From NCBI RefSeq assembly GCF_009741975.1, contig NZ_WPCF01000003.1:1-60122 (forward strand): 60,122 nt of DNA, given 5' to 3'. A program made the translations under genes and the position numbers. Below are positions 1 to 60,122 of the stretch, piece by piece (position 1 is the stretch's first letter; each line of letters begins with the position of its first letter). Source of the DNA: Halobacterium sp. CBA1126. Its GTDB lineage: Archaea; Halobacteriota; Halobacteria; Halobacteriales; Halobacteriaceae. The notes beneath the pieces were generated by a model. It was not told where the DNA came from. It was given only the letters and a program-made list of their open reading frames with translations, and made no database searches.

Positions 1-604
1 ATCCCATCGGCAGTTGCGGGTGAGGAACGGCTGCGACGGGTCAGTGAGCTTGGCGATCTCCATCCCGGTTGCGGGTGACCATCTCGTCAGCCCGAGGCGT
101 CTGCATCCACGAGTTGACGACCAGGATCCAGAACCCCGACAGCCAAGCACCGACGCCGACGAGGACCGAGGAGAGGACGTACGTTCGGTCCGCGACCCGC
201 TCGCGGCCGTACAGCAACACGCCGAGAAAGACGGCTTCCAAGAAGAACGCCATCTTCGCCTCGAACGCGAGTGGCCCACCAATCAGTTCACCGGCGATTG
301 TGGCGAACTGCGGGAAGTTCGTCCCGAACTGGAAACTCATCGGGATACCGGTGACCGTTCCCATCACGAAGCCAACGGCGAACACCTTCACCCAAAACGA
401 GCGTAACCGCGCATACCGCTGCTCGTTAGTCCGTACGTCTTTCCACGTGAAGTAGATAATAAACGGTGCGAGCCCGATCGAGAGAGACGCGAAAATGATG
501 TGCACGGAGATCGTCCACCCGAACTGCATACGGCTCGCGATTTCTGGAGAGAGCAAGGCCATCCAACCCAGGTCGACGGTGGATAGAAGTGTCGCTGGGA
601 CCAT
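1..604 (-). pseudogene. cydA: Cytochrome bd oxidase subunit I, N-terminal part, frame-broken and cut by window edge
   Basis: The protein read from the ATG at 604 matches the N-terminus of CydA, the haem-bearing subunit of the membrane quinol oxidase that reduces oxygen to water. Visible are the QFGWTISVH segment, whose histidine fits the haem b595 ligand position, several membrane helices, and the conserved NSWMQTP segment near residue 165. The open frame then stops at 41 after about 187 residues, whereas CydA is usually about 450. Reading the next frame from about position 66 toward 1 gives MEIAKLTDPSQPF, which looks like the expected continuation, so a single-base indel near 62-70 breaks the gene (or the base call is wrong). 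The rest of the gene and any cydB lie outside the window. Confidence 0.8.
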
Positions 605-648
605 GGGTAGACACTGCGGGGCGCAATATGATTAGTCATTAGGCGATT

Positions 649-686
649 TCCCGAATTTCGGGATACCCCCACAAAATTTTATAGGT
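649..686 (-). promoter_or_regulatory. cydA promoter with palindrome
   Basis: Reading toward cydA, a TATA-like stretch CCTATAAAATTTT (671-686) is followed by the near-perfect palindrome TCCCGAA-T-TTCGGGA at 649-663. The palindrome sits just downstream of the TATA box, where a bound regulator would block initiation. An oxygen- or redox-responsive regulator is a reasonable guess but is not shown by the sequence. Confidence 0.45.
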
Positions 687-689
687 GAG

Positions 690-1119
690 GATATAAGTTC
701 CCAAATACCCTAGAAAAGTTTGGGTTCTGATATACGCCGGGTTTGGAAACGAGAGGAACAGCATTGAACCTCTCGACGCGAGGACCACCGAGGCCGTGCG
801 AGAAAACTGGTGCTATCAGAGGGAGAGGGTGGTCTTCGGTAGGAACCTAACCGCTCACGCTGCGCCGTCAGTGAGTGACGACAAAGATCTATCACGCTGA
901 AACCCCGTCAAATCGTACAGACCTCTGTTATTGGGTAATACTGGTAAAAGAGTTCGCACAATCTGCTGGCTATCAGCGTCTCATAGAACAGCTCACAGGG
1001 TTGTTGGTTTCAGGACAACCAAGGTGAATTAGTGAGATAATGGTAGCTTCCCTATTCAGGTGCCAGCGGGACTCGTCGCTTCTCGTGTTGGTCTATCCCC
1101 CTAACGTCGAAAATACTGG
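690..1119. other. Gene-free stretch
   Basis: No convincing coding frame, RNA gene or mobile element is seen here. Short open frames lack haloarchaeal codon bias. A small inverted repeat (GGTTGT / ACAACC) lies near 1004-1025. Confidence 0.4.
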
Positions 1120-1278
1120 TCAGTCGGTGGCTTGGTCGCTCTCCCCGGTGAGTTCCCATTCGATGACGTGATCCTCGCCGTAGGTGGCTTGATGGGTGTC
1201 GCGGAACTCGAACACGTCTTCTAATGCGTCAATCTCGCGCTGGAATTCGCACAGCGTACAAGTGACAATATAAGGCAA
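1120..1278 (-). CDS. Small CxxC protein or gene remnant, 52 aa
   Basis: An in-frame reading from a TTG at 1278 to TGA at 1120 gives a 52-residue acidic peptide beginning around LPYIVTCTLCEFQRE, with one CxxC motif (TCTLC) and haloarchaeal-looking composition toward the C-terminus. I do not recognise a named family with certainty. No ATG or GTG is in frame near the start, and the proposed TTG lies inside an inverted repeat with a TATA-like core, so the 5' end may have been lost. It could be a functional zinc-binding mini-protein or the remaining body of a decayed gene. Confidence 0.4.
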   Translation of the reverse strand: MPYIVTCTLCEFQREIDALEDVFEFRDTHQATYGEDHVIEWELTGESDQATD

Positions 1279-1297
1279 TATATACCACCTTATATTG
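1266..1297. promoter_or_regulatory. Perfect 10-bp inverted repeat around a TATA-like core
   Basis: CAATATAAGG (1266-1275) and CCTTATATTG (1288-1297) are exact reverse complements separated by 12 bp containing TATATA. It overlaps the start of the small minus-strand ORF and looks like a promoter covered by a dimeric repressor. Confidence 0.55.
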
Positions 1298-1482
1298 AAT
1301 TAGGGTCTGTAGCGGGATAAGCCTGCCCGCCCATCCCGGAATCAGTTCGGCGTTAACAGTCTTGACAGAACCAATCACTCGTCGGTTGTTCTGCTTGGTT
1401 CGGATTCATCCTCCCGGATATAGTAAGGGAAAACCTTCTGTAACGGTGAATTAGCCAATACACCTTTTCACCAGTTGCTCGT

Positions 1483-1650
1483 ATGGTGTCCATGACGATT
1501 GAAGCGACGTTCACTGCGACTGAAGGCGAATTTCCACTCGCTGCCGTCTTCTCGGAGTTTCCGACCGCCGAAATCGAATTGGACCGCGTTGTTCCGACCG
1601 ACGAAGTCGTCGTCGTGTTCAGGGTCTGGCGAAGTAACTCTCACCGCTGA
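1483..1650 (+). pseudogene. N-terminal fragment of a bacterio-opsin-activator-like (HTH-10 family) regulator
   Basis: From the ATG at 1492 (or the in-frame ATG at 1483) the reading EFPLAAVFSEFPTAEIELDR followed by VVPTDE is characteristic of the N-terminus of haloarchaeal bacterio-opsin activator / HTH-10 proteins, which carry an N-terminal sensor-like domain and a C-terminal helix-turn-helix. After about 42 residues the similarity ends, and the frame runs into unrelated sequence and stops at 1650. Full proteins are over 200 residues, so this is a truncated remnant joined to the fragment that follows. Confidence 0.6.
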
Positions 1651-2041
1651 AAACGAGGTGTTTACCGTCGATGAGACGTACGACGGATTTGAGTTCACGC
1701 TCCGGAATCAGACGACGGCTTCGCTGACGATTACGCGGACGAAGGCGTGGGAAATCGAGAGACACACATCTGATGGCTGGGAGCAAGTCGCAACGGAGGT
1801 CGGTGTCGCGGAAGGTAAGACTCGGACGCTGGACTGTGGCGAGGCACACTCGTGGCATCACGCACTCTTCGAACATCCGACGCTACCTAGTCGCAAAACT
1901 ACGTACCTATTTGAGAATCTCTCCGAGGGACTGTACAAATTCTCGGTAACAGGGAATCTCGAAACTGGCGTGGAGATTACTCGTGAAACCCAGTTCGAGG
2001 TGCAGAGACAACTACCACCACAGACCAAGACTGATGAATAA
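1625..2041 (+). pseudogene. C-terminal part of an Ig-like beta-sandwich protein
   Basis: The frame ending at 2041 reads as an all-beta protein (…FTLRNQTTASLTITR…, …SEGLYKFSVTG…) resembling the Ig-like fold of BsuPI-type or cell-surface adhesion domains found in secreted haloarchaeal proteins. Upstream of about 1625 the same frame is an out-of-frame reading of the HTH-10 fragment, so no native N-terminus, signal peptide or lipobox is present. An ATG at 1499 keeps this frame open and could express an artificial fusion of about 180 residues. I treat it as a broken gene formed by deletion or recombination. Confidence 0.5.
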
Positions 2042-2047
2042 GCTCCC

Positions 2048-2064
2048 CTATCTGAACACTGCCG
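2048..2064. repeat. Solo IS6-type terminal repeat
   Basis: CTATCTGAACACTGCC closely matches the ends of the IS6-family element at 31.4-32.1 kb and of the decayed copy at 20.3 kb. No transposase is attached here. Confidence 0.45.
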
Positions 2065-2316
2065 AACGAATAGGCCCCCAAATATTCCCCTCGTCAGCGA
2101 CAATCCCTTGGTATGGGTGAGAACTGTGATAAGTGTGGGACGGAACTTGGCTCATCTCAGGAACGCCACCAGCGGTACCGAATCGAGCATCCGTCGGATT
2201 CGGTCGAGACACTAGAAGGGCGTCTGTGCTCGGATTGTTTCTGGGAGCTCAAGGAGTGGCTCGAAACGGAGGAGGTCACGTAACTGCGTTCCACTGATTG
2301 AGCGATACAGCTTCTG
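2058..2316. repeat. Duplicated segment, copy 1 (inverted copy at 40321-40581)
   Basis: About 255 bp, including the small zinc-protein gene and both flanks, reappears in opposite orientation at 40321-40581 with only scattered changes. Shared flanks include GCCGAACGAAT upstream and GATTGAGCGATACAG downstream. Confidence 0.7.
2113..2283 (+). CDS. Small double-CxxC zinc protein, 56 aa
   Basis: A 56-residue protein with CDKCG near the start and CSDC at residues 39-42, spaced like a single zinc-binding unit, followed by an amphipathic acidic tail (FWELKEWLETEE). Haloarchaea carry many such one-zinc mini-proteins, often of unknown function in protein-protein contacts or regulation. The start is the ATG at 2113. 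A close paralogue lies at 40353-40523 on the other strand (about 50 of 56 residues identical), showing that the gene was duplicated with its flanking DNA. The precise role is unknown. Confidence 0.75.
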   Translation: MGENCDKCGTELGSSQERHQRYRIEHPSDSVETLEGRLCSDCFWELKEWLETEEVT

Positions 2317-2348
2317 TCCTTACTAATCTACGCTCGAATCTAGTAGCC

Positions 2349-2396
2349 GTTGAGAGTTTCAACAGAGCCCCAAATTTTCACCCGCCGTACTTTAAG
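2349..2396 (+). promoter_or_regulatory. tbp promoter, copy 1, with conserved palindrome
   Basis: An inverted repeat GTTGA-N5-TCAAC (2349-2363) precedes a TATA-like TACTTTAAG (2388-2396). The TATA box lies about 25 nt before the ATG at 2421, implying an almost leaderless mRNA. The same arrangement precedes the second tbp at 41880. Confidence 0.6.
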
Positions 2397-2420
2397 TGAG
2401 TTGTCCGACGAATACCCCGT

Positions 2421-2981
2421 ATGAGCACGCTGGCGGACACGATCCATATCGAGAACGTTGTTGCATCCAGTGATCTCGGCCAAGAACTCGCCCTCGACCA
2501 ACTCTCCACAGACCTCCCCGGCGCCGAGTACAACCCAGAGGACTTCCCTGGGGTCGTCTACCGCTTGCAGGAGCCGAAGTCAGCCACGCTGATCTTCCGC
2601 TCGGGCAAAGTCGTCTGCACCGGCGCCAAAAGCGTCGATGACGTTCACGAAGCTCTCGGGATCGTTTTCGGTGACATTCGCGAGTTAGGCATCGATGTCA
2701 CGAGTAATCCGCCCATCGAGGTGCAAAACATCGTCTCCAGCGCAAGTCTCGAGCAGTCGCTGAACTTGAACGCGATTGCGATCGGCCTGGGGCTGGAGCA
2801 AATCGAGTACGAACCCGAACAGTTCCCCGGGCTCGTCTACCGCCTTGACGATCCCGATGTCGTCGTCCTCCTCTTCGGCAGTGGCAAACTCGTGATTACC
2901 GGCGGGCAAAACCCAGACGAAGCCGAGCAAGCACTCGCTCACGTCCAAGACCGACTCACCGAACTCGGCCTGCTTGACTGA
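2421..2981 (+). CDS. tbp: TATA-binding protein, copy 1
   Basis: A 186-residue protein made of two similar halves of about 90 residues, the saddle-shaped TBP fold. Each half carries the expected hallmarks: IENVVASSDLG and VQNIVSSASLEQ openings, the EDFPGVVYRL / EQFPGLVYRL strands, and IFRSGKVVCTGAKS / LFGSGKLVITGG. It binds TATA promoters and recruits TFB and RNA polymerase. A second, closely similar tbp lies at 41880-42440 and a TFB gene at 37602, so this region supplies part of an expanded general-factor set, as known for plasmids of Halobacterium. The upstream region is conserved between the two copies. Confidence 0.97.
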   Translation: MSTLADTIHIENVVASSDLGQELALDQLSTDLPGAEYNPEDFPGVVYRLQEPKSATLIFRSGKVVCTGAKSVDDVHEALGIVFGDIRELGIDVTSNPPIEVQNIVSSASLEQSLNLNAIAIGLGLEQIEYEPEQFPGLVYRLDDPDVVVLLFGSGKLVITGGQNPDEAEQALAHVQDRLTELGLLD

Positions 2982-3074
2982 GCCCATGGTCTCTAAACCG
3001 ATAGCTGTCCGAAGGGAGTCATATTGTTGGAGTGAGTGACAGCCACCCGTCCCTGATCGCTGAAAACCGGGAAG

Positions 3075-3356
3075 TTACTCGCTGAGGTCGACGTACTGTT
3101 GTTCCCAGTCGCGACGAGCAGTAATCTCTCGGTGACCACGCTGTGTGAGCGTATAGGAGTTTGTGCGCTCATCGAGTTCGCCCTTCTCGACGAGGCCTTT
3201 GTCGACGAGGTCGTCGAGATTCGGATAGAGCCGGCCGTGATTGATCTCTTGTTCGTAGTAGACCTCAAGTTCGTCTTTGAGTGCGAGCCCGTGTGGTTCC
3301 TCAAAGTCAGCGATCACGTACAAGATGTCCCGCTGGAATCCAGTTAAATCGTGCAT
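3075..3356 (-). CDS. PadR-family transcriptional regulator
   Basis: A 93-residue winged-helix protein. The sequence opens MHDLTGFQRDILYVI, then EEPHGLALKDELE, and contains the recognition and wing segment INHGRLYPNLDDLVDKGLV, all typical of PadR/PhiH1-type small repressors in haloarchaea. It would bind DNA as a dimer and control its own or a neighbouring promoter. It is transcribed convergently with tbp copy 1 and divergently from the histone-fold gene at 3489, whose promoter region (3357-3488) is the likeliest target. The ligand or signal is unknown. Confidence 0.9.
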   Translation of the reverse strand: MHDLTGFQRDILYVIADFEEPHGLALKDELEVYYEQEINHGRLYPNLDDLVDKGLVEKGELDERTNSYTLTQRGHREITARRDWEQQYVDLSE

Positions 3357-3488
3357 CCGTCTCTTTGCCTTCTACTGGGTTGAATAAGTCCCCTCTGATA
3401 TCCTAGTGGGTCTTGCAGTCCTATGGCCGAAAGCCGCAGTGAGAACCTTCGAACCTTTATGTGGTGGGCAGGCGAAACCTGCGATGGA

Positions 3489-3656
3489 ATGTCTGACCTG
3501 ATCGTCAAAGCAGCCGTAAAGGACGAACTTTCGGAGCACAACGTCTCGGCCGATTTCTACGCCGCCCTCAACGAGGAAGTCGCTGAACTGCTCGATGACG
3601 CCGCCGACCGTGCCGAAGCGAACGAGCGGAAGACGGTCCAGCCCCGCGACCTGTAA
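3489..3656 (+). CDS. Short histone-fold protein (DUF1931 type)
   Basis: A 55-residue protein starting MSDLIVKAAVK and ending in KTVQPRDL, matching the DUF1931 family of histone-fold mini-proteins. The terminal TVQPRDL is like the end of the histone alpha-2 region. The ATG at 3489 is preferred over the upstream ATG at 3423 because the extra 22 residues do not fit the family and a TATA-like CTTTATG lies at 3455-3461. It may act in chromatin or as a regulatory dimer; the function is not established. It is divergent from the PadR gene. Confidence 0.8.
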   Translation: MSDLIVKAAVKDELSEHNVSADFYAALNEEVAELLDDAADRAEANERKTVQPRDL

Positions 3657-3731
3657 CTCCGGATTTCGCGAGTTCACTCGTCACTCGAAGATTTCCTTTT
3701 GAAGGTTCTGTGTCGAATTAAGCAGACGTCC

Positions 3732-3878
3732 ATGGCAGACATGCGTTTCAAACTCCGCCACAACTACTCTATTTGGGACGAGACTGAGGATTTGGTGTGG
3801 TTTCTTGCCGATCGTCTGATCTCGGTTCCATATGACAAATTCCAGATAATGGCAGGTCTCTGTGGAAACTCTCAATAG
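3732..3878 (+). CDS. Small ORF, 48 aa, unknown
   Basis: ATG at 3732 to TAG at 3878 encodes 48 residues, somewhat basic, beginning MADMRFKLRHNYSIWDE. No motif or family is recognised. Composition is less acidic than the neighbours, so it may be a chance frame or decayed. Confidence 0.3.
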   Translation: MADMRFKLRHNYSIWDETEDLVWFLADRLISVPYDKFQIMAGLCGNSQ

Positions 3879-3959
3879 TTAATAGATCCTGACGTGGGTT
3901 GGTACGTACAGGTGCTGCCCTCCCCCACAGTTTTCCCCTCTGCGTGGTGATGATGTATT

Positions 3960-4181
3960 GTGAATTACCCGTCTCTCCGGGGGTATGGAGCGGTTCTCGT
4001 TGTTGGTGTCGCGGTCATCTGTATGGGCGTGATTGCGCTCGGCTTCATCATGCCCACCCGGCTCTTCGAAAGTACTGTGGGATTAGTCGCCTTCTTCGCC
4101 GCCGCCCTCCTGATGGTCATCTGCGCAGTTGTTGCGAACTTCTACGATCTACGAGAGGTTCTCCACGAGGAATTCGGCTGA
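3960..4181 (+). CDS. Small membrane protein, 73 aa
   Basis: Starts with GTG at 3960 and encodes two hydrophobic helices (roughly residues 10-31 and 40-60) followed by a short acidic tail. Haloarchaeal small two-helix membrane proteins of this kind are common and uncharacterised. The gene sits alone between the small ORF at 3732 and the secretion operon, with no obvious operon link. Confidence 0.6.
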   Translation: MNYPSLRGYGAVLVVGVAVICMGVIALGFIMPTRLFESTVGLVAFFAAALLMVICAVVANFYDLREVLHEEFG

Positions 4182-4221
4182 ATCTGCTTATTTAGGCGGT
4201 GTGGTAGAACCTCCTCGATAG

Positions 4222-4330
4222 TATTTCTTATATAAGTAAGCCCATATATTATTCACTAGAAAATAACTCGCACAAAAAGCATATATGGCAGCATGGAACA
4301 ATACCTGATATCGTTCAAACACACATACCC
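4222..4330 (+). promoter_or_regulatory. AT-rich promoter region of the secretion operon
   Basis: This stretch is much richer in A/T than its surroundings and holds several TATA-like runs, including the palindrome CTTATATAAG near 4227-4236 and CATATATT. No gene fits. It is the probable main promoter for the 12 kb operon starting at 4340. Confidence 0.45.
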
Positions 4331-4339
4331 AACTAACGA

Positions 4340-4609
4340 ATGTCACAGAATACCGTCAACACCACTGTCTCAATCAAGCCCGCCGATGCCTTATTCCTCA
4401 GCTGGGCAACCGGCATCAACGCATCCGGGCTCTTCCGTGAAGCAGTGGCCGAGCAAATGATGTATCGAGACATCGACCGCGACGAACTCTCGACGCTCAC
4501 CGAAGAGGCACTCACTGAAACCAGTCGGGACCTCGACGACCTCCTCGAACAGACCTCCAGTATCGAGGACTTGAACGCCCTGCTCGAAACGGATCCCGCC
4601 TCCGACTAA
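4340..4609 (+). CDS. Small RHH-like protein, first gene of secretion operon
   Basis: An 89-residue acidic protein. The segment GINASGLFREAVAEQM is like the helix that follows the strand in ribbon-helix-helix proteins of haloarchaeal plasmids, and the N-terminal VNTTVSIKP could be the DNA-contacting strand. As first gene of the operon, 15 bp before the pilin-like gene, it could autoregulate the operon, but it could also be a structural accessory. Family assignment is tentative. Confidence 0.5.
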   Translation: MSQNTVNTTVSIKPADALFLSWATGINASGLFREAVAEQMMYRDIDRDELSTLTEEALTETSRDLDDLLEQTSSIEDLNALLETDPASD

Positions 4610-4624
4610 CAGATACACCACCAG

Positions 4625-5110
4625 ATGAACAATCCACCCTCTGACTCGGCGAGCGATGCATCGGCCACTCAGTCGCTCTCGGCCAATAGCCAGTCGCCCC
4701 AGTCCTCGAGCAGTAACCGTCTCAAACCGACTCTCACACAGGCGCGTCCACGAGTTATATCCCTCACGATGGGGCTCGCGTTCCTCGTCGTTGCCGTCGG
4801 TCCAGCCGCCGCACAGAGTCAGGTCGGCAATGTGTACTGCAACACTGGCGTCGCCACCGGTATCGATCTCGTATTTGGGGCGATCGCAGGCCTTGGCCTG
4901 CCCGCAACCGGCTTCTACACTGGGAAAGCTGGTCTTTCATATATGCGCGCCGGCGGTAACCCTGAGAAGAAGAACGATGCCAAAGAAAAACTCGTCATGT
5001 CCGGTATCGGTTTTGGCATCGTCGTCCTCGCATTAATCTCGCCCACGCTCATCGACAATGTCGGCAGTCAGATGGGCTTCGGATTCTCGGACTGCGTGAA
5101 GCCCTTCTAG
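4625..5110 (+). CDS. Pilin-like (VirB2/TrbC-like) membrane protein
   Basis: 161 residues with a long Ser/Asn/Gln-rich N-terminal region, a hydrophobic stretch ending in AAAQSQ that could be a cleaved signal (residues about 48-66), and two further hydrophobic segments separated by a short basic loop (GGNPEKKNDAKEK). Size, topology and position just before the exported proteins and the VirB6/VirB4-like genes fit the major pilin or pore subunit of an archaeal type IV secretion-like apparatus. Sequence similarity to bacterial VirB2 is weak, so this rests on topology and context. Two cysteines in the mature part (YCNTG and SDCVKPF) could form a disulphide. Confidence 0.5.
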   Translation: MNNPPSDSASDASATQSLSANSQSPQSSSSNRLKPTLTQARPRVISLTMGLAFLVVAVGPAAAQSQVGNVYCNTGVATGIDLVFGAIAGLGLPATGFYTGKAGLSYMRAGGNPEKKNDAKEKLVMSGIGFGIVVLALISPTLIDNVGSQMGFGFSDCVKPF

Positions 5111-5163
5111 CCCCCATCTGAGATAGCTAGCTAACTGTCCCCGCTCCCCTCGCCCGGAATAGA

Positions 5164-6921
5164 ATGCACGCCCGAACGATAGGCGCCGCACTTGCCCTAC
5201 TCCTTGTGAGTGGCACTGTTGGGATTGGCGTTGCAGGAGACATACATATCGAAATACCATCTGATTCCGGAGATGCAGTGCCTGACGATGGACCCGACTA
5301 CGGCGTGAACAACAGCACCTTCCAGCGGCTCTGGTCGGAAGACATCGACAACGGTAATCTCTCGGCCGACGATTTTAATGGGGCAAACGTCTCATCACGC
5401 GCCGAATTCGCTCACCGACTTGCCCAGTCGACAGACATCCCGTTCGCTCGCCCACCTCAAGCCGCCTCAAACTGGAATAGTGGTGACTTCGGCGATTACA
5501 ATCCTGGCGGCCAAGATACGTCTGTCTACCCTGCTGGTGCCTCCCTCGAAGACGGTGTGTACATCAAAGATGCGTATGCCAGTATCTTCGCCGTTCAACC
5601 CTCAACAATTCTCCATCAGACAAACGGGACGACGAAATATGTTCCCCCAGAGGGACAGGTCCGGGCACTCAGTGACTACCGCGTTGCTGTTCCTGAGGGA
5701 GACCAGACCGGCCCACACCGTGAACGCTGGTCGATCGACCGCACGAGTATCGAGTCTATGGAACTCTCCGCAGATGGTCGAACTATCGACACCGGAAGCG
5801 GCCATCAGACTACGCTGCAGTACACCAACCTCTCGGGATCACCGCAGCTGATCGTCGAGACCAATATCACGGTAACGCTTCGTCATGTCACACTGGATTG
5901 CCCAGCCTGGAACTCCACGAGATCCAGTTGTGGCGGGGATTGGAATCGCGTTGTCGAAACCGTTGAAGCGTCAAAAACGGTATCGGCATCACAGACCGTC
6001 GTCGTTAATCAACTCTCCGGCATTTCTGGAAACCGCGTCCAGTTTGAGGCACGCGAGGACCAGGTCGGTGCTGTCGTCCATCCGAATACGGAGTGGTCGA
6101 CGATTACGGTCGACGGCGATGTTCGGGCCCGAAGCAATTGGTGGTTCTACACGGCCGGACGATCCGGCTGGCAGACGATGCTCACGAGCACCGCGACCAA
6201 CACGTCGCGTACTGAGTCGTCGGTGCGTCCCGTCCAAGTTCACGCGTTCCCGAGCCAGCAAGCGCCGTACGTACCGACCGAACCGACTGACAACGGGAAG
6301 CGCCCACTCGTTATCGAGGAAACGTGGGGCACAAAGCAGTCAGGGCCGTCGCTGCCAGCGAACATTGACCTCGAGTCTGCCAATCCGTATGTGAATGCAG
6401 ATTCGATTGCCCTGAGTTCCACAACCCTCGACGAGAGCGCCTTCCGCGAGGTTACGGTGCAAGGAATCGTCCGCGAGCAATCACGAACGGTGTCCCTATC
6501 CGAGCAGCAGACCGTCCGAGAGACGAATCTCACCCTATCTGTCACCGAAGCCAACGCTACCCACGCGGTCGTCCGTGCGACGGTTACGGAGAACGAGACC
6601 GATGACGCTGTCACGACTGGCCGCGTGACAATCGGCAACCAGACCACGGCACTCAACAGCAGCGGAATGGCCGTCACCACCGTCTCGTACCCGGCGATTG
6701 CCGTTCGTGGCCAGTACACCTCGGCCGCTTGGTGGCGGACTGATCAGCCCTATTCAGCGTCGGAAGATGTCGCAAAAACCCCTGCGAACTTCCCCGACCT
6801 CAAGTCGCTCATCCAGCTCGTCGTCGTGACGATGCTCTGGTTCATCCCCGTCGCTGTCCTGGTCTTCGGCTTCGACTACATGTCCGGAGGCGAACTCCTT
6901 GGACTTACAAAGAGAACATGA
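5164..6921 (+). CDS. Large exported membrane-anchored protein of the secretion operon
   Basis: 585 residues with an N-terminal signal-like segment (residues 1-25), a long extracellular region rich in N-glycosylation-type NxT/S sites and beta-strand patterns, and one C-terminal membrane helix (IQLVVVTMLWFIPVAVLVFGF) followed by a short cytoplasmic tail. No enzymatic motif is visible. The stop overlaps the next start by ATGA (6918-6921), showing translational coupling. It may form the cell-surface part of the conjugation-type apparatus. The family is unknown to me beyond recurrence in haloarchaeal secretion islands. Confidence 0.6.
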   Translation: MHARTIGAALALLLVSGTVGIGVAGDIHIEIPSDSGDAVPDDGPDYGVNNSTFQRLWSEDIDNGNLSADDFNGANVSSRAEFAHRLAQSTDIPFARPPQAASNWNSGDFGDYNPGGQDTSVYPAGASLEDGVYIKDAYASIFAVQPSTILHQTNGTTKYVPPEGQVRALSDYRVAVPEGDQTGPHRERWSIDRTSIESMELSADGRTIDTGSGHQTTLQYTNLSGSPQLIVETNITVTLRHVTLDCPAWNSTRSSCGGDWNRVVETVEASKTVSASQTVVVNQLSGISGNRVQFEAREDQVGAVVHPNTEWSTITVDGDVRARSNWWFYTAGRSGWQTMLTSTATNTSRTESSVRPVQVHAFPSQQAPYVPTEPTDNGKRPLVIEETWGTKQSGPSLPANIDLESANPYVNADSIALSSTTLDESAFREVTVQGIVREQSRTVSLSEQQTVRETNLTLSVTEANATHAVVRATVTENETDDAVTTGRVTIGNQTTALNSSGMAVTTVSYPAIAVRGQYTSAAWWRTDQPYSASEDVAKTPANFPDLKSLIQLVVVTMLWFIPVAVLVFGFDYMSGGELLGLTKRT

Positions 6922-7820
6922 ACGACAACACAAGCTCTCCCAATCACAGCAGGAGTCTCGATCGTCGAACAGTTCTCAGTGGAGTCAGCGGTACCCTCGT
7001 CGCACTCGCTGGATGCACAGACAATCCTGATACTGGCAGCGACACATCCACTGACAGTACCGATACGACGACTGACTCACCGGCATCCCAGTCAAACGTT
7101 TTCACGGGCGTTCGATTCGATGGCGGCCAGCTCGTCGTCACACTCGCTAGCGATACGTCCGTGGACTGGGTGCGTCGCTTCGGACCAGAGGAGAATCTTT
7201 CAGAGAAGGCGAAGGTCTCACCAGATGGAACACAAGCTCAGTTCGATCTCGTCGGACAGAATACCGACGGCTATACACCAGGAACGCACCGGCTCGTCGC
7301 CGTCAAGAACGACGAAACGCTCGGTGAGATGCCGCTCGACCTCACACCGGATGTGGCGCTTACCGACTTCCGGTGGGCGAAGAATCACCCCGATATGGAG
7401 TGGGACAAGTCAGCGAATAACTGGGAGACACATGCCTCATTTGTATTGGAGAACACGGGGAGTGGGCCAGCAATGCTCGCTCGTACTCGATGGCGAGATG
7501 CACCGTTCGTCCTCCGCACTGATGAGGACGAACAGGCGTTCGACCATACGACGCCGCTCCCACCGGGCGAGACCACGACGGTCTACGCGAGACCGCCAGT
7601 CTACGAAACAAGTGGCGGTCTCGTCGGTGCTTCTGCCGTCGAGTGTGAAAATATCGACGCAAAAACGCTTCAATTGACTGCCGTCGTTGAGCCGGGTGCT
7701 AACCTGTCGTATTTACAGACGATTGAGTACGGCGGCGAAGAAGGAGCCTGTGAACTCACGATTGTCGATCGTGAGACGGCTGGCCCAACCCAGACGGCGG
7801 CGAACGGGAGTGATACTTGA
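6918..7820 (+). CDS. Tat-type lipoprotein of the secretion operon
   Basis: 300 residues. The N-terminus has a twin-arginine signal (LDRRTVLSG) followed by a hydrophobic core and a lipobox (LAGC), so the mature protein should be exported folded and lipid-anchored at Cys about 32. A Ser/Thr/Asp-rich linker follows, then a beta-rich domain. The start ATG overlaps the upstream stop (ATGA). It probably serves as an extracellular subunit of the apparatus. No catalytic motif was recognised. Confidence 0.65.
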   Translation: MNDNTSSPNHSRSLDRRTVLSGVSGTLVALAGCTDNPDTGSDTSTDSTDTTTDSPASQSNVFTGVRFDGGQLVVTLASDTSVDWVRRFGPEENLSEKAKVSPDGTQAQFDLVGQNTDGYTPGTHRLVAVKNDETLGEMPLDLTPDVALTDFRWAKNHPDMEWDKSANNWETHASFVLENTGSGPAMLARTRWRDAPFVLRTDEDEQAFDHTTPLPPGETTTVYARPPVYETSGGLVGASAVECENIDAKTLQLTAVVEPGANLSYLQTIEYGGEEGACELTIVDRETAGPTQTAANGSDT

Positions 7821-7821
7821 T

Positions 7822-9024
7822 ATGGGATGGCTGGAAGAGGAGGTTGAAAATGCCATTAATGACGTCCTCATCGAGATAAAGGACGGGCTGCTTGGATTAG
7901 CAGAAGACATCTTCCAAGCACTCTTGCAGCCGATTGTCGGTGTTCCTGCTCCAGAATCCAATTCCCGATACATCGTCGTCGGCGCACCATCGAACGATCC
8001 GTGGCAATCAATCTACCAGGATTTCTATCTCCCGTATATCCTGCCACTGACAGTTATGTTGTTAGTTGTCGCCCTCGCCTTTATCGGACTCCGGGCAGGA
8101 TCAATTAGCGAGTACCGCCGCAAGCGACTCCTTCGCCGGATTGGCATCGTTTTCATGGGGGCATTTGTCTGGTTTCCGTTCATCTCGATTCCACTCCAGT
8201 TCGTGAACTCGATTGGGATGACGCTTGCACCCCTCGAACAGATGTCATCTGGGTTTGGGGGAATTGCGAAAGCAGGACTTGGTGGCCTGATTGGGGCGTT
8301 AGTGATGGTATTCGTAGAGAATATTCTCCTTCTCTTGGCCGCAGTCGTCTACGGTCTCCGGTGGCTCGGTGTGATCGTACTGACGCCATTGATGCCGTTA
8401 CTTGGCGTACTATGGGCGGTGGACGTGTGGCCGGTTAATTCCATGTCGAATATCGCACGCCGGGGAGCAAGTATCTATCCGGGCCTCATCATTGCTGGAA
8501 TTCCGGCAGCAGTCTTGTTTCGACTCGGATGGCAGACCGATCCGGCTAGCGGTTTGAGTGCGTTGTTCGCGTTGATTCTCGGTCTGTCGCTCATCCCGGC
8601 AGCCTGCATCACGAGTATTCTGACAGTCTATTGGAGTGCACCAACACTTCAGCGGATTGCCCACTCCAGTGCGGGAGCAACCGCGAAAGGTGCGCCGAAG
8701 GCGAAGAATGCCGCGAAGAAAGGCACTGGGAAATCAGTTCGTGGTGCCCGGAACGTGCATCGAGGATACGCCCAGAATGACCATGGACCGGTGACGAAGA
8801 GCGGACAAACCCAGATCGGGAGCGGCGATTCAAAAGCCTACAAACTCGGGTCGTCCGCACAGTCAACGAAAGACCACGCAGGCCGCTACAACAACCTCCG
8901 GAAATCACGGACAGGCCGGATGCGCGATAAGACGAAAGAAGACGTGAGTCAGGCTACACAGGCAGCGAAAGCCCGGTCGAAGCAGGCGTTCAGGAATACG
9001 AAAAACAAGGTTTCGCGGTGGTGA
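7822..9024 (+). CDS. VirB6/TrbL-like polytopic membrane protein
   Basis: 400 residues starting at the ATG at 7822, directly after the lipoprotein stop. An amphipathic N-terminal region is followed by five to seven hydrophobic segments (for example LPLTVMLLVVALAFIGL, and a long hydrophobic block near residues 150-210), then a strongly basic, glycine/alanine/lysine-rich cytoplasmic tail of about 120 residues. This topology and the position before the VirB4-like ATPase match VirB6/TrbL-type inner membrane channel proteins. The basic tail could contact DNA or the ATPases, which is inference. Confidence 0.6.
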   Translation: MGWLEEEVENAINDVLIEIKDGLLGLAEDIFQALLQPIVGVPAPESNSRYIVVGAPSNDPWQSIYQDFYLPYILPLTVMLLVVALAFIGLRAGSISEYRRKRLLRRIGIVFMGAFVWFPFISIPLQFVNSIGMTLAPLEQMSSGFGGIAKAGLGGLIGALVMVFVENILLLLAAVVYGLRWLGVIVLTPLMPLLGVLWAVDVWPVNSMSNIARRGASIYPGLIIAGIPAAVLFRLGWQTDPASGLSALFALILGLSLIPAACITSILTVYWSAPTLQRIAHSSAGATAKGAPKAKNAAKKGTGKSVRGARNVHRGYAQNDHGPVTKSGQTQIGSGDSKAYKLGSSAQSTKDHAGRYNNLRKSRTGRMRDKTKEDVSQATQAAKARSKQAFRNTKNKVSRW

Positions 9025-9030
9025 CGATTC

Positions 9031-12000
9031 ATGAGTACAAACACTGACGATCACGAGTATAGCGCACGACGGATTCATCAGTCCCTCGGCGGGACGACCG
9101 CGTTCTTCCGGGGGTACACCATCGGCGAGATCATGCTGTTCGTCGGCGTGGCGTTCGTCACGCTCGTCGGCGCAGCCTTCGTCCCGGCGACCTTTACGAT
9201 CCCAATCCTCGGGTTCGGCATCATGCTCGGACTCCTCCTGGGATTACTCCACAAGGTGAAGCCCTCCTACCTGTGGCTCACCGAGTGGCTGGCCGCCCGC
9301 CTCGGCTGGGCAGTCAAGAACAAAGAGTACACTCACGGAGAAGACAATCGCGAGGTCCGTTCCCTGACCCGCGTTGGGCAGGTCTTCCCGCACGCTATCG
9401 AGCGGTCGGACGGCGCGCTCGTCGGCGCAATGAAAGTCGAGCCAGCGAACATGGCCCTCGAAGACGACGAGGCGTGGGCGAAAGCCGTGGACTCGCTCTC
9501 GGAATTCGTCAATGCGACCATCGACTTCCCCGTGAAGTTCTATATCACTAGCCGGGAGGTCGACCAGGACGACGCCGTCCGCGACCACCAGCGTCGCCTC
9601 GGTGACGCCGACGTCCGCTCGCGACCCGTGCTCAAGCGATTGCTCGAAGAGTATATCACCACCAACACCGACCAGAACGGCGATATCGACTCCGAAAGCA
9701 CGACCATCCGCGAATACTACATCATCACCGCCGTTCGCGACGCCGATGTCGAACAGCTCGACGAAACCGGTGATAGCGTCCTCGCCTACCTCGCCGACAT
9801 CCCTGTCGTGGGGCGCGTGTTTGGCCGATTCCAGTCCGATGGTTTCCCCGAGGCCGAACGCGACCGACTCAAAGAGGACAAGCTGGAATCCCGACTTGGA
9901 CAGATCCGCCGCGGCGGGTCCTCGCTGTACCGCTGTTCGGTCAGCCCCGTCGACGCCTACGACCTCACCCGTGTGACCAAAGAATACTGGACCGGACGCA
10001 CTGAGGAGTACGGCGACATCACTGACGCAATCGGTACGTTCCCGGTCGTTTCACACGGCATTAGCGACGACGTGCCGTCGACGCCCGACCCAGACGACGT
10101 TGTCGACGCGATGGACGATAGCCAGTACAGCAGGCATAGTCCTTCGACCAACGGTCACGACCAAGGGAGCGACGAGTCGGACGTCTTTATCGATGACCTT
10201 GACAGTGAAGACAGTGAGGCCGCAGAAACGGACGACGAGGCGGACGTCGACTATGAGGACCGTCTCGATGACACGTCGACGATCCACCAATCGATTATCG
10301 CGCCGTCGACAGTCGACTGGGAAACAACCTACGCCGTCATCAACGACGACACGTACGTTCGGACGTTCTGGATTGAGCAGTTCCCGGAGGAACCTGCTGA
10401 CGGGATGCTCGAGCGATTGCTGCTAGAGACCGAACTGCAGACGGACATTAGCATCCATCTCGACCCGTTCGACAATCAGTCGGCCGAGGACATGATGGCC
10501 GACTGGATATCGGACTTGAAGGTCAACCAGCACGACTCGAACAGCCTCAAAGCCGAGGATCTCCAGGACGATATTGACCGTGGGAAGTTCATGCGGTCGC
10601 TTGTCCGCGCGAACAAAGCGTCGTTCTACCGTGGCGGCGTCTTCATCCGACTATCCGCCGAGAGCAAGCAGGAACTAGATAACCAGTCGACGCGCCTGCG
10701 CTCGATTGTCAAGGACGCTCCCGCGAACTGTACGCTCAAAGTAGCGAACCGCTGGCAGGAGAAGGGGCTTGCGACTGTCTCACCCCTTGGTCGGAATGAA
10801 CTTGGTCGCGACCGGATGTCGACGCTAACGAACCAGGCAGTCGGCGCGATGTTCCCGTTCAGTTCGAACTACATGATGATGGACGAGGGCGTCGAGTACG
10901 GCTACCACGGTCATAACGGCTCACCGGTCCAAATTAATCCGTGGGAGCTCGAAACTGGCCATAGCGAACTTGTCGTCGGGATGCCCGGTGCGGGGAAGAC
11001 GTTCGGCGACATCATGCGTCACTTGCGGATGATGAAGCGCCAGCAGGAGACGATGCTCGTCATGATTGACCCGGTCGGCGGGTTCAAAGGCATCGCTGAC
11101 GCTCTGGACGCGAAGACGATCACGGTGGGTGGCGACACCCAGCTGAATCCTCTGGAGATACGCGAGACACCACAGGAAGTTCTCAACGCCGAGGACGGCA
11201 TCTCACCGCTGTCCGCGAAGAAAGACGAGGTGTACGCTGTGCTCGAAAACTTCCTGACCGCTCGCGATATCAATCTCGGAACCGAAACGGGCGTGCTCTC
11301 GTACGTCATCGACGAGGCGTACCGGCAAGCGGGTGTCGTCGAGGACGACGTGTCGACGCACACGCCCGAGAACTCGCCGACGATGACGGATGTCCACCGT
11401 ATCCTCGCGGATGTAGCGGAAAACCCCGACGAACATAACATCGCTGCGTCCGACTCTGCCCGTGAACGCGCCGCAGAGTACGCGGACGAGTTAGCGATTG
11501 CGTTCCAGCCCTTCCGTGAGGGCGGATCGTACGACAACCTCGCGGAGCGCTCGGAGGTCGATATCCTTGAGGGCGACAACAAGGTCGTCTATATCGACCT
11601 CGGGCAGATTGAGGGGAGTGCGTCGGGGATCGACCGCCAGACATTCTTGATGCAGTTGCTGTTGTCTACGGTCTACCAGCAAGCGAAGAAGACTGACCGC
11701 AACGTCGAACTCGCTATCGACGAGGCGCACTACCTCTTCGAGGATCAGGCGAATCTCGATTTCCTCGAAACGGCGTTCCGGCACCAGCGCCACGCCGGTC
11801 TACGGATGGTGCTGCTGTCCCAGACTGCCCAAGAGTTCTACGAGACTGACCAGGCCGAGAAGATTCTCGGCATGTGCCCCATCAAGGTTTTCCACAAACT
11901 ACCCGATTTGGATGACGAGACGGCCGACAAGATTGGATTGACGCGTGAGCAGCGCCAGTACGTTCGCGGGGCCGACGCGGGCAAGGAGGACCTTGGCTAC

Positions 12001-12378
12001 AGTCAGGCGCTCGTCCGCGTCGAAGAACACGGAACATACCCGCTGCACGTCGTCGCTGACGAGTTCGAGAAGCGCGTCATTGACTACGAACCCAACGACC
12101 GCGCGTTCATCCAGCAGGCGATTAGTGCCGAGCCCGAGGATCTTGTCGACTTCGAGGGCTTCGTGGAGGATCAGGCGCAGATGAACGCGCTCACCAACCG
12201 CTACGACCTCTGCGAGGAAGAGGCCACTCGCATTCTTGATGAGGGGTTCACCGAGGACGAGATCGTCGAAGCGGTCGTCGCGAACGCACGGCAGAACGAG
12301 ACGGTGGAGGCATCCGCATTCACTGACGGCGGAGACGACGCTGTCCAGTCCGATGAGGAGGGTACTGACGATGTTTAG
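9031..12378 (+). CDS. VirB4-like secretion ATPase
   Basis: 1115 residues. Two membrane segments lie near residues 30-80, then a long acidic region with a low-complexity Asp/Glu/Ser insert (about 350-410), then the ATPase. The Walker A motif GMPGAGKTF is near residue 650 and the Walker B AIDEAHYLF near residue 895, followed by an arginine-rich SQTAQEF region, all as in the VirB4/TraC/HerA group. It should energise assembly or transport by the secretion channel at the cytoplasmic membrane. It starts 6 bp after the VirB6-like gene and overlaps the next gene by 8 bp. It is longer than bacterial VirB4 (about 800 residues). Confidence 0.85.
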   Translation: MSTNTDDHEYSARRIHQSLGGTTAFFRGYTIGEIMLFVGVAFVTLVGAAFVPATFTIPILGFGIMLGLLLGLLHKVKPSYLWLTEWLAARLGWAVKNKEYTHGEDNREVRSLTRVGQVFPHAIERSDGALVGAMKVEPANMALEDDEAWAKAVDSLSEFVNATIDFPVKFYITSREVDQDDAVRDHQRRLGDADVRSRPVLKRLLEEYITTNTDQNGDIDSESTTIREYYIITAVRDADVEQLDETGDSVLAYLADIPVVGRVFGRFQSDGFPEAERDRLKEDKLESRLGQIRRGGSSLYRCSVSPVDAYDLTRVTKEYWTGRTEEYGDITDAIGTFPVVSHGISDDVPSTPDPDDVVDAMDDSQYSRHSPSTNGHDQGSDESDVFIDDLDSEDSEAAETDDEADVDYEDRLDDTSTIHQSIIAPSTVDWETTYAVINDDTYVRTFWIEQFPEEPADGMLERLLLETELQTDISIHLDPFDNQSAEDMMADWISDLKVNQHDSNSLKAEDLQDDIDRGKFMRSLVRANKASFYRGGVFIRLSAESKQELDNQSTRLRSIVKDAPANCTLKVANRWQEKGLATVSPLGRNELGRDRMSTLTNQAVGAMFPFSSNYMMMDEGVEYGYHGHNGSPVQINPWELETGHSELVVGMPGAGKTFGDIMRHLRMMKRQQETMLVMIDPVGGFKGIADALDAKTITVGGDTQLNPLEIRETPQEVLNAEDGISPLSAKKDEVYAVLENFLTARDINLGTETGVLSYVIDEAYRQAGVVEDDVSTHTPENSPTMTDVHRILADVAENPDEHNIAASDSARERAAEYADELAIAFQPFREGGSYDNLAERSEVDILEGDNKVVYIDLGQIEGSASGIDRQTFLMQLLLSTVYQQAKKTDRNVELAIDEAHYLFEDQANLDFLETAFRHQRHAGLRMVLLSQTAQEFYETDQAEKILGMCPIKVFHKLPDLDDETADKIGLTREQRQYVRGADAGKEDLGYSQALVRVEEHGTYPLHVVADEFEKRVIDYEPNDRAFIQQAISAEPEDLVDFEGFVEDQAQMNALTNRYDLCEEEATRILDEGFTEDEIVEAVVANARQNETVEASAFTDGGDDAVQSDEEGTDDV

Positions 12379-13498
12379 GCAACTCCTGGGTGGCAACCCG
12401 CAGTACGACGCCACACAGTTGGAATTCGAAGAGCCGTTCGTCCAGCACCCAGAGAGTGCGCCGGGTATCTTGCTCAGGATTCGCCCGTTCAAAGAGAATC
12501 AGGGAGTCGTCGATGGCGCCGGACTGCTCCAGTCTGTTCACGACGTGACGACGAACTTCCGGGGGAAGAACACGAGCGACCACCATTCCTTCGAGGTCTG
12601 GTTCGACGAGGGCAAGATCAAGTTCTACGTGCACGCTGCGACCGAGGCTGCTGCCGACAAGTTCCGTCGCCGTGTCGGGAACAACTACGCCAACAGTGAG
12701 GTGTTCCCTGTCGAAAGCGGGAATGCATTCCCCGTGATCGATCCTGGCGAGTACGTCGCCGGTGCATGCCTCGAAATGGAGAAACTCCCCTACTATCCGA
12801 TTCGTCATCACAATAGCGACGAATGGGCGACAGACCCGTACGGCGAAATCACGAGCGAGATGCTCTCACTCGACGACAGCACAGTCATCACGCAGGTTGT
12901 TTTCCGTCCCGCGAAGCAGTCCTGGACTGACGGCGACCGGTTCAAGCACAACAGCGTCGACGATCTTGCCCACGCTCTCCGCCAGGGAACCTCTGTGGGC
13001 TGGTTGAATCCCCGCACGCGGCCAGCGAGCGAAAAGGACAAGCAGGCTGCCAAAACCATCGAACAGCAGCGCGGCCAGCAGGCGTTCCACGTCAACATCC
13101 GCGTTCTCGCAGCGTCCACGGACAAAGACGAAGCCGAGTCCCGTGCCCGCGGTGTCGCCGGAATGTTCAGAAAATACTATAATGCAATCACTGAGCAGGG
13201 CCTCAACGATACGCCAGTATGGCATCGCAAGGACGGCAAGCGTGCGAACCAGCTCCGGCAGCACGTCGACAAAATGGCTAACCGCGAATGGACTGACCGT
13301 CGCATGATTATGACTGTCGACGAACTTGCTGGCGTTGCCCACATTCCGAACAACGAGATTGAGACGCCGAACATCGACTGGCGCTACACCCAGCGCGGCG
13401 ACCGCGTTCCCGCCGATACGGACCAGTACGAGGAATCTGCGACCAGAAAGCGGACTGATGAGCGACCGGACAGACAGGGAGGACAGGATAGTGTTTGA
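12371..13498 (+). CDS. Conjugation-associated protein between the two ATPases
   Basis: 375 residues starting at the ATG at 12371, overlapping the VirB4-like stop. No membrane helices and no P-loop. Its alpha/beta composition (…ILLRIRPFKEN…, …HHSFEVWFDEGKIKFYVHA…) resembles the N-terminal substrate or regulatory domains that precede the ATPase in TraD/TcpA-type coupling proteins. Because it overlaps the following VirD4-like gene by 41 bp, it may act as a separated N-terminal partner of that coupling protein. Function unproven. Confidence 0.55.
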   Translation: MFRQLLGGNPQYDATQLEFEEPFVQHPESAPGILLRIRPFKENQGVVDGAGLLQSVHDVTTNFRGKNTSDHHSFEVWFDEGKIKFYVHAATEAAADKFRRRVGNNYANSEVFPVESGNAFPVIDPGEYVAGACLEMEKLPYYPIRHHNSDEWATDPYGEITSEMLSLDDSTVITQVVFRPAKQSWTDGDRFKHNSVDDLAHALRQGTSVGWLNPRTRPASEKDKQAAKTIEQQRGQQAFHVNIRVLAASTDKDEAESRARGVAGMFRKYYNAITEQGLNDTPVWHRKDGKRANQLRQHVDKMANREWTDRRMIMTVDELAGVAHIPNNEIETPNIDWRYTQRGDRVPADTDQYEESATRKRTDERPDRQGGQDSV

Positions 13499-16400
13499 CC
13501 GATTCTTCGGTCGCGACGACAACCAAGACGCTACCTCGGATGCCACATCAGAGAGCGACGACACGCCACGGGAGGAGGGGACTGACGGAAGCCTCGAGGT
13601 TGACGCAGGTGCGATGGCTGATACAAGCCCGAATCAACAGTCACTGCTTGGCGAAGCGTACGATATCACCGAGCAAGATACGGACTACGTGGGGAGTAAG
13701 CCTGTCATCACTGAGACGCTAAACGAGGGCACCGTCGCCGGCTCACACGTCCGCGAGATGCTCGAATCCGGCGTCGATACCGGTCCATCGCCGCTGTGGA
13801 TTGGGTACGATGAGGATGCCCAACGAGGGTTCCGTGAAGCCCCGCTCCGCTTCGAGTCGCTCTTTCGCCACATCTGGATCACGGGTACCACCGGGTACGG
13901 GAAGACCACAGAGTTACTGAACATGATGGTCCAGTGGGCATATTCGGGGTACGGATTCGTCTACTTCGACCCGAAAGGCCGCGACTCACGCGAACTCCTA
14001 CGAATGCTCCCCGAGGACCGACTCGACGACGTCGTCTGGATCGAACCCGGGTCATCAGGGCATGACAAAACGATTGGGCTAAATTTCCTCGAAGTCCCCG
14101 ACTGCGAGACCGAGGAGGAGCGTGAGAACGAGATCGAGAATCGCATCGAGAACCTGAAAGCGATCTTCGATACGGACGAGTACTGGGGGATCAACATGGA
14201 GTCGATCACCGAATCGATGGGGCGGGCGATGATGCAGTCTGACCAGCCGTTCTCAGTGATCGATATGTACTTCACGCTGTTGCACGCCGAGCGCCGTGAA
14301 GAGTTCGCCCATGATGTCGAGGATCCCTATGTCAGGGAGTTCTGCCTCGAAATCGCGCGAATGGACGACGAGACGGTCCGACCGCTGCTCAAGCGCATCA
14401 AGTCCTGGGTCGAAAACTCGGTTATCCGGCGGATCATCTCCCACCGCGAGAGCACTATTGATTTCCGCGACATTATCGACAACGACCGGATCGTCATCGT
14501 CCGGACGCCCGTCGAGAACACGGACATCAAGAAGATGGTCACACTCGGCGTGATGCGAAACCTCTGGAGCGCCATCCAACAACGCTCCTACGAACACGAT
14601 ACTGATCCAGACCCCTACTTCGTGCTCTGTGACGAGTTCGACGACATCGCGAGCGAGAACCTCGACATCGAGTCGATGCTCGCTCGCGCCCGGTCGATGC
14701 GACTCTCCGTAACCCTCTCCTCTCAGTACCCCTCGCAGTTCGGTGAGGACACGCGCAAGGCGATGCAGAACAACTGCGACAACCTCATCGCCTTCTCCGT
14801 GAACGACGTCGACGACGCCCAGCTCTTGATGAAGCGATTCCGTGACTACACTGCCGAAGACCTCATCTCAACCGACCAGTACCAGGCCTGGACGAAACTC
14901 CCACTGGATGGCGGCCGGTACTCCGAACCTGTTCTCCTCCGGACGTTCCCACCGTATCCTCCACTACGGTCATCGGATGCAGTCGACGATATCATCGAAG
15001 CGAGTTTGGACCGGTATGGAACCGACCCGTTGACCGACGCGGAAATTATGCAGAACCTCATCTACAGCGACGCCAACGAAGCAGCGGACCCGACGAAAAT
15101 CTTGGCCGAGACGATGGCTGACGCGATTCGCGCCGTCCAAATCCGAGCGGGTGTCCGCGAGGCAAATGGCTGGGTGGACGTCACGGCTGTCGACGAGGAA
15201 CTGGCGACGCGCCTCGAGAACGCTCATCCCGACATCGACTACGCGGACGATGACCTACCCGAGGTCCGTAACGCGTCGCGGTTGATCGACGTCGAGTTGC
15301 AGGATGGTGATGTCGTGACGCGACTGTCCGAGGCCGGCGAAGCAGAAGTACAACCTGAAACGGGCAACGTCGAGTCGGCAGGCGGGTCTGACCACGATGC
15401 AGTGCTCGTGGAGACCGAGCGGGCCCTCACCGAGCGCGGGTTTAGCGTCGAGATCCTCGAACAGGACGGCAGCGAGCAACCCGACGCCATCGCGACGCAC
15501 CCAGATCATAACGTCGTGTTCAACATCGAGGCCGAGACGACGACACCGGATCGGCCCGCAAAAGTCTTGCAGAACCTCAAACGAGCACACGATTCGGATC
15601 GCGTCCCGATCTTCGTTGTTCGGCCCGGTGATCCTGAGACGGAGTGGGCGTCACGGGTCGAGAATATCCTCTCGGTACCGCTGCAAGAGCGAGCGGACGG
15701 CACCGAACAGTTCTATAACTGCGACGAGGTCGTGACCTTCGGCGGTGGTGCAACAGCCCACGGCGGCGTCACCGCCGTTCGGCCCTGTACATCCGACACG
15801 AATCGGACAGTCTGGACGCGTGACGACGGGAAGCGGGTGCTGTCGGATGGTGAGACGGAGTTCGCCCGCGTTCCAGATGATGGACTGCTCTCGAAAGATG
15901 ATATGCCAGCCTACTACAGTCACGACCGCGAATCCGGCCAGTACACCGTCCACCAACCCGGCGAAACGCGGACGTACGAGTCGAGCGAGGAGTTCGAGGC
16001 GGAGTGGACACCTATCAAACGGCCGTTCCTCCCTGACGTCGACCTGCCAGACGCGGAGTATTCGCGCGACAGTTACCTCGTTCTGATACTGCCAAAAGAC
16101 GGCAGTCCCACACTCTTCCAGCAGGGTGACACACACGAACTGCCTGCATCACCGGACTACGAGGAACTATGGCTCGACAATAGCACCGGTGAACATAGTC
16201 AAACTCCAGACTCAGGGGAGGCTGCGGAGTCGGGCCCGTCGGCTGGATCAGCTTCATCAGCAGCAGAGGGAGTGGAGATCGAACCTGATAGTGACGGCAT
16301 CGAAGCGTTCGCGGCGATGTACATCAGAGAGGCTGATGGGGCGCAGGTTCCGAAGGCGACTCTGTTTCAAGCGTACTCGAAGTGGACTGACCAGCTTGAC

Positions 16401-16547
16401 ATCGATGGGACAAACGCGAGCTGGTTCGGTCGGAAGCTTTCGAACGTCATCGAGTATGAGGATGACCGTGTCAGAGACGGCGACGATTTGGTGACGGTCT
16501 ACTCTGGTATCGATCTGACCACAGACGGATTACAGCTCCTTGAATAA
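13458..16547 (+). CDS. VirD4/TraD-like coupling ATPase with C-terminal extension
   Basis: 1029 residues; start ATG 13458 (MSDRTDRED) inside the 3' end of the preceding gene. Walker A GTTGYGKTT lies near residue 142 and Walker B YFVLCDEFDD near 388, with LSSQYPSQF as the sensor/glutamine motif, typical of type IV coupling proteins that feed DNA into the channel. The protein lacks obvious membrane helices. Beyond residue 590 there are about 440 extra residues: a possible nuclease-like or restriction-fold segment (VVFNIEAETTT…) and a final winged-helix-like segment (about residues 950-1020) similar to the C-terminal domain of viral D5-type primases. No relaxase gene follows. Confidence 0.85.
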   Translation: MSDRTDREDRIVFDRFFGRDDNQDATSDATSESDDTPREEGTDGSLEVDAGAMADTSPNQQSLLGEAYDITEQDTDYVGSKPVITETLNEGTVAGSHVREMLESGVDTGPSPLWIGYDEDAQRGFREAPLRFESLFRHIWITGTTGYGKTTELLNMMVQWAYSGYGFVYFDPKGRDSRELLRMLPEDRLDDVVWIEPGSSGHDKTIGLNFLEVPDCETEEERENEIENRIENLKAIFDTDEYWGINMESITESMGRAMMQSDQPFSVIDMYFTLLHAERREEFAHDVEDPYVREFCLEIARMDDETVRPLLKRIKSWVENSVIRRIISHRESTIDFRDIIDNDRIVIVRTPVENTDIKKMVTLGVMRNLWSAIQQRSYEHDTDPDPYFVLCDEFDDIASENLDIESMLARARSMRLSVTLSSQYPSQFGEDTRKAMQNNCDNLIAFSVNDVDDAQLLMKRFRDYTAEDLISTDQYQAWTKLPLDGGRYSEPVLLRTFPPYPPLRSSDAVDDIIEASLDRYGTDPLTDAEIMQNLIYSDANEAADPTKILAETMADAIRAVQIRAGVREANGWVDVTAVDEELATRLENAHPDIDYADDDLPEVRNASRLIDVELQDGDVVTRLSEAGEAEVQPETGNVESAGGSDHDAVLVETERALTERGFSVEILEQDGSEQPDAIATHPDHNVVFNIEAETTTPDRPAKVLQNLKRAHDSDRVPIFVVRPGDPETEWASRVENILSVPLQERADGTEQFYNCDEVVTFGGGATAHGGVTAVRPCTSDTNRTVWTRDDGKRVLSDGETEFARVPDDGLLSKDDMPAYYSHDRESGQYTVHQPGETRTYESSEEFEAEWTPIKRPFLPDVDLPDAEYSRDSYLVLILPKDGSPTLFQQGDTHELPASPDYEELWLDNSTGEHSQTPDSGEAAESGPSAGSASSAAEGVEIEPDSDGIEAFAAMYIREADGAQVPKATLFQAYSKWTDQLDIDGTNASWFGRKLSNVIEYEDDRVRDGDDLVTVYSGIDLTTDGLQLLE

Positions 16548-16926
16548 CTCCTCCTTTCAGAATTATGAATCCAATTCACGCGGGTTGCCGACTGGCTCAC
16601 TTTGCTGCATCGGCCTTATCCCAATTATCCCTTGTTAGCCGTTCTATCCATCAATCTCTAGTTCCTTATCGGGGTTGTTCAGGGCAGCGCAGCCGTTCAG
16701 GTCAGGAATCCGAGGGTTGTTCAGGGGAAAATCACAGCACGGGAGTAATGTTCAGGGCAAATCGAAGGCCAAAACCAACTAGTATAGAACGGGATGCCCC
16801 CGTTGGACAGGACAGCGAACAGCCCACCGGGTGGTTGGGTGTTTATCAACATCGTGATAGTGGCTGGACGATGTTCAGATGGACGCTTACCGCGAGGGGA
16901 ATCGATGGTGTCTGAGTCGTCGCTTG
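16548..16926. other. Intergenic region with iteron-like repeats before the primase
   Basis: The motif GTTCAGG occurs at 16677, 16695, 16720 and 16750, twice as the longer GGGTTGTTCAGGG, and a variant GTTCAGA lies at 16873. Same-strand spacing of 18-30 bp next to a primase gene is the pattern of an iteron-type replication origin or an operator array. No conserved protein frame is seen in the first 330 bp. Confidence 0.45.
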
Positions 16927-18168
16927 ATGTCTCGGGGCTCCCCCGAGGGGGTACGTGAGCGCGAGCAGTGGGTGTGCTGGCGCGAAGAGGAGCGAGATGG
17001 GAAACCGACGAAGATTCCGGTGACGCCGGGGGCTGGTGGGTTCGCGTCGTCGACGGAATCCGATACTTGGAGTGATTTCGAGACGGCACTCGAGTACACC
17101 GGGACGGAGCACGCTGATGGCATCGGGTTCGTGTTCACCGACGACGACCCTGTCGTCGGCGTCGATTTGGACGACTGTCGCGATCCCGAGACCGGCGACG
17201 TCGACGATGCCGCGCGGGACATCATCGAGCGATTCGACTCCTATACGGAGGTGTCACCCTCTGGCACCGGCTATCACGTTCTCCTCAGGGGTGAACTCCC
17301 GGAGGGGCGGAACCGTCGCGGGAGCGTCGAACTGTACGATACGGCGCGGTTTTTCACCGTCACCGGCGACCACGTCGACGAGACACCGACTCACGTCGCC
17401 CGCCGGCAGGACGCGCTCGCGGCGATTCACCGTGAGTACGTCCAGGATACCGATGGCGATACGGCGTCCGAGTCCGAACCCCGTGGCACGGCTGACGGGG
17501 AGTCAGCAACGAGTGGTGCAGTCACCGTCGATGTTGACCTCGAGGATGAGGAACTCCTCGAGAAAGCCCGGAATTCGTCGAACGGCGAGAAGTTCGAGCG
17601 GCTCTGGAACGGAGACACGGGCGGCTACGACAGCCACTCCGAGGCAGATATGGCGCTGTGTTGTCTACTGGCGTTCTGGACCGGCGGTGACCAGACGCAG
17701 ATGGATCAACTGTTCCGTGAGTCCGGGTTGCTTCGCGAGAAGTGGGACGAGGTTCACTACGCTGACGGGTCGACATACGGCGAGAAGACCATCGAGCGAG
17801 CAATTGCGACCACTTCAGAATTCTACGAGCCGGACGCCGGCGACGACACCACGGATGCCCACGGCCCCGCTGCCGACTCGTCTCCAGGTGGCGACGCCGG
17901 TGACTCGGAGCGGAGTCGCGCGTATCTGGCCGAGAAGAACCGGCTCTTGGGCGAGCGCGTCGACGAGCTCGAGGCGACACTGGCGGAGAAAACCGAGCGG
18001 ATCGACACCCTCGAAGCAGAAGTCGAGCGACTCACCGAGGAACTCGCAGCTCGTGACCAGGAAATTGAGCAACCCCACGAGGAGCAAGTCGCTACTGCGT
18101 GCGAAAGCAGTAGCGAGTCGGAGACACGATCCGTGTGGAGACGATTATTCGGCGGGGACTCGGAGTGA
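16927..18168 (+). CDS. AEP-type plasmid/phage primase (NrS-1 polymerase-like)
   Basis: About 413 residues from the ATG at 16927. Archaeo-eukaryotic primase motifs are visible: GVDLDDC (metal-binding acidic motif I), PSGTGYHVLL (SxGxH-type motif II), and the ELYDTARFFTVTG strand (motif III). A primase C-terminal helical domain follows (residues about 215-300), then an acidic linker and a coiled coil (about 335-385) rich in ELE heptads. The usual N-terminus of this family, beginning at the ATG at 16905 (MVSESSLDVSGLP), is out of frame with the rest because of a run of five C at 16940-16944, one more than expected. Translation can still begin at 16927 and would lose few residues. Likely role: plasmid replication initiation or priming. 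Confidence 0.8.
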   Translation: MSRGSPEGVREREQWVCWREEERDGKPTKIPVTPGAGGFASSTESDTWSDFETALEYTGTEHADGIGFVFTDDDPVVGVDLDDCRDPETGDVDDAARDIIERFDSYTEVSPSGTGYHVLLRGELPEGRNRRGSVELYDTARFFTVTGDHVDETPTHVARRQDALAAIHREYVQDTDGDTASESEPRGTADGESATSGAVTVDVDLEDEELLEKARNSSNGEKFERLWNGDTGGYDSHSEADMALCCLLAFWTGGDQTQMDQLFRESGLLREKWDEVHYADGSTYGEKTIERAIATTSEFYEPDAGDDTTDAHGPAADSSPGGDAGDSERSRAYLAEKNRLLGERVDELEATLAEKTERIDTLEAEVERLTEELAARDQEIEQPHEEQVATACESSSESETRSVWRRLFGGDSE

Positions 18169-18190
18169 ATCTCCAACGGGAAGGCCAGTA

Positions 18191-18231
18191 TTAACCAACA
18201 CCCACGATGTACTCCGGTGGCTGTTGGTTAA
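18191..18231. promoter_or_regulatory. Inverted pair TTAACCAAC / GTTGGTTAA, site 1
   Basis: TTAACCAAC (18191-18199) and GTTGGTTAA (18223-18231) are exact reverse complements with a 23 bp spacer. The site lies just after the primase stop. The same pair with different spacer sequence occurs at 46459, 53986 and 58220. Confidence 0.6.
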
Positions 18232-18329
18232 TCGCTATGACGACATCAACTCAGGATACTTCGCGTCGTTGAAACAGGGAGCCCCGCCCTCAAGGAAGCG
18301 TCTGGCGTCGCTGAGTAGATCGAGGTAGT

Positions 18330-18872
18330 TCACTCGAACGGATTAGCAACGAGGTCCGCGATAAAGCCCCGACCTTCAATAACTGATGTGACATCTCCGA
18401 TATCGGCGGCGCTGAGCACGTCTTCAATAGCCTGTTCAGCCTTCGTATCGCTCACAAACACGGTGACATAGGTTGCGTCACCTGTCGCGTATTGATAGGC
18501 GAGTCCCGCGAGAATCGTGTCCGTTTTTTCAATTTCGTCTTCGGTGACATCCTCGGCGGAGAGATTCAACATACGCGTCCGCGTTTTATCTACAACCTCA
18601 GAGACGCCGGGCGTCGAAAAGTCGATTCGCCCCGGTTTGAGCCATCCAGCGTTCTGTGCCGCCCGGAGTCGATCTCGCTGGTAGGCGTACGCGTCCGGGC
18701 TTTCGCCCATTTCCTCAGCAACGTGCCCCGGAATGTACACGGTGAGGTTTCGGTCTGTCACGAACTGCTCGAGTGCCTGATACTGTTCGTTGTCAGGCCC
18801 ACCCATCGAGATGAGAACGCTACTATCGATAATGGCCGTACTATCGCGTGGGATCTCTGGCTCCAGCGCCAT
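18330..18872 (-). CDS. PIN-like toxin-type protein
   Basis: 180 residues with the PIN signature TAIIDSSVLISMGG (first acidic residue), acidic residues mid-protein (EIEKTDTILAGLA) and the late VFVSDTKAEQAIED segment, fitting the metal-dependent RNase fold of VapC-like toxins. It follows the HTH gene at 18872 with a one-base junction, so they are co-transcribed. In haloarchaea such PIN-like plus HTH pairs behave as toxin-antitoxin-like modules in genome position, but activity is untested. Confidence 0.65.
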   Translation of the reverse strand: MALEPEIPRDSTAIIDSSVLISMGGPDNEQYQALEQFVTDRNLTVYIPGHVAEEMGESPDAYAYQRDRLRAAQNAGWLKPGRIDFSTPGVSEVVDKTRTRMLNLSAEDVTEDEIEKTDTILAGLAYQYATGDATYVTVFVSDTKAEQAIEDVLSAADIGDVTSVIEGRGFIADLVANPFE

Positions 18873-19441
18873 CAGTTGGCCCGGTCAAGATACGGATCGT
18901 ATTCCACAGCCTCTTCGATTACGTCTTGCAGGGCCGTGAATACCGTCATTCCCTCGACGGGATGGACGCCGAGCTTGTTCGCGCCCGTCCGCTGGGTAAA
19001 GTCCCCGTCCATGATCCGGAGCGTGTAGTGGAGAGCGGCGGCCAGTTTGGGGATTCCCTGGCGGTCGACGAACACGCGGATATCCTCCGTATCTCGTTGC
19101 CGGCCGATCGCATCGATCAGGACGGGTGTCGCGGTGACGACCCCGTGGTCAGTATCCAGTTGGAGGTGAATCGGCTCAACAGTCACCGTGGTCGGCGTCT
19201 CGTCGTCATGCCGAGTAAGGATACCCATCTCCTCGAGTCGTCCGAGATACTTGTATGTGGTCGAGTGCGGTATGTCGAGTTCCGTTTTGATTGTCTCGAT
19301 CTCGACGGCCCCATCTCGGAGGATAAACGTGTACAGCTGGGCGAGCTGGGGCGTGTTCAGCAGCTCAGCGTAGGTGAGGAAGTCATTGAACGTCTCCTCG
19401 GGGTCAGTCTGGGTGCCCGCGATTCGGTTGTCGGCCGACAT
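18872..19441 (-). CDS. HTH regulator partnered with PIN-like protein
   Basis: 189 residues. A winged helix-turn-helix is visible at residues about 25-75 (FILRDGAVEIETIKTELDI then HSTTYKYLGRLEEMGILTR), followed by a domain with VFVDRQGIPKLAAALHYTL and a C-terminal effector-like segment. The ATG at 19441 is preferred over the one at 19453, which lies inside the upstream inverted repeat. It likely acts as antitoxin or autorepressor for itself and the PIN-like gene downstream, with which it abuts. Confidence 0.7.
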   Translation of the reverse strand: MSADNRIAGTQTDPEETFNDFLTYAELLNTPQLAQLYTFILRDGAVEIETIKTELDIPHSTTYKYLGRLEEMGILTRHDDETPTTVTVEPIHLQLDTDHGVVTATPVLIDAIGRQRDTEDIRVFVDRQGIPKLAAALHYTLRIMDGDFTQRTGANKLGVHPVEGMTVFTALQDVIEEAVEYDPYLDRAN

Positions 19442-19444
19442 CAC

Positions 19445-19470
19445 AATACACATTCTATGGATAGTGTATT
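19445..19470 (-). promoter_or_regulatory. Operator-like inverted repeat before the HTH gene
   Basis: AATACAC (19445-19451) and GTGTATT (19464-19470) form an exact inverted repeat with 12 bp between, only a few bases before the ATG at 19441. It is a good candidate for autoregulation by the HTH protein. Confidence 0.5.
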
Positions 19471-19498
19471 AACTCTTGCCCCATCGGAGCTGCGCTGA

Positions 19499-19876
19499 GT
19501 AGCTGATACGGTAGTTCTTTTCCACTGTAGATCTGGACAACCGCGCTGGTACGTAGATTTGCGTATCTATCGCCGCACTTCCTCGGAGATTAACTCGGCT
19601 AATGGTACCGGCTGGTTGTGTGGGGAGTTACTGATACTGCTGCTACATAACGGTAGTCAGGCTATCGGCGAAACCCTCAACTGGGATTAGTCGTGAGCGA
19701 CAGTTGTGTTTCGCAATGGCCCACCACAGTCGGGACACTCGTCCTCATGTTCCGGATTTTCGACACCAGCTCCACACTCTTGACACACATACAACGTGGA
19801 TTCGGAGGGAGCAGGGCCCATTTCCACCATAATCAATCATTATGTATGGGAACAGATAAGGTATGGGGACTATTTT
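19499..19876. repeat. Direct repeat of about 378 bp, copy 1
   Basis: This block, which holds the small rubrerythrin-like gene and its 3' flank, recurs in the same orientation at 30977-31354 with scattered differences. Each copy adjoins or lies near an IS6-family sequence, which suggests duplication through that element. Confidence 0.75.
19687..19830 (-). CDS. Rubrerythrin-like zinc-ribbon mini-protein, copy 1
   Basis: 47 residues with two CxxC knuckles (YVCQECGAGVE and DECPDCGGPLRN), the rubredoxin-like zinc ribbon found at the end of rubrerythrins and as free haloarchaeal mini-proteins. No di-iron domain is present. It may bind zinc or iron; its role is unknown. The start ATG at 19830 is preceded by an AT-rich stretch (AATCAATCATTATG). 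A second copy with five changed residues is at 31165-31308. Confidence 0.75.
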   Translation of the reverse strand: MVEMGPAPSESTLYVCQECGAGVENPEHEDECPDCGGPLRNTTVAHD

Positions 19877-19903
19877 GCGAGGAAAGTGTGTTGGGCCGGT
19901 TTG

Positions 19904-20224
19904 CTATCGGCCGATGAGTCCCAGTACCCGTCTGCGAACGTCCTCGGCTGAGTCATATCTTTGGTCATCGGTTGCAGAGAGGACGTCCGCCAGGGATTTC
20001 GTGCCGCCCTGCGTTTCAAGTTCATACTCGCCATAGGCCTCGACCAGCTCAGTTGTCGTGGCTGGGCAGTCGTGAGATGTGAGCGCTTCATCAAGATTAC
20101 CTAGCCGCTCGCTTGGGTCATCGCCCAGCGGTTCCTTCTCATCGCCGCGGGCTCGAGCCTCCTCTACCTCCCGCTCACGCTGGCGCTCCGCTTGCTCATC
20201 CCGACCTTGTTTATCATCTGTCAT
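19904..20224 (-). CDS. DUF5789-type protein
   Basis: 106 residues, very charged. The N-terminal 40 residues are a hydrophilic, coiled-coil-like run of Glu/Arg (DEQAERQREREVEEARAR). The C-terminal part (LDEALTSHDCPATTTELVEAY … DVRRRVLGLIGR) matches the haloarchaeal DUF5789 pattern: a small helical protein with a conserved hydrophobic tail. Function is unknown. It lies between a duplicated block and a decayed IS6 element and has no operon partner. Confidence 0.75.
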   Translation of the reverse strand: MTDDKQGRDEQAERQREREVEEARARGDEKEPLGDDPSERLGNLDEALTSHDCPATTTELVEAYGEYELETQGGTKSLADVLSATDDQRYDSAEDVRRRVLGLIGR

Positions 20225-20270
20225 ATATCACAGTAGGAAATCCAGGCGGATAACAGTAGGGCTGCTTATC

Positions 20271-20880
20271 GGGGCAGTGTTCAGATCAGAATTGAACTGT
20301 GAGGCGGAGTATTTTCTGCGTGTCCATGACGGAAAACCCTCGCCTCAACGGGTGTATCGACCAGATCGAGTTAGGTTTTGTGAAGCGAGAAGCAATACTG
20401 CAGCTGTTGATGAAGATCGATATGTAACTCCATTTGGCTGAAATAACACTTTCGAATACCGTTTCTATTCTTGAGGTATTTGGTGTTGAACGAGCACGTT
20501 CGACCGTTCACAACTGAGTTCACAAGCCTGATCTACAGTTCATGGCGGGGAGGATATCAATCGAGAAACACGACATCGATGACGTCCCAGAAACGTAATG
20601 TGTTTCTCGTGTACAAACAAGATCCGGTGCGTCTCGTTAATGCCGTGTTTCTCGTCGATGGCGCGACACCACTCCAAGATGCATGCTTTCGGCACGGCCT
20701 CGGTTTTCAAATACGAACGTCACGGAAACCGGAATCGCGTTGAACGTGTCTTTCGAGAGATGAAACGTAGAACTCTCTGTTTCTCAAACTGTTTCAGCAA
20801 CGCCAACGCAGAAACTGCTGATGAGTGGTTAAGCTCATTCAGCTTCGCATGGAATCAGCGTATCTAACCACTACCTCGGC
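20271..20880 (+). mobile_element. Decayed IS6-family element
   Basis: The left end GCAGTGTTCAGATCAG and the right-end remnant TATCTAACCACTACC align with the ends of the element at 31358-32054. Between them, a reading from the ATG at 20326 to TAA at 20867 aligns with that element's transposase from its first residues (NPRLNGCIDQIEL…) to its last (ETADEWLSSFSFAWNQ), but has in-frame stops (after LLMKIDM and at the W of TVHNW) and a region with lost similarity near 20530-20600. It is clearly non-functional. The catalytic GTT-FLVDGA aspartate region and the ERVFREMKRRT glutamate region are still recognisable. Confidence 0.8.
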
Positions 20881-20920
20881 CTTGATCCCTAGTTTTTAGC
20901 GAGGTCCAAGCGAGCGGACG

Positions 20921-21697
20921 TCACCGAAGTGCAATATATGGCCCGACGACGAGCAAGAGGATCGCGAGCACCCGGGTGAGTGTTTCGGCATCGATGGATT
21001 GAGCAATCTTCCAGCCGGCGACGACGCCGACGAGTTCGGGAATACCGATCGCGATGGCGAGTGGCCACGAGACTGCGCCCTGGGCCAGGTAGCCGGCCGT
21101 CGCGAATGCGGCGACAAACACTGACTGGACTTGTGCGACGCCGACTGCGATCAGCATTGGGACGCCGATAGCCACCAACAGCGGAACGGCGAGGACCGGG
21201 CCACCGACGCCGAGGAGCCCGCCCGAGATGCCGACAAACGCCCCGATACCGGCGACACCGAGCGTACCGCGGGGCGTCATCACGTCGAAGTCGCTCCCGG
21301 CCGTTCCGTAGCGGGTCCGATAGAAGACGAGGATGCCAGTCAGGGAGACGAACACACCGAGCAGGACGCTAAACGTCGATTCATCGATGAGCGCGTTCAG
21401 CCGGACACCGATAAGTGCACCTGCGAGCCCGGTGAGGCTCAACACGAGCGCCATCCGCTTGCCGCCCTGTGAATCAAGCTCGCCGGAGCGCCGATAGCTC
21501 TCGGCGCCGACAAGGCCTGTCGCGACAAACGTGGCGCTGGCCGTGCCGACAACGACCGCCGGTGGGAGGTCGGTCAGCGCGACGAGCGCGATGGTGATGA
21601 AGATTCCACCCGGACCGACGGCGGTGATGCCGATGCCGGCAAACAGCGAGAGGACGACGAGGACGGCGAGCGTCGTCGTGGGAAGGCCAGCGATCAT
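20921..21697 (-). CDS. TauE/SafE-family membrane exporter
   Basis: 258 residues forming about eight membrane helices in two homologous halves. The glycine-rich motif SGGLLGVGGPVLAVPLLVAIG in the second half and VGPGGIFITIALVAL in the first are the family signature. TauE/SafE proteins move sulphite, sulphoacetate or other small organosulphur anions across the cell membrane. It begins 4 bp after the stop of the Nramp-like gene upstream, so the two form an operon. The substrate is not evident. Confidence 0.85.
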   Translation of the reverse strand: MIAGLPTTTLAVLVVLSLFAGIGITAVGPGGIFITIALVALTDLPPAVVVGTASATFVATGLVGAESYRRSGELDSQGGKRMALVLSLTGLAGALIGVRLNALIDESTFSVLLGVFVSLTGILVFYRTRYGTAGSDFDVMTPRGTLGVAGIGAFVGISGGLLGVGGPVLAVPLLVAIGVPMLIAVGVAQVQSVFVAAFATAGYLAQGAVSWPLAIAIGIPELVGVVAGWKIAQSIDAETLTRVLAILLLVVGPYIALR

Positions 21698-21701
21698 CGG
21701 C

Positions 21702-22976
21702 TCAGATCCCGCCCGTGAAGATGGCGTTGATGACGAACTGGCCGGCGCTCCACGCCGAGTAGATGGCGAGGAGGATGAGCGTGCTGTTGATGACGTTCAG
21801 CTTCCAGCCGTTCGTGTACGCGCCCATCATGTCGCTGTCGTTGACCGCCCAGAACAGGAGGACGGCGGTGATGGGCAGGCCGACGACGCCGTTGTACGCC
21901 GGGAAGAGGATGATCATGTCGATGACGCTCAGCCCGAGGTACTGATGGACGAGTGGCGAGAGGCTGCCGAGCGCGACGCCACCGACGTATATCGCCTTGA
22001 ACACGCGGGTGCTGTTGGCAACCTTACCGCCGATTGCCTCGGGGATCATGTAGGCGGGCGCCCACATGATGGGGATGATGCTGTTGAACGCAGCTGTGAG
22101 CGTGCCGGCGAGGAAGACGACCATTGCCCACTCACCAAGGACGGCCGCGAGCGCCTTTCCGGGCGTGAGGAACGTCTCAAGCTGTTCGTAGCCTGCCGGC
22201 CGGAGGACCGCTGCGGCGGCAATGATGATCGCGATGGTCGTGATACCCCCGACGGTGTAGCCGATGGAGAGATCGCGACGCATCGTGGGAATGTCCGAGC
22301 GGTCGGTCCAGCCCTTCTCCTCGACGAGTTGTGACTCGAGGAAGAAGTTCGGCCAGAGTGCGGTCGTTCCGAGGATGCTCACAGTGAGGGCCATCGAGCT
22401 CGGCGATAGCCCTGTCGGGGCGAAGCCGGCGACGACGGCGGTGAGGTCCGGACTACTCGCACCGGCAACGACGACGTACGTAAGCAGGAGGGCGAACATC
22501 ATCGCGACCATGATCTTCTCGACGGCGTCGTAACTGAGGACGCCGATTATAATGGCGAGGAGTCCCGTCAGATAGGCGAAGGGCATCCATCCGATTGCCT
22601 GTAGGTCGAGGAGGACGACGATACCCTTCCCGACAGCGGCGGTGAGTTCGAGCGTCCAGGCGACACAGCCGACCGAGAGCAGGACCATCACGACGGTCGC
22701 AAGCGTCGACCCGAGTTTCTCCCGGGCGAATGCGCCTAATGAGTCACCGTGAATACCGAGTCGGGCGCTCATGTCCTGTGCCACGAAGCCGAGGAGCACC
22801 GCACCGACAACAGCCCACAGTAGTGTGTAGCCGAACCTGACTCCGGCGGAACTTGCAATAAATACTGACCCCGACCCGAAATAGCTCGCGACCATCACGA
22901 GTGCGAGCCCATACCGTTCGAAGAACTCCGAGATCGAGGGAATTGATACACCGTGTATCGCGTGTCTGACACTCAT
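21702..22976 (-). CDS. Nramp-related transporter lacking canonical metal ligands
   Basis: 424 residues and about eleven membrane helices, recognisably of the Nramp fold (ALVMVASYFGSGSVFIASSAG in helix 1; ILGTTALWPNFFLESQLV in helix 6). In true Mn/Fe transporters helix 1 carries DPGN and helix 6 MPH; here these positions read GSGS and WPN, so divalent metal transport as classically understood is unlikely. Start MSVRHAIHG at 22976 is chosen because the upstream extension does not fit the family. It is cotranscribed with the TauE-like gene. Possible substrates include other cations or organic solutes. Confidence 0.75.
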   Translation of the reverse strand: MSVRHAIHGVSIPSISEFFERYGLALVMVASYFGSGSVFIASSAGVRFGYTLLWAVVGAVLLGFVAQDMSARLGIHGDSLGAFAREKLGSTLATVVMVLLSVGCVAWTLELTAAVGKGIVVLLDLQAIGWMPFAYLTGLLAIIIGVLSYDAVEKIMVAMMFALLLTYVVVAGASSPDLTAVVAGFAPTGLSPSSMALTVSILGTTALWPNFFLESQLVEEKGWTDRSDIPTMRRDLSIGYTVGGITTIAIIIAAAAVLRPAGYEQLETFLTPGKALAAVLGEWAMVVFLAGTLTAAFNSIIPIMWAPAYMIPEAIGGKVANSTRVFKAIYVGGVALGSLSPLVHQYLGLSVIDMIILFPAYNGVVGLPITAVLLFWAVNDSDMMGAYTNGWKLNVINSTLILLAIYSAWSAGQFVINAIFTGGI

Positions 22977-23558
22977 AGCTGGTCGAAAACGACAACCGAA
23001 CAATCACCAAACTAATGCCCCACCTCGCAGCAATCGACGCGTTAGTTGAATATGTAACTAGGAAGGGAAACACGTTGTGGCTCATCGCCCGGTGGAGGTC
23101 AGTCGAGATTGCTCAATACAGTTCTCGAGTGTCTGCTGTGCGAGTCGATCCTCTACAGGCGGAGCAGACTGAGTGCCTGGGGCTTGTCCCCGAGGTACTT
23201 TACGGAAATGCAAGGAGATATCCCCGCCCTTCAGGGCGGGAAGAATGTCAAGACGCGGAGTATGGGGATAGGTTCGCTGAGAGCGTTGCTACGGAGTTCT
23301 CCGTCGAGGTGGCGGTTCCGACCGACCGGGATCACACGTCGAGCTCACGCACGAGGCCGTGGGCGCCGTCTTCGTCTCACGGTAGGTCGGGCGGTCGACA
23401 CGAACGCAGTACGTCGCGGCCGACGACGTCGACGAGCAGTTCCAGAAACGGCACTTCGACGACCGGCTGGGCTGGCACGAGACCACCATCTCTCGACAAG
23501 CCGTTCGCGACGAGCTCATCACCCAGCTCACAATAGAAGGGTGTGGAAGCCCATTCTT
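22977..23558. other. Intergenic region with IS605-type end and a decayed coding fragment
   Basis: A GC-rich hairpin CCCGCCCTTCAGGGCGGG lies at about 23224-23241, followed by AAGAATGTCAAG, the typical right end of haloarchaeal IS200/IS605 elements without its transposase. From about 23400 to 23541 a plus-strand frame reads as acidic protein (DDVDEQFQKRHFDDRLGWHE…) but has no start and a stop just before it, so it is a gene remnant of unknown family. Confidence 0.45.
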
Positions 23559-24128
23559 TCAGCCGCGGGTCGCTGACGGGAGCGAGATGGTTTCGTTGAC
23601 CCTTTTCCGTAGTGTCGCGAGTGCGAGGCGTTCTCGTCGCGAAACGGGGTCGTCGGTGCCAAGCGATTCCCCCTCGTACGCGTTCAGGATCGCACAGGGC
23701 GCCTGCTCGCAGTAGGCCACGAGCCGATGTGGGGTGATTACCTCGGCTTGGAGGGGGATGGTGGCGTCGTTGACGAACACGGCGGCAGGGTCGTCGGGCG
23801 CGGCGTCGAGGAGGCGGGCCGCGCGGGCGGCGTTATCTGCGGCGAGTGCGGCGGCTTCCGCCTCGCTCTCACCCACGGTTCGAGGTGCGTGCGCGTCCAA
23901 AATGCCGTGCCAGGCGTCGTCGGGGATCGTCGTAAAGCGGTCGAGGCGGCCGCCGAGAAGCGTCCCGTCACGTTCGACCTCGGGCGCGAACTCGAGGACA
24001 GCAACGCCGGCGGCGCCGTTCCTGTCGATCCAGGCGTCTAGTGCGCGGGCGGTGAGTCGGGTTTTTCCGGCCTGCGAGGGACCGACAATCAGTGTCGACC
24101 CCGTGAGTGGGACTTGACGGTTACTCAT
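23559..24128 (-). CDS. P-loop NTPase at the end of the TenA cluster
   Basis: 189 residues from the ATG at 24128 (MSNRQVPLTG), which overlaps the stop of the Nramp-like gene upstream. Walker A GPSQAGKT lies at residues about 15-22 and a Walker B-like VFVND near 125. The central part is an acidic helical region. It resembles small ATP/GTP-binding proteins that act as regulators or metallochaperones rather than transporter ATPases. Its tight coupling to the thiamine-salvage-type genes suggests a role in that pathway; biochemical function unknown. Confidence 0.6.
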   Translation of the reverse strand: MSNRQVPLTGSTLIVGPSQAGKTRLTARALDAWIDRNGAAGVAVLEFAPEVERDGTLLGGRLDRFTTIPDDAWHGILDAHAPRTVGESEAEAAALAADNAARAARLLDAAPDDPAAVFVNDATIPLQAEVITPHRLVAYCEQAPCAILNAYEGESLGTDDPVSRRERLALATLRKRVNETISLPSATRG

Positions 24129-25455
24129 TGAACACAGCAGGTCTGGTGATCGACAACCGAGCGTATTTCGCGAGGAGCGCGACCGTTGCAGCGGTGAGGA
24201 TGACAGCGAACGCGAGGATGGCCCCTGAGAGGACGTCGACGCCACCCGCGACCTGTTCGGCGACGAAGTTCGCGGCGAGCGCACCGGTAACCACCAGCAG
24301 GCCGAGGCCGCCGAGGTTCGTGAGCGTCGAGGGGGACTTGGGGACCGCCTCGGAGTTCAAGAGGTAGAGCACGACCACGATGGCAAACGGTGTGCCAACA
24401 GTTCCGATGGCGAGCACGAGCGCCAGCTGGCTGAGAACCGGACCGCCGATGAACGCGCCCGGTGCCGACAGGAGTGCGGCAGCGACCAGCAGCCCCCGGT
24501 AGCGGTTGTCGTCGACGGTGGTTCCCCAGCCGAGCTTGTCCGCAAGGAGGAACGGTGGGGCGATCGTGTTTCCGCCGAGTGTCGAGACTGCGGCGCCGAG
24601 TAAGCCGAGGAGGAACAGCCACTCCGCATACCGGCCAGCGAGCGGCCCGAGCGCGCGAGCGGCCTCGACAGCCGAGAGGTCCCCCGTGGTGAGGACGCTC
24701 GCCGTCACGAGGAACACGGCAACGCTGTAGACGCCGAACGCGACGAGCATCGACGCGCCGACGTCGAAGGTGGCGAGGCCGTACTCCTCGACGGTCCACT
24801 CTCTGGCGCGCATCGTGTACGAGTGCATCGTAATCAGGGTGATGTGGACGGCGCCACCGAGGACGCCCGCGGCGACCAGCGCGCTTCCGGCTGGGAGCGC
24901 AGGGATGAGGCCACGCGCGGCAGCATCGGCATCGACGGGCACGACGAACAGTGACGCGAGAAACGCGAAGACGACGCCAGCGACCAGCGCTTTTGCCACC
25001 GTTTCGAGGAACCGGTAGCCCCGGGTGGCGAGGCCGACAGCCAGGACGACGGCCCAGACAACGCCCCAGATGCGAGCATCGACGCCGGTGATGGTCTCGG
25101 AGACGGTCGCCACCGTCTTCATGATGAGGAGCTGGGCGGACCCCGCGGCGAGCACGACGTCCAAGACGAGCAGCCACGCCCAGCTGTCGCCGAGGTGGTC
25201 TTCGACGACTGCGACGATGCCGCGTTCGGTGAGGAGACCCAGCCGCATCGCGAGATACTGGGCGAACGCGCCTGCAACGGCCGACAACACCACGACCCAG
25301 AACAGCGCGTAGCCGTACGCGCCGCCGGCCGTGATCAGTGACGCCAGTGACGCCGGGCCCGCGGCGACGGCGCCCGCGACCCACGACGGCCCCATCCGCT
25401 GCAGGGACTCTCGTAGCGTCTGTATGGCGGCCGCCCCATCGGTCCGATTGCTCAC
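24121..25455 (-). CDS. Second Nramp-related transporter (TenA cluster)
   Basis: 444 residues, eleven predicted membrane helices, GTG start at 25455 overlapping the stop of the 40-residue gene before it. Helix 1 reads AAGPASLASLITAGG in place of the DPGN motif, and helix 6 HITLITMHSYTMRA in place of MPH with downstream asparagine. It therefore belongs to a divergent Nramp-fold branch with a changed substrate site. Clustered with two TenA proteins and a symporter, it may carry a thiamine-related compound, or a cation needed by the pathway. This is inference from context. Confidence 0.7.
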   Translation of the reverse strand: MSNRTDGAAAIQTLRESLQRMGPSWVAGAVAAGPASLASLITAGGAYGYALFWVVVLSAVAGAFAQYLAMRLGLLTERGIVAVVEDHLGDSWAWLLVLDVVLAAGSAQLLIMKTVATVSETITGVDARIWGVVWAVVLAVGLATRGYRFLETVAKALVAGVVFAFLASLFVVPVDADAAARGLIPALPAGSALVAAGVLGGAVHITLITMHSYTMRAREWTVEEYGLATFDVGASMLVAFGVYSVAVFLVTASVLTTGDLSAVEAARALGPLAGRYAEWLFLLGLLGAAVSTLGGNTIAPPFLLADKLGWGTTVDDNRYRGLLVAAALLSAPGAFIGGPVLSQLALVLAIGTVGTPFAIVVVLYLLNSEAVPKSPSTLTNLGGLGLLVVTGALAANFVAEQVAGGVDVLSGAILAFAVILTAATVALLAKYARLSITRPAVFNE

Positions 25456-25574
25456 CGGTGACCACCCCTGTAGTCGCGAGCAAGCACGGACACTTCGTAG
25501 ATGAAGATCGCGGCGACGCCGAGCACTGCTGTCCAGAGCAGAACCGCGAATGTGGTCGGGCCAAGCGCAGTCAC
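25452..25574 (-). CDS. 40-residue single-helix membrane protein, coupled to symporter
   Basis: GTG at 25574 to TGA at 25452, encoding 40 residues with one membrane helix (FAVLLWTAVLGVAAIFIYEV) and a short basic tail. Both ends overlap neighbours by GTGA: the start overlaps the symporter stop, and the stop overlaps the Nramp-like start. Such doubly coupled peptides are seldom chance frames. Position right after a sodium:solute symporter suggests an accessory subunit, like the small partners known for some symporters of that superfamily. It is too short for standard gene calling. Confidence 0.65.
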   Translation of the reverse strand: MTALGPTTFAVLLWTAVLGVAAIFIYEVSVLARDYRGGHR

Positions 25575-27193
25575 CGGTCGCTCACCTCCGAATTCGATTC
25601 GTCGGCGTCGTCGCTTGCGGTCGGTGGAGTATCAGTACCGCCGGCTGACGGCGTCGCCTCGCGTTCACCGACTGACGTGTCGGCGTTTGCAACGGGACCG
25701 TCAAGCCGCTGGATCTCCTGGGAGAGGTGGTCGAAGTCGAAGTCGACGTCGCCCAAGCGAGCGGCGAGCAGCGTCAGGGCAGTTGAAACGAAGAACGCGC
25801 CCGCAAACGGGAGCAGGTAGGTAGCATCAGGTGCCGGCAGCACACCGCCGAGGGCCGCGTTGGCCGCCGCGTGCAGGCCGAAGGGGAACGGGAAAAACGT
25901 GGCGCCGACGGCAAGCCCGCCGAGCGCGCTTGCAAGCGCGCCCGGCCCGGAGAGTTGGCGAGAGAAGAGTCCGTAGATGAGCGGGAAGCCGACCGCGGCG
26001 CCAAGCAGGTCGGCGGTGAAGAACAGCCGGAGGACGCTCCGAGCTCGGAGACTTACCAGGATGGCTGCGACCGCGACAACGAGCGTGAGCATCCGGGCAC
26101 CACGTCGGAGTGCCTGCTCGTCAGGGTCGTTGAGCAGTCGTGGAAGGTCGGCGGTGACGAGACTCGCTAGCGCGTTGAACAGGCTATCGGTTGTGCTCAT
26201 CACGAGAACAAGCCCAAGCAGGAGGACCGCGAGAACGAGCCAGTCGCCGAACGCCCCCTCGAGCAAGACGAAGAACGCGATGCCAGCGTTATAGCCGGTG
26301 CCGCTCGTGACAACAGCGGCGTTCCCGGCGGCGATAACGCCAAGCAGCGTCGCAACGACCATCACCAGTCCGTTTGCAACGGCCGCAGTACGGAACCCCC
26401 GCTGGACGGTGTCGGCACCATCGGCGGCGTAAATGCGCTGCCACCACGTCTGGTTGAGCAGTTCCGCACCGAGCACGGCGAACACGAGCGCGACTCCGAA
26501 CCTGATCCCGGGCACGTACGTCGGATCGAGGAGTGTAGGGTTCACACGCTCGATACCCTGATAGACAGCGTCGGTGCCGCCGAGCGTAACGACGACGGCG
26601 GCGACGCTCACGGCGAGGAGCGGGAGAACAACTAGCGTCTGCACCGTGTCGGTAATGATGCTCGCACGGAGGCCACCGTAGCCGGTGTACAGCACGACGA
26701 ACCCGCCGACGAGAACCGAGGTCTGCCAGCGCGGTACCGCCGCGACGTACTGCAGCGCCTGCGCGATACCCGTGAGCTCCGCGGCGAGAAAGACGAACAT
26801 GTAGAGGACGCTGACCGCGAGCACGAAGGCGTGCATCGCGGTGCCGTAGCGGACGTAAGCATACTCGGTCAGCGAGTGGCCTTCGGGGATGACTGCGCGG
26901 ATCCGCGGGCCGAGCTTCGAGTATACGAGCATCGGGACGGCCTCGCCGAGCGCGTAGCCCGCGACGGCGGCAATCCCGTAGAGCGCGCCGGCCTCGGGCG
27001 CCGAGAGTAGAATCCACACGCCCATCACCGAGGCGATCAGCGTCGCAGTCGTACGGCCCTCGCTGGCAGAGCCACGGGCCGAGATAAGATCCTCTACAGA
27101 GCGAACCTCGCCGCGCGAGACCCAGAGGCCGACCGCCGTGAAGACGGAAAGCGTCGCGACGGTCAACGCGAGCGCCCCCGCGGTCGTCACCAC
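25571..27193 (-). CDS. Sodium:solute symporter family transporter
   Basis: 540 residues, about thirteen membrane helices and an acidic, disordered C-terminal tail of about 55 residues. Family marks include YTGYGGLRASIITDTVQ, the segment matching the SSS signature, ELLNQTWWQRIYAA, and MSTTDSLFNALAS, which fits the sodium-site helix (helix 8) with serine/threonine ligands. It lies downstream of two TenA genes with a 7 bp overlap. Members import many small solutes; here a thiamine precursor or degradation product (aminopyrimidine) is a reasonable hypothesis. Confidence 0.85.
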   Translation of the reverse strand: MVTTAGALALTVATLSVFTAVGLWVSRGEVRSVEDLISARGSASEGRTTATLIASVMGVWILLSAPEAGALYGIAAVAGYALGEAVPMLVYSKLGPRIRAVIPEGHSLTEYAYVRYGTAMHAFVLAVSVLYMFVFLAAELTGIAQALQYVAAVPRWQTSVLVGGFVVLYTGYGGLRASIITDTVQTLVVLPLLAVSVAAVVVTLGGTDAVYQGIERVNPTLLDPTYVPGIRFGVALVFAVLGAELLNQTWWQRIYAADGADTVQRGFRTAAVANGLVMVVATLLGVIAAGNAAVVTSGTGYNAGIAFFVLLEGAFGDWLVLAVLLLGLVLVMSTTDSLFNALASLVTADLPRLLNDPDEQALRRGARMLTLVVAVAAILVSLRARSVLRLFFTADLLGAAVGFPLIYGLFSRQLSGPGALASALGGLAVGATFFPFPFGLHAAANAALGGVLPAPDATYLLPFAGAFFVSTALTLLAARLGDVDFDFDHLSQEIQRLDGPVANADTSVGEREATPSAGGTDTPPTASDDADESNSEVSDR

Positions 27194-27942
27194 TGCCGCC
27201 CACCTCCAGGGACCGTTCCCTCAGGATCGTAGGCCGCGTCGAAGAACGTCGCCTCCAGTTCGACCGCCCGCCGGAAGAGTCGGGCAAGCCGGCGCTGGCG
27301 GCGGGCAGATGCGGCCGCGCCCTCGCGGTCGAGTTCATCACGCAGCCAGGCCACGACGTCCGCGAACCTCTCCCCAGTGTGAAGGTCGACCCACTCCGAA
27401 AGGTAGAACCGGGTCGGCGCGTCGCCATCGGCGGCAGTGGTCGCCCACTCAAGGTACGTCCATTCGGCGGGCGTGAGGACCGCAAGCGTCTCGGCGTAGC
27501 CGCCCTGTCGCGCCGCGCGCTCGAGGAGATCCGTGAACGCTCGCGTCGCCGGCGTCAGATCGGGGTTGTCGTAGGTCTCGGGTTGGACATCGAGAACGTC
27601 GAAAGAGCGTTCGAAGTAGTCATCCTCGTCGGCGGTGAGGACGCCGAGGAAATCGACGAGCCAGGACTTCGCGGCCATTGAGGGTGCCTCGCCGACGGCG
27701 TGGCCGAATGCCCCGACGAGCGCCTCAATAAAGGCATAGTCCTGAACGAGATAGCGCCGGAAGACCTCGTCGTCGAGGACGCCGCCACCGAGCTCGCGCG
27801 CGAATTGGTGGGTCGTCGCCGCGGTCCAGTCGGGCTCGGCGCGCTCGCGAAGCCAGTCCGTGAACCGGGCGTCCACGCGACCAGCCGCGTACGCGTCGAA
27901 TCCATCCGGGACGACTGCGGTCCCAGGGCCGTCATCGGTCAC
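27187..27942 (-). CDS. TenA_E-type protein (aminopyrimidine salvage)
   Basis: 251 residues, all-helical TenA/HO-like fold, GTG start at 27942 overlapping the stop of the first tenA. Conserved features include FRRYLVQDYAFIEALVGAF near residue 55 and the later YLSEWVDLHTGERFADVVAWL. In the catalytic region it reads VLTPAEWTYLEWA: the cysteine of thiaminase II is absent and a glutamate is present, placing it with TenA_E proteins, which process formylaminopyrimidine-type thiamine breakdown products in other organisms. The pairing with a cysteine-type TenA suggests sequential hydrolysis steps. Confidence 0.8.
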   Translation of the reverse strand: MTDDGPGTAVVPDGFDAYAAGRVDARFTDWLRERAEPDWTAATTHQFARELGGGVLDDEVFRRYLVQDYAFIEALVGAFGHAVGEAPSMAAKSWLVDFLGVLTADEDDYFERSFDVLDVQPETYDNPDLTPATRAFTDLLERAARQGGYAETLAVLTPAEWTYLEWATTAADGDAPTRFYLSEWVDLHTGERFADVVAWLRDELDREGAAASARRQRRLARLFRRAVELEATFFDAAYDPEGTVPGGGRQW

Positions 27943-28604
27943 AGCGACCACTCCTCCTGACGCCAGGCGGCATCCCAGAAGCGGTACTCGTAGCGGGCCG
28001 ACGTCTCGAAGCGCTCGCGATAACGCTCGCGGTCCGCTTCCGTGGCGTCCGCGGCGACGTCGTCCATCAGAGCCTTGCACCACTCGGTTAGCTTGGTGAA
28101 CTCCTCGCCCGCATACATATTGATCCATTCGGCGTAGCGGTCGTCGTCGGGTACGCCGCGTTCAGCGAGTCGCTTACCCGTCTCGTTGAACCCCCACATA
28201 CAGGGCAGAAGCGCAGCGATAAGGTCGCCGAACGTGCCGGTCGCCGCGACCCGCACGAGGAAGTCGGTGTACGCCCGTGTCGTCGGCGACGGGTCGGTCG
28301 CCGCCAGCTCCACTTCCGAGATGTCGAACGCCGCGGCGTACTCGCGGTGGAGGTCCATCTCAGTGTTCAGCGTCGAGTCCAAGAGCTCCGCGAACGTACC
28401 CATCCGTTCGAGATTTGGCGCCTTCGCCGCACCGTGGGCAAACACTCGCGAGTATTCAACCAAGTAGACGTAGTCCTGCCTAACCCAGTACCGGAACGGC
28501 GCCTCGTCGAGCATGCCGTCTCCGAGCGCTTCGACCATCGGGTGTGACGCGATAGCGCCCCAAATAGGCTCCGCCACCCCCTCCAGATCGTCCGTAAATC
28601 CCAT
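27939..28604 (-). CDS. tenA: TenA family thiaminase II / aminopyrimidine aminohydrolase
   Basis: 221 residues, helical TenA fold. The catalytic cysteine is in ALLPCMWGFNETG, and FRYWVRQDYVYLVEYSRVF and YAEWINMYAGEEFTKL supply the conserved Asp, Tyr and Glu of the active site. Known TenA_C enzymes hydrolyse aminopyrimidine from thiamine degradation products to HMP, which feeds thiamine synthesis. It is first in the minus-strand operon (tenA, tenA_E, symporter, small peptide, Nramp-like, P-loop). A TATA-like ATATATTA lies about 25 nt before the ATG, giving a short leader; no TPP riboswitch was evident. Confidence 0.9.
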   Translation of the reverse strand: MGFTDDLEGVAEPIWGAIASHPMVEALGDGMLDEAPFRYWVRQDYVYLVEYSRVFAHGAAKAPNLERMGTFAELLDSTLNTEMDLHREYAAAFDISEVELAATDPSPTTRAYTDFLVRVAATGTFGDLIAALLPCMWGFNETGKRLAERGVPDDDRYAEWINMYAGEEFTKLTEWCKALMDDVAADATEADRERYRERFETSARYEYRFWDAAWRQEEWSL

Positions 28605-29162
28605 GTACGGACCTTATGACATCACCAGTAATATATCTGGATGGTACCACACAGGAATACACTGTTCGTGACAGTCCAACTCCATCTGATGACGCGGAGC
28701 TCATACAGCGGGGGGCCATACCTCGCTCTACGTGGAGAATCGTGGAACGTTGATACGTTATGGCCGAGACAACCAGTCTTGCCAAAGGCGGTGAAGACCG
28801 ACGATGACACGACAACCGGACTTGAGGACGGTAGATCGATATTCGGAGTGTCGGCAGCGACAGGCTGACGGGCACGCACTGGCCGCCCAAGTTTTCATCC
28901 GCCAGTAACCAACTCCAAGCCTCGACCTCCCTGTCAGCGATTAAATGCGGCCACTTTGACTTCCTCCCACCCCTGAAGGGGTGGGATTCCGCTAACACCG
29001 CTGTCATGGCTCTCTTTGTATGAACTCCGCCGCCGCCCACTGTGCGACGTATATTCGTTAGTCATCGATGTCTTGATAGTGATTACTGCGACTGTTTTCA
29101 CGGCCGGTGTCGAAGGACGCCGGTTCAGACGAACGAACCCGGTCCATCCCCCGTCCGTCGTT
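28605..29162. other. Intergenic region with IS605-type right end
   Basis: Read on the minus strand, the hairpin CCCACCCCTTCAGGGGTGGG at about 28967-28986 followed by AGGAAGTCAAA is the standard right end of haloarchaeal IS200/IS605 elements. No TnpA or TnpB frame survives. The rest shows no supported gene. Confidence 0.5.
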
Positions 29163-30347
29163 CTACGGCTCGAGGATAACCTTCGTAACCCCTTCCTCGC
29201 GGTCGTCGAACTTCTCGTACATCTCGGGCGCGTTCTCGAGCGGTTCGCGGTGTGAGAGGACGAAGCTCGGTTCAGCGCGACCCGAGACAATCAGATCACG
29301 CAGGTGGCGGTTGTACGCTTTCACGTCACACTGTCCGGTCGCGAGGCCCTGGCCCTTCTCGAAGAGCTTCCCAAAGTCGATACCGAGCCGACCCTGAGCT
29401 TCCATTTCACTGATGGTCTCCGGTGCACCGGGATCTTCGGGGAGGTAGAGACCGACGATACCCATCCGACCCGTCGGCTCAACGACGCGGATCAGCTGGT
29501 TGATGATGATACCGGGATTTTCCTGCGTCGGGTCGTAGGACTTGTCGTTGTCGCGCGTCTCCTCGGGTTCGACAGACTGATAGCCGACGGCGTCGACGCC
29601 CTTGTTAACCTCGCCGCCGTGCTCGTCGATGATCTGTTCGACCGGATCTGCCTCCTCGAAGTTAATGGGCGTCGCGTCACAATGCTCCTCAGCGAGTTCC
29701 AACCGGCTCGAGACGCGGTCGACGACGTATATCTCCGAGGCTCCCTTCAGCTTCGCGCTGTAAGCGGCCATCAGGCCGACCGGACCAGCACCGAAAATCG
29801 CGACTGACTCACCCGGCTGGAGGTCGGCGAGTTCCGTCCCGTGCCAGCCAGTTGGAAAGATGTCCGCCAGCATCGCGAAGTCGTCCTCGTGGCCCTCATC
29901 AGGGAGCTTGAGTGCGTTGAAGTCCGCATACGGGACGCGCATCCGCTCGGCCTGGCCACCCTGGTAGGGGCCCATACCGACGTAGCCGTATGCGCCGCCG
30001 GCGGGGACGCTTCCCTCCTCGTTGACGTTCAGACAGAACGCAGTCTTCCCCTTCTCGCAATTCCGGCAGTGGCCGCACGCAACGTTGAACGGAATCGAAA
30101 CGCGGTCGCCGACTTCGAGGTCGGAGACGCCGTCACCGGCCTCGTCGACGATCCCCATCGCCTCGTGACCGAACACGATACCCGGTTCAGCCGCTGTTCG
30201 GCCCTCGTACATGTGGAGATCGGATCCGCAGATACACGTCGACGTGACGTCGATAACGATGTCGTTCGGATCTTGAACTTCCGGATTGGTGATCTCTTCT
30301 ACCGCAACTTCGTGTTCGCCTTTGTATACAACACCTTGGATTGACAT
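29163..30347 (-). CDS. Zinc-dependent formaldehyde dehydrogenase-like enzyme (glutathione-independent type)
   Basis: 394 residues of the medium-chain dehydrogenase family. The catalytic zinc site is CGSDLHMYEG plus FGHEAMG, the structural zinc loop is CGHCRNCEKGKTAFC, and the Rossmann motif is FGAGPVGLMAAYSA near residue 180. The long insertion with YDPTQENPGIIINQ is typical of the glutathione-independent formaldehyde dehydrogenase group of Pseudomonas type, which carries a tightly bound NAD. It oxidises formaldehyde or other short aldehydes and alcohols. It is monocistronic with an AT-rich upstream region (TATATATG near 30400). Confidence 0.9.
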   Translation of the reverse strand: MSIQGVVYKGEHEVAVEEITNPEVQDPNDIVIDVTSTCICGSDLHMYEGRTAAEPGIVFGHEAMGIVDEAGDGVSDLEVGDRVSIPFNVACGHCRNCEKGKTAFCLNVNEEGSVPAGGAYGYVGMGPYQGGQAERMRVPYADFNALKLPDEGHEDDFAMLADIFPTGWHGTELADLQPGESVAIFGAGPVGLMAAYSAKLKGASEIYVVDRVSSRLELAEEHCDATPINFEEADPVEQIIDEHGGEVNKGVDAVGYQSVEPEETRDNDKSYDPTQENPGIIINQLIRVVEPTGRMGIVGLYLPEDPGAPETISEMEAQGRLGIDFGKLFEKGQGLATGQCDVKAYNRHLRDLIVSGRAEPSFVLSHREPLENAPEMYEKFDDREEGVTKVILEP

Positions 30348-30976
30348 TTGGTATCAGTCCACTCATTAGATGTCTGCACCTACTTTGTGAACCTGATGGC
30401 CAATATATATGTCATGAAGTTCTGAGATTGGTACGCTTATCTGTAAGAGCGAATATTCGGGGTTTTGATCCGCTCTGATCGCAGATATCAGTTCGTCACT
30501 CGGGCGACACTACTCCCGATCTCCCGAAGGTATCGACTGCGACAGATGAGCGATCCATCGTATCCTCGTCGAGCAGCACCCGTTTCGGACAGCCACGGTG
30601 GATCTCGATTGCGCAACATCGATGGCGTGCGGATCGGAATAACGGCCGGCTGGTTCCTGCGAGAGCCGAACGCGGAGCAACCCAGCTGATACCCCACACC
30701 AGAAAGCCCACGGCTTCAGCCGTGGGAGCAAGCGCGGACGCTTGCTGTGACTTCGAGACTCAGTTAGAAGCACCCCAGAGGCCCAGACGTGGTCGGTGGG
30801 ACGGGCTGTCTGTCAGCCACCCTCGAAGTCGGGGACGCTGAACGAGTCCCTCTGACTCCCAGTTCAAGAAGCCACCTGAGAAAGCCTCTCGTTAGAAAGC
30901 GAGCGGCGTGGAGGCTTTCCACTGTGGAGCGCGAAACCACGGAAGTCCACCGACAAGTCCACCGCTTCAGCGGTGG
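30348..30976. other. Intergenic region with two IS605-like hairpins
   Basis: Perfect hairpins CCCACGGC-TTCA-GCCGTGGG (about 30708-30727) and CCACCGC-TTCA-GCGGTGG (about 30959-30976) share the TTCA loop found at the ends of IS200/IS605-type elements. They bracket about 250 bp without a supported gene, possibly a small non-autonomous derivative. The second hairpin abuts the 378 bp direct repeat. Confidence 0.45.
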
Positions 30977-31354
30977 GTAGCTGACACGGTAGTTCTTTTC
31001 CACTGTAAATCTGGACAACCGCGCTGGTACGTAGGTTTGTGTATCTATCGCCGTACTTCCTCGGAGACTAACTCGGCTAATGGTACCGGCTGGTTGTGTG
31101 GGTGGTTACTGATACTGCTGCTACATAACGGTGGTCAGGCCATCGGCGAACCCCTCGACTGGGATTAGTCGTGAGCGACAGTTGTGTTTCGTAGTGGCCC
31201 ACCACAGTCGGGACACTCATCTTCATGGTCTGGGGTTTCGACACCGGCGCCACACTCTTGACACACATACAACGTGGATTCGGAGGGGGCAAGATTAGTT
31301 TCTACCATAATCAATCATTATGTATGGGGGCAGATAAGGTATGGGGCCTATTTT
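30977..31354. repeat. Direct repeat of about 378 bp, copy 2
   Basis: Second copy of the block at 19499-19876, same orientation. Its right boundary lies only a few bases from the IS6-family element that starts near 31358. Confidence 0.75.
31165..31308 (-). CDS. Rubrerythrin-like zinc-ribbon mini-protein, copy 2
   Basis: 47 residues, two CxxC knuckles (YVCQECGAGVE, DECPDCGGPLRN), nearly identical to the copy at 19687-19830; differences concentrate in the first eight residues and around the linker (TPDH versus NPEH). The open frame and both zinc knuckles are intact in both copies, so both could be expressed. The function of these free zinc ribbons is unknown. Confidence 0.75.
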   Translation of the reverse strand: MVETNLAPSESTLYVCQECGAGVETPDHEDECPDCGGPLRNTTVAHD

Positions 31355-31357
31355 CCG

Positions 31358-32054
31358 GATAGTGTTCAGATAAGCTGATTCCATGCGAAAGCGAACGCTT
31401 GCAACCAGTTTTCGACGGTCTCTGCTCTGGCATGGCTGAAACAGTTTGAGAACTGGTTGGTTCGGCGTTTGACTTCTCGGAAGACGCGTTCCACGCTATT
31501 CCGATTCCCGTAGGTTTCATGCTGGAATCGTAGTCCATGACGGTGACAAGCCGCCTGCAACCATGGCGCACCGTCGACGAGAAATACCGAATTATCGACC
31601 TGATGTTTCTCTCGAAGCTCTGAGAGAAACATCGAGCTGACTGCAGTAGTTCTCGTCGGGTAGAGTCGAGCGTGAAGCAGGCGATTCGTCGCGGGATCGA
31701 CAGCAGCGTACAGCCAATACTGTTCGTCATTGAGCTGGATCACAGTTTCATCGACGGCGACGTGATCCGGGTTTGCACCGTCAAGCGGCTGTAAATCGGC
31801 CTTCTGCACCCAGTTGTGAACGGTGGTTCGACAGCGGTCGACACCCAATTCACCGAGGATCGTGACGGTATCCGACAGCGAAAGCCCAGCCAGATGGAGT
31901 TGGATACCGAGCTTCATCGCCGACTCGGGTGTCGCCTCTCGCTCCATAAAATCTAACTCGAAGCCGTCGCTACCACCGGTGAGGCGGGCGGTTTCGAGCA
32001 TAGACCACTCAAAGATCGTCCCGCCTCACCCTTCATCCTTATCTGAACACCGCC
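31358..32054 (-). mobile_element. IS6-family insertion sequence
   Basis: About 0.7 kb with terminal inverted repeats GTGTTCAGATAAG at the left (31362-31374) and CTTATCTGAACAC at the right (32038-32050), extended imperfectly to GGATAG / CCGCC. One transposase gene fills the element. No clear 8 bp target duplication flanks it. It interrupts or truncates an hsp20 gene on the right and adjoins a duplicated block on the left, consistent with the replicative rearrangements typical of this family. Confidence 0.8.
31366..32001 (-). CDS. IS6-family transposase
   Basis: 211 residues, the usual length for haloarchaeal IS6 transposases. The DDE triad is intact: DHVAVDETVIQL (first Asp), NSVFLVDGAPWLQA (second Asp) and NSVERVFREVKRRT (Glu), preceded by an HTH region (VDRCRTTVHNWVQKADLQ). 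It would catalyse cointegrate-forming transposition of its element. The stop codon lies within the left terminal repeat. A decayed relative is at 20326-20867. Confidence 0.9.
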   Translation of the reverse strand: MLETARLTGGSDGFELDFMEREATPESAMKLGIQLHLAGLSLSDTVTILGELGVDRCRTTVHNWVQKADLQPLDGANPDHVAVDETVIQLNDEQYWLYAAVDPATNRLLHARLYPTRTTAVSSMFLSELREKHQVDNSVFLVDGAPWLQAACHRHGLRFQHETYGNRNSVERVFREVKRRTNQFSNCFSHARAETVENWLQAFAFAWNQLI

Positions 32055-32055
32055 C

Positions 32056-32232
32056 GAACACGAGGACGAGACGCGAGGTCAGCGCAAAACCTACCACCGT
32101 CGGTTCCGCTTCCCGAAGAACGTCGAGGACGAGGACATCACGGCGCAGTACAATAACGGGATTCTCGAAGTCCGGTTGCCGGTGATAACGGGAGCCACCA
32201 CCCGTGGCAAGCAGATCGAGGTTCAGGCCTAA
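32056..32232 (+). pseudogene. C-terminal remnant of an Hsp20 small heat-shock protein
   Basis: The frame ending at TAA 32232 reads KTYHRRFRFPKNV, EDEDITAQYNNGILEVRLP and TRGKQIEVQA, the last strands of an alpha-crystallin domain with the C-terminal I-x-V tail motif. Everything upstream has been replaced by the IS6 element, so start codon and N-terminal region are missing. A full protein is about 130-160 residues, and only about 58 remain. Confidence 0.75.
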
Positions 32233-32305
32233 CAGCGGCTCCATACCTCGTCACCGGGGTGTCGATCGATAGCCGTTTTTTCCGTGAACAGTCGAGGTGA
32301 GAACC

Positions 32306-34519
32306 ATGCGACTCACGGTCAAACAGCTCAAAAACCGCGATCCAGGAAGCGGCATGGCAGTCATCGATCGTGAAGCGCTTCAAGAACTCGGCGTCAGCAG
32401 TGGTGACTTCGTCGCAATCGAGGGTCGTGACGGTGGACGAACAGTCGCCCGCGTCTGGCCTAGTAACACGAGCGACGCGGGGCACGGTATCATCCGTATC
32501 GACGGGCAGCTCCGACAGGCAGCGAACGTGAGCATCGACGATCGCGTCGAGGTCGAAAAAACGGAGGTCGAGCCAGCGGACCGCGTTACCGTCGCCCTAC
32601 CACAGAATCTCCGGATCAGGGGCGATCTCAGCTCGCACCTCCGCGAACACCTCACCGATCAGGCAGTGACCGCGGGACAGACGGTAGCGTTCCCGATCGG
32701 GTTCGGTATGTTCTCCGGACGATCCGGCCGCCGCATCCCCTTGACGGTGGTCGATACACAGCCGAGCGGGACGGTCGTCATTCAGAATACTACCGACATC
32801 GAAACCGCCGACCAGAGCACACAAGAGGTTTCCGTCGAATCGGGTGACCCCGACGATTCGCCCACTCCTGGCGTCACATACGAGGACATCGGCGGGTTAG
32901 ACGACGAACTCGAACAGGTCCGAGAGATGATCGAGCTGCCGATGCGCCATCCCGAGCTGTTCGGGACACTCGGTATCGAGCCACCTAAAGGGGTGCTGCT
33001 CCACGGCCCGCCGGGCACGGGGAAGACGCTGATCGCGAAGGCCGTCGCCAACGAGATAGACGCTCATTTCCAGACGATCAGCGGCCCGGAGATCATGTCG
33101 AAGTACTACGGGGAGAGCGAAGAGCAGCTCCGCGAGGTGTTCGAGGAGGCCGAGGAGAACGCTCCCGCGATCGTCTTCATCGACGAACTCGACTCGATCG
33201 CCCCAAAGCGAGAGGAGGTCAGCGGTGACGTCGAGCGACGAGTCGTCGCCCAGCTCCTCTCGCTGATGGACGGCCTCGAGGAACGCGGCCAAATCACGGT
33301 CATCGGCACGACCAACCGCGTCGATGCCATAGATCCGGCGCTCCGCCGTCCCGGCCGGTTCGACCGCGAGATCGAGATCGGCGTCCCCGACCGCGACGGA
33401 CGTGAGGAGGTTCTCCGAATCCACACTCGTGGGATGCCGCTCGGCGATGGCGTCGATCTCGAACGCTACGCCGAGTCCACCCAGGGGTTCGTCGGCGCTG
33501 ACTTGGAGAATCTTGCCAAAGAGAGCGCGATGCACGCGCTCCGACGGATTCGGCCGGAGCTGGATCTCGAAGAGGAAGAGATCCCTGCGAAAGTCCTCGA
33601 TTCGATCGAGGTGACCGAGAACGACTTCAAAGAGGCACTGAAAGGCATAGAACCGTCGGCGCTCCGCGAAGTGTTCGTCGAGGTTCCCGATGTCACCTGG
33701 GACGACGTCGGCGGCCTCGATGACGCGAAAGAACGTCTGCAGGAGACCGTCCAGTGGCCCCTGGAATATGCCGACGCCTACGAGCGAGTCGCACTTGATC
33801 CGGCGAAGGGCGTCCTGTTGCACGGGCCGCCCGGCACCGGCAAGACCCTGCTGGCGAAGGCCGTCGCCAACGAGGCCAACTCGAATTTCATCTCGATCAA
33901 GGGTCCGGAGCTGTTCAACAAGTACGTCGGGGAATCCGAAAAAGGCGTTCGTGAAGTGTTCTCGAAGGCCCGCGAGAACGCACCCACGGTGATCTTCTTC
34001 GACGAGATCGACGCGATCGCATCAGAGCGTGGTCGGGGCGTCGGCGACTCGAACGTTGGCGAGCGTGTGGTCTCCCAGCTCCTGACCGAACTCGACGGCC
34101 TTGAGGAGCTCGAGGATGTCGTGGTGATCGCCACGACCAATCGCCCGGATCTCATCGACGATGCTTTACTCCGGCCTGGACGGCTTGATCGTCACGTTGA
34201 GGTAGATGAACCGAACGAAGCGGCCCGGCGTGAAATCTTCGAGATCCATGCCAGAGGCAGACCCTTGGCCGACGACGTCGACCTCGACGAACTCGTCGAG
34301 CGGACCGACGGCTTCGTCGGTGCCGACATCGAAGCAGTCTGCCGCGAGGCCGCGACTATCGCAGTCCGCGAGTACGTTCGCGCGACTGCGAGTGGCGAAT
34401 CGGCCAACGTCGACGAGATCGAGCTGACGATGAACCATTTCGACCAGGCACTCGAGGAGGTCGACTCAAACGTCGGGTCCGGAACGCGGGAGTTCGAGGG
34501 GACACCTGAAGCGGTGTAG
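32306..34519 (+). CDS. CDC48/VAT-type AAA ATPase
   Basis: 737 residues. N-domain of double-psi barrel type (residues about 1-180), then D1 with GPPGTGKT near residue 234 and [11 protein letters not shown], then D2 with GPPGTGKT near 505 and [11 protein letters not shown]; both have the second region of homology ([22 protein letters not shown]). It forms a hexameric unfoldase that feeds substrates to the proteasome. Start ATG 32306 is preceded by GAGGTGA, a good ribosome site. Haloarchaea carry several paralogues; this one, on accessory-looking DNA, has a shorter, less conserved C-terminal tail without the usual proteasome-docking HbYX ending being obvious. Confidence 0.95.
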
Positions 34520-34535
34520 AACTCGCGGCCGTCTC

Positions 34536-35180
34536 CTACGTAGTTGAATCGTCGGCTCGATCCCCTCGGGGGCCATCGGCTTCTTCGATTTGTTCGGTCA
34601 CACGCTCGTCGATCTGTTCGTCTATATCTCCAACCTCGGCTTCGACTTGTTCTTCGACCTCCGCTTCGAGGCGTTCGGAAACCTCTTCACCAACCTGCTG
34701 TTCGATCTCATCACTGACCTGTTCCTCGACCCGGATTCCCACTTGTTCCTCGACCTCGTCCGCGACGGCGTCTTCGAGTTCGCTCTCGACCTCCTCGCTG
34801 ACGGCGTCTTCCAGCTCCGCCTCGACTTCGGCCTCCACCTCCTCGGAGACGGCCTCGTCGAGTTCGGCCTCGACCTCGGCTGCCACTTCCTCGCCGATGC
34901 GCTCGTCGATGTCGCCGACCTGGTCGTCGACCTCGTCGGCGACCTGGTCCTCGGCCTCGGCCCGGACGGCCCGCTCGAGGACGCGCTCGTAGATCGACAT
35001 CTTCTCCCAAACTCTCAATAGGTAACCGATGACAAGGCCTCCCTCGAACGCGGCCACCCGGGGGTCGATACGGAATACGAGATACCCGAAGCCGGCGATG
35101 AAGAGCAAGCCGTACACCAGTTCGACGTGAAACTGCGTCTGTCTTCCTTGGAAGCGACCACTGAGCGTACTCAGTGACAT
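34536..35180 (-). CDS. Membrane-anchored acidic coiled-coil protein
   Basis: 214 residues. One or two membrane helices at residues about 18-55, then about 130 residues made almost wholly of Glu, Val, Ala and Asp in a repeating pattern (EVEAELEDAVSEEVE, SELEDAVADEVEEQVG, EEVSERLEAEVEEQV), predicted as a long coiled coil with very high negative charge on the cytoplasmic side. No family is recognised. It is convergent with the CDC48 gene and may scaffold or tether proteins at the membrane. Repeat expansion within the gene is likely. Confidence 0.65.
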   Translation of the reverse strand: MSLSTLSGRFQGRQTQFHVELVYGLLFIAGFGYLVFRIDPRVAAFEGGLVIGYLLRVWEKMSIYERVLERAVRAEAEDQVADEVDDQVGDIDERIGEEVAAEVEAELDEAVSEEVEAEVEAELEDAVSEEVESELEDAVADEVEEQVGIRVEEQVSDEIEQQVGEEVSERLEAEVEEQVEAEVGDIDEQIDERVTEQIEEADGPRGDRADDSTT

Positions 35181-35282
35181 CGTTATCTGATATCTTCGTG
35201 TTTCGTGTCCAAAAGCCTAACTTGGAAACTTAGAGAGGTAGCCACCCGATTTCTGGTTCGATATCACTCCGGCGTAGGCAAC

Positions 35283-36340
35283 TCATACGAGAAGGTGGAA
35301 TCGCTCCGCCGCCTCGAACGTGATGAAGGCGATAACACCAGCGACGGTTGGGGTGGCAATCCATGTCGTCACGATTCGTTTCGTAGTAGAGGGGTCGAAC
35401 AGATCAAGCTGGTCAGCTGCCCAGTCCGAACGTTCCGCATTTGAGAGCCCTTCTGGTCGGACGATCGCGTGAAGGGGAACTCGACGGCTCGCCCGCCCCC
35501 ATCCAAGCCCGATGACACACGCGGTGAGCACGACGCGAGACTCGCCGGGATGCCGGCCCAGCTCAGGCCGGTGAGGATCGAGGCCGCGATCGTTTCGGCG
35601 ATCAGCGACGCTTCCAGCGATAGGTCCGTGATGTCCTCGCCAACGGTCTCCATCGTCCGGGGACCGATGGTGAAGGCACCGATCCCGATCGCCACGCCCG
35701 CGATCGCGACCCCCGGTATCATCTCGATCTGCCCGGAGCCGACGAGTGGTGCTACAGCGTTGGCGACGTTAGAGGCCCCGGCCGAGAACGCCATATAACA
35801 GCCGATCCCGATCACGACGAGTTCCGCGAATCGGCCCGCGTCGTCGGATTCGAAATCAAGAACGTCCACGACCGCGTCGTAGAAGTACCGCCCGACGAAC
35901 GCACAGATCCAGAAGGCGAGGATCGTCGAGAGAACCCACCACATACCGACGACGCCGACGGTCCGCCAGTCAAGAACGCCGAGTGCTGCCCCCATCCCGA
36001 CGACAGCGGCGACCGCTGTCTGGCTGGTACTGGTCGATACCTTGAGAACATTTCCGAGTAGGATGCCAAGTCCGATGAACAGGAGGACGCCGATCGACGC
36101 TCCGAGCGTGAAGTACTCTGCAGGGACGAAGTCCGTCCCCAAGGTATCGACGACGTTCGTGCCGATAGTGAACCCGCCGATCAGTACGAACACGGCCATC
36201 AACCCAGAGGCCTGTCGCATCGATAGCACGCCGCTTCCGGTCGCCGGCCCGAAAGCCACGCCGGTAGATGATCCTCCGATGTTCACGCCGACGAAGATGG
36301 CCGTTGCTATGCCGATGAGGAACACCACCGATAGCGCCAT
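35283..36340 (-). pseudogene. Inorganic phosphate transporter (PiT), frame-broken
   Basis: From the ATG at 36340 the protein shows PiT-type helices with GVNIGGSSTGVAFG and, in the second half, GCYMAFSAGASNVANAVAPLVG, the family signature. The similarity continues to SWAGIPASL near 35540 and then resumes in a different frame as LTACVIGLGWGRASRRVPLHA and on to the stop at 35283. Joining the two gives a protein of about 350 residues with a normal PiT C-terminus. One base is missing, or two are added, around 35530-35540. As written, translation would run on to 35369 with an unrelated tail. A sequencing error is possible. Confidence 0.75.
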
Positions 36341-36433
36341 ACGATCGGATATAGGGCATAATTCTGCAAAAGAATATTGATTTCGTGAGGGCGAGTAATT
36401 CCTAAGTGGATCCAGACAATATTTTCTGTTGGT

Positions 36434-36715
36434 ATGACCCTCCAGCCGTGGCTGTATACGCTCTTCGTAGTCGTCGGAGGGTTCCACGTGCTCGCTGTCC
36501 TCTATGCGTATTGGTCCAAGCAGGTTTCCGACGATGGCGTGGAACCTGCGGACAGCACTGAACAGTCAATACAATTAAGAGAAGTCGATTGCCCAGAGTG
36601 TGGGATTACTAACGAACGAGGATACAGGTACTGTGCGAACTGCGTGTCAGAACTCCCTGGCAGAAGCAATGTCGACGGAATGCCTATCGCACCTGTCGGG
36701 CGGCAAATTTTCTGA
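36434..36715 (+). CDS. Membrane protein with C-terminal zinc ribbon
   Basis: 93 residues. One N-terminal membrane helix (LYTLFVVVGGFHVLAVLYAYW), a short acidic linker, then a zinc-ribbon CPECG … YCANC (residues about 53-71). It is divergently transcribed from the PiT gene. Haloarchaeal membrane zinc-ribbon mini-proteins of this layout are common but uncharacterised. Confidence 0.7.
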   Translation: MTLQPWLYTLFVVVGGFHVLAVLYAYWSKQVSDDGVEPADSTEQSIQLREVDCPECGITNERGYRYCANCVSELPGRSNVDGMPIAPVGRQIF

Positions 36716-36868
36716 TTATTCGATCCGGTCACCGGCAAATGAAAGAGTCAGCTCTTCGCCCTCGTAGATATTGATGAGTTCATTGATGATTTCGTCATAG
36801 GATTCGTCGTCGATTCGTAGATTGTCGAGTCGGTTGACCGTCTCCTCATTAAGGTCGATCTTCGGCAT
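36716..36868 (-). CDS. Small VapB/RHH-type antitoxin-like protein
   Basis: 50 residues from the ATG at 36868 (MPKIDLNEETVNRLDNLRID), which resembles the strand-helix start of ribbon-helix-helix antitoxins, followed by a short acidic tail (YEGEELTLSFAGDRIE). The stop abuts the end of the gene at 36434. No toxin gene follows, so it may be an orphan antitoxin or a free regulator. Confidence 0.6.
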   Translation of the reverse strand: MPKIDLNEETVNRLDNLRIDDESYDEIINELINIYEGEELTLSFAGDRIE

Positions 36869-37601
36869 ATGCGGATTATGGGGTTCCTCGTTTGTAAGAC
36901 TCACGAAACGGTTGATGGAGGAAGGACTGGGGAGCGTTCCAACCGATCTTCTGATTACCACTAGACGTCGCTTTCGTAAACATTCATAGACATTTCCTAG
37001 TTGACCAACTGATCCATCGTGAATGCGTGTTCTGTGATCCCGTCTTTGATGACTTCACCGGCGAAATCGAAGGTCTGGTACCCTATCGAACTTCGACTTT
37101 ATCGTTGGACGCTCATCCGTAGCAGTGAGTACCTCCTTGTGAGTAGAGTTCATATGGGGTCTCAAAATAGTCAGCAGAGAAAGCGCGAACGAGGTCTATC
37201 TGCCTGACGGAGACGATCGTCTGGAGTATCTCCGTGATCAGGCCACTGTAAAATTGCACGGATATGATGCCGGTTTGGTAGAGTACTGGTAGAACAGTTG
37301 AACGGATCAGAAACTTTCAGGTAGAGTGGTTCCACTCACTCCAGCGTGATTGTGCAAACATGCAAAAAACACCAATTAAAACCCATCTAATTCACGCTTT
37401 GGCAGTTATAAGCTAAATTGCGGTCCTATAGTCGAAGGCCTCGGCACTCATACCCTTCATTACGTTTTCGAGGACTAGGACGTCGTAATTCAATCCCGCC
37501 AAATCCCTCAGTAGGTTCGGCAATCCCGCGTAGAGTTTATTTCCCCCTCAATGGGTGAGGGGCTCGCTGTACTGGCGAGTTCCCGAAACACGGTGAGAAC
37601 G
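36869..37601. other. Intergenic region before tfb with decayed coding fragments
   Basis: Minus-strand reading 36997-37153 shows a protein-like C-terminus (FDFAGEVIKDGITEHAF, then TMDQLVN) that joins an upstream frame only if one base is removed near 37085, so it looks like a small broken gene. On the plus strand, 37145-37293 has another protein-like tail (DDRLEYLRDQATVKLHGYD). At 37324-37337 GAGTGG-TT-CCACTC forms a short palindrome. TATA-like GTTTATTT near 37537 precedes tfb. Confidence 0.35.
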
Positions 37602-38528
37602 ATGGCAACTAGAGACATCTACGAGAGCGGATTCGACGAAGACGTCCGAACGGAATCGAGTGCGAACCAGTGTCCCGAGTGCGACGGCCGGGTCACCACG
37701 AACGCGGTCGAAACGGTCTGCGAGGACTGTGGTCTGGTCATCGACGAACAGCGCATCGATCACGGGCCAGAGTGGCGGGCGTACGACGACGAGGAGTGCG
37801 AACGAACGGGCGCCCCACTCACTGCCGCCCGGCACGATCGCGGCCTGTCGACGGAAATCGGTCGCGGCACCGATGCCAAGGGGAACGAGATCCCTGGAAA
37901 GAAGCGACGGCGACTCGCGCGGATGCGCCGTGAGCAGACCCGAGGGCGCTGGCGGTCGAAAGCGGAACGGAATCTCGCCCACGGATTGGGCGAAGTGCGT
38001 CGGTTGACGAGTGCCCTCGAGCTCTCCGATTCGGTTCGCGACCAGGCGTGTCAGCTCTTCCGGAGCGCCCAGAACGAGGATCTGCTTCGTGGCAGATCCA
38101 TCGAGGCCATCGCCGCGGCCAGCGTCTACGGGGCCTGCCGGTGCAACGGCCTCTCGCGGTTAGTGGACGACGTTAGCGAGATGGCCCGCGTTGCGGAGTC
38201 ACGAGTCACGAACGCGTACAAAACGCTGAACGAAGAGCTGGGCCTCCCCGCTGAACCCGTCTCCCCCAGCATGTTCGTGCCCCGCCTTGCGTCGGACCTC
38301 GAGTGTCCAGACGAAATCCGACAGCGGGCCCGGGCCCTCGCGGAGGAGGCCGAGGAGCGCGGCGTCACGACGGGCGTCCATCCGGCAGGGTTCGCAGCGG
38401 CCTGCCTCTACAAAGCGGGGCAGGAACAGGGGCAGTGGGTGACACAAAGCGACGTCGCAGAGACAGGGAACGTCACGCCAACGACTGTCCGGACGCATTA
38501 CGAGACGTTAGCGGAGCAAGTAGCCTGA
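37602..38528 (+). CDS. tfb: Transcription initiation factor TFB
   Basis: 308 residues from the ATG at 37602 (MATRDIYESGFDE), chosen over the in-frame upstream ATG at 37551 because the latter adds residues atypical for TFB. The N-terminal zinc ribbon CPECDGRV … CEDCGLVI (about residues 25-45) recruits polymerase; the linker carries the B-finger/reader region (LTAARHDRGLSTEIG); two cyclin repeats (about 115-205 and 210-300) bind TBP and the BRE. With two tbp genes on the same stretch, it can form alternative initiation pairs. Confidence 0.95.
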   Translation: MATRDIYESGFDEDVRTESSANQCPECDGRVTTNAVETVCEDCGLVIDEQRIDHGPEWRAYDDEECERTGAPLTAARHDRGLSTEIGRGTDAKGNEIPGKKRRRLARMRREQTRGRWRSKAERNLAHGLGEVRRLTSALELSDSVRDQACQLFRSAQNEDLLRGRSIEAIAAASVYGACRCNGLSRLVDDVSEMARVAESRVTNAYKTLNEELGLPAEPVSPSMFVPRLASDLECPDEIRQRARALAEEAEERGVTTGVHPAGFAAACLYKAGQEQGQWVTQSDVAETGNVTPTTVRTHYETLAEQVA

Positions 38529-38602
38529 CAACACACCTGCACAACCACCGTTAGATAATTTTCTCAGGAAACTATTTGTTTCTCTACCGTGTAGCACCCA
38601 GT

Positions 38603-39115
38603 ATGACCGAGACGTGGGACGACGTCAACGAGCAGGTCAAAGCGGACTGGAAGGACGACACCACGCCGTTCGAGCGAGTGTACGAAATCGTCGAACAGAC
38701 CCACGATGGGCAATCGGCCGCCGAAATCGCCGATCGAGCGCTCGTGAGCGAGCCGACGGCGCGTCGCCACTGCAAGACGCTCGTGAACACCGGGTTCGCC
38801 GAGACGGAACAGGACGGCCAAACAACGCTCTATAAGCGCAATAGCGACCGGGTGTTGATGTCCCGAATCCGTGAGCTGCGTGCGGAAGTCGATCGGACGG
38901 AGTTGCTCGACAGCATCAAGGAGATGAAGGCCGAGATCCGGCGCTACGAGGACCGCTACGACGTGGTGTCACCGGAGGAACTCGCCCAGCAACTCGACGC
39001 CGACGAGACAGCGGGCTGGGACGACCTCACGGCGTGGCGAACGACACGACAGAATCTCGCCGTTGCCCAAGCCGCACTCGCCTACGACGAGGCCAGCCAC
39101 CAGCTTGCCGTATGA
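38603..39115 (+). CDS. Winged-HTH protein (DUF7342-like), antitoxin-like
   Basis: 170 residues from the ATG at 38603. A winged helix domain (residues about 20-80: TPFERVYEIVEQ, SAAEIADRALVSEPTARRHC) is followed by helical, coiled-coil-prone sequence (LDSIKEMKAEIRRYEDRYD). Haloarchaeal genomes often carry this gene just before a small partner gene, as here, with ATGA overlap at 39112. A related protein is encoded at 42517-43047. Likely role: regulator or antitoxin of the downstream partner. Confidence 0.7.
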   Translation: MTETWDDVNEQVKADWKDDTTPFERVYEIVEQTHDGQSAAEIADRALVSEPTARRHCKTLVNTGFAETEQDGQTTLYKRNSDRVLMSRIRELRAEVDRTELLDSIKEMKAEIRRYEDRYDVVSPEELAQQLDADETAGWDDLTAWRTTRQNLAVAQAALAYDEASHQLAV

Positions 39116-39564
39116 GCGAGGACGACCGCGCCGGCGAGTTCGGGCCGATCTATCTCCCGGCGCTGCAGCGGATCCGAGATCTCTGGCTCGAGCTTGAGCC
39201 GCTCGTCGACGAAACAGGGTACGACGACGTCGTCGCACCCACGGAACTACAGATTAGTCTCAACGACGGGCTCGCCGATGCCGAGAGCGCTCGGCTCGAT
39301 ATCCAGTGGAGCGAACTCGGGATGTACTCGTTTCACTACGTCGATAGCGACGACGTCAACTGGCGCTTCGATCGCCACCCGAACACCCACTCTCCCGAGA
39401 TTCATTTCCATTCGCCGCCCGAGGCCACGACGACGGCCGCCGAGCCGTCCTGTATCGACGTAACCGAGGTGTCACTCGTGACGCGTGCCGTTCACGCGAT
39501 GTGGCGCGCAGCGTACGAGAAGCGGGATCTGGATCGACTGAATAGCGCAGCAAATCCACCATAG
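39112..39564 (+). CDS. Putative toxin-like partner (TumE/DUF6516-like)
   Basis: 150 residues overlapping the HTH gene by ATGA. The middle reads ARLDIQWSELGMYSFHYVD followed by a WRFDRHPNTHSPEIHFHSPP segment; this order of an aromatic strand and then a D-x-H…H-x-H pattern resembles TumE-type toxins (DUF6516), which pair with HTH antitoxins. The similarity is recognised by eye only. If correct, the two genes form a TumE-TumA-like pair with reversed order. Otherwise it is a conserved haloarchaeal protein of unknown role. Confidence 0.5.
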   Translation: MSEDDRAGEFGPIYLPALQRIRDLWLELEPLVDETGYDDVVAPTELQISLNDGLADAESARLDIQWSELGMYSFHYVDSDDVNWRFDRHPNTHSPEIHFHSPPEATTTAAEPSCIDVTEVSLVTRAVHAMWRAAYEKRDLDRLNSAANPP

Positions 39565-39566
39565 GA

Positions 39567-39704
39567 ATGCCCACTGGACGTGACCGCCCGGAGAACTTGG
39601 ATGAGTTATCCGCCAACGAGGCACCGCGGTATCTTATCCGGTTCCTTGGCCGCCAGGATCTCGACGAGCACGAGGAGATCTACGACGACCTCGCCACTGA
39701 ATAA
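39567..39704 (+). CDS. Small acidic protein, 45 aa
   Basis: ATG 39567 to TAA 39704, two bases after the preceding stop, encoding 45 acidic residues (MPTGRDRPENLDELSANEAP, then RYLIRFLGRQDLDEHEEIYD). Composition and position make it a likely third gene of the HTH/TumE-like unit. No motif is recognised. Confidence 0.55.
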   Translation: MPTGRDRPENLDELSANEAPRYLIRFLGRQDLDEHEEIYDDLATE

Positions 39705-39845
39705 GGCTGTAGAATCGTCGTCCACGTACAGCACTCGAGTTTGCCGGCTCTGTAGAAACACTACTCAGTTGATGGGGTTCCACCGTCATTTGCTCAGTAC
39801 AGCCGGCCACCAACATCATCAGGACCCAACAGAGTAGTTGGGATA

Positions 39846-39976
39846 ATGCCCGTCAGTTCGTGCCCTGAGTGTGGCTCGACAGCGCACACGACCGGGAAAG
39901 GAACAGTAGACGGGGAGGATGTCACTTCTGGGAATGCACGGACTGCGAACATGAGCGGTCGGACACAATCCTATAA
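39846..39976 (+). pseudogene. Small zinc-ribbon gene with frame break
   Basis: From the ATG at 39846 the protein reads MPVSSCPECGSTAHTTGKG … and, after a one-base shift near 39918-39926, FWECTDCEHERSDTIL and a stop at 39976. Together this is a normal four-cysteine zinc ribbon of about 43 residues. Without the shift, the frame runs on for 148 residues with unrelated sequence overlapping a real minus-strand gene. One base appears to be missing. Confidence 0.55.
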
Positions 39977-40085
39977 CTCGAAACGCGCACAGTGCGCAGT
40001 CCTACCGACCGGCGATGGCCGCAACTTGGATAACGAACCAAGATGCGTTCAACAGCCCCCGTTTTCCGTGGAGCGGGTTGGCCTG

Positions 40086-40232
40086 CTACGTTCGTTTCTC
40101 ACGGACGCCATCACGGCCACGAGTCATATCCTCGCAGTTCGGGCACACCTGCGGTTCGTCGACCGAATCCGGCGTGAATACACGAACGTAGACCTCCGTG
40201 ACATGGCTGCCGCAGTTCTGGCATTCCGCCAT
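40086..40232 (-). CDS. Small zinc-finger protein (DUF7563-like)
   Basis: 48 residues from the ATG at 40232: MAECQNCGSHVTEVYVRVF … QVCPNCEDMTRGRDG, two CxxC knuckles separated by about 26 residues. It belongs to the large haloarchaeal set of one-zinc mini-proteins. The function is unknown. The larger upstream start (40301) adds unlike sequence and is not used. Confidence 0.7.
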   Translation of the reverse strand: MAECQNCGSHVTEVYVRVFTPDSVDEPQVCPNCEDMTRGRDGVREKRT

Positions 40233-40320
40233 ACCAGTAGCAGCCAGACCATCGACCATAGGCTTTCTGACGGCGACGACACGAACGATTAGAGATAGCA
40301 AACAGCGTCCGCGACCGTTC

Positions 40321-40581
40321 CAGACGCTGTATCGCTCAATCGGGGAACGCCGTTACGCAACCTTCTCCGTTTCGAGCCACTCTTTGAGCTCCCAGAAACA
40401 ATCCGAGCACAGACGTCCTTTCAGTGTCTCGACGGAATCCGACGGATGCTCGATTCGGTACCGTTGGTGGCGTTCCTGAGATGAGTCAAGTTCCGTCCCA
40501 CACTTATCACAGTACTCAACCATACCAAGGGGTTGTCGCTGACGAGGGGAATATTTGGGGGCCCCATTCGTTCGGCAGTGG
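40321..40581. repeat. Duplicated segment, copy 2 (inverted relative to 2058-2316)
   Basis: Inverted copy of the segment at 2058-2316, holding the paralogous zinc-protein gene and both flanks. Confidence 0.7.
40353..40523 (-). CDS. Small double-CxxC zinc protein, paralogue of 2113-2283
   Basis: 56 residues starting MVEYCDKCGTELDSS and ending in LETEKVA, differing from the first copy at six positions, with all four cysteines kept. Upstream sequence including the AATATTCCCC block is shared with copy 1, so both may be controlled alike. Confidence 0.75.
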   Translation of the reverse strand: MVEYCDKCGTELDSSQERHQRYRIEHPSDSVETLKGRLCSDCFWELKEWLETEKVA

Positions 40582-40595
40582 TCAGCGGTGGTGGG

Positions 40596-41081
40596 TTACC
40601 GACTGATAACGAATATTGGTGCGTGTGTTTCGTGCCTGAGATGCTCAGGGATTGTCCCACGAAAAACTCGTTTGAACAGTGACCGTTCGGACGCTCCGAT
40701 GACAAGGAGTTCATGCGCGACGCTTTCCGTTGCGATTGCCGATGCGACATCGTCGCTACGACGGAGCGTTGTCACAACTGAACTGTCAGCTACACGCTCA
40801 GCGTACGTCTCTAGTCGCCGGTTGGCTGCCTGTCGTTGATTATCGGTTGCGGCTTCTGGAATGACTGTCAGCAGCGTAATTGACGCGGCCCACTCCGAGG
40901 CGATACTGCTGGCGAGCGTCACAGCAGCATCGCTATTCGGGCCGCCCGCGATAGGGACAAGAATCGAGTTGATCGCCTTATTTGTCCCGGGGCCGTAGTG
41001 GGTGATTGTCACGTCGTCAAGGGATTCAACGTCAGTGAAACCGAATTCTTGGCGAGCAATTGCGTCCCCAGTAGAGGCCAT
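40596..41081 (-). CDS. UspA-domain stress protein
   Basis: 161 residues from the ATG at 41081. The Usp fold begins at NSILVPIAGGPNSDAAVTLA and ends with LLVIGASERSLFKRVFRGTI, including the GxSxxG-like nucleotide-binding stretch (GASERSLFKR) and TIPEHLRHETHAPIFVI. The 35-45 residues before the domain (ARQEFGFTDVESLDDVTI) are unusual for a free Usp and resemble the linker joining Usp domains to amino-acid permeases, so it may be a detached C-terminal part of a larger transporter. The intact domain could still bind ATP. Confidence 0.75.
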   Translation of the reverse strand: MASTGDAIARQEFGFTDVESLDDVTITHYGPGTNKAINSILVPIAGGPNSDAAVTLASSIASEWAASITLLTVIPEAATDNQRQAANRRLETYAERVADSSVVTTLRRSDDVASAIATESVAHELLVIGASERSLFKRVFRGTIPEHLRHETHAPIFVISR

Positions 41082-41424
41082 ACGCCGCTTGTGGCGACGT
41101 GGTGGCGTACTGACTTCACGTAGACTGACCGGGTGGATACTCGTAGCGTTGGACGGCGGAGCGTTGGTTGGGAATGCTGGCATTACTCGTGGGTTGGGAC
41201 TGTTGGATTTGATTACTCGCCAGAAGAGATCTGGCGACGGCTTTTGTCGCCCACGATGAGCGATAGATAGTTCAACTAAACCTACGCGCTCACCGGTATA
41301 ACTGTTTCCCGGTCCCGTATCCCCATCTCAGCCCAGTCTACGGACGGTTGTCCCAGCTATTGGCCTTGAGGAGCTAGCGTGTAATTCTCGCTAAGTACAG
41401 ACTGACGCTCTATCAATATTTAAC
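41082..41424. other. Gene-free stretch
   Basis: No supported gene is seen. Open frames crossing 41081-41259 lack codon bias and are probably upstream debris of the UspA-domain gene. Confidence 0.35.
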
Positions 41425-41622
41425 ATGGCTCCTTTCCATCATTTTTCTGTGCCGAAGTCTGATGCCGATATCAACCGTCTCGGGACGCAGATGATGGTTC
41501 TGGGGACACAGGTCAGTTTACTTGGTCTCGCTATTGCTCACTACTTCAATCCAGTTATCGGGCTCACGGTTTTCGCGTCCGGATTCCTCGGAACTATTGG
41601 TGTATTCATGGATACTGAGTAG
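41425..41622 (+). CDS. Small membrane protein, 65 aa
   Basis: 65 residues with two closely spaced hydrophobic helices (QMMVLGTQVSLLGLAIAHYF and VIGLTVFASGFLGTIGVF). The start ATG follows an AT-rich stretch (ATCAATATTTAAC), a plausible promoter. The family is unknown. Confidence 0.55.
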   Translation: MAPFHHFSVPKSDADINRLGTQMMVLGTQVSLLGLAIAHYFNPVIGLTVFASGFLGTIGVFMDTE

Positions 41623-41807
41623 GCGAGTTCGCTCAATCCGCATACTCACTTACGGGTTGTTTCACCCTACATAATATCTGATCAATGGGATTTCAACAGC
41701 GGCAAATTGGTCACTCCATGGCCAGGCGATCTATGCGACAAGTATTGATCTGTGATGTTCCCGAGACTGGGTCTGTACTGACCGACCTAGGCCCGAACCT
41801 AGTAGCC

Positions 41808-41860
41808 GTTGAGGGTTTCAACAAAGGAACGAATTTCCACCCGCCGTACTTTAAGTAATT
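41808..41860 (+). promoter_or_regulatory. tbp promoter, copy 2, with conserved palindrome
   Basis: GTTGA-N5-TCAAC (41808-41822), then TACTTTAAG about 25 nt before the ATG at 41880. Arrangement and most bases match the region before the first tbp (2349-2396). Confidence 0.6.
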
Positions 41861-41879
41861 TGTCCGACGAGTACCCCGT

Positions 41880-42440
41880 ATGAGCACGCTGGCGGACACA
41901 ATCCAAATCGAGAACGTTGTTGCATCCAGTGATCTCGGCCAAGAACTCGCCCTCGACCAACTCGCAGTGGATCTCGACGGCGCCGACTACAACCCCGAGG
42001 ACTTCCCTGGAATCGTCTACCGCCTCCAGGAGCCGAAATCAGCCACGCTGATCTTCCGGTCAGGGAAAGTCGTCTGCACTGGTGCGAAAAGCGTCGATGA
42101 CGTCCACGAAGCCCTCGACATCGTCTTCGATGACCTCCGCGAGTTAGGGATCGACGTCGACAGTAATCCGCCGATCGAGGTGCAGAACATCGTTTCTAGT
42201 GCCAGTCTCGAGCAGTCGCTGAACTTGAACGCGATTGCGATCGGGCTTGGCTTAGAGCAAATCGAGTACGAACCTGAACAGTTCCCCGGGCTCGTCTATC
42301 GGCTCGATGACCCCGACGTCGTCGTGCTCCTCTTTGGCAGCGGGAAGCTCGTCATTACTGGTGGAACAGAAACGGACGAAGCCCAGCAAGCACTCATGCA
42401 CGTGCAGGACCGGCTTTCCGAACTCGGCCTCCTCGATTAA
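41880..42440 (+). CDS. tbp: TATA-binding protein, copy 2
   Basis: 186 residues, two-fold TBP repeat, very close to the copy at 2421-2981. The differences cluster at residues about 29-40 (AVDLDGADYN versus STDLPGAEYN), around residues 82-96, and in the last 20 residues; the central second repeat is almost unchanged, as in the DNA-contacting strands. Same promoter layout. The two genes are probably a recent duplication with slight divergence on the TFB/regulator-facing surface. Confidence 0.97.
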   Translation: MSTLADTIQIENVVASSDLGQELALDQLAVDLDGADYNPEDFPGIVYRLQEPKSATLIFRSGKVVCTGAKSVDDVHEALDIVFDDLRELGIDVDSNPPIEVQNIVSSASLEQSLNLNAIAIGLGLEQIEYEPEQFPGLVYRLDDPDVVVLLFGSGKLVITGGTETDEAQQALMHVQDRLSELGLLD

Positions 42441-42516
42441 TCCGGCCACATGGAGATTGGGGAGACTCGCTTTCCAGCGAATCGCCGCTACCGCCGACGA
42501 GAACTGCTGTCGTCCC

Positions 42517-43047
42517 TCATGTGGTCGCGGGCGGCTTCGACATCCGAGTAGGTTCCAGCGCGTGCTTGATGAGGCGGCGATCCCCCTCGTTCTCCTCCCA
42601 GCGCGTGATTACGTCGCGGCGTTCGCGGAGCTCGGCACTTGCGAGATCACCGTCGGCGAGCGACTGTTCGAGGGCCTCACACGTCTCGACGTCGTAGGTC
42701 GCCTGCCACTCCTCGATCTCCTCGGTGATCGCGGCCAATTCGTTGCGTAGCTCCTCACGCGTATTCTCCTCGATAAGCGTGCGGATTTCCTCGAAGAGCA
42801 GTCGGGTGTAGTCCGGCTGGTAGCGTGTCGTCTCGCCGGCCTCGACGCGGCGCAGCTGTCCCTGGTCGACGAGATTCTGGAGCTCCTCGTTGGTTGTACT
42901 CCAGGCGGCGTCAGCCTGCTCGCTGATCCAGTTAACTGAACGGGGTTCGCGAAGTGACTCGGCGACGGCTCGAATGCGGTCGCGGGCGCTCATCGACTCA
43001 GTCCACGACTGGACCCCATTCCGCGAGGATTCGGGCATGCTTGGCAC
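42517..43047 (-). CDS. Winged-HTH protein (DUF7342-like) in PIN operon
   Basis: 176 residues. A winged-helix region (DRIRAVAESLREPRSVNWI then ISEQADAAWSTTNEELQNL) is followed by a long amphipathic region (IEENTREELRNELAAITEE) like the protein at 38603. It is the last gene of the minus-strand unit antitoxin-PIN-HTH, separated from the PIN gene by 2 bp. Start may be the ATG at 43047 or the next at 43038. It may be an extra regulator of the module. Confidence 0.65.
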   Translation of the reverse strand: MPSMPESSRNGVQSWTESMSARDRIRAVAESLREPRSVNWISEQADAAWSTTNEELQNLVDQGQLRRVEAGETTRYQPDYTRLLFEEIRTLIEENTREELRNELAAITEEIEEWQATYDVETCEALEQSLADGDLASAELRERRDVITRWEENEGDRRLIKHALEPTRMSKPPATT

Positions 43048-43049
43048 CT

Positions 43050-43547
43050 CTAGTCCTGATTACGATACGGAAGTGTTGTCACGTCGAACGCATCGTAGTG
43101 CCGGTCGTAGGTGAGGATATGATCGACCTCTAAGGCCTGCATATGCGCTGCAACAGTAAAATCAGTAAGTGACGCATCCAGGTCGGTCCACTCGATAAAC
43201 GTCGATTTCGCGTCCTCGAAAGCGTCCTCGGGGACGGATTCGGACTGATACAGCGTGCTCTCGTCGATGGTCGTCAGGAACGTGGCTGCGTTTCGCATCG
43301 ACGCTTGCTTTTTCAGCCGGGTTGCAGCCTCGTCGACGATGTGATCGTTGACGATGAGACGACGATAGGGGAGGTCACCGTCGCGGACAAAGGCCATGAA
43401 CGCCCGCGAGACTGCGTGCATCTGATCTTGGGGGTTGAATAATGCGTACAGGAACTTCGGGCCGACGACGACCTGATGGCGGACGTGCCCTGGGCGAAAA
43501 TGCTCGGCTGTGACCGTGCCGATTGGGGTCTCGACTGGCTCTGCCAT
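43050..43547 (-). CDS. PIN-domain VapC-like toxin
   Basis: 165 residues. After an N-terminal extension, GPKFLYALFNPQDQMHAVS provides the start of a PIN-type fold (usual D is N here), IVNDHIVDEAATRLKK the second acidic region, and DASLTDFTVAAHMQALEVDHILTYDRHYDAF the last (LTDF and TYDRHYDAF). This is a PIN ribonuclease layout with a non-canonical first acidic position. The antitoxin gene lies 6 bp upstream. Expected to cleave RNA when freed from antitoxin. Confidence 0.7.
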   Translation of the reverse strand: MAEPVETPIGTVTAEHFRPGHVRHQVVVGPKFLYALFNPQDQMHAVSRAFMAFVRDGDLPYRRLIVNDHIVDEAATRLKKQASMRNAATFLTTIDESTLYQSESVPEDAFEDAKSTFIEWTDLDASLTDFTVAAHMQALEVDHILTYDRHYDAFDVTTLPYRNQD

Positions 43548-43553
43548 CAGCGG

Positions 43554-43865
43554 TCAGGGCTCCGCGGATGGATCGTCGGCGAGCGTGAACGATTCGTCAC
43601 TGCCGTGCCACTCGTCGACGAGATCGTCTTCCTCGCGAGCATCCGTCGCCGCCGACGCTGGAAGGGACTCGTCATCAAGGTCGTCGAGGACGGTGAACGC
43701 CGGGTCGTTTGGGTCAGCTTGCTGCTGGCGTTCGATCCACTCGAGAAGCGCCTCGTGGCCGGCTTCCTTGAGCGAGAGGCCGTGCTCTCGAGCGAACTCC
43801 CGGAAGCGTTCGTATTCGTCCTCATTCAGCTCCGTTTGCACGTGCTTCGTGTCGTTACTGCTCAT
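43554..43865 (-). CDS. VapB-like antitoxin
   Basis: 103 residues from the ATG at 43865. KHVQTELNEDEYERFREFA and LSLKEAGHEALLEWIERQ form a ribbon-helix-helix DNA-binding domain, followed by a long acidic tail (DDLDDESLPASAATDAREED) typical of antitoxins that wrap their toxin. First gene of the antitoxin-PIN-HTH unit; the operator-like palindrome at 43919 is just upstream. Confidence 0.75.
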   Translation of the reverse strand: MSSNDTKHVQTELNEDEYERFREFAREHGLSLKEAGHEALLEWIERQQQADPNDPAFTVLDDLDDESLPASAATDAREEDDLVDEWHGSDESFTLADDPSAEP

Positions 43866-43918
43866 GCGGATCCCCGCTACTACTTCCATCTACTTGCTCA
43901 TGAAGTATAAGATGTTCG

Positions 43919-43934
43919 CATGACTTATTTCATG
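43919..43934 (-). promoter_or_regulatory. Operator-like palindrome before the vapB-like gene
   Basis: CATGA-CTTATT-TCATG (43919-43934), with two further CATG copies at about 43899 and 43937. A cluster of CATG half-sites fits autoregulation by a ribbon-helix-helix antitoxin. Confidence 0.5.
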
Positions 43935-44015
43935 CCTCATGCTCAAGTGGAAGACAAGGCGGACTACTGGCCCTGAAATTGAAATACAAACCCGAAACAA
44001 CCCACGGTCCAATCG

Positions 44016-44270
44016 ATGCATGATCGCTATCTAGACCTCGAGGAACTGCGGCCGACCGGCGAGGCGTCCCACATTCCGGACACGAGACTGGACGACGGGT
44101 GTGAAGGAGACCCCCGACGGCAACGCGTCGCGACGAGTTCTGGTGGCTACCCTGATGCGCCGACGGCCGCCGATGGCGAGTGTCGGTCCTGTGGGGCGTC
44201 AGTCCCAGACGGCCAGACGAAATGCCGGTTCTGTCTCACGAACCATCTCGATGTGACGCCACTAGCACGA
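44016..44270 (+). pseudogene. 5' half of a gene split by an IS605-type element
   Basis: From the ATG at 44016: HDRYLDLEELRPTGEASHIP … ECRSCGASVPDGQTKCRFC then LTNHL, the N-terminal part of a conserved haloarchaeal zinc-ribbon protein (homologues are sometimes labelled biosurfactant protein). After about residue 85 the frame enters unlike, basic sequence and stops at 44405. The missing remainder resumes at 45954 beyond the TnpB element. Roughly 50-60 middle residues appear lost, so excision alone would not restore the gene. Confidence 0.65.
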
Positions 44271-44384
44271 ACGAGACAGCGTCGACGAGGAATACCGATA
44301 AGCGAGGAGAGAGCTCCCGGCTTTAGCCAGAGTATGAATTCGACAATTGGAGCAACAACTATGGGTTACGCTATACCTGGATAC

Positions 44385-44516
44385 TCAGCTCTCCAATTCA
44401 TCTAATCCCGCCTCAAGCACTACGGTATAGGCTTCCGAGAGGTCCAGATCGTTCGCTTCTGCGTAGTCTTTGACTCGGCCACCGAGAGTATGTGAAATAT
44501 CGATATTGGGTCGCAT
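44385..44516 (-). CDS. Small RHH-like protein divergent from tnpB
   Basis: 43 residues from the ATG at 44516: RPNIDISHTLGGRVKDYAEA, then NDLDLSEAYTVVLEAGLDEL, a ribbon-helix-helix layout. It is divergent from tnpB with 43 bp between starts, and the perfect palindrome at 44525-44537 lies between them. Most likely it represses itself and tnpB. It may be a cargo gene of the element. Too short for most gene callers. Confidence 0.6.
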   Translation of the reverse strand: MRPNIDISHTLGGRVKDYAEANDLDLSEAYTVVLEAGLDELES

Positions 44517-44524
44517 GGACGTAA

Positions 44525-44550
44525 AGTCTTTAAGACTAAAAGTATAATAA
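44525..44550. promoter_or_regulatory. Shared promoter/operator between RHH gene and tnpB
   Basis: AGTCTT-T-AAGACT (44525-44537) is an exact palindrome. A TATA-like AGTATAATAA (44541-44550) for tnpB follows it directly, only 10 bp before the GTG start at 44560. Confidence 0.55.
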
Positions 44551-44559
44551 TCTGTTGTC

Positions 44560-45897
<1,338 letters not shown>

Positions 45898-45953
45898 ACC
45901 GGCTGAGACTCCCACGGAGGAAACCCCGGCATTCACGCCCGGGAGGATGTCAA

Positions 45954-46439
45954 ACGCTCATCTACGATCTCGACGAGGCGCCGGCGCGCCAGCTGGTCGA
46001 GCAATGGCCCTTACTCCCCGACGCGGTACAGGTGTCGTCAGTGGAGGGAGAGCGGCTTCTCAGTGCCGCCCGTGACCGGGCTGGGTGGCACGGGCAGGGA
46101 GCGTCGGAGCGTCAGGAGCAGGCCCCGACGCGGCTCTACGACCAGCGGGGAGACGGCATCCGCGACGCGTCGCGTCTCGACGCGGCCCTCGACAACGCCG
46201 ACAACGCGGTGTGGCTGGTCCCAGCGATGGCGCTGACCGAATCCACTGGCGCGGCTGCGGCTGATCGGCAGGTGTCGTCGGTACCGACGACTCAGGAACT
46301 CGACTGTGAAACCTGTGGACGGGCGACCGACCATCGGTTCAAGACCCATGAATCGGTCCCGGATGCGGCGTGGACGGGCCAACCGATCTGGGAGTGCCGG
46401 GTGTGTGGCTCGGCTCGCTACGGACCTAGTCTCGAGTAG
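45954..46439 (+). pseudogene. 3' half of the gene split by the IS605-type element
   Basis: The frame from 45954 to TAG 46439 reads TLIYDLDEAPARQLVEQWP … LDCETCGRATDHRFKTHESV … WECRVCGSARYGP, ending in a four-cysteine zinc ribbon. It continues the protein begun at 44016. There is no start codon of its own at the junction, although the ATG at 46032 region is in another frame. Loss of function is expected. Confidence 0.65.
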
Positions 46440-46458
46440 GGCCAGTGTTGGGCCTCGA

Positions 46459-46501
46459 TTAACCAACATCTCTGCAGGTGGCCCCGGGTTTCGTTGGTTA
46501 A
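46459..46501. promoter_or_regulatory. Inverted pair TTAACCAAC / GTTGGTTAA, site 2
   Basis: TTAACCAAC (46459-46467) and GTTGGTTAA (46493-46501), 25 bp spacer. It lies 19 bp after the split gene and about 300 bp before nrdR. Confidence 0.6.
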
Positions 46502-46797
46502 CAGTAATAGGAAGTACGATTTCCTTGTTCAGACTCGCAGCCGCTAACTGGTGTAAAATCGATAATTACAGATAGAATACTAATCGCTACGTGAGGGGAT
46601 GGAGAGCAGTAGTTGAGGCTGGGTCACTCAATGCATATGATCCCAATTTTCCGCGCCCACTAATCAAGTTTATTTGTACTACATCAATTTAATTGGGTAA
46701 GCTTTATGTGGCAGTCCTCACCAGCAGATATTGCGGTCGAAGTCGAGAGACCCCACATCTGGGGGTTAAGACCCTGGAGGATTAAGTAGTGACAACT
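46502..46797 (+). promoter_or_regulatory. Leader and promoter region of the nrd operon
   Basis: AT-rich sequence with TATA-like GTTTATTTG (46668-46676) and GCTTTATG (46702-46709). The palindrome CCCCA-CATC-TGGGG (46751-46764) lies between these and the nrdR ATG and is a candidate NrdR or other regulator site. No protein frame is supported. Confidence 0.4.
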
Positions 46798-47286
46798 ATG
46801 AACTGCCCGGACTGCGGGAACGAGCGAACACGCGTCATCGATACAGGGACCAGTGCCGACGGAACTTCCGTCCGACGGCGCCGCGAATGTCAACGCTGTT
46901 CGTTCCGCTTTACGACCTACGAACGTCCGGAGTGGGAGTCCCTCCAAGTGAAAAAACGCGACGGTACCATCGAATCGTTCGACCGACAGAAACTCCGCGC
47001 AGGGATCGAGCGAGCCGTTGAGAAGCGAGACGTGGCCGAGACAACAGTGACCGCTCTCGTCGACGATATCGAGAGCGAACTGCAAGATCGAGAGGCACGT
47101 ATCGTCTCTTCGAGTCTTATCGGCGAACTCGTCTCTGAGAACCTCCGTACGCTCGATAAGGTAGCCTACATTCGATTTGTCTCCGTTTACAAAGCATTCT
47201 CTGAGCCACAGGAGTTCCTGAGAGAACTTGACGCAGTCTTGGATGCAGAACTCGATGACTTCGAAGCCTCGAACAGCGCACTATGA
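46798..47286 (+). CDS. nrdR: Ribonucleotide reductase regulator NrdR
   Basis: 162 residues from the ATG at 46798. The N-terminal zinc ribbon MNCPDCGNERTRVID … ECQRCSFRFTTYERPE binds DNA; the ATP-cone (about residues 47-135, VKKRDGTIESFDRQKLRAGI) senses ATP/dATP. NrdR represses ribonucleotide reductase genes when dATP is high. It begins an operon that continues through a small ORF, nrdB and nrdA. NrdR is uncommon in archaea compared with bacteria, so the whole operon may have come by transfer or via a virus/plasmid. Confidence 0.92.
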   Translation: MNCPDCGNERTRVIDTGTSADGTSVRRRRECQRCSFRFTTYERPEWESLQVKKRDGTIESFDRQKLRAGIERAVEKRDVAETTVTALVDDIESELQDREARIVSSSLIGELVSENLRTLDKVAYIRFVSVYKAFSEPQEFLRELDAVLDAELDDFEASNSAL

Positions 47287-47423
47287 CACAAACATACGCA
47301 GCTCAAACGAATGTTCGGTCAATCCTTGACCGGGCGAGCATGACCCACGTCCAGACGTACAGAGAACGACGGAAACAGAAACCAACCGACAGAGAACGAT
47401 TCCTCCGGGGTACGTGCCAATGA
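47283..47423 (+). CDS. 46-residue ORF coupled between nrdR and nrdB
   Basis: ATG 47283 overlaps the nrdR stop (ATGA) and TGA 47421-47423 overlaps the nrdB start (ATGA). It encodes 46 basic, hydrophilic residues (MTQTYAAQTNVRSILDRASM, later TYRERRKQKPTDRERFLRG). Double overlap argues for real translation. It might be a small RNR accessory protein or only a translational link. It is not acidic, unlike most proteins here. Confidence 0.55.
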   Translation: MTQTYAAQTNVRSILDRASMTHVQTYRERRKQKPTDRERFLRGTCQ

Positions 47424-48430
47424 CTGAAAACAAAACCAAAGGCGGAGATCCGGAGACCGACATCTTCTCCGAACGAACACACCTAAAGCCGTACGAGTAC
47501 CCCGACGTCCTCGAGTACAAAGACGCGATACGGAACAGCTACTGGGTTCACACAGAGTTCAACTTTTCAGGAGACGTTCAAGACTTCAAGGTCAACACGA
47601 CTCCGGCCGAGAAAACCGTCATCAAGCGGACGATGCTGGCCATCGCGCAGATCGAGGTCCAGGTCAAGACCTTCTGGGCAGAAATCTACGACGAGATGCC
47701 CAAAGCGGAGATCGGGAACGTCGGCATGACCTTTGCGGAGAGCGAGGTCAGACACATGGACGCGTACAGCCATCTCCTCGACATCTTGGGGATCACGGAG
47801 GACTTCGAGGAGGTGACTGAGGTCCCCGCAATCGAGGAGCGGATCGACTACCTCGACGAGTACCTCGAGAAGAGCGAGAGCGACGACAAACAGGAGTACG
47901 TGATGAGTCTCCTGCTGTTCTCCACGTTCGTCGAGCACGTCTCGCTGTTCTCGCAGTTCCTCATCATGACGAGCTTCGACAAACACGAAAAGAAATTCAA
48001 GGGGATCGCGAACGCCGTCGAAGCGACCAGCAAGGAGGAGCAGATTCACGGACTGTTCGGTGTCGAACTCGTGGAGACGATTCGCGAGGAGAATCCGGAC
48101 CTCTTCGACGAGGACTTCGATGAAGAGGTCCAAGCAGCCTGTCAGCAGGCGTTCGAGGCAGAGATGAAGATACTGGACTGGATCTTCAGTGAGGGCGAAC
48201 TGGAGTTCCTTCCCCGGGCGCACGTCGACGCGTTCCTGCGGGACCGGTTCAACCAGAGCCTCAAGAACATCGGTGTCGAGCCGATCTTCGAGCCGGACGA
48301 TGACCTGCTCGAGGAGACACGGTGGTTCGATGAAGACATCATGATGACGAAAGATAACGACTTCTTCAGCAAGCGGTCGACCACGTACAACAAGCACGCA
48401 CAGAGCGTTACCGCCGAGGACATATTCTAA
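47420..48430 (+). CDS. nrdB: Class I ribonucleotide reductase small subunit
   Basis: 336 residues from the ATG at 47420. Ferritin-like fold with the metal-binding set: E in EVQVKTFWAEI, E-x-x-H in ESEVRHMDAYSHLL (with the tyrosine at the radical position), E-x-x-H-like FVEHVSLF and EEQIHGLFG. It generates the tyrosyl/metal radical used by NrdA to reduce ribonucleotides. It lies downstream of nrdR and 2 bp before nrdA. Confidence 0.92.
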   Translation: MTENKTKGGDPETDIFSERTHLKPYEYPDVLEYKDAIRNSYWVHTEFNFSGDVQDFKVNTTPAEKTVIKRTMLAIAQIEVQVKTFWAEIYDEMPKAEIGNVGMTFAESEVRHMDAYSHLLDILGITEDFEEVTEVPAIEERIDYLDEYLEKSESDDKQEYVMSLLLFSTFVEHVSLFSQFLIMTSFDKHEKKFKGIANAVEATSKEEQIHGLFGVELVETIREENPDLFDEDFDEEVQAACQQAFEAEMKILDWIFSEGELEFLPRAHVDAFLRDRFNQSLKNIGVEPIFEPDDDLLEETRWFDEDIMMTKDNDFFSKRSTTYNKHAQSVTAEDIF

Positions 48431-48432
48431 CG

Positions 48433-50126
48433 ATGGCACAAACAGAACCAGCACTCGACGAGGTACAACAGCAGCACGAGGAACCATTCTACTGGCTGAA
48501 CGAGGACAGCCGGGCGTTCCTCGACGAGGGGTACCTGATCGAGGGCGTCACGGCCGAGGAGCGGGTCAGGGAGATCGCAGAGCGGGCCGAGGAGATCCTG
48601 GACGACGACGGCTTCGCGGACAAGTTCTACGACTACATGAGTCGGGGCTTCTACAGCCTCGCGAGTCCGGTGTGGGCGAACTTCGGTCTGGACCGAGGCC
48701 TGCCCATCAGCTGCTTCGGGAGCTACATGGAGGACAACATGGAGAGCATCCTCTACACGCAGGCCGAAGTGGGCGAGATGACCAAGCTGGGCGGCGGGAC
48801 CAGCGGGTACTTCGGCGAGATCCGGCCCCGAGGCAGCCCGATCACGAACAACGGCAAGAGCAACGGGAGCTACAGCTTCACCGAGCTGTTCGACACGATC
48901 ATCAACGTCGTCAGCCAAGGCGAGACGCGACGCGGCCAGTTCGCGGGGTACATCGACGTCGAACACGACGACCTGGACGAGTGGCTCAACATCAAGACCG
49001 AGGGTGACCCCGTCCAAGACATCTACTACGGCGTTATCATCGGTGACGACTGGTTCCGGGCGATGGTCGACGGCGACGAGGAGAAGCGAGAGACGTGGGC
49101 GGAGATCATCGAGACTCGGATCAACATCGGTGTCCCGTACATCATCTTCCGGGACAACATGAACGACGGGAAGCCACAGGTCTACAAGGACAGGGGCTAC
49201 GAGATCAACGGCTCCAACCTGTGTACCGAGATCGCGCTGCCGGCCACGCCAGACGAGAGTTTCGTCTGTTGTCTCTCGTCGATGAACGCGCTTCACTACG
49301 ATGAGTGGAAGGATACCGACGCAGTAGAGACGCTGACGCGGTTCCTCGACGCCGTCATGGAGGAGTTCATCCAAGAGGCGGAGGGGACGCAGTTCATGGA
49401 ACGCCCAGTGCGGTTTGCGAAACGGCACAGGGCGATCGGCATCGGCGTTCTCGGCTGGCACAGCTACCTCCAGAGCGAGATGATTCCGTTCGACAGCATG
49501 GAGGCGATGGAGAAAAACGAGGCAATCTTCCGCACCATCAAGGAGCGAAGTTACGAGGAGAGTCGTCGCTCGCCGACGAGTTCGGCGAACCGGAGGTGCT
49601 CGAGGGCTACGGTCGCCGGAACGCGACGACGATGAGCGTGGCCCCGACGAAATCCAGCAGTGTCATCCTGGGGCAGGTCAGTCCGAGCATCGAACCGCTG
49701 AAATCGAACTACTTCGTCCGCGACGGTGCGAAGCTGAAATCGACGCAGAAGAACCAGTTCCTTGAGGCGATACTGAAAGAGCGAGGCAGAGACGAGCGCG
49801 AGGTCTGGGACAGCATCGCACAGAACGACGGGAGCGTGCAACACCTCGACTGCCTGACCGACGAGGAGAAGGAAGTGTTCAAAACCTTCGCCGAGATCCC
49901 ACAGATGGCGATCATCAACCAGGCGGCACAGCGGCAGAAACACATAGATCAGGCACAGAGTCTGAACGTCTCGATCGATCCGAGCGAAGTGAGCGTCAAG
50001 GAGATCAACCAGCTCTACATCGAGGCTTGGAAGAAAGGGGTGAAGAGTCTCTACTACCAACATAGCGTGAACGCTGCACAGAAGTTCAGCCGAGACATCC
50101 TCGAATGCAAGGCCTGTGAGAGCTGA
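48433..50126 (+). pseudogene. nrdA: Class I ribonucleotide reductase large subunit, frame-broken
   Basis: Starting at 48433, the first 378 residues match NrdA without an ATP-cone: PISCFGSYMEDN holds the first redox cysteine, NGSNLCTEIALP the N-x-C-x-E active site, and CCLSSMNAL the partner cysteine. At 49566-49570 the frame changes; the protein continues in another frame as LADEFGEPEVLEGYGRRNAT … KSLYYQHSVNAA (tyrosine pair of the radical path) to LECKACES, the C-terminal CxxC that reduces the active site. One base deletion after YEESR would explain it. With the frame restored, the enzyme is complete at about 564 residues. All catalytic residues are present, so this could be a sequencing error. 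Confidence 0.85.
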
Positions 50127-50419
50127 TCACCCATCGGCCGGTATGATAGAGTGCTCCATGTAAACTACGCACACCTATTTACCAGACGTTCCAGACCGGT
50201 TTTAGAATGAAGAAAGAGTGCTTTGACCTACTGCTAAGAGCGTGATCTCCTGCAAGCCCGACGCCAATCTCGATGGTGGGTCTTTCCGCGCCGGCGAGCG
50301 GTGAGGCGCTTCCGATGGAGCAAGAGTTGCCCTAACTCGAACTCAACATACCAGACAGCAAGTCGAGTAGCGGAGAACAGACACTTCCATTAACAAGTCT
50401 TAGAACCACTTTGACTACC
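50127..50419. other. Spacer between nrdA and tnpB, likely holding IS605 left end
   Basis: No supported gene. The last part (AACAAGTCTTAGAACCAC) before the GTG start of tnpB resembles the short AT-rich leader of IS605-type elements; the exact left end is not visible. Confidence 0.35.
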
Positions 50420-51670
50420 GTGGCGGACAACGAGTATCATCGGCGAACAGCCATCACACGGCTGTCTGTATCCCCAGCCGATAGCACGCTCCTACGAGGG
50501 ACGATCGAGGAGTGGCAACAGGGATGCCAGGTCGCCGTAGATAGGGCGTGGGAGCAAGGTCACTCAAACTCCGACGTTCAAGAGCTTGCTTTCGACGCCG
50601 TCCGCAATCAGACCTCCCTCGGTAGTCAACACGCAATTCTCGCCTGCCACCAAGCTGCCGAGAACATCAGGTCCTGCATCACTCGCCGACGCGCCGGCAA
50701 AAAGGCGAGCAAACCCACGTACACGAGTCCGACGATTACCTATGACAGTCGGACAATGACGATTTTCCCCGAGCAAGAGCAGGTGTCGCTTACGACCCAC
50801 GGCGACCACGCCCGAGTACGGGGTGACCTCGTAGTACCCGACGACGAAGATGGCTACCAGCACCAATATCTCGCCAGCGACGAGTGGGAACCCACTGAGT
50901 CAACACTTCACTACCGGAACGGCGAGTGGTACTTGCATCTCGGCTTCCGCAAACCCGACACGAACGCCACTAGTGAGACGACCGAGAACGGAACGGTTCT
51001 CGGCGTCGATCTTGGTGTGAACGAGATCGCCGTCACCAGCACCGCCCGGTTCTTCTCTGCAGGGAATTTGAACCATGAGCGTCGAGAGTTCGAGCGCGTG
51101 CGTGCCGACCTGCAAACACATGGGACACGTAACGCGCATCGGACACTCGAATCCCTGAGTAACCGGGAAGACGAGTACGTGAAACATGTTCTGCACGGCG
51201 TGGCCAACGGGATCGTCGAGGAGGCGTTGAGGTATGACTGCGACGGCATTATCTTCGAGGAATTAGACGGAATCCGCGAACGTCTCCCCAAGGCCGCATG
51301 GCACTCTAAATGGGCATTCAATCGCCTCTATAACTATGTTGAATACAAAGCCGAAGCCGAAGGGTTGTTCGTGGATACGACGGATCCGAAGAATACCTCC
51401 AAACGGTGTGCCGAGTGTGGATTCGTTCACGGAAACAATCGTCAATCCAGGGGCGCGTTCGAGTGTCAAGAGTGTGGTAACCGGAATCAGGCGGACTACA
51501 ACGCCGCAAAGAACGTCGCCGAGCTGTATCTCCGTCGTGAGCAACAGTCCTCACGGCGGAGGGGCGTCAGCCAATACGCCCTGAAGTCCGGGACAGTGAC
51601 GCCGAAGCGGGGATACACCCCGTACCCTGACGGGTTTGAGGCGGAGTCCGCGGACAAATCCCACCCGTAA
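50420..51670 (+). CDS. tnpB: RNA-guided nuclease TnpB (IS200/IS605 type), intact motifs
   Basis: 416 residues; the GTG at 50420 (MADNEYHRRTAITRL) fits the family better than the TTG at 50411. All three RuvC acidic residues are present: LGVDLGVNEIAV, GIIFEELDGIRE and NQADYNAAKNVAEL, and the zinc ribbon is CAECGFVHGNNRQSRGAFEC … CGNRNQ. TnpB cuts DNA next to a short motif using a right-end RNA and helps retain its element. No tnpA neighbour. The guide RNA would come from the 3' end of the gene and the following 150 bp (…51830). Confidence 0.88.
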   Translation: MADNEYHRRTAITRLSVSPADSTLLRGTIEEWQQGCQVAVDRAWEQGHSNSDVQELAFDAVRNQTSLGSQHAILACHQAAENIRSCITRRRAGKKASKPTYTSPTITYDSRTMTIFPEQEQVSLTTHGDHARVRGDLVVPDDEDGYQHQYLASDEWEPTESTLHYRNGEWYLHLGFRKPDTNATSETTENGTVLGVDLGVNEIAVTSTARFFSAGNLNHERREFERVRADLQTHGTRNAHRTLESLSNREDEYVKHVLHGVANGIVEEALRYDCDGIIFEELDGIRERLPKAAWHSKWAFNRLYNYVEYKAEAEGLFVDTTDPKNTSKRCAECGFVHGNNRQSRGAFECQECGNRNQADYNAAKNVAELYLRREQQSSRRRGVSQYALKSGTVTPKRGYTPYPDGFEAESADKSHP

Positions 51671-51907
51671 TGAAGCGAGCGGACATCAGTCCCGAGCGAA
51701 TGGGTTGGGGTAGTTGGTACAGGGCTATCGGATGCACTGTGTCCGCATTTGATGTTCAGTACTCAGGGCAGTGGTGTTCTGGTGAACCCCTCAGCCACTA
51801 ACAGAGTTGGTGCATCCAATCGTTAAGTGTAGCGGATGCGTATCTCGGTTCCTGTCGGAGTCGAACTCAACAAAAGGTTGATGGCTTTGTCGAGCGAAGT
51901 GATACCT

Positions 51908-52123
51908 ATGAACCAAAGAGTTCTGTACAACGGTGGTGTTGCGTTGGTCGGCTTGGTAGTCATCCTCAGTTCAGCGTGGTTCATCTACCAAGGACAGTTT
52001 GTGGCAGAGAGCGACCCGATGTTCCCGCTCCTCGGTGCTATTGTGGGCGTTGTCGTGGGGACGCTCCTCGCGGCAAAGGGAGGGTTCGAACTTGCAACTC
52101 TTCGCCGTTCACGAAGTGTCTGA
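51908..52123 (+). CDS. Small two-helix membrane protein
   Basis: 71 residues from the ATG at 51908 (MNQRVLYNGG). Helices LVGLVVILSSAWFIYQGQF and LLGAIVGVVVGTLLAAKGGF. The ATG at 51836 would add a less likely 24 residues. No family recognised. Confidence 0.55.
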   Translation: MNQRVLYNGGVALVGLVVILSSAWFIYQGQFVAESDPMFPLLGAIVGVVVGTLLAAKGGFELATLRRSRSV

Positions 52124-52247
52124 CAATTCCAAAGGGTTCGTTGGCCGTCTAACGGGATAGACGCAGAGCTACCTAACGGCTATTTCACCACTGTTGGTTC
52201 ATAACTAATCAGATTTCGCCAAACCGGTAATGTTTTTCATGCCGTGA

Positions 52248-52454
52248 ATTGGTGAGGCGTTTCCAATAGATCCAGATATCGAACAAGGATATCGGCTGCA
52301 TCAGATACTCAGCAATCTCAACCGACTCGACGTCGACCGATTGGACGACGCGGATCGAGAGCGAGTCGAGACCGCGAGAGACCTCCTGGAGGAGGTGAGC
52401 CTTCTCACGCGGCCGGGCGACGGAGCCGGGGCGGACGCCCACGCAGATTCCTAA
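52248..52454 (+). pseudogene. Protein-like fragment without start codon
   Basis: An open frame of 68 codons ends at TAA 52454 and reads GEAFPIDPDIEQGYRLHQIL, then LNRLDVDRLDDADRERVETA and LLEEVSLLTRPGDGAGAD, with acidic haloarchaeal composition. A TGA closes it at 52245 and no ATG, GTG or TTG lies near its 5' end, so the start has been lost. Family unknown. Confidence 0.45.
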
Positions 52455-52497
52455 CTGGAGTCCCCGGCCACGACCAGGGAGGCAACTCTCGCGTCGG

Positions 52498-52533
52498 TTT
52501 ATCGCCCCCGACAGGGGTGCGGGGGCGACCCCG
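52498..52533 (+). promoter_or_regulatory. T-tract/GC-stem leader element A
   Basis: TTTATCGCCCCC … GGGGGCG: CGCCCCC and GGGGGCG can pair as a strong stem. It ends 12 nt before the ATG at 52546. It is the first and least typical of six similar leaders (others at 53556, 54047, 55122, 55762 and 58262). Confidence 0.5.
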
Positions 52534-52545
52534 TGAAGTCCAGAC

Positions 52546-52740
52546 ATGGCGACACTGCAAGCTGCGACGACGTCGACTGGCGCGTTCGTATCGGATCCGC
52601 GGACAGTCCGCGAGCTCTGTGAGAACTACTGCTTCGGGACGCTCGACTGGGAGGTTACCGAAGACGGAGAGCTCACCATCTGGGGGTACGACGACTTTGA
52701 GGTGTACGAGGCGCGGGAGGAGGTCAATCTTAGCTGTTAG
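52546..52740 (+). CDS. Hypothetical protein, 64 aa, probably shortened
   Basis: ATG 52546 to TAG 52740. SDPRTVRELCENYCFGTLDW, then EVTEDGELTIWGYDDFEVYE is acidic and well ordered up to residue 58, and then changes to VNLSC and stops, suggesting a truncated 3' end. It is preceded by leader element A. Function unknown. Confidence 0.55.
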   Translation: MATLQAATTSTGAFVSDPRTVRELCENYCFGTLDWEVTEDGELTIWGYDDFEVYEAREEVNLSC

Positions 52741-52823
52741 AGCAAACGACGGAGCACTCAATAGAATCAAATTGACCGGAGGGTTCAAGTCGCTTCGTAA
52801 GGAATTCTTACGTAGAACTGCCC

Positions 52824-53087
52824 ATGAGTACTGACGACCCTGAAGTCACGACGGTTACCTCGAAGGGACAGATCACAATCCCGAGTCGGCTTCGCGACCA
52901 GTTCGGCCTCGAAAAAGGGACGAAACTGATGGTCGTCCCAACAGACTACGGTCTGGTTTTGAAGAAACTCGAACTCCCCTCAGTCGAAGAGTTCCAGCAC
53001 CGAGTCGAAGAGCGATCGGAAGAGGCCGATCTCTCCATGGACGAGGTCACCCAGTTGGTCCACGACGCGCGGAGCGCCGATGAATGA
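52824..53087 (+). CDS. AbrB/MazE-type antitoxin
   Basis: 87 residues. VTTVTSKGQITIPSRLRDQF followed by LEKGTKLMVVPTDYGLVLKK is the swapped-hairpin AbrB DNA-binding domain; the C-terminal helix VEEFQHRVEERSEEADLSM would contact the toxin. Overlaps the PIN toxin gene by ATGA at 53084. Confidence 0.9.
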   Translation: MSTDDPEVTTVTSKGQITIPSRLRDQFGLEKGTKLMVVPTDYGLVLKKLELPSVEEFQHRVEERSEEADLSMDEVTQLVHDARSADE

Positions 53088-53497
53088 GAGCCGTTCTCGA
53101 TACGAACGTCCTCATTTCAAGCGTCATCGCAACGGGTGTCCCCCACGATGTGGTCGTCAAAGGATTCAGTAACGAGTACGAGATTATCGTCTCCGTCGAG
53201 ACGCTGACTGAGTTTCGAGAAACGCTGTTGAAATACCCGGAGAAGTTCCACATGGACGAAGAAGACGTCCAGCAGGAGGTCGAAACGATTCGGTATTATG
53301 CGGAGTTCGTCGACCCGGATGAAGATATCACGGCAGTCGACGATGATCCCGATGACGACAAATTCCTCGAAGCTGCAGTGGCTGGCCACGTGGACTATCT
53401 CGTCTCTGGCGATCGGCATCTACTCGATCTCGACTCCTTCCAAGGAATCGATATTGTCGACCCGAGAACCTTCTACGAACGCCTCACCACCCAGTAA
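53084..53497 (+). CDS. PIN-domain toxin (COG1569-type)
   Basis: 137 residues. MRAVLDTNVLISSVIATGVP carries the first Asp, VSVETLTEFRETLLKYPEKF the Glu, and DPDDDKFLEAAVAGHVDYLV with SGDRHLLDL the last acidic residues of the PIN active site. Complete RNase motif set. It pairs with the AbrB-type antitoxin just upstream. Confidence 0.9.
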   Translation: MRAVLDTNVLISSVIATGVPHDVVVKGFSNEYEIIVSVETLTEFRETLLKYPEKFHMDEEDVQQEVETIRYYAEFVDPDEDITAVDDDPDDDKFLEAAVAGHVDYLVSGDRHLLDLDSFQGIDIVDPRTFYERLTTQ

Positions 53498-53555
53498 TCA
53501 GCGGATCTACCACAGAAGACAGCCCGACCAATCGGTCGTGGGCACGATGGGGGGG

Positions 53556-53590
53556 TTTTTGAGCGCCCGAGAGCGGCGCGGGCTCGACCG
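53556..53590 (+). promoter_or_regulatory. T-tract/GC-stem leader element B
   Basis: TTTTTGAGCGCCCGAG … CGGGCTCG, with GAGC-CCG and CGGGCTC able to pair around small bulges. It ends 23 nt before the ORF-like frame at 53614. Confidence 0.55.
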
Positions 53591-53613
53591 AACGTCCCCC
53601 AGAGGAGACCAGA

Positions 53614-53736
53614 ATAAACGATACAGACCAGACGACAGCATACCGACTGACGATTACCGTCGACGGCGTCGAGCTACCCGTCGACGAGGATGTGCGCCAT
53701 GCACTTCTCGAAATGCTGTCGAGAGCAGCGTCCTAA
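53614..53736 (+). pseudogene. Small ORF with ATA in place of start codon
   Basis: The frame INDTDQTTAYRLTITVDGVE, then LPVDEDVRHALLEMLSRAAS ends at TAA 53736. The first codon at the expected start is ATA; an ATG there would give a normal 40-residue acidic protein right after leader element B. No other in-frame start exists close by. Either a point mutation has silenced it or an unusual start is used. Family unknown. Confidence 0.45.
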
Positions 53737-53984
53737 CCGGTGATATCACGCCGATCTGCCCTCGTGACGACTGCAAATCACACCTTGGCATCGGGAAACC
53801 CGTCTACGCTGGTGAGCAGACCGACACCGCCGACGCCGATGTGCGGTGTCTCAACGAGGACTGTTCGTTCACTGCCTGCGCGCAGTTCGTACTTGTCAAT
53901 CTGCTCGACGAAGAGGCAGACTCACAGACGAGTCTCGTCCACGCCGGAGAGATCGAACCACTCGAGGCACGATATCAGCAGTGA
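53730..53984 (+). pseudogene. Two-knuckle zinc protein fragment without start codon
   Basis: An open frame overlapping the end of the previous ORF by a few bases reads LTGDITPICPRDDCKSHLGI … VRCLNEDCSFTACAQFVLV and ends at TGA 53984. The CPRDDC and CLNEDC knuckles suggest zinc binding. No start codon is near, so it may originally have been fused to the preceding frame or started at a lost ATG/GTG. About 84 residues. Function unknown. Confidence 0.45.
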
Positions 53985-53985
53985 A

Positions 53986-54027
53986 TTAACCAACATCAGG
54001 AGCGGCAAAGCTACTGTTGTTGGTTAA
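53986..54027. promoter_or_regulatory. Inverted pair TTAACCAAC / GTTGGTTAA, site 3
   Basis: TTAACCAAC (53986-53994), GTTGGTTAA (54019-54027), 24 bp spacer. It begins right after the previous stop and ends 19 bp before leader element C. Confidence 0.65.
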
Positions 54028-54046
54028 TATTGGCGTCTGCCGCTGG

Positions 54047-54082
54047 TTTTTTCTCGCCCCGAGAGCGGGCGCGGGGCGATCA
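54047..54082 (+). promoter_or_regulatory. T-tract/GC-stem leader element C
   Basis: TTTTTTCTCGCCCC … CGGGGCGA; CGCCCC and GGGGCG can form a stem. It ends 26 nt before the ATG at 54109. Confidence 0.6.
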
Positions 54083-54108
54083 GTCCCGCGTCTTCTGGGT
54101 GATTCGAG

Positions 54109-55110
54109 ATGGCGCTCTCAGCACGTCCGACCAGTAGCATCGCCGACGAAATTACAGCTGCCCGGCAGGCCGACCACGTAGCGTTCCTTCATCGCGTTCC
54201 CTTCGCGCTTGACGCATTTCGACTTGGTTTTCTCACCGGCTTTCGCGAGGACTGTACCTACCAACAGCAACAGTACACGGATCTGAACCTTCCAGTCGGG
54301 ATGCTCGATAACGACTTTCGCAATCCCGACCTTGATCGGTACGTCAATCGGTTTTTCGAGTACGAACCGCAGGTTGGCGTGATCGGTGACGCCTACAATG
54401 TCGACGAGGTCGACGAGTACGTTGCCGCCGTTCGCGAAATTCAGGGGAGTTACCCGGAGGCGGACCTCGTAATCGTCCCGAAGTGCCGTGCAGCAATCCA
54501 GGCTGTCCCCGATGACCTCGTTCTCGGGTACTCACGAGGATACGCTGATCGACTCGCTCACGAGTTTTCTGAGCCACGCGATTGGCGCGGGCGACGTGTC
54601 CATATTCTCGGTGGAAGTCCACCAAAGCAACTCGAGGTGATTAAGCAGCTGACCCAGCCGACACTGACGGGTGACCCACCTGCCGATATCGTCGGCGTCG
54701 ATTGGAACGGTGTCCATCGTGGGGCGCAGTTCGGGGAGTTCTGGACGCCGGACGGCTGGGACGATCGCGGTCGCGACGCCGATCACATGACAGTTCGGAA
54801 GACCGTACGCCACGGCCTTGCCCAGATTCGCGAGTTCTGGCAGGCACACGACGTCTGGCCCGAGTCGACGCCCCAGGAGGGCGGAGCAGAACTCACATAT
54901 CGTGGCCCGTCACTGAGCGAACTCGAGAGCGCTGCGTGTACCGAGTGTGAGGGAAACGTCTGGACCACCGAGCGTGGTCCCTACGTCGCCGAGTACGGCA
55001 CGGGCGAGATCTGTGGCTACTGCAGCTACGAGTGCTACTTCTCACACCGGCATCGGAACAATCTCGCGGAGCTCGCCGGCGAGCAGAGCGTCTCCTTCCC
55101 GCCCGCGTGA
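54109..55110 (+). CDS. DUF6610-type protein, possible TGT/DpdA-like
   Basis: 333 residues. A TIM-barrel-like order of motifs is visible: VGVIGDAYNVDEVDEYVA, DLVIVPKCRAAIQAVPDDLV, GYSRGYADRLAHEF, RRVHILGGSPPKQLEVI and ADIVGVDWNGVHRGA. The HxLGgSPP-type and GVD-type segments recall tRNA-guanine transglycosylases and their phage relatives (DpdA) that put 7-deazaguanines into DNA. The C-terminus has a zinc-ribbon CTECEGNVW … CGYCSYECYFSH. The enzymatic role is inference; conserved Asp residues would need structural comparison. Leader element C and site 3 lie just upstream. Confidence 0.6.
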   Translation: MALSARPTSSIADEITAARQADHVAFLHRVPFALDAFRLGFLTGFREDCTYQQQQYTDLNLPVGMLDNDFRNPDLDRYVNRFFEYEPQVGVIGDAYNVDEVDEYVAAVREIQGSYPEADLVIVPKCRAAIQAVPDDLVLGYSRGYADRLAHEFSEPRDWRGRRVHILGGSPPKQLEVIKQLTQPTLTGDPPADIVGVDWNGVHRGAQFGEFWTPDGWDDRGRDADHMTVRKTVRHGLAQIREFWQAHDVWPESTPQEGGAELTYRGPSLSELESAACTECEGNVWTTERGPYVAEYGTGEICGYCSYECYFSHRHRNNLAELAGEQSVSFPPA

Positions 55111-55121
55111 CGCCACGAGCT

Positions 55122-55160
55122 GTTTTTTCGCGCGCCCGGAGAGGGCGAGGGCTCGAAAAA
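55122..55160 (+). promoter_or_regulatory. T-tract/GC-stem leader element D
   Basis: TTTTTTCGCGCGCCC … GGGCTCGAAAAA; TTTTTCG at one end is complementary to CGAAAAA at the other, so the whole element can fold as one hairpin. It ends 26 nt before the GTG at 55187. Confidence 0.6.
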
Positions 55161-55186
55161 GGGCCTTCACACTGAGGTGAACTCCT

Positions 55187-55534
55187 GTGAGTCAACAACA
55201 GAGTGCCGACAACGTCTCAATCGACGACATCCCAGTCGATATCGACAGCACACAATCAGGTGAGGTCAATCCCACCGACGTCCCCGATGAAATCGAGTCG
55301 ATCAGCCGGGGGCTTGCCGGTGAACACCCGCCGACGAATCCACTGGTCGTACTGAAAGCGGCTCGCTGGTGGTACATTCACGGCAAGGGCGGCACGGATC
55401 CCGCCTTCCAGTGGGCCATCGAGTGGGCGCGCCACCTTGCAACCGACACGCCCAGCGACGTCGAGCGGTTCGACGAATTTCTCGAGTACCTCGTCACGGT
55501 CGGCTTCGCTGATGAGAAGGACGCGCTTCGCTGA
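55187..55534 (+). CDS. Hypothetical acidic protein, 115 aa
   Basis: GTG start at 55187. An acidic, disordered N-terminal 50 residues, then a compact helical part (NPLVVLKAARWWYIHGKGG, then FQWAIEWARHLATDTPSDVE). No enzymatic motif. It is preceded by leader element D and recurs by name as an uncharacterised plasmid protein type in haloarchaea to my recollection, but I cannot assign a family. Confidence 0.6.
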   Translation: MSQQQSADNVSIDDIPVDIDSTQSGEVNPTDVPDEIESISRGLAGEHPPTNPLVVLKAARWWYIHGKGGTDPAFQWAIEWARHLATDTPSDVERFDEFLEYLVTVGFADEKDALR

Positions 55535-55681
55535 TCAGAGCTCGTAGCAGACGACATCCTCAGCCCCACAGCTTGGACACTCTTCGGCGTTCTCCGAGAG
55601 TGTCTCTCCACAGTTTCGGCACTCCCACAGGGTCGATGACTCCCCTTCGACGGCCCTGCGGAGTGTACTCAAGAGACCCAT
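55535..55681 (-). CDS. Zinc-ribbon mini-protein, 48 aa
   Basis: ATG 55681 to TGA 55535 on the minus strand: an amphipathic start (GLLSTLRRAVEGESS), then WECRNCGETLSENAEECPSC, a four-cysteine zinc ribbon. It is too short for usual cut-offs but has all cysteines and good codon bias. It is convergent with the gene at 55187. Function unknown. Confidence 0.65.
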   Translation of the reverse strand: MGLLSTLRRAVEGESSTLWECRNCGETLSENAEECPSCGAEDVVCYEL

Positions 55682-55761
55682 TCTGGGTTATCTGATGTAC
55701 TTGCGGTTGTTAACACCATCCCCTGTCAGCCACCCCGACTTGAACGAAGTCGTGGAGGCGT

Positions 55762-55801
55762 GTTTTTTCTGCGCCCCTGAGGGGTGCGGCGCGGTCTGAA
55801 C
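55762..55801 (+). promoter_or_regulatory. T-tract/GC-stem leader element E
   Basis: TTTTTTCTGCGCCCC-TGAG-GGGTGCGGCGC; GCGCCCC and GGGTGC form a short stem with a TGAG loop. It ends about 36 nt before the ATG at 55838. Confidence 0.6.
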
Positions 55802-55837
55802 AGACGCAGTCGCCGTGAACTCGATTCGGTGAACCCA

Positions 55838-56764
55838 ATGGCTACGACCAGTGACTCGTCGGTCTCCTTCGAGCAGACCGACACGCGATCGGACGAGATG
55901 AACAGTACCATCGAACAGTGGATCGACGACCTCGTCGCCGGCGTCGACGACGCGCAGGCTAGCGCGGAGTTCCAGGAATGGCTCGATGTCCAGAGTCGGT
56001 TCCACGATTACTCGTATCGGAACACGCTCCTCATCAAGCGGCAGTGTCCCGAGGCAACCCGCGTGGCTGGCTACCGGACGTGGCAGGAGGAGTTCGACCG
56101 CCACGTCACGGAGGGCGAGTCGGCCATCTGGATCTGGGCGCCAATCATCGCGAAACAGTGCCCGGAGTGCGAGAACTCGCCGAGCTACCACGAGGACAGC
56201 GATTGTGAGTACGACGAGACGTCGCCCGAGGAGTGGTCCGAGGGGCTGGTCGGGTTCAAGCCCGCGCCGGTGTTCGATGTCTCCCAGACCGAGGGCGAAC
56301 CGCTCCCCGACCTCGACACGGAAGCGACCGGGGATGGCGGCGACCTCGTCGAACAGTTGACTGCCGCCGCTGATGACCTCGGCGTGACGGTGCGGATCGT
56401 ACCAGCTGAGGAGTGGACCCACGGCGAGGCAAAGGGCATCTGCGAACAGCTGAGCCTCGTCGACGTTCAGCCGCTCGTCGAGGTGCGTGATCGGGAGAAC
56501 GAGGCCGACCTTGCGCGGACGCTGATCCACGAGTACGCACACGCCCTGCTCCACTTCGATGTCGACGACGACACCGAGCGGGCGAAACGCGAAGTCGAGG
56601 CCGAAGCCGTCGCGTACGTCGTCGGGCGCTACTGCGGGCTCGACACGAGCGGCTCGGCATTCTACCTCGCTGCGTGGGAGTCGGACGATCCCGAGGTCGT
56701 TCGCGAGCGGCTCGGACGGATCAGTCGGGCGGCAGAGGAACTCATCGACGTTCTGGAGGACTAG
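55838..56764 (+). CDS. ArdC-like ssDNA-binding protein with metallopeptidase motif
   Basis: 308 residues from the ATG at 55838. The N-terminal part (residues about 20-110: SRFHDYSYRNTLLIKRQCPE, AGYRTWQEEF, IWIWAPI) matches the ArdC N-terminal ssDNA-binding domain of plasmid anti-restriction proteins. The C-terminal part carries TLIHEYAHALLHF, an HExxH zinc-peptidase site, with AEAVAYVV supplying the third ligand region (ImmA/IrrE-like). A CxxC loop (CPECENSPSYHEDSDC) is inserted in between. Such proteins protect incoming plasmid DNA during conjugation; here it accompanies a conjugation-type system 40 kb away. Confidence 0.75.
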   Translation: MATTSDSSVSFEQTDTRSDEMNSTIEQWIDDLVAGVDDAQASAEFQEWLDVQSRFHDYSYRNTLLIKRQCPEATRVAGYRTWQEEFDRHVTEGESAIWIWAPIIAKQCPECENSPSYHEDSDCEYDETSPEEWSEGLVGFKPAPVFDVSQTEGEPLPDLDTEATGDGGDLVEQLTAAADDLGVTVRIVPAEEWTHGEAKGICEQLSLVDVQPLVEVRDRENEADLARTLIHEYAHALLHFDVDDDTERAKREVEAEAVAYVVGRYCGLDTSGSAFYLAAWESDDPEVVRERLGRISRAAEELIDVLED

Positions 56765-56783
56765 ACCTATTTGTTAGTTGAGA

Positions 56784-58082
56784 TTATTTCAGCAGCCCAG
56801 ACAGGAAGGAAGAAGAGCCGCCAAGGACCCGATCCAGCCGCCAGGTAAACAGTCCACGTGCAGCTGAAACAAGGAGGACAGTTCCAATAACCCAGAGCAA
56901 TACGCTTCCGAGAACATAGCTTCCAATCAAGATACCGACTTGGCCAATCGCTACGGCTCCAAGGAGTCGTTTTTTCTCTCGTTCGTATATTTCTGAGAGC
57001 TTGTTGAACTCATCCAAATCCTCTGGTAAGGAGAAGCCCTTGTTAGCCCCCCGTTTCCAGACAGTCGGGGCCATTGATACGCCCACCAAACCTTCTGGAC
57101 CACTAGAGACGGTGAGATTTTGCAGATCTATAGTCCATTCAGTATCACATTCCGTACATCGAAGCAACGTGTAAGAATGGTTGGTTACCTCAATAGAACG
57201 CCGGATAACGGTCGTCTCTCCGGTGCAGACTGGACAGCTGTCGGGGGTAATCGGTGTTATAGAGGTCGTGTTTGAGTCGATTCGATCCAATTCACTTGCT
57301 ATCTCCCCGTAGAGTCGATTAATCAGCGCCTCCGACTTCTCCGAATAATCCTCAAGTGCGGCATCGAGATCATCTGCGAGTAGTTTTAAATCTACTAGCG
57401 TGGCACGAAGATCCTCATCCTTTGGGCCAGCGGAGAGGTTCTCAAGGGTAGCGCGATACTCTTCGACCACTACTTGTAGTTCTACGCCAGCCTTCTGGAA
57501 ATCATTATATCTGGAGATCGTACTCTTCGAGTCGGTCCACGAAATCTCCTCATCAAATGTACTAAGTTCAGAATACAGGCTCTGAAGATGGTCATCAAGT
57601 TCAGTAACCGTTTCGTCTATCTTCCGCGAGAGTCGATCGGATTCTTTGTCCGCGGGCAGTGACTGAGCAGTCTCAAAGAGCTCGTTCAATTCCTCGATGG
57701 CCTCAATAACCCCGTTCACTAATTCATAGGTATTCGCTATCTGATTCCCACACGATATCTCATCGGCGACTGAATAGGGGAATCTGCTCTCGTTCAGGGG
57801 GAATTGTAGCTGTGCTTGAGACGAGGTCTCGGAGGGGCGAGCGCTATCGGCTGTCGGAGCCACAGAATTCCCGTGAATAGCATCGTGACAATCTTTACAG
57901 AGGGTTTTCAGATTGCTCGTGTTATGGGTTCCACCCTTACTCTTTGGGACAATATGGTGGGCATGAAGCTCTGCATCGCCACGAGGACCACCGACTGCAC
58001 CGCAGTTCTGACAGGTGAAATCATCTCTGCGGTAAACCTCTTTACGGCGTGATCCCCAATCGCTGGGATACCCCTCACTCAT
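56784..58082 (-). CDS. HNH nuclease with coiled coil, zinc ribbon and membrane helices
   Basis: 432 residues from the ATG at 58082 (MSEGYPSDWGSRR). N-terminal HNH domain (residues about 8-70: RRDDFTCQNCGAVGG, AELHAHHIVPKSKGG, LKTLCKDCHDAIHG) with full zinc knuckles and the HH catalytic pair; long acidic coiled coil (about 110-280); zinc ribbon CPVCTG … LRCTECDTEW (about 290-330); two C-terminal membrane helices (about 385-425). An HNH nuclease held at the membrane by a coiled-coil stalk is unusual and would suit an anti-phage or anti-plasmid effector. No partner gene is adjacent on the same strand. DNA composition here is more AT-rich than neighbours, suggesting transfer. Confidence 0.75.
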   Translation of the reverse strand: MSEGYPSDWGSRRKEVYRRDDFTCQNCGAVGGPRGDAELHAHHIVPKSKGGTHNTSNLKTLCKDCHDAIHGNSVAPTADSARPSETSSQAQLQFPLNESRFPYSVADEISCGNQIANTYELVNGVIEAIEELNELFETAQSLPADKESDRLSRKIDETVTELDDHLQSLYSELSTFDEEISWTDSKSTISRYNDFQKAGVELQVVVEEYRATLENLSAGPKDEDLRATLVDLKLLADDLDAALEDYSEKSEALINRLYGEIASELDRIDSNTTSITPITPDSCPVCTGETTVIRRSIEVTNHSYTLLRCTECDTEWTIDLQNLTVSSGPEGLVGVSMAPTVWKRGANKGFSLPEDLDEFNKLSEIYEREKKRLLGAVAIGQVGILIGSYVLGSVLLWVIGTVLLVSAARGLFTWRLDRVLGGSSSFLSGLLK

Positions 58083-58219
58083 TACCAAATAAATCTTAGA
58101 CGTAGCGAATAGTGGTTTTGGTGTGGTATTGGCCAAGACTCGCCACCTTCTGAGTTGAGGATGTTTGATTGCCACTGATGTCAGAGGGTCCCAGAAGTAT
58201 GTATTGGGGGAATGTCGTG

Positions 58220-58261
58220 TTAACCAACAAATAGCGGACCCTCAGTCGTATCGTTGGTTAA
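58220..58261. promoter_or_regulatory. Inverted pair TTAACCAAC / GTTGGTTAA, site 4
   Basis: TTAACCAAC (58220-58228), GTTGGTTAA (58253-58261), 24 bp spacer. The right half directly abuts the T-tract of leader element F. Confidence 0.65.
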
Positions 58262-58302
58262 GTTTTTCAGCGCCCGCGGAGGGGCGGAGGCGCGTTCTGA
58301 CC
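58262..58302 (+). promoter_or_regulatory. T-tract/GC-stem leader element F
   Basis: GTTTTTCAGCGCCC-GCGGA-GGGGCGGAGGCGCG; GCGCCC and GGGGCG/GGCGC can pair. It ends 11 nt before the ATG at 58314. Confidence 0.6.
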
Positions 58303-58313
58303 TCCGTCGAATA

Positions 58314-59132
58314 ATGACTGAACCCTATCTCACGACGCTCCTCGAGGAAGCCGAGCACGTCGCCAAGCAACACGACCAGATCGCTCGAACGACAGACAAC
58401 CAAGCCCACGAGTACCTCCGATACGCCGTCCTCCGGGTGCTCGAAGGCGAGTCGGACCACCTCCCAGCAGACTGGACGCCGATCGATGGCGTGACAGTCG
58501 GCTACGGGAGCGACGAGGCGATGTACGACAGCTGGGGCTCCAGCGAAGACTGGTGGGAGACCGTGCCGCCGCAAGAAGGGTGTACCCGATTCCGGGTGTT
58601 CTTCCCGGACCACCACCAGACGGTTCCCCGCGCCATCGTCGACGTGATGGGCGCGCTCGCTGCCTGGCGCGTCTGGACTGGGTGCGCAGCCGCGTGCGGC
58701 TCCTACGACCATCGCGAGCGTCGCGAAGTCCACTACCTGTGGCCGGAAGGCCATCCGGTGGAGGAAGTGCTCCACGAGCGGCTCAGGGGGCCTGCGGAAG
58801 CCGTCGCTCCCGACGGTGGCCGAACGGGCGACGTTCGCGACCGACTGGTCGTCGACGAGAACGCACAGTCGGAGGACGATCTCGAGCCCCGCACGAAGCG
58901 TGCCGTCGCCGAAGCGATGGACGTCTCACTCCTCTCGAAGGGTGGCCGCTACGAGTTACAGTCTGCGTCCGGGAACCGGTACGAAGTCGACGTCATCGAC
59001 GAATCGTGTACCTGTCCCGACTGGCAGCAGCGCTCACCCGAAGGCGGTTGCAAGCACCTGCGTCGCGTCGATCACGAGATCAAACGGGGGTGCGTTCCCC
59101 GACCAGACGGCCGCCTTCCTTCAAACAGGTAG
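58314..59132 (+). CDS. SWIM zinc-finger protein with N-terminal extension
   Basis: 272 residues from the ATG at 58314. The first 150 residues (AEHVAKQHDQIARTTDNQAH, RFRVFFPDHHQTVPRAIVDV) are a conserved-looking domain I cannot name. The C-terminal 75 residues start MDVSLLSKGGRYELQSASGN and contain ESCTCPDWQQRSPEGGCKHL, the SWIM CxC…CxH zinc motif, found in haloarchaeal mini-proteins and in recombination-related complexes. Here the two parts are joined by an acidic linker, a likely fusion. It may bind DNA. Site 4 and leader F lie upstream. Confidence 0.7.
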   Translation: MTEPYLTTLLEEAEHVAKQHDQIARTTDNQAHEYLRYAVLRVLEGESDHLPADWTPIDGVTVGYGSDEAMYDSWGSSEDWWETVPPQEGCTRFRVFFPDHHQTVPRAIVDVMGALAAWRVWTGCAAACGSYDHRERREVHYLWPEGHPVEEVLHERLRGPAEAVAPDGGRTGDVRDRLVVDENAQSEDDLEPRTKRAVAEAMDVSLLSKGGRYELQSASGNRYEVDVIDESCTCPDWQQRSPEGGCKHLRRVDHEIKRGCVPRPDGRLPSNR

Positions 59133-59139
59133 AGGACAG

Positions 59140-60012
59140 CTAAGATCCGGAGTCAGAACCTTCGAACGCTACGTATTCGTACTTGACAGATGAAGTTTCG
59201 ACCTTCGAGTCTACGCGGGTATCTAATAGGTATTCCATCAGGCGTACGGTTTCACTCTCGAGTGCTCGTATCTGATCTTCAATTTCAACCCTCTCACCAT
59301 CACTCAATTCATCGATATCATCGGGGACAGATACCTTCCAACCGTGGATCTCTTGATCGAGTACGATTGTAGTGTGAACAATCGACTCGGACGAGTAGAT
59401 ATCCTGTAGTGGTGCAGGAAGGTGAGACACTATCTGAACTCTAAATACAAACTCAGAATCGTACTCCTGAGTCTGAGGGTCCAAGATATGGTTTACTAAA
59501 AATCTAGGCCATGGGTCTTGATTGTCCGCTTCTGGCAGTGTTAGGAAGTAGATAGGGTGATCTTCGTGAGGAACAATATCGTGAATCCGTCCCGGGTACT
59601 CCCTGAAGAGTTGTATTGACTCCTCCAAGTTAGGGAGGTCTACGAACTCCTCTATGGAGGTGTCTGACCACTCCCGAAGGGAGGTTGCTACTATTTCTGG
59701 GAGACCAAACGGACGTTTCGATACTTGTTCTGCAATTCGGTGGAGCGATTCGTCGGGGTCGCCGGAAGAAAAATCAACGCATGCTCGCCAGTTCCGGTTG
59801 TAATCCGTGCTAGAGGACAGTCTTGCAGTTTCAGGAATTGGCTCACCGGTGTCGATGTTTTCTGCTAAACTCTGGACAAGTTCCCGCCGAGGACCTTCGT
59901 ACTCACGTAGACGCTCTTCGGAAGCAGATTGTTTGGTCGGGTAGAGCTGACGCTGTGAAAGCGTAGCGGGCAAGGGCGACGCGTCCGCGTCACCCGAACG
60001 CAATGTTTCCAT
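59140..60012 (-). CDS. Hypothetical protein with odd N-terminus, possibly continuing past window
   Basis: The frame is open to the window's right edge; I choose the ATG at 60012 (METLRSGDADASPLP). Residues from about 40 on are acidic and well ordered (PFGLPEIVATSLREWSDTSI, DHPIYFLTLPEADNQDPWP, VLDQEIHGWKVSVPDDIDEL), ending in a helical tail, without recognised domain. The stretch upstream of 60012 in the same frame is Arg/Gln-rich and unlike the rest and contains a palindrome AACCTGCT-GG-AGCAGGTT (about 60050-60067), so the true start and junction with upstream DNA are uncertain. Base composition is lower in GC than the neighbours. Confidence 0.5.
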   Translation of the reverse strand: METLRSGDADASPLPATLSQRQLYPTKQSASEERLREYEGPRRELVQSLAENIDTGEPIPETARLSSSTDYNRNWRACVDFSSGDPDESLHRIAEQVSKRPFGLPEIVATSLREWSDTSIEEFVDLPNLEESIQLFREYPGRIHDIVPHEDHPIYFLTLPEADNQDPWPRFLVNHILDPQTQEYDSEFVFRVQIVSHLPAPLQDIYSSESIVHTTIVLDQEIHGWKVSVPDDIDELSDGERVEIEDQIRALESETVRLMEYLLDTRVDSKVETSSVKYEYVAFEGSDSGS

Positions 60013-60122
60013 TTGAATTTGCTGAGTTTCGGAGACGAGCGCCGCGAACCTGCTGGAGCAGGTTCGCTGGCGCGAGGGCCTCTGTTGCCCGCGCTGCCAG
60101 TCTGAGTCAGTGATCAAACACG

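Follow-up and report, generated by a model that had tools for sequence, protein, structure and literature searches.

A small foldable leader element preceding unrelated genes of haloarchaeal plasmids: a candidate two-state cis-regulatory RNA

Why should six unrelated genes of one locus be preceded by the same short structured sequence? The question arises in a 60,122-nucleotide stretch of Halobacterium sp. CBA1126 (contig NZ_WPCF01000003.1; hereafter the window), where a sequence-only reading had noted a T-run and GC-rich stem 11-36 nt before six starts. All six elements lie at the positions described: a strict regular expression (T5, CGCCC, GGG) gave six matches at four separate sites, where 100 dinucleotide shuffles averaged 0.03 and never exceeded one, and a covariance model (R1) retrieved all six together with 37535-37563, every one on the forward strand (Table 1). 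Matches of R1 to elements A and C arise partly by construction, their sequences being in the model; those at 53555 (E = 0.045), 55122 (E = 0.077) and 58262 (E = 0.5) are marginal alone, and an additional match at 50280 (E = 2.6) is at noise level. Six copies are not the full set, a seventh having been overlooked before a TFB gene, and the distance to the start needs revision: in the window the hairpin ends about 17-45 nt upstream of it. No R1 match up to E = 10 precedes the type IV secretion genes. The SWIM-type gene has no Pfam match and keeps the name first given to it. The h20061-like frame begins with ATA; two relatives compared have ATG at the same place.

Table 1. Copies of the leader element and the type IV secretion genes in the window.
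Feature	Position	Strand	5' motif	Arms a / c	Loop	Arms c / d	Downstream gene or matches
Element A	52497..52535	+	GTTTAT 52497-52502	52502-52510 / 52520-52528 (9 bp)	ACAGGGGTG	52518-52524 / 52529-52535	hypA-like ORF 52546-52740
Element B	53555..53610	+	GTTTTT 53555-53560	53563-53567 / 53575-53579		53580-53585 / 53605-53610 (weak)	h20061-like frame at 53614
Element C	54046..54093	+	54046-54051	54054-54061 / 54072-54079	AGAGCGGGCG	54067-54077 / 54083-54093	DUF6610, 54109-55110
Element D	55122..55172	+	55122-55127	55126-55133 / 55151-55158 (this copy)		55143-55154 / 55161-55172	hypD (acidic protein) 55187-55534
Element E	55762..55817	+	55762-55767	GCGCC 55771-55775 / GGCGC 55788-55792		55785-55791 / 55811-55817	ArdC-like, 55838-56764
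Element F	58262..58308	+	58262-58267	58270-58274 / 58289-58293		58283-58290 / 58301-58308	SWIM-type, 58314-59132
Seventh element	37535..37583	+	GTTTAT 37535-37540	37544-37549 / 37557-37562		37559-37569 / 37573-37583	TFB (start taken as 37602, end 38528)
Type IV secretion genes	4625..16547	+					T4SS_pilin, TrbL_3, TraG-D_C, TrwB/T4SS-DNA_transf (some near cut-off)

The leader is one small foldable element placed before many unrelated genes of transferable-looking haloarchaeal plasmids. All seven copies belong to a set carried by 18 groups of plasmid genes, ArdC-like genes among them, which include two related pairs and represent about 16 families. Of 194 genomes of the class, 84 have an R1 match at E <= 0.01; the elements also occur in the laboratory strain Halobacterium salinarum R1 (plasmid PHS1), with nine forward-strand matches of the model at E < 1 in the 43 kb of L067. 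The order, 5' to 3', is the motif G-T-[TC]-T-N-T, arm a, a loop near GA(N)nGGGTG, and arm c, with a third arm, d, in most groups, ending 8-23 nt upstream of the start codon. The whole measures about 35-60 nt and lies about 33-90 nt from the start of the downstream gene; spacing from motif to loop varies between copies, and element type tracks the downstream family. The T-run once taken as the 5' part is present in some copies only, the motif being GT[TC]TNT, with GTTTGT, GTCTGT and GTCTAT all found. Among 73 elements listed, stems are GC-rich and the motif lies outside the stem in nearly all; the end-to-end pairing described for element D is real in that copy and not a general trait, the Ts being paired in few copies.

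Among 880 regions upstream of homologous genes, chosen by protein similarity, 791 contain the motif, compared with a mean of 132 after shuffling and 99 on the reverse complement, and 600 have a motif-adjacent hairpin scoring at least 5, which is absent in the other 280 (hypD 41/97 and ArdC 65/121 with such a hairpin). Of 229 homology-defined leaders, 151 have this hairpin, where shuffles give 21.8. Stem sequences diverge widely while complementarity between arms a and c is maintained: native leaders score 5.5 and cross-family chimeras 3.62, the native value being higher in every one of the 14 groups. These scores come from 199 of the 229 leaders, 25 that lacked motif or hairpin and five weak relatives having been excluded. 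Comparison of sequences thus shows that arms a and c pair, with Watson-Crick covariation across families. Common control through a stem of varying sequence and kept pairing, as first proposed, gains support from these tests, and the covariation in homologous loci that had been named as its test was found. The chimeras provide cleaner evidence than our alignments, of which A2-A4 were out of register; A5, reduced to 33 of A4's 53 sequences (which came from 67 prepared), is 98.3% paired, partly by construction, because all were selected for stems. Minimum free energy (MFE) folding gave no single preferred structure, and a·c lies within the MFE fold in just 42 of 151 leaders.

Mismatches within a·c show almost no RNA-type wobble, G·T and A·C standing at 15:12 against 109:102 in chimeras (8:10 in another count), apart from a mild G·T excess at the outer edge (101:26 versus 1290:581; p = 0.012). 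Earlier counts made without a chimera baseline were mixed (12:7; 4:3; 29:9, or 7:1 if a pair follows; 8:10), and one of 82:30 had hypD c·d pairs mixed in; the counts with that baseline supersede them. Pairing of arm c with arm d behaves differently from a·c (wobble difference p = 0.005). A c·d helix is present in 430 of 519 unique leaders versus 1238 of 2076 chimeras, and G·T outnumbers A·C among its mismatches (96:21 versus 160:155; p = 1.6e-9, relatedness not corrected), which argues that c·d is an RNA helix. The gain is absent in groups h18045 and h18321, small in h20061, and absent in hypD if G·T is left out. These helices start at a median of +22 after the motif; by position, the G·T excess relative to chimeras reaches significance at +28 and not before (+18 to +24, p = 0.62; +25 to +27, p = 0.10; +28 to +31, p = 0.001). 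Neither helix has the A·C excess that pairing in the template strand would give. Conserved sense-strand pairing with wobble, the mark of a cis-regulatory RNA, is thus seen in c·d, and covariation without wobble in a·c. Since both usually share arm c where both exist (overlap of at least 3 nt in 293 of 383), the two pairings are mutually exclusive.

A further indication comes from the Shine-Dalgarno (SD) sequence, whose haloarchaeal core is GGAGG (PMC8241225, in part). In three short-leader groups, two of them mutually related, 73 of the 83 unique leaders have a 3' arm that overlaps GGAGG, versus 63 of 464 elsewhere, and in 56 of the 73 the GGAGG lies 9-10 nt upstream of the start. Arm c of these groups contains the SD, so part of the stem would act in the mRNA, although the weight of the SD in haloarchaea is disputed (PMC8241225, in part). 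The proposal of an RNA stem is thus supported for c·d, by its wobble, and for arm c, by SD overlap. Two other arrangements were set aside. An a·b hairpin is unsupported (307/516 versus 1081/2064 chimeras; GT:AC 12:3 versus 38:23, p = 0.24), and a four-arm attenuator fails: it requires a helix between d and the SD, which is no commoner than chance (58/357 versus 50.7 shuffled). As to the attenuation suggested by the first reading, a terminator-type attenuator was not seen.

The elements keep to one strand over short distances, in 69 of 69 element pairs and in 79 of 79 pairings with DUF6610 less than 30 kb apart, and it is usually that of the type IV secretion genes (58 of 61 relative to a TraG-type ATPase within 60 kb). 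At long range on large replicons strands are mixed (element pairs 6/8, 10/16 and 5/8; 12/16 relative to the ATPase at 60-150 kb). Two exact patterns, covering two stem sequences only, had no match in viral_contigs.

We judge it somewhat better than an even chance, on comparative sequence evidence, that the element is a structured 5' leader acting as a two-state cis-regulatory RNA, which on conjugative plasmids of haloarchaea would control how an establishment-type regulon is translated; the establishment role is inferred from the ArdC-like genes and position only. In such a scheme the single-stranded GUYUNU and the GA(N)nGGGUG loop, as displayed by the a·c form, would be read by a trans-acting factor, probably a protein, and the choice between a·c and c·d would govern ribosome access near the start codon, directly so in short leaders, where the GGAGG core is inside arm c. 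Were donors to contain the factor and naive recipients to lack it, translation of the genes would occur mainly at entry; the element may thus be one shared switch for genes needed by a plasmid entering a new cell.

Other readings account for parts of these data. The motif (as GTTTNT) could serve as the TATA-like box of an ordinary double-stranded promoter or operator, with a repressor binding the inverted repeat. The elements do lie at gene starts, TTTTT and TTTAT match the haloarchaeal TTWT box (PMC4983044, in part), and the G·T excess of c·d becomes significant just where such a box would put the start; to that extent the earlier idea of a TATA-like T-run survives. It is otherwise disfavoured: the published box has A or T at W (PMC4983044, in part), and here this position is 66% T, 17% A, 15% G and 3% C, hence G or C in 18% of motifs; the A-rich (CGAAA-type) BRE was not found upstream of the motif, where the region is G-rich; motif-to-loop spacing is variable; complementarity persists though stem sequences change completely; the c·d helices begin at a median of +22; and the short-leader GGAGG lies upstream of the start that the box would set. 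We regard this explanation as quite unlikely. That the elements are attC-like recombination sites of a cassette system, preceding genes by chance, would suit small genes that are unrelated and co-oriented and that each have a structured hairpin of variable sequence, but is very improbable given that type follows the downstream family at about 33-90 nt from the start, that some groups overlap the SD, and that an RNA helix is formed with the leader.

Alternatively, a·c could be a DNA hairpin in a putative transferred strand, with transcription or priming starting in or after its loop; the new RNA would fold c·d and so help to leave the template, permitting expression ahead of second-strand synthesis, in the manner of Frpo/ssi of F. 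We retain this reading, though as an unlikely one, because a·c is Watson-Crick with little RNA-type wobble beside an RNA-like c·d; the onset of significant wobble excess at +28 also agrees with it, as do the uniform strand and co-orientation with transfer genes, resembling bacterial leading regions (PMC11541004, in part), and the lack of an AT-rich or TATA-like run upstream of 106 non-redundant elements. Counting against the RNA leader, eight of nine elements with an opposite-strand upstream neighbour have no full TTWWWA within 90 nt, a weak result, TTWWWA being narrower than TTWT. Against the single-strand signal stand the SD inside arm c of short-leader groups, the mild excess of G·T at the outer edge of a·c, the missing template-type A·C excess, and the fact that no archaeal precedent was found in open-access literature listings. 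A dual role is doubtful: a·c in the incoming DNA strand would signal the start of the earliest expressed genes, and RNA begun there would fold c·d, free itself and set translation. Were this true, it would constitute an archaeal single-strand promoter class coupled to an RNA switch.

The leader class precedes about 16 gene families. Most of the genes it marks are unknown, and they stand beside ArdC-like anti-restriction genes on elements that carry type IV secretion genes; the leader thus offers a way to find establishment and anti-defence genes of archaea by sequence, and to study their timing by conjugative elements.

Open-access literature (listings and the starts of abstracts) yielded no earlier description of the element, and Rfam gave no gathering-score match in the window and, between 52400 and 58400, two matches below threshold, the better at E = 5.9 and both away from the elements. 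Rep-Arvir replication hairpins (PMC13107129, in part) were rejected as counterparts, being hairpins at a replication origin and not repeated gene leaders. Translational riboswitches and SD-masking leaders also form alternative folds near the start codon, and a synthetic riboswitch masking SD and AUG functions in Haloferax; the Thermococcus fluoride riboswitch was in 2021 named the only tested natural archaeal one (PMC8241225, in part). Unlike riboswitches, the present element is common to about 16 plasmid gene families and lacks an Rfam match. EGeRS1 of pLS20-family conjugative plasmids is similar in being structured, repeated and placed before several establishment genes, ardC among them, with a mechanism unknown to its authors, but it is bacterial, 400-600 bp long and built of multiple inverted repeats (PMC8708921, in part), whereas ours is archaeal, about 35-60 nt, with a conserved loop and motif, and thus has neither its size nor its repeats. 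In the Reg regulon of p576 (pLS20 clade II) establishment genes are jointly controlled and released on entry, through double-stranded operators and a ribbon-helix-helix repressor (PMC8708921, in part); the haloarchaeal element has no fixed operator sequence. Frpo and ssi of F-type plasmids are likewise hairpins, lying upstream of entry genes that share one strand of a conjugative plasmid, and Frpo carries -35 and -10 boxes in its folded strand (PMC11541004, in part), whereas no TATA box or BRE is seen in the stem described here, whose c·d pairing acts in sense-strand RNA. At short range the element nevertheless resembles Frpo and ssi in keeping to a single strand, co-oriented with the transfer genes.

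All six leader copies that the sequence-only reading had reported (A to F) are present where it placed them, each before a gene, and they are not a product of chance; a strict regular expression found four distinct sites in the window against a shuffled mean of 0.03, and the matches of a pattern search through the whole genome were confined to the window contig (control 0). R1, a covariance model of the leader, added a seventh copy before the window's TFB gene, whose relatives also carry the leader (scored hairpin in 16 of 18 upstream regions), and two matches on another contig of this genome, C145, on the same strand as a further TraG-type ATPase match, perhaps marking a second conjugative element. 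R1 gave no match at a hairpin that lies before the gene for a protein with an NrS-1 polymerase HBD domain, and which is probably due to chance. The window further holds metal and metabolic cargo.

Features in the window, and on contig C145 where named, with positions and strands
Feature	Position	Strand	Remarks
Leader elements A-F	52497, 53555, 54046, 55122, 55762, 58262	+	
Seventh leader copy	37535		R1; before TFB gene
Type IV secretion genes	4.6-16.5 kb	+	T4SS_pilin, TrbL_3, TraG-D_C (near its cut-off), TrwB/T4SS-DNA_transf matches
Two TBP genes	2421-2981, 41880-42440		
TFB gene	37602-38528		
Hairpin with 5' motif	16841-16880	+	structure detector; stem AACATCGT/ACGATGTT; before NrS-1-HBD gene
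Two IS605-family TnpB-like genes	44560-45897, 50411-51670		second just before array
Inverted repeat TTAACCAAC...GTTGGTTAA	53986-53995 / 54018-54027		upstream of C
Inverted repeat TTAACCAAC...GTTGGTTAA	58220-58229 / 58253-58261		upstream of F
HNH endonuclease gene	56784-58085	-	weak LmuB/ZorE matches; separates ArdC from SWIM-type gene
Two R1 matches	G000:C145:31391-31421, 34639-34672	-	same strand as the TraG-type ATPase match on C145

The carriers in the window encode a DUF6610 protein, an ArdC-like protein (ArdcN E = 2.7e-5), the acidic protein hypD, a SWIM-type protein and small unknowns. In four named plasmids (L067-L070), which come from Halobacterium, Halanaeroarchaeum, Haloarcula and Halorhabdus, an array of small, mostly co-oriented genes leads to DUF6610, hypD and ArdC; a SWIM-type relative follows next in L068 and L069, as ArdC's direct neighbour, is partial in L067, and is preceded by two intervening opposite-strand genes in L070. 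The gene after element A (52546-52740) appears shortened, at 64 aa against 126 aa for its relative in L068, and the frame after element B (53614 on) appears altered relative to its relatives, with ATA at the start position. The inverted repeat upstream of C and F is a possible operator of a DNA-binding regulator; TGTTGGTTAA or a near form also lies upstream of many listed DUF6610 and SWIM elements.

The leader comprises a 5' motif, arm a, a loop, arm c and, in most groups, arm d, with two pairings, a·c and c·d. A regular expression located 21 sites on the ArdC strand of the four plasmids, 51-87 nt ahead of annotated starts, and two on the opposite strand that look like chance. Across 84 loci (80 ArdC relatives and the four plasmids), a structure-only detector demanding a T-rich 5-mer, a Watson-Crick stem of at least 6 and a loop of 6-16 returned 153 sites on the plus and 37 on the minus strand, or 93 and 3 when GGG was required in the loop. 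Stems vary widely (GCGCCGGC, GTCGCCTC, TCGAGCCTC, TGCCCC, CCGGGC, even the G-first AGGGGCT) and are accompanied by loops near GA(N)nGGGTG. Among 515 unique leaders the 5' motif is GT[TC]TNT, with G in 96% at the first place (where the search imposed [GA]), C in 9% at the third, and T, A, G and C in 66%, 17%, 15% and 3% at the variable place; it occurs in 791 of 880 homologous upstream regions (132 in shuffles).

The arms pair and covary. In upstream regions chosen by protein homology of the downstream genes, 151 of 229 had a stem score of at least 5 (shuffled, 21.8), and when the 3' half was swapped, the mean score of 5.5 fell to 3.62 across gene groups and to 5.0 within them (199 of the 229 used). 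In a larger set, which spans 18 groups, 600 of 880 starts had a scored hairpin; DUF6166 and DUF6166b are related, as are h18045 and h71, so the groups amount to about 16 families. In A5, an alignment of 33 selected, N-padded rows, all 7 stem pairs changed on both sides, and the covariation score was 0.975, compared with 0.204 after shuffling and no more than 0.22 after sliding.

A covariance-model search of haloarchaeal genomes, of the kind proposed in the sequence-only reading, was run with R1 on 194 genomes of the class; 84 had matches at E <= 0.01, and 121 did at E <= 0.5, a permissive threshold that should let in some chance matches. Of 196 genomes sampled from the phylum, 25 matched at E <= 0.05, 21 of them from the same order or nearer and the other four with a single match each (E 0.0049-0.046). 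Strand, like gene association, is kept at short range: among 149 listed R1 matches, element pairs agreed in 69/69 cases below 30 kb, 6/8 at 30-60 kb, 10/16 at 60-150 kb and 5/8 beyond, and elements agreed with DUF6610 within 30 kb in 79/79. Agreement with the TraG-type ATPase was 58/61 within 60 kb and 12/16 at 60-150 kb for elements, and 32/40 within 60 kb and 11/17 at 60-200 kb for DUF6610, seven of the eight near exceptions belonging to one genus. Where both are on the same strand, the array follows the ATPase at a downstream distance of 21-55 kb in 29 of 32 cases. In the F plasmid, leading and transfer genes occupy one strand.

A sense-strand RNA helix tolerates G·T and not A·C mismatches, and c·d has this polarity, with GT:AC of 96:21 against 160:155 in chimeras, whose arms were recombined between different leaders (p = 1.6e-9, the sequences not being independent). 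The corresponding a·c counts were 15:12 and 109:102, and the two helices differ in bias (p = 0.005). The c·d helix starts a median 22 nt past the motif; taken by position, its excess of wobble reaches significance only at +28 to +31 (19:3 vs 27:32, p = 0.001), and not at +25 to +27 (51:6 vs 54:16, p = 0.10) or earlier. Among homology-defined gene groups, c·d pairing was no better than in chimeras for h18045 and h18321 and little better for h20061; for hypD it was better only when G·T was counted. Fifteen groups have at least 7 c·d helices; in 14 of them the median distance from the end of arm d to the start codon is 8-23 nt, and in the exception, h18321, arm d extends into the gene. In h18045, h71 and h18321 the start codon lies a median 6-7 nt past the hairpin, whose 3' arm overlaps GGAGG in 33/37, 22/26 and 18/20 unique leaders (elsewhere 63/464); some long leaders have the Shine-Dalgarno 3' of the hairpin (h16182 39/43, hypD 35/39, ArdC 28/64), and in others the search pattern used found none (SWIM 0/64, DUF6166 0/31).

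Upstream of 106 non-redundant elements, positions -60 to -2 (numbered backwards from the base preceding the Ts) contain no AT-rich run; the individual positions with the highest values are -56 (0.64) and -1 (0.66). Of 13 run-leading elements, taken from the window and the four plasmids, one had a full TTWWWA within 90 nt upstream and others reached 5 of 6, which is weak evidence because the pattern is narrower than the published TTWT (PMC4983044). Transcripts may arise by read-through, from varied start places or by other means of starting. Since promoters are unseen and a·c is without wobble, the element may still have a role in single-stranded DNA; a mild G·T excess at the outer margin of a·c (101:26 vs 1290:581, p = 0.012) speaks against a reading in DNA only. 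The simplest account of these sequence patterns is an RNA leader, common to an establishment-like regulon, in which a·c and c·d would compete. Its conserved surface may be recognised by a putative factor, and the choice of helix would affect ribosome access, with a presumed direction of switching, in genes that resemble establishment genes and might be expressed on entry.

Structured leaders are described as untypical of haloarchaea (PMC4983044), and the sole natural archaeal riboswitch that PMC8241225 (2021) names as determined by experiment is a fluoride one. For the bacterial EGeRS1 a single-stranded-DNA promoter was excluded by its authors, partly since the transferred strand there is the non-template strand (PMC8708921). 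EGeRS1 (PMC8708921) and Frpo/ssi (PMC11541004), both bacterial, have or are believed to have the same purpose, but differ in form from the haloarchaeal leader.
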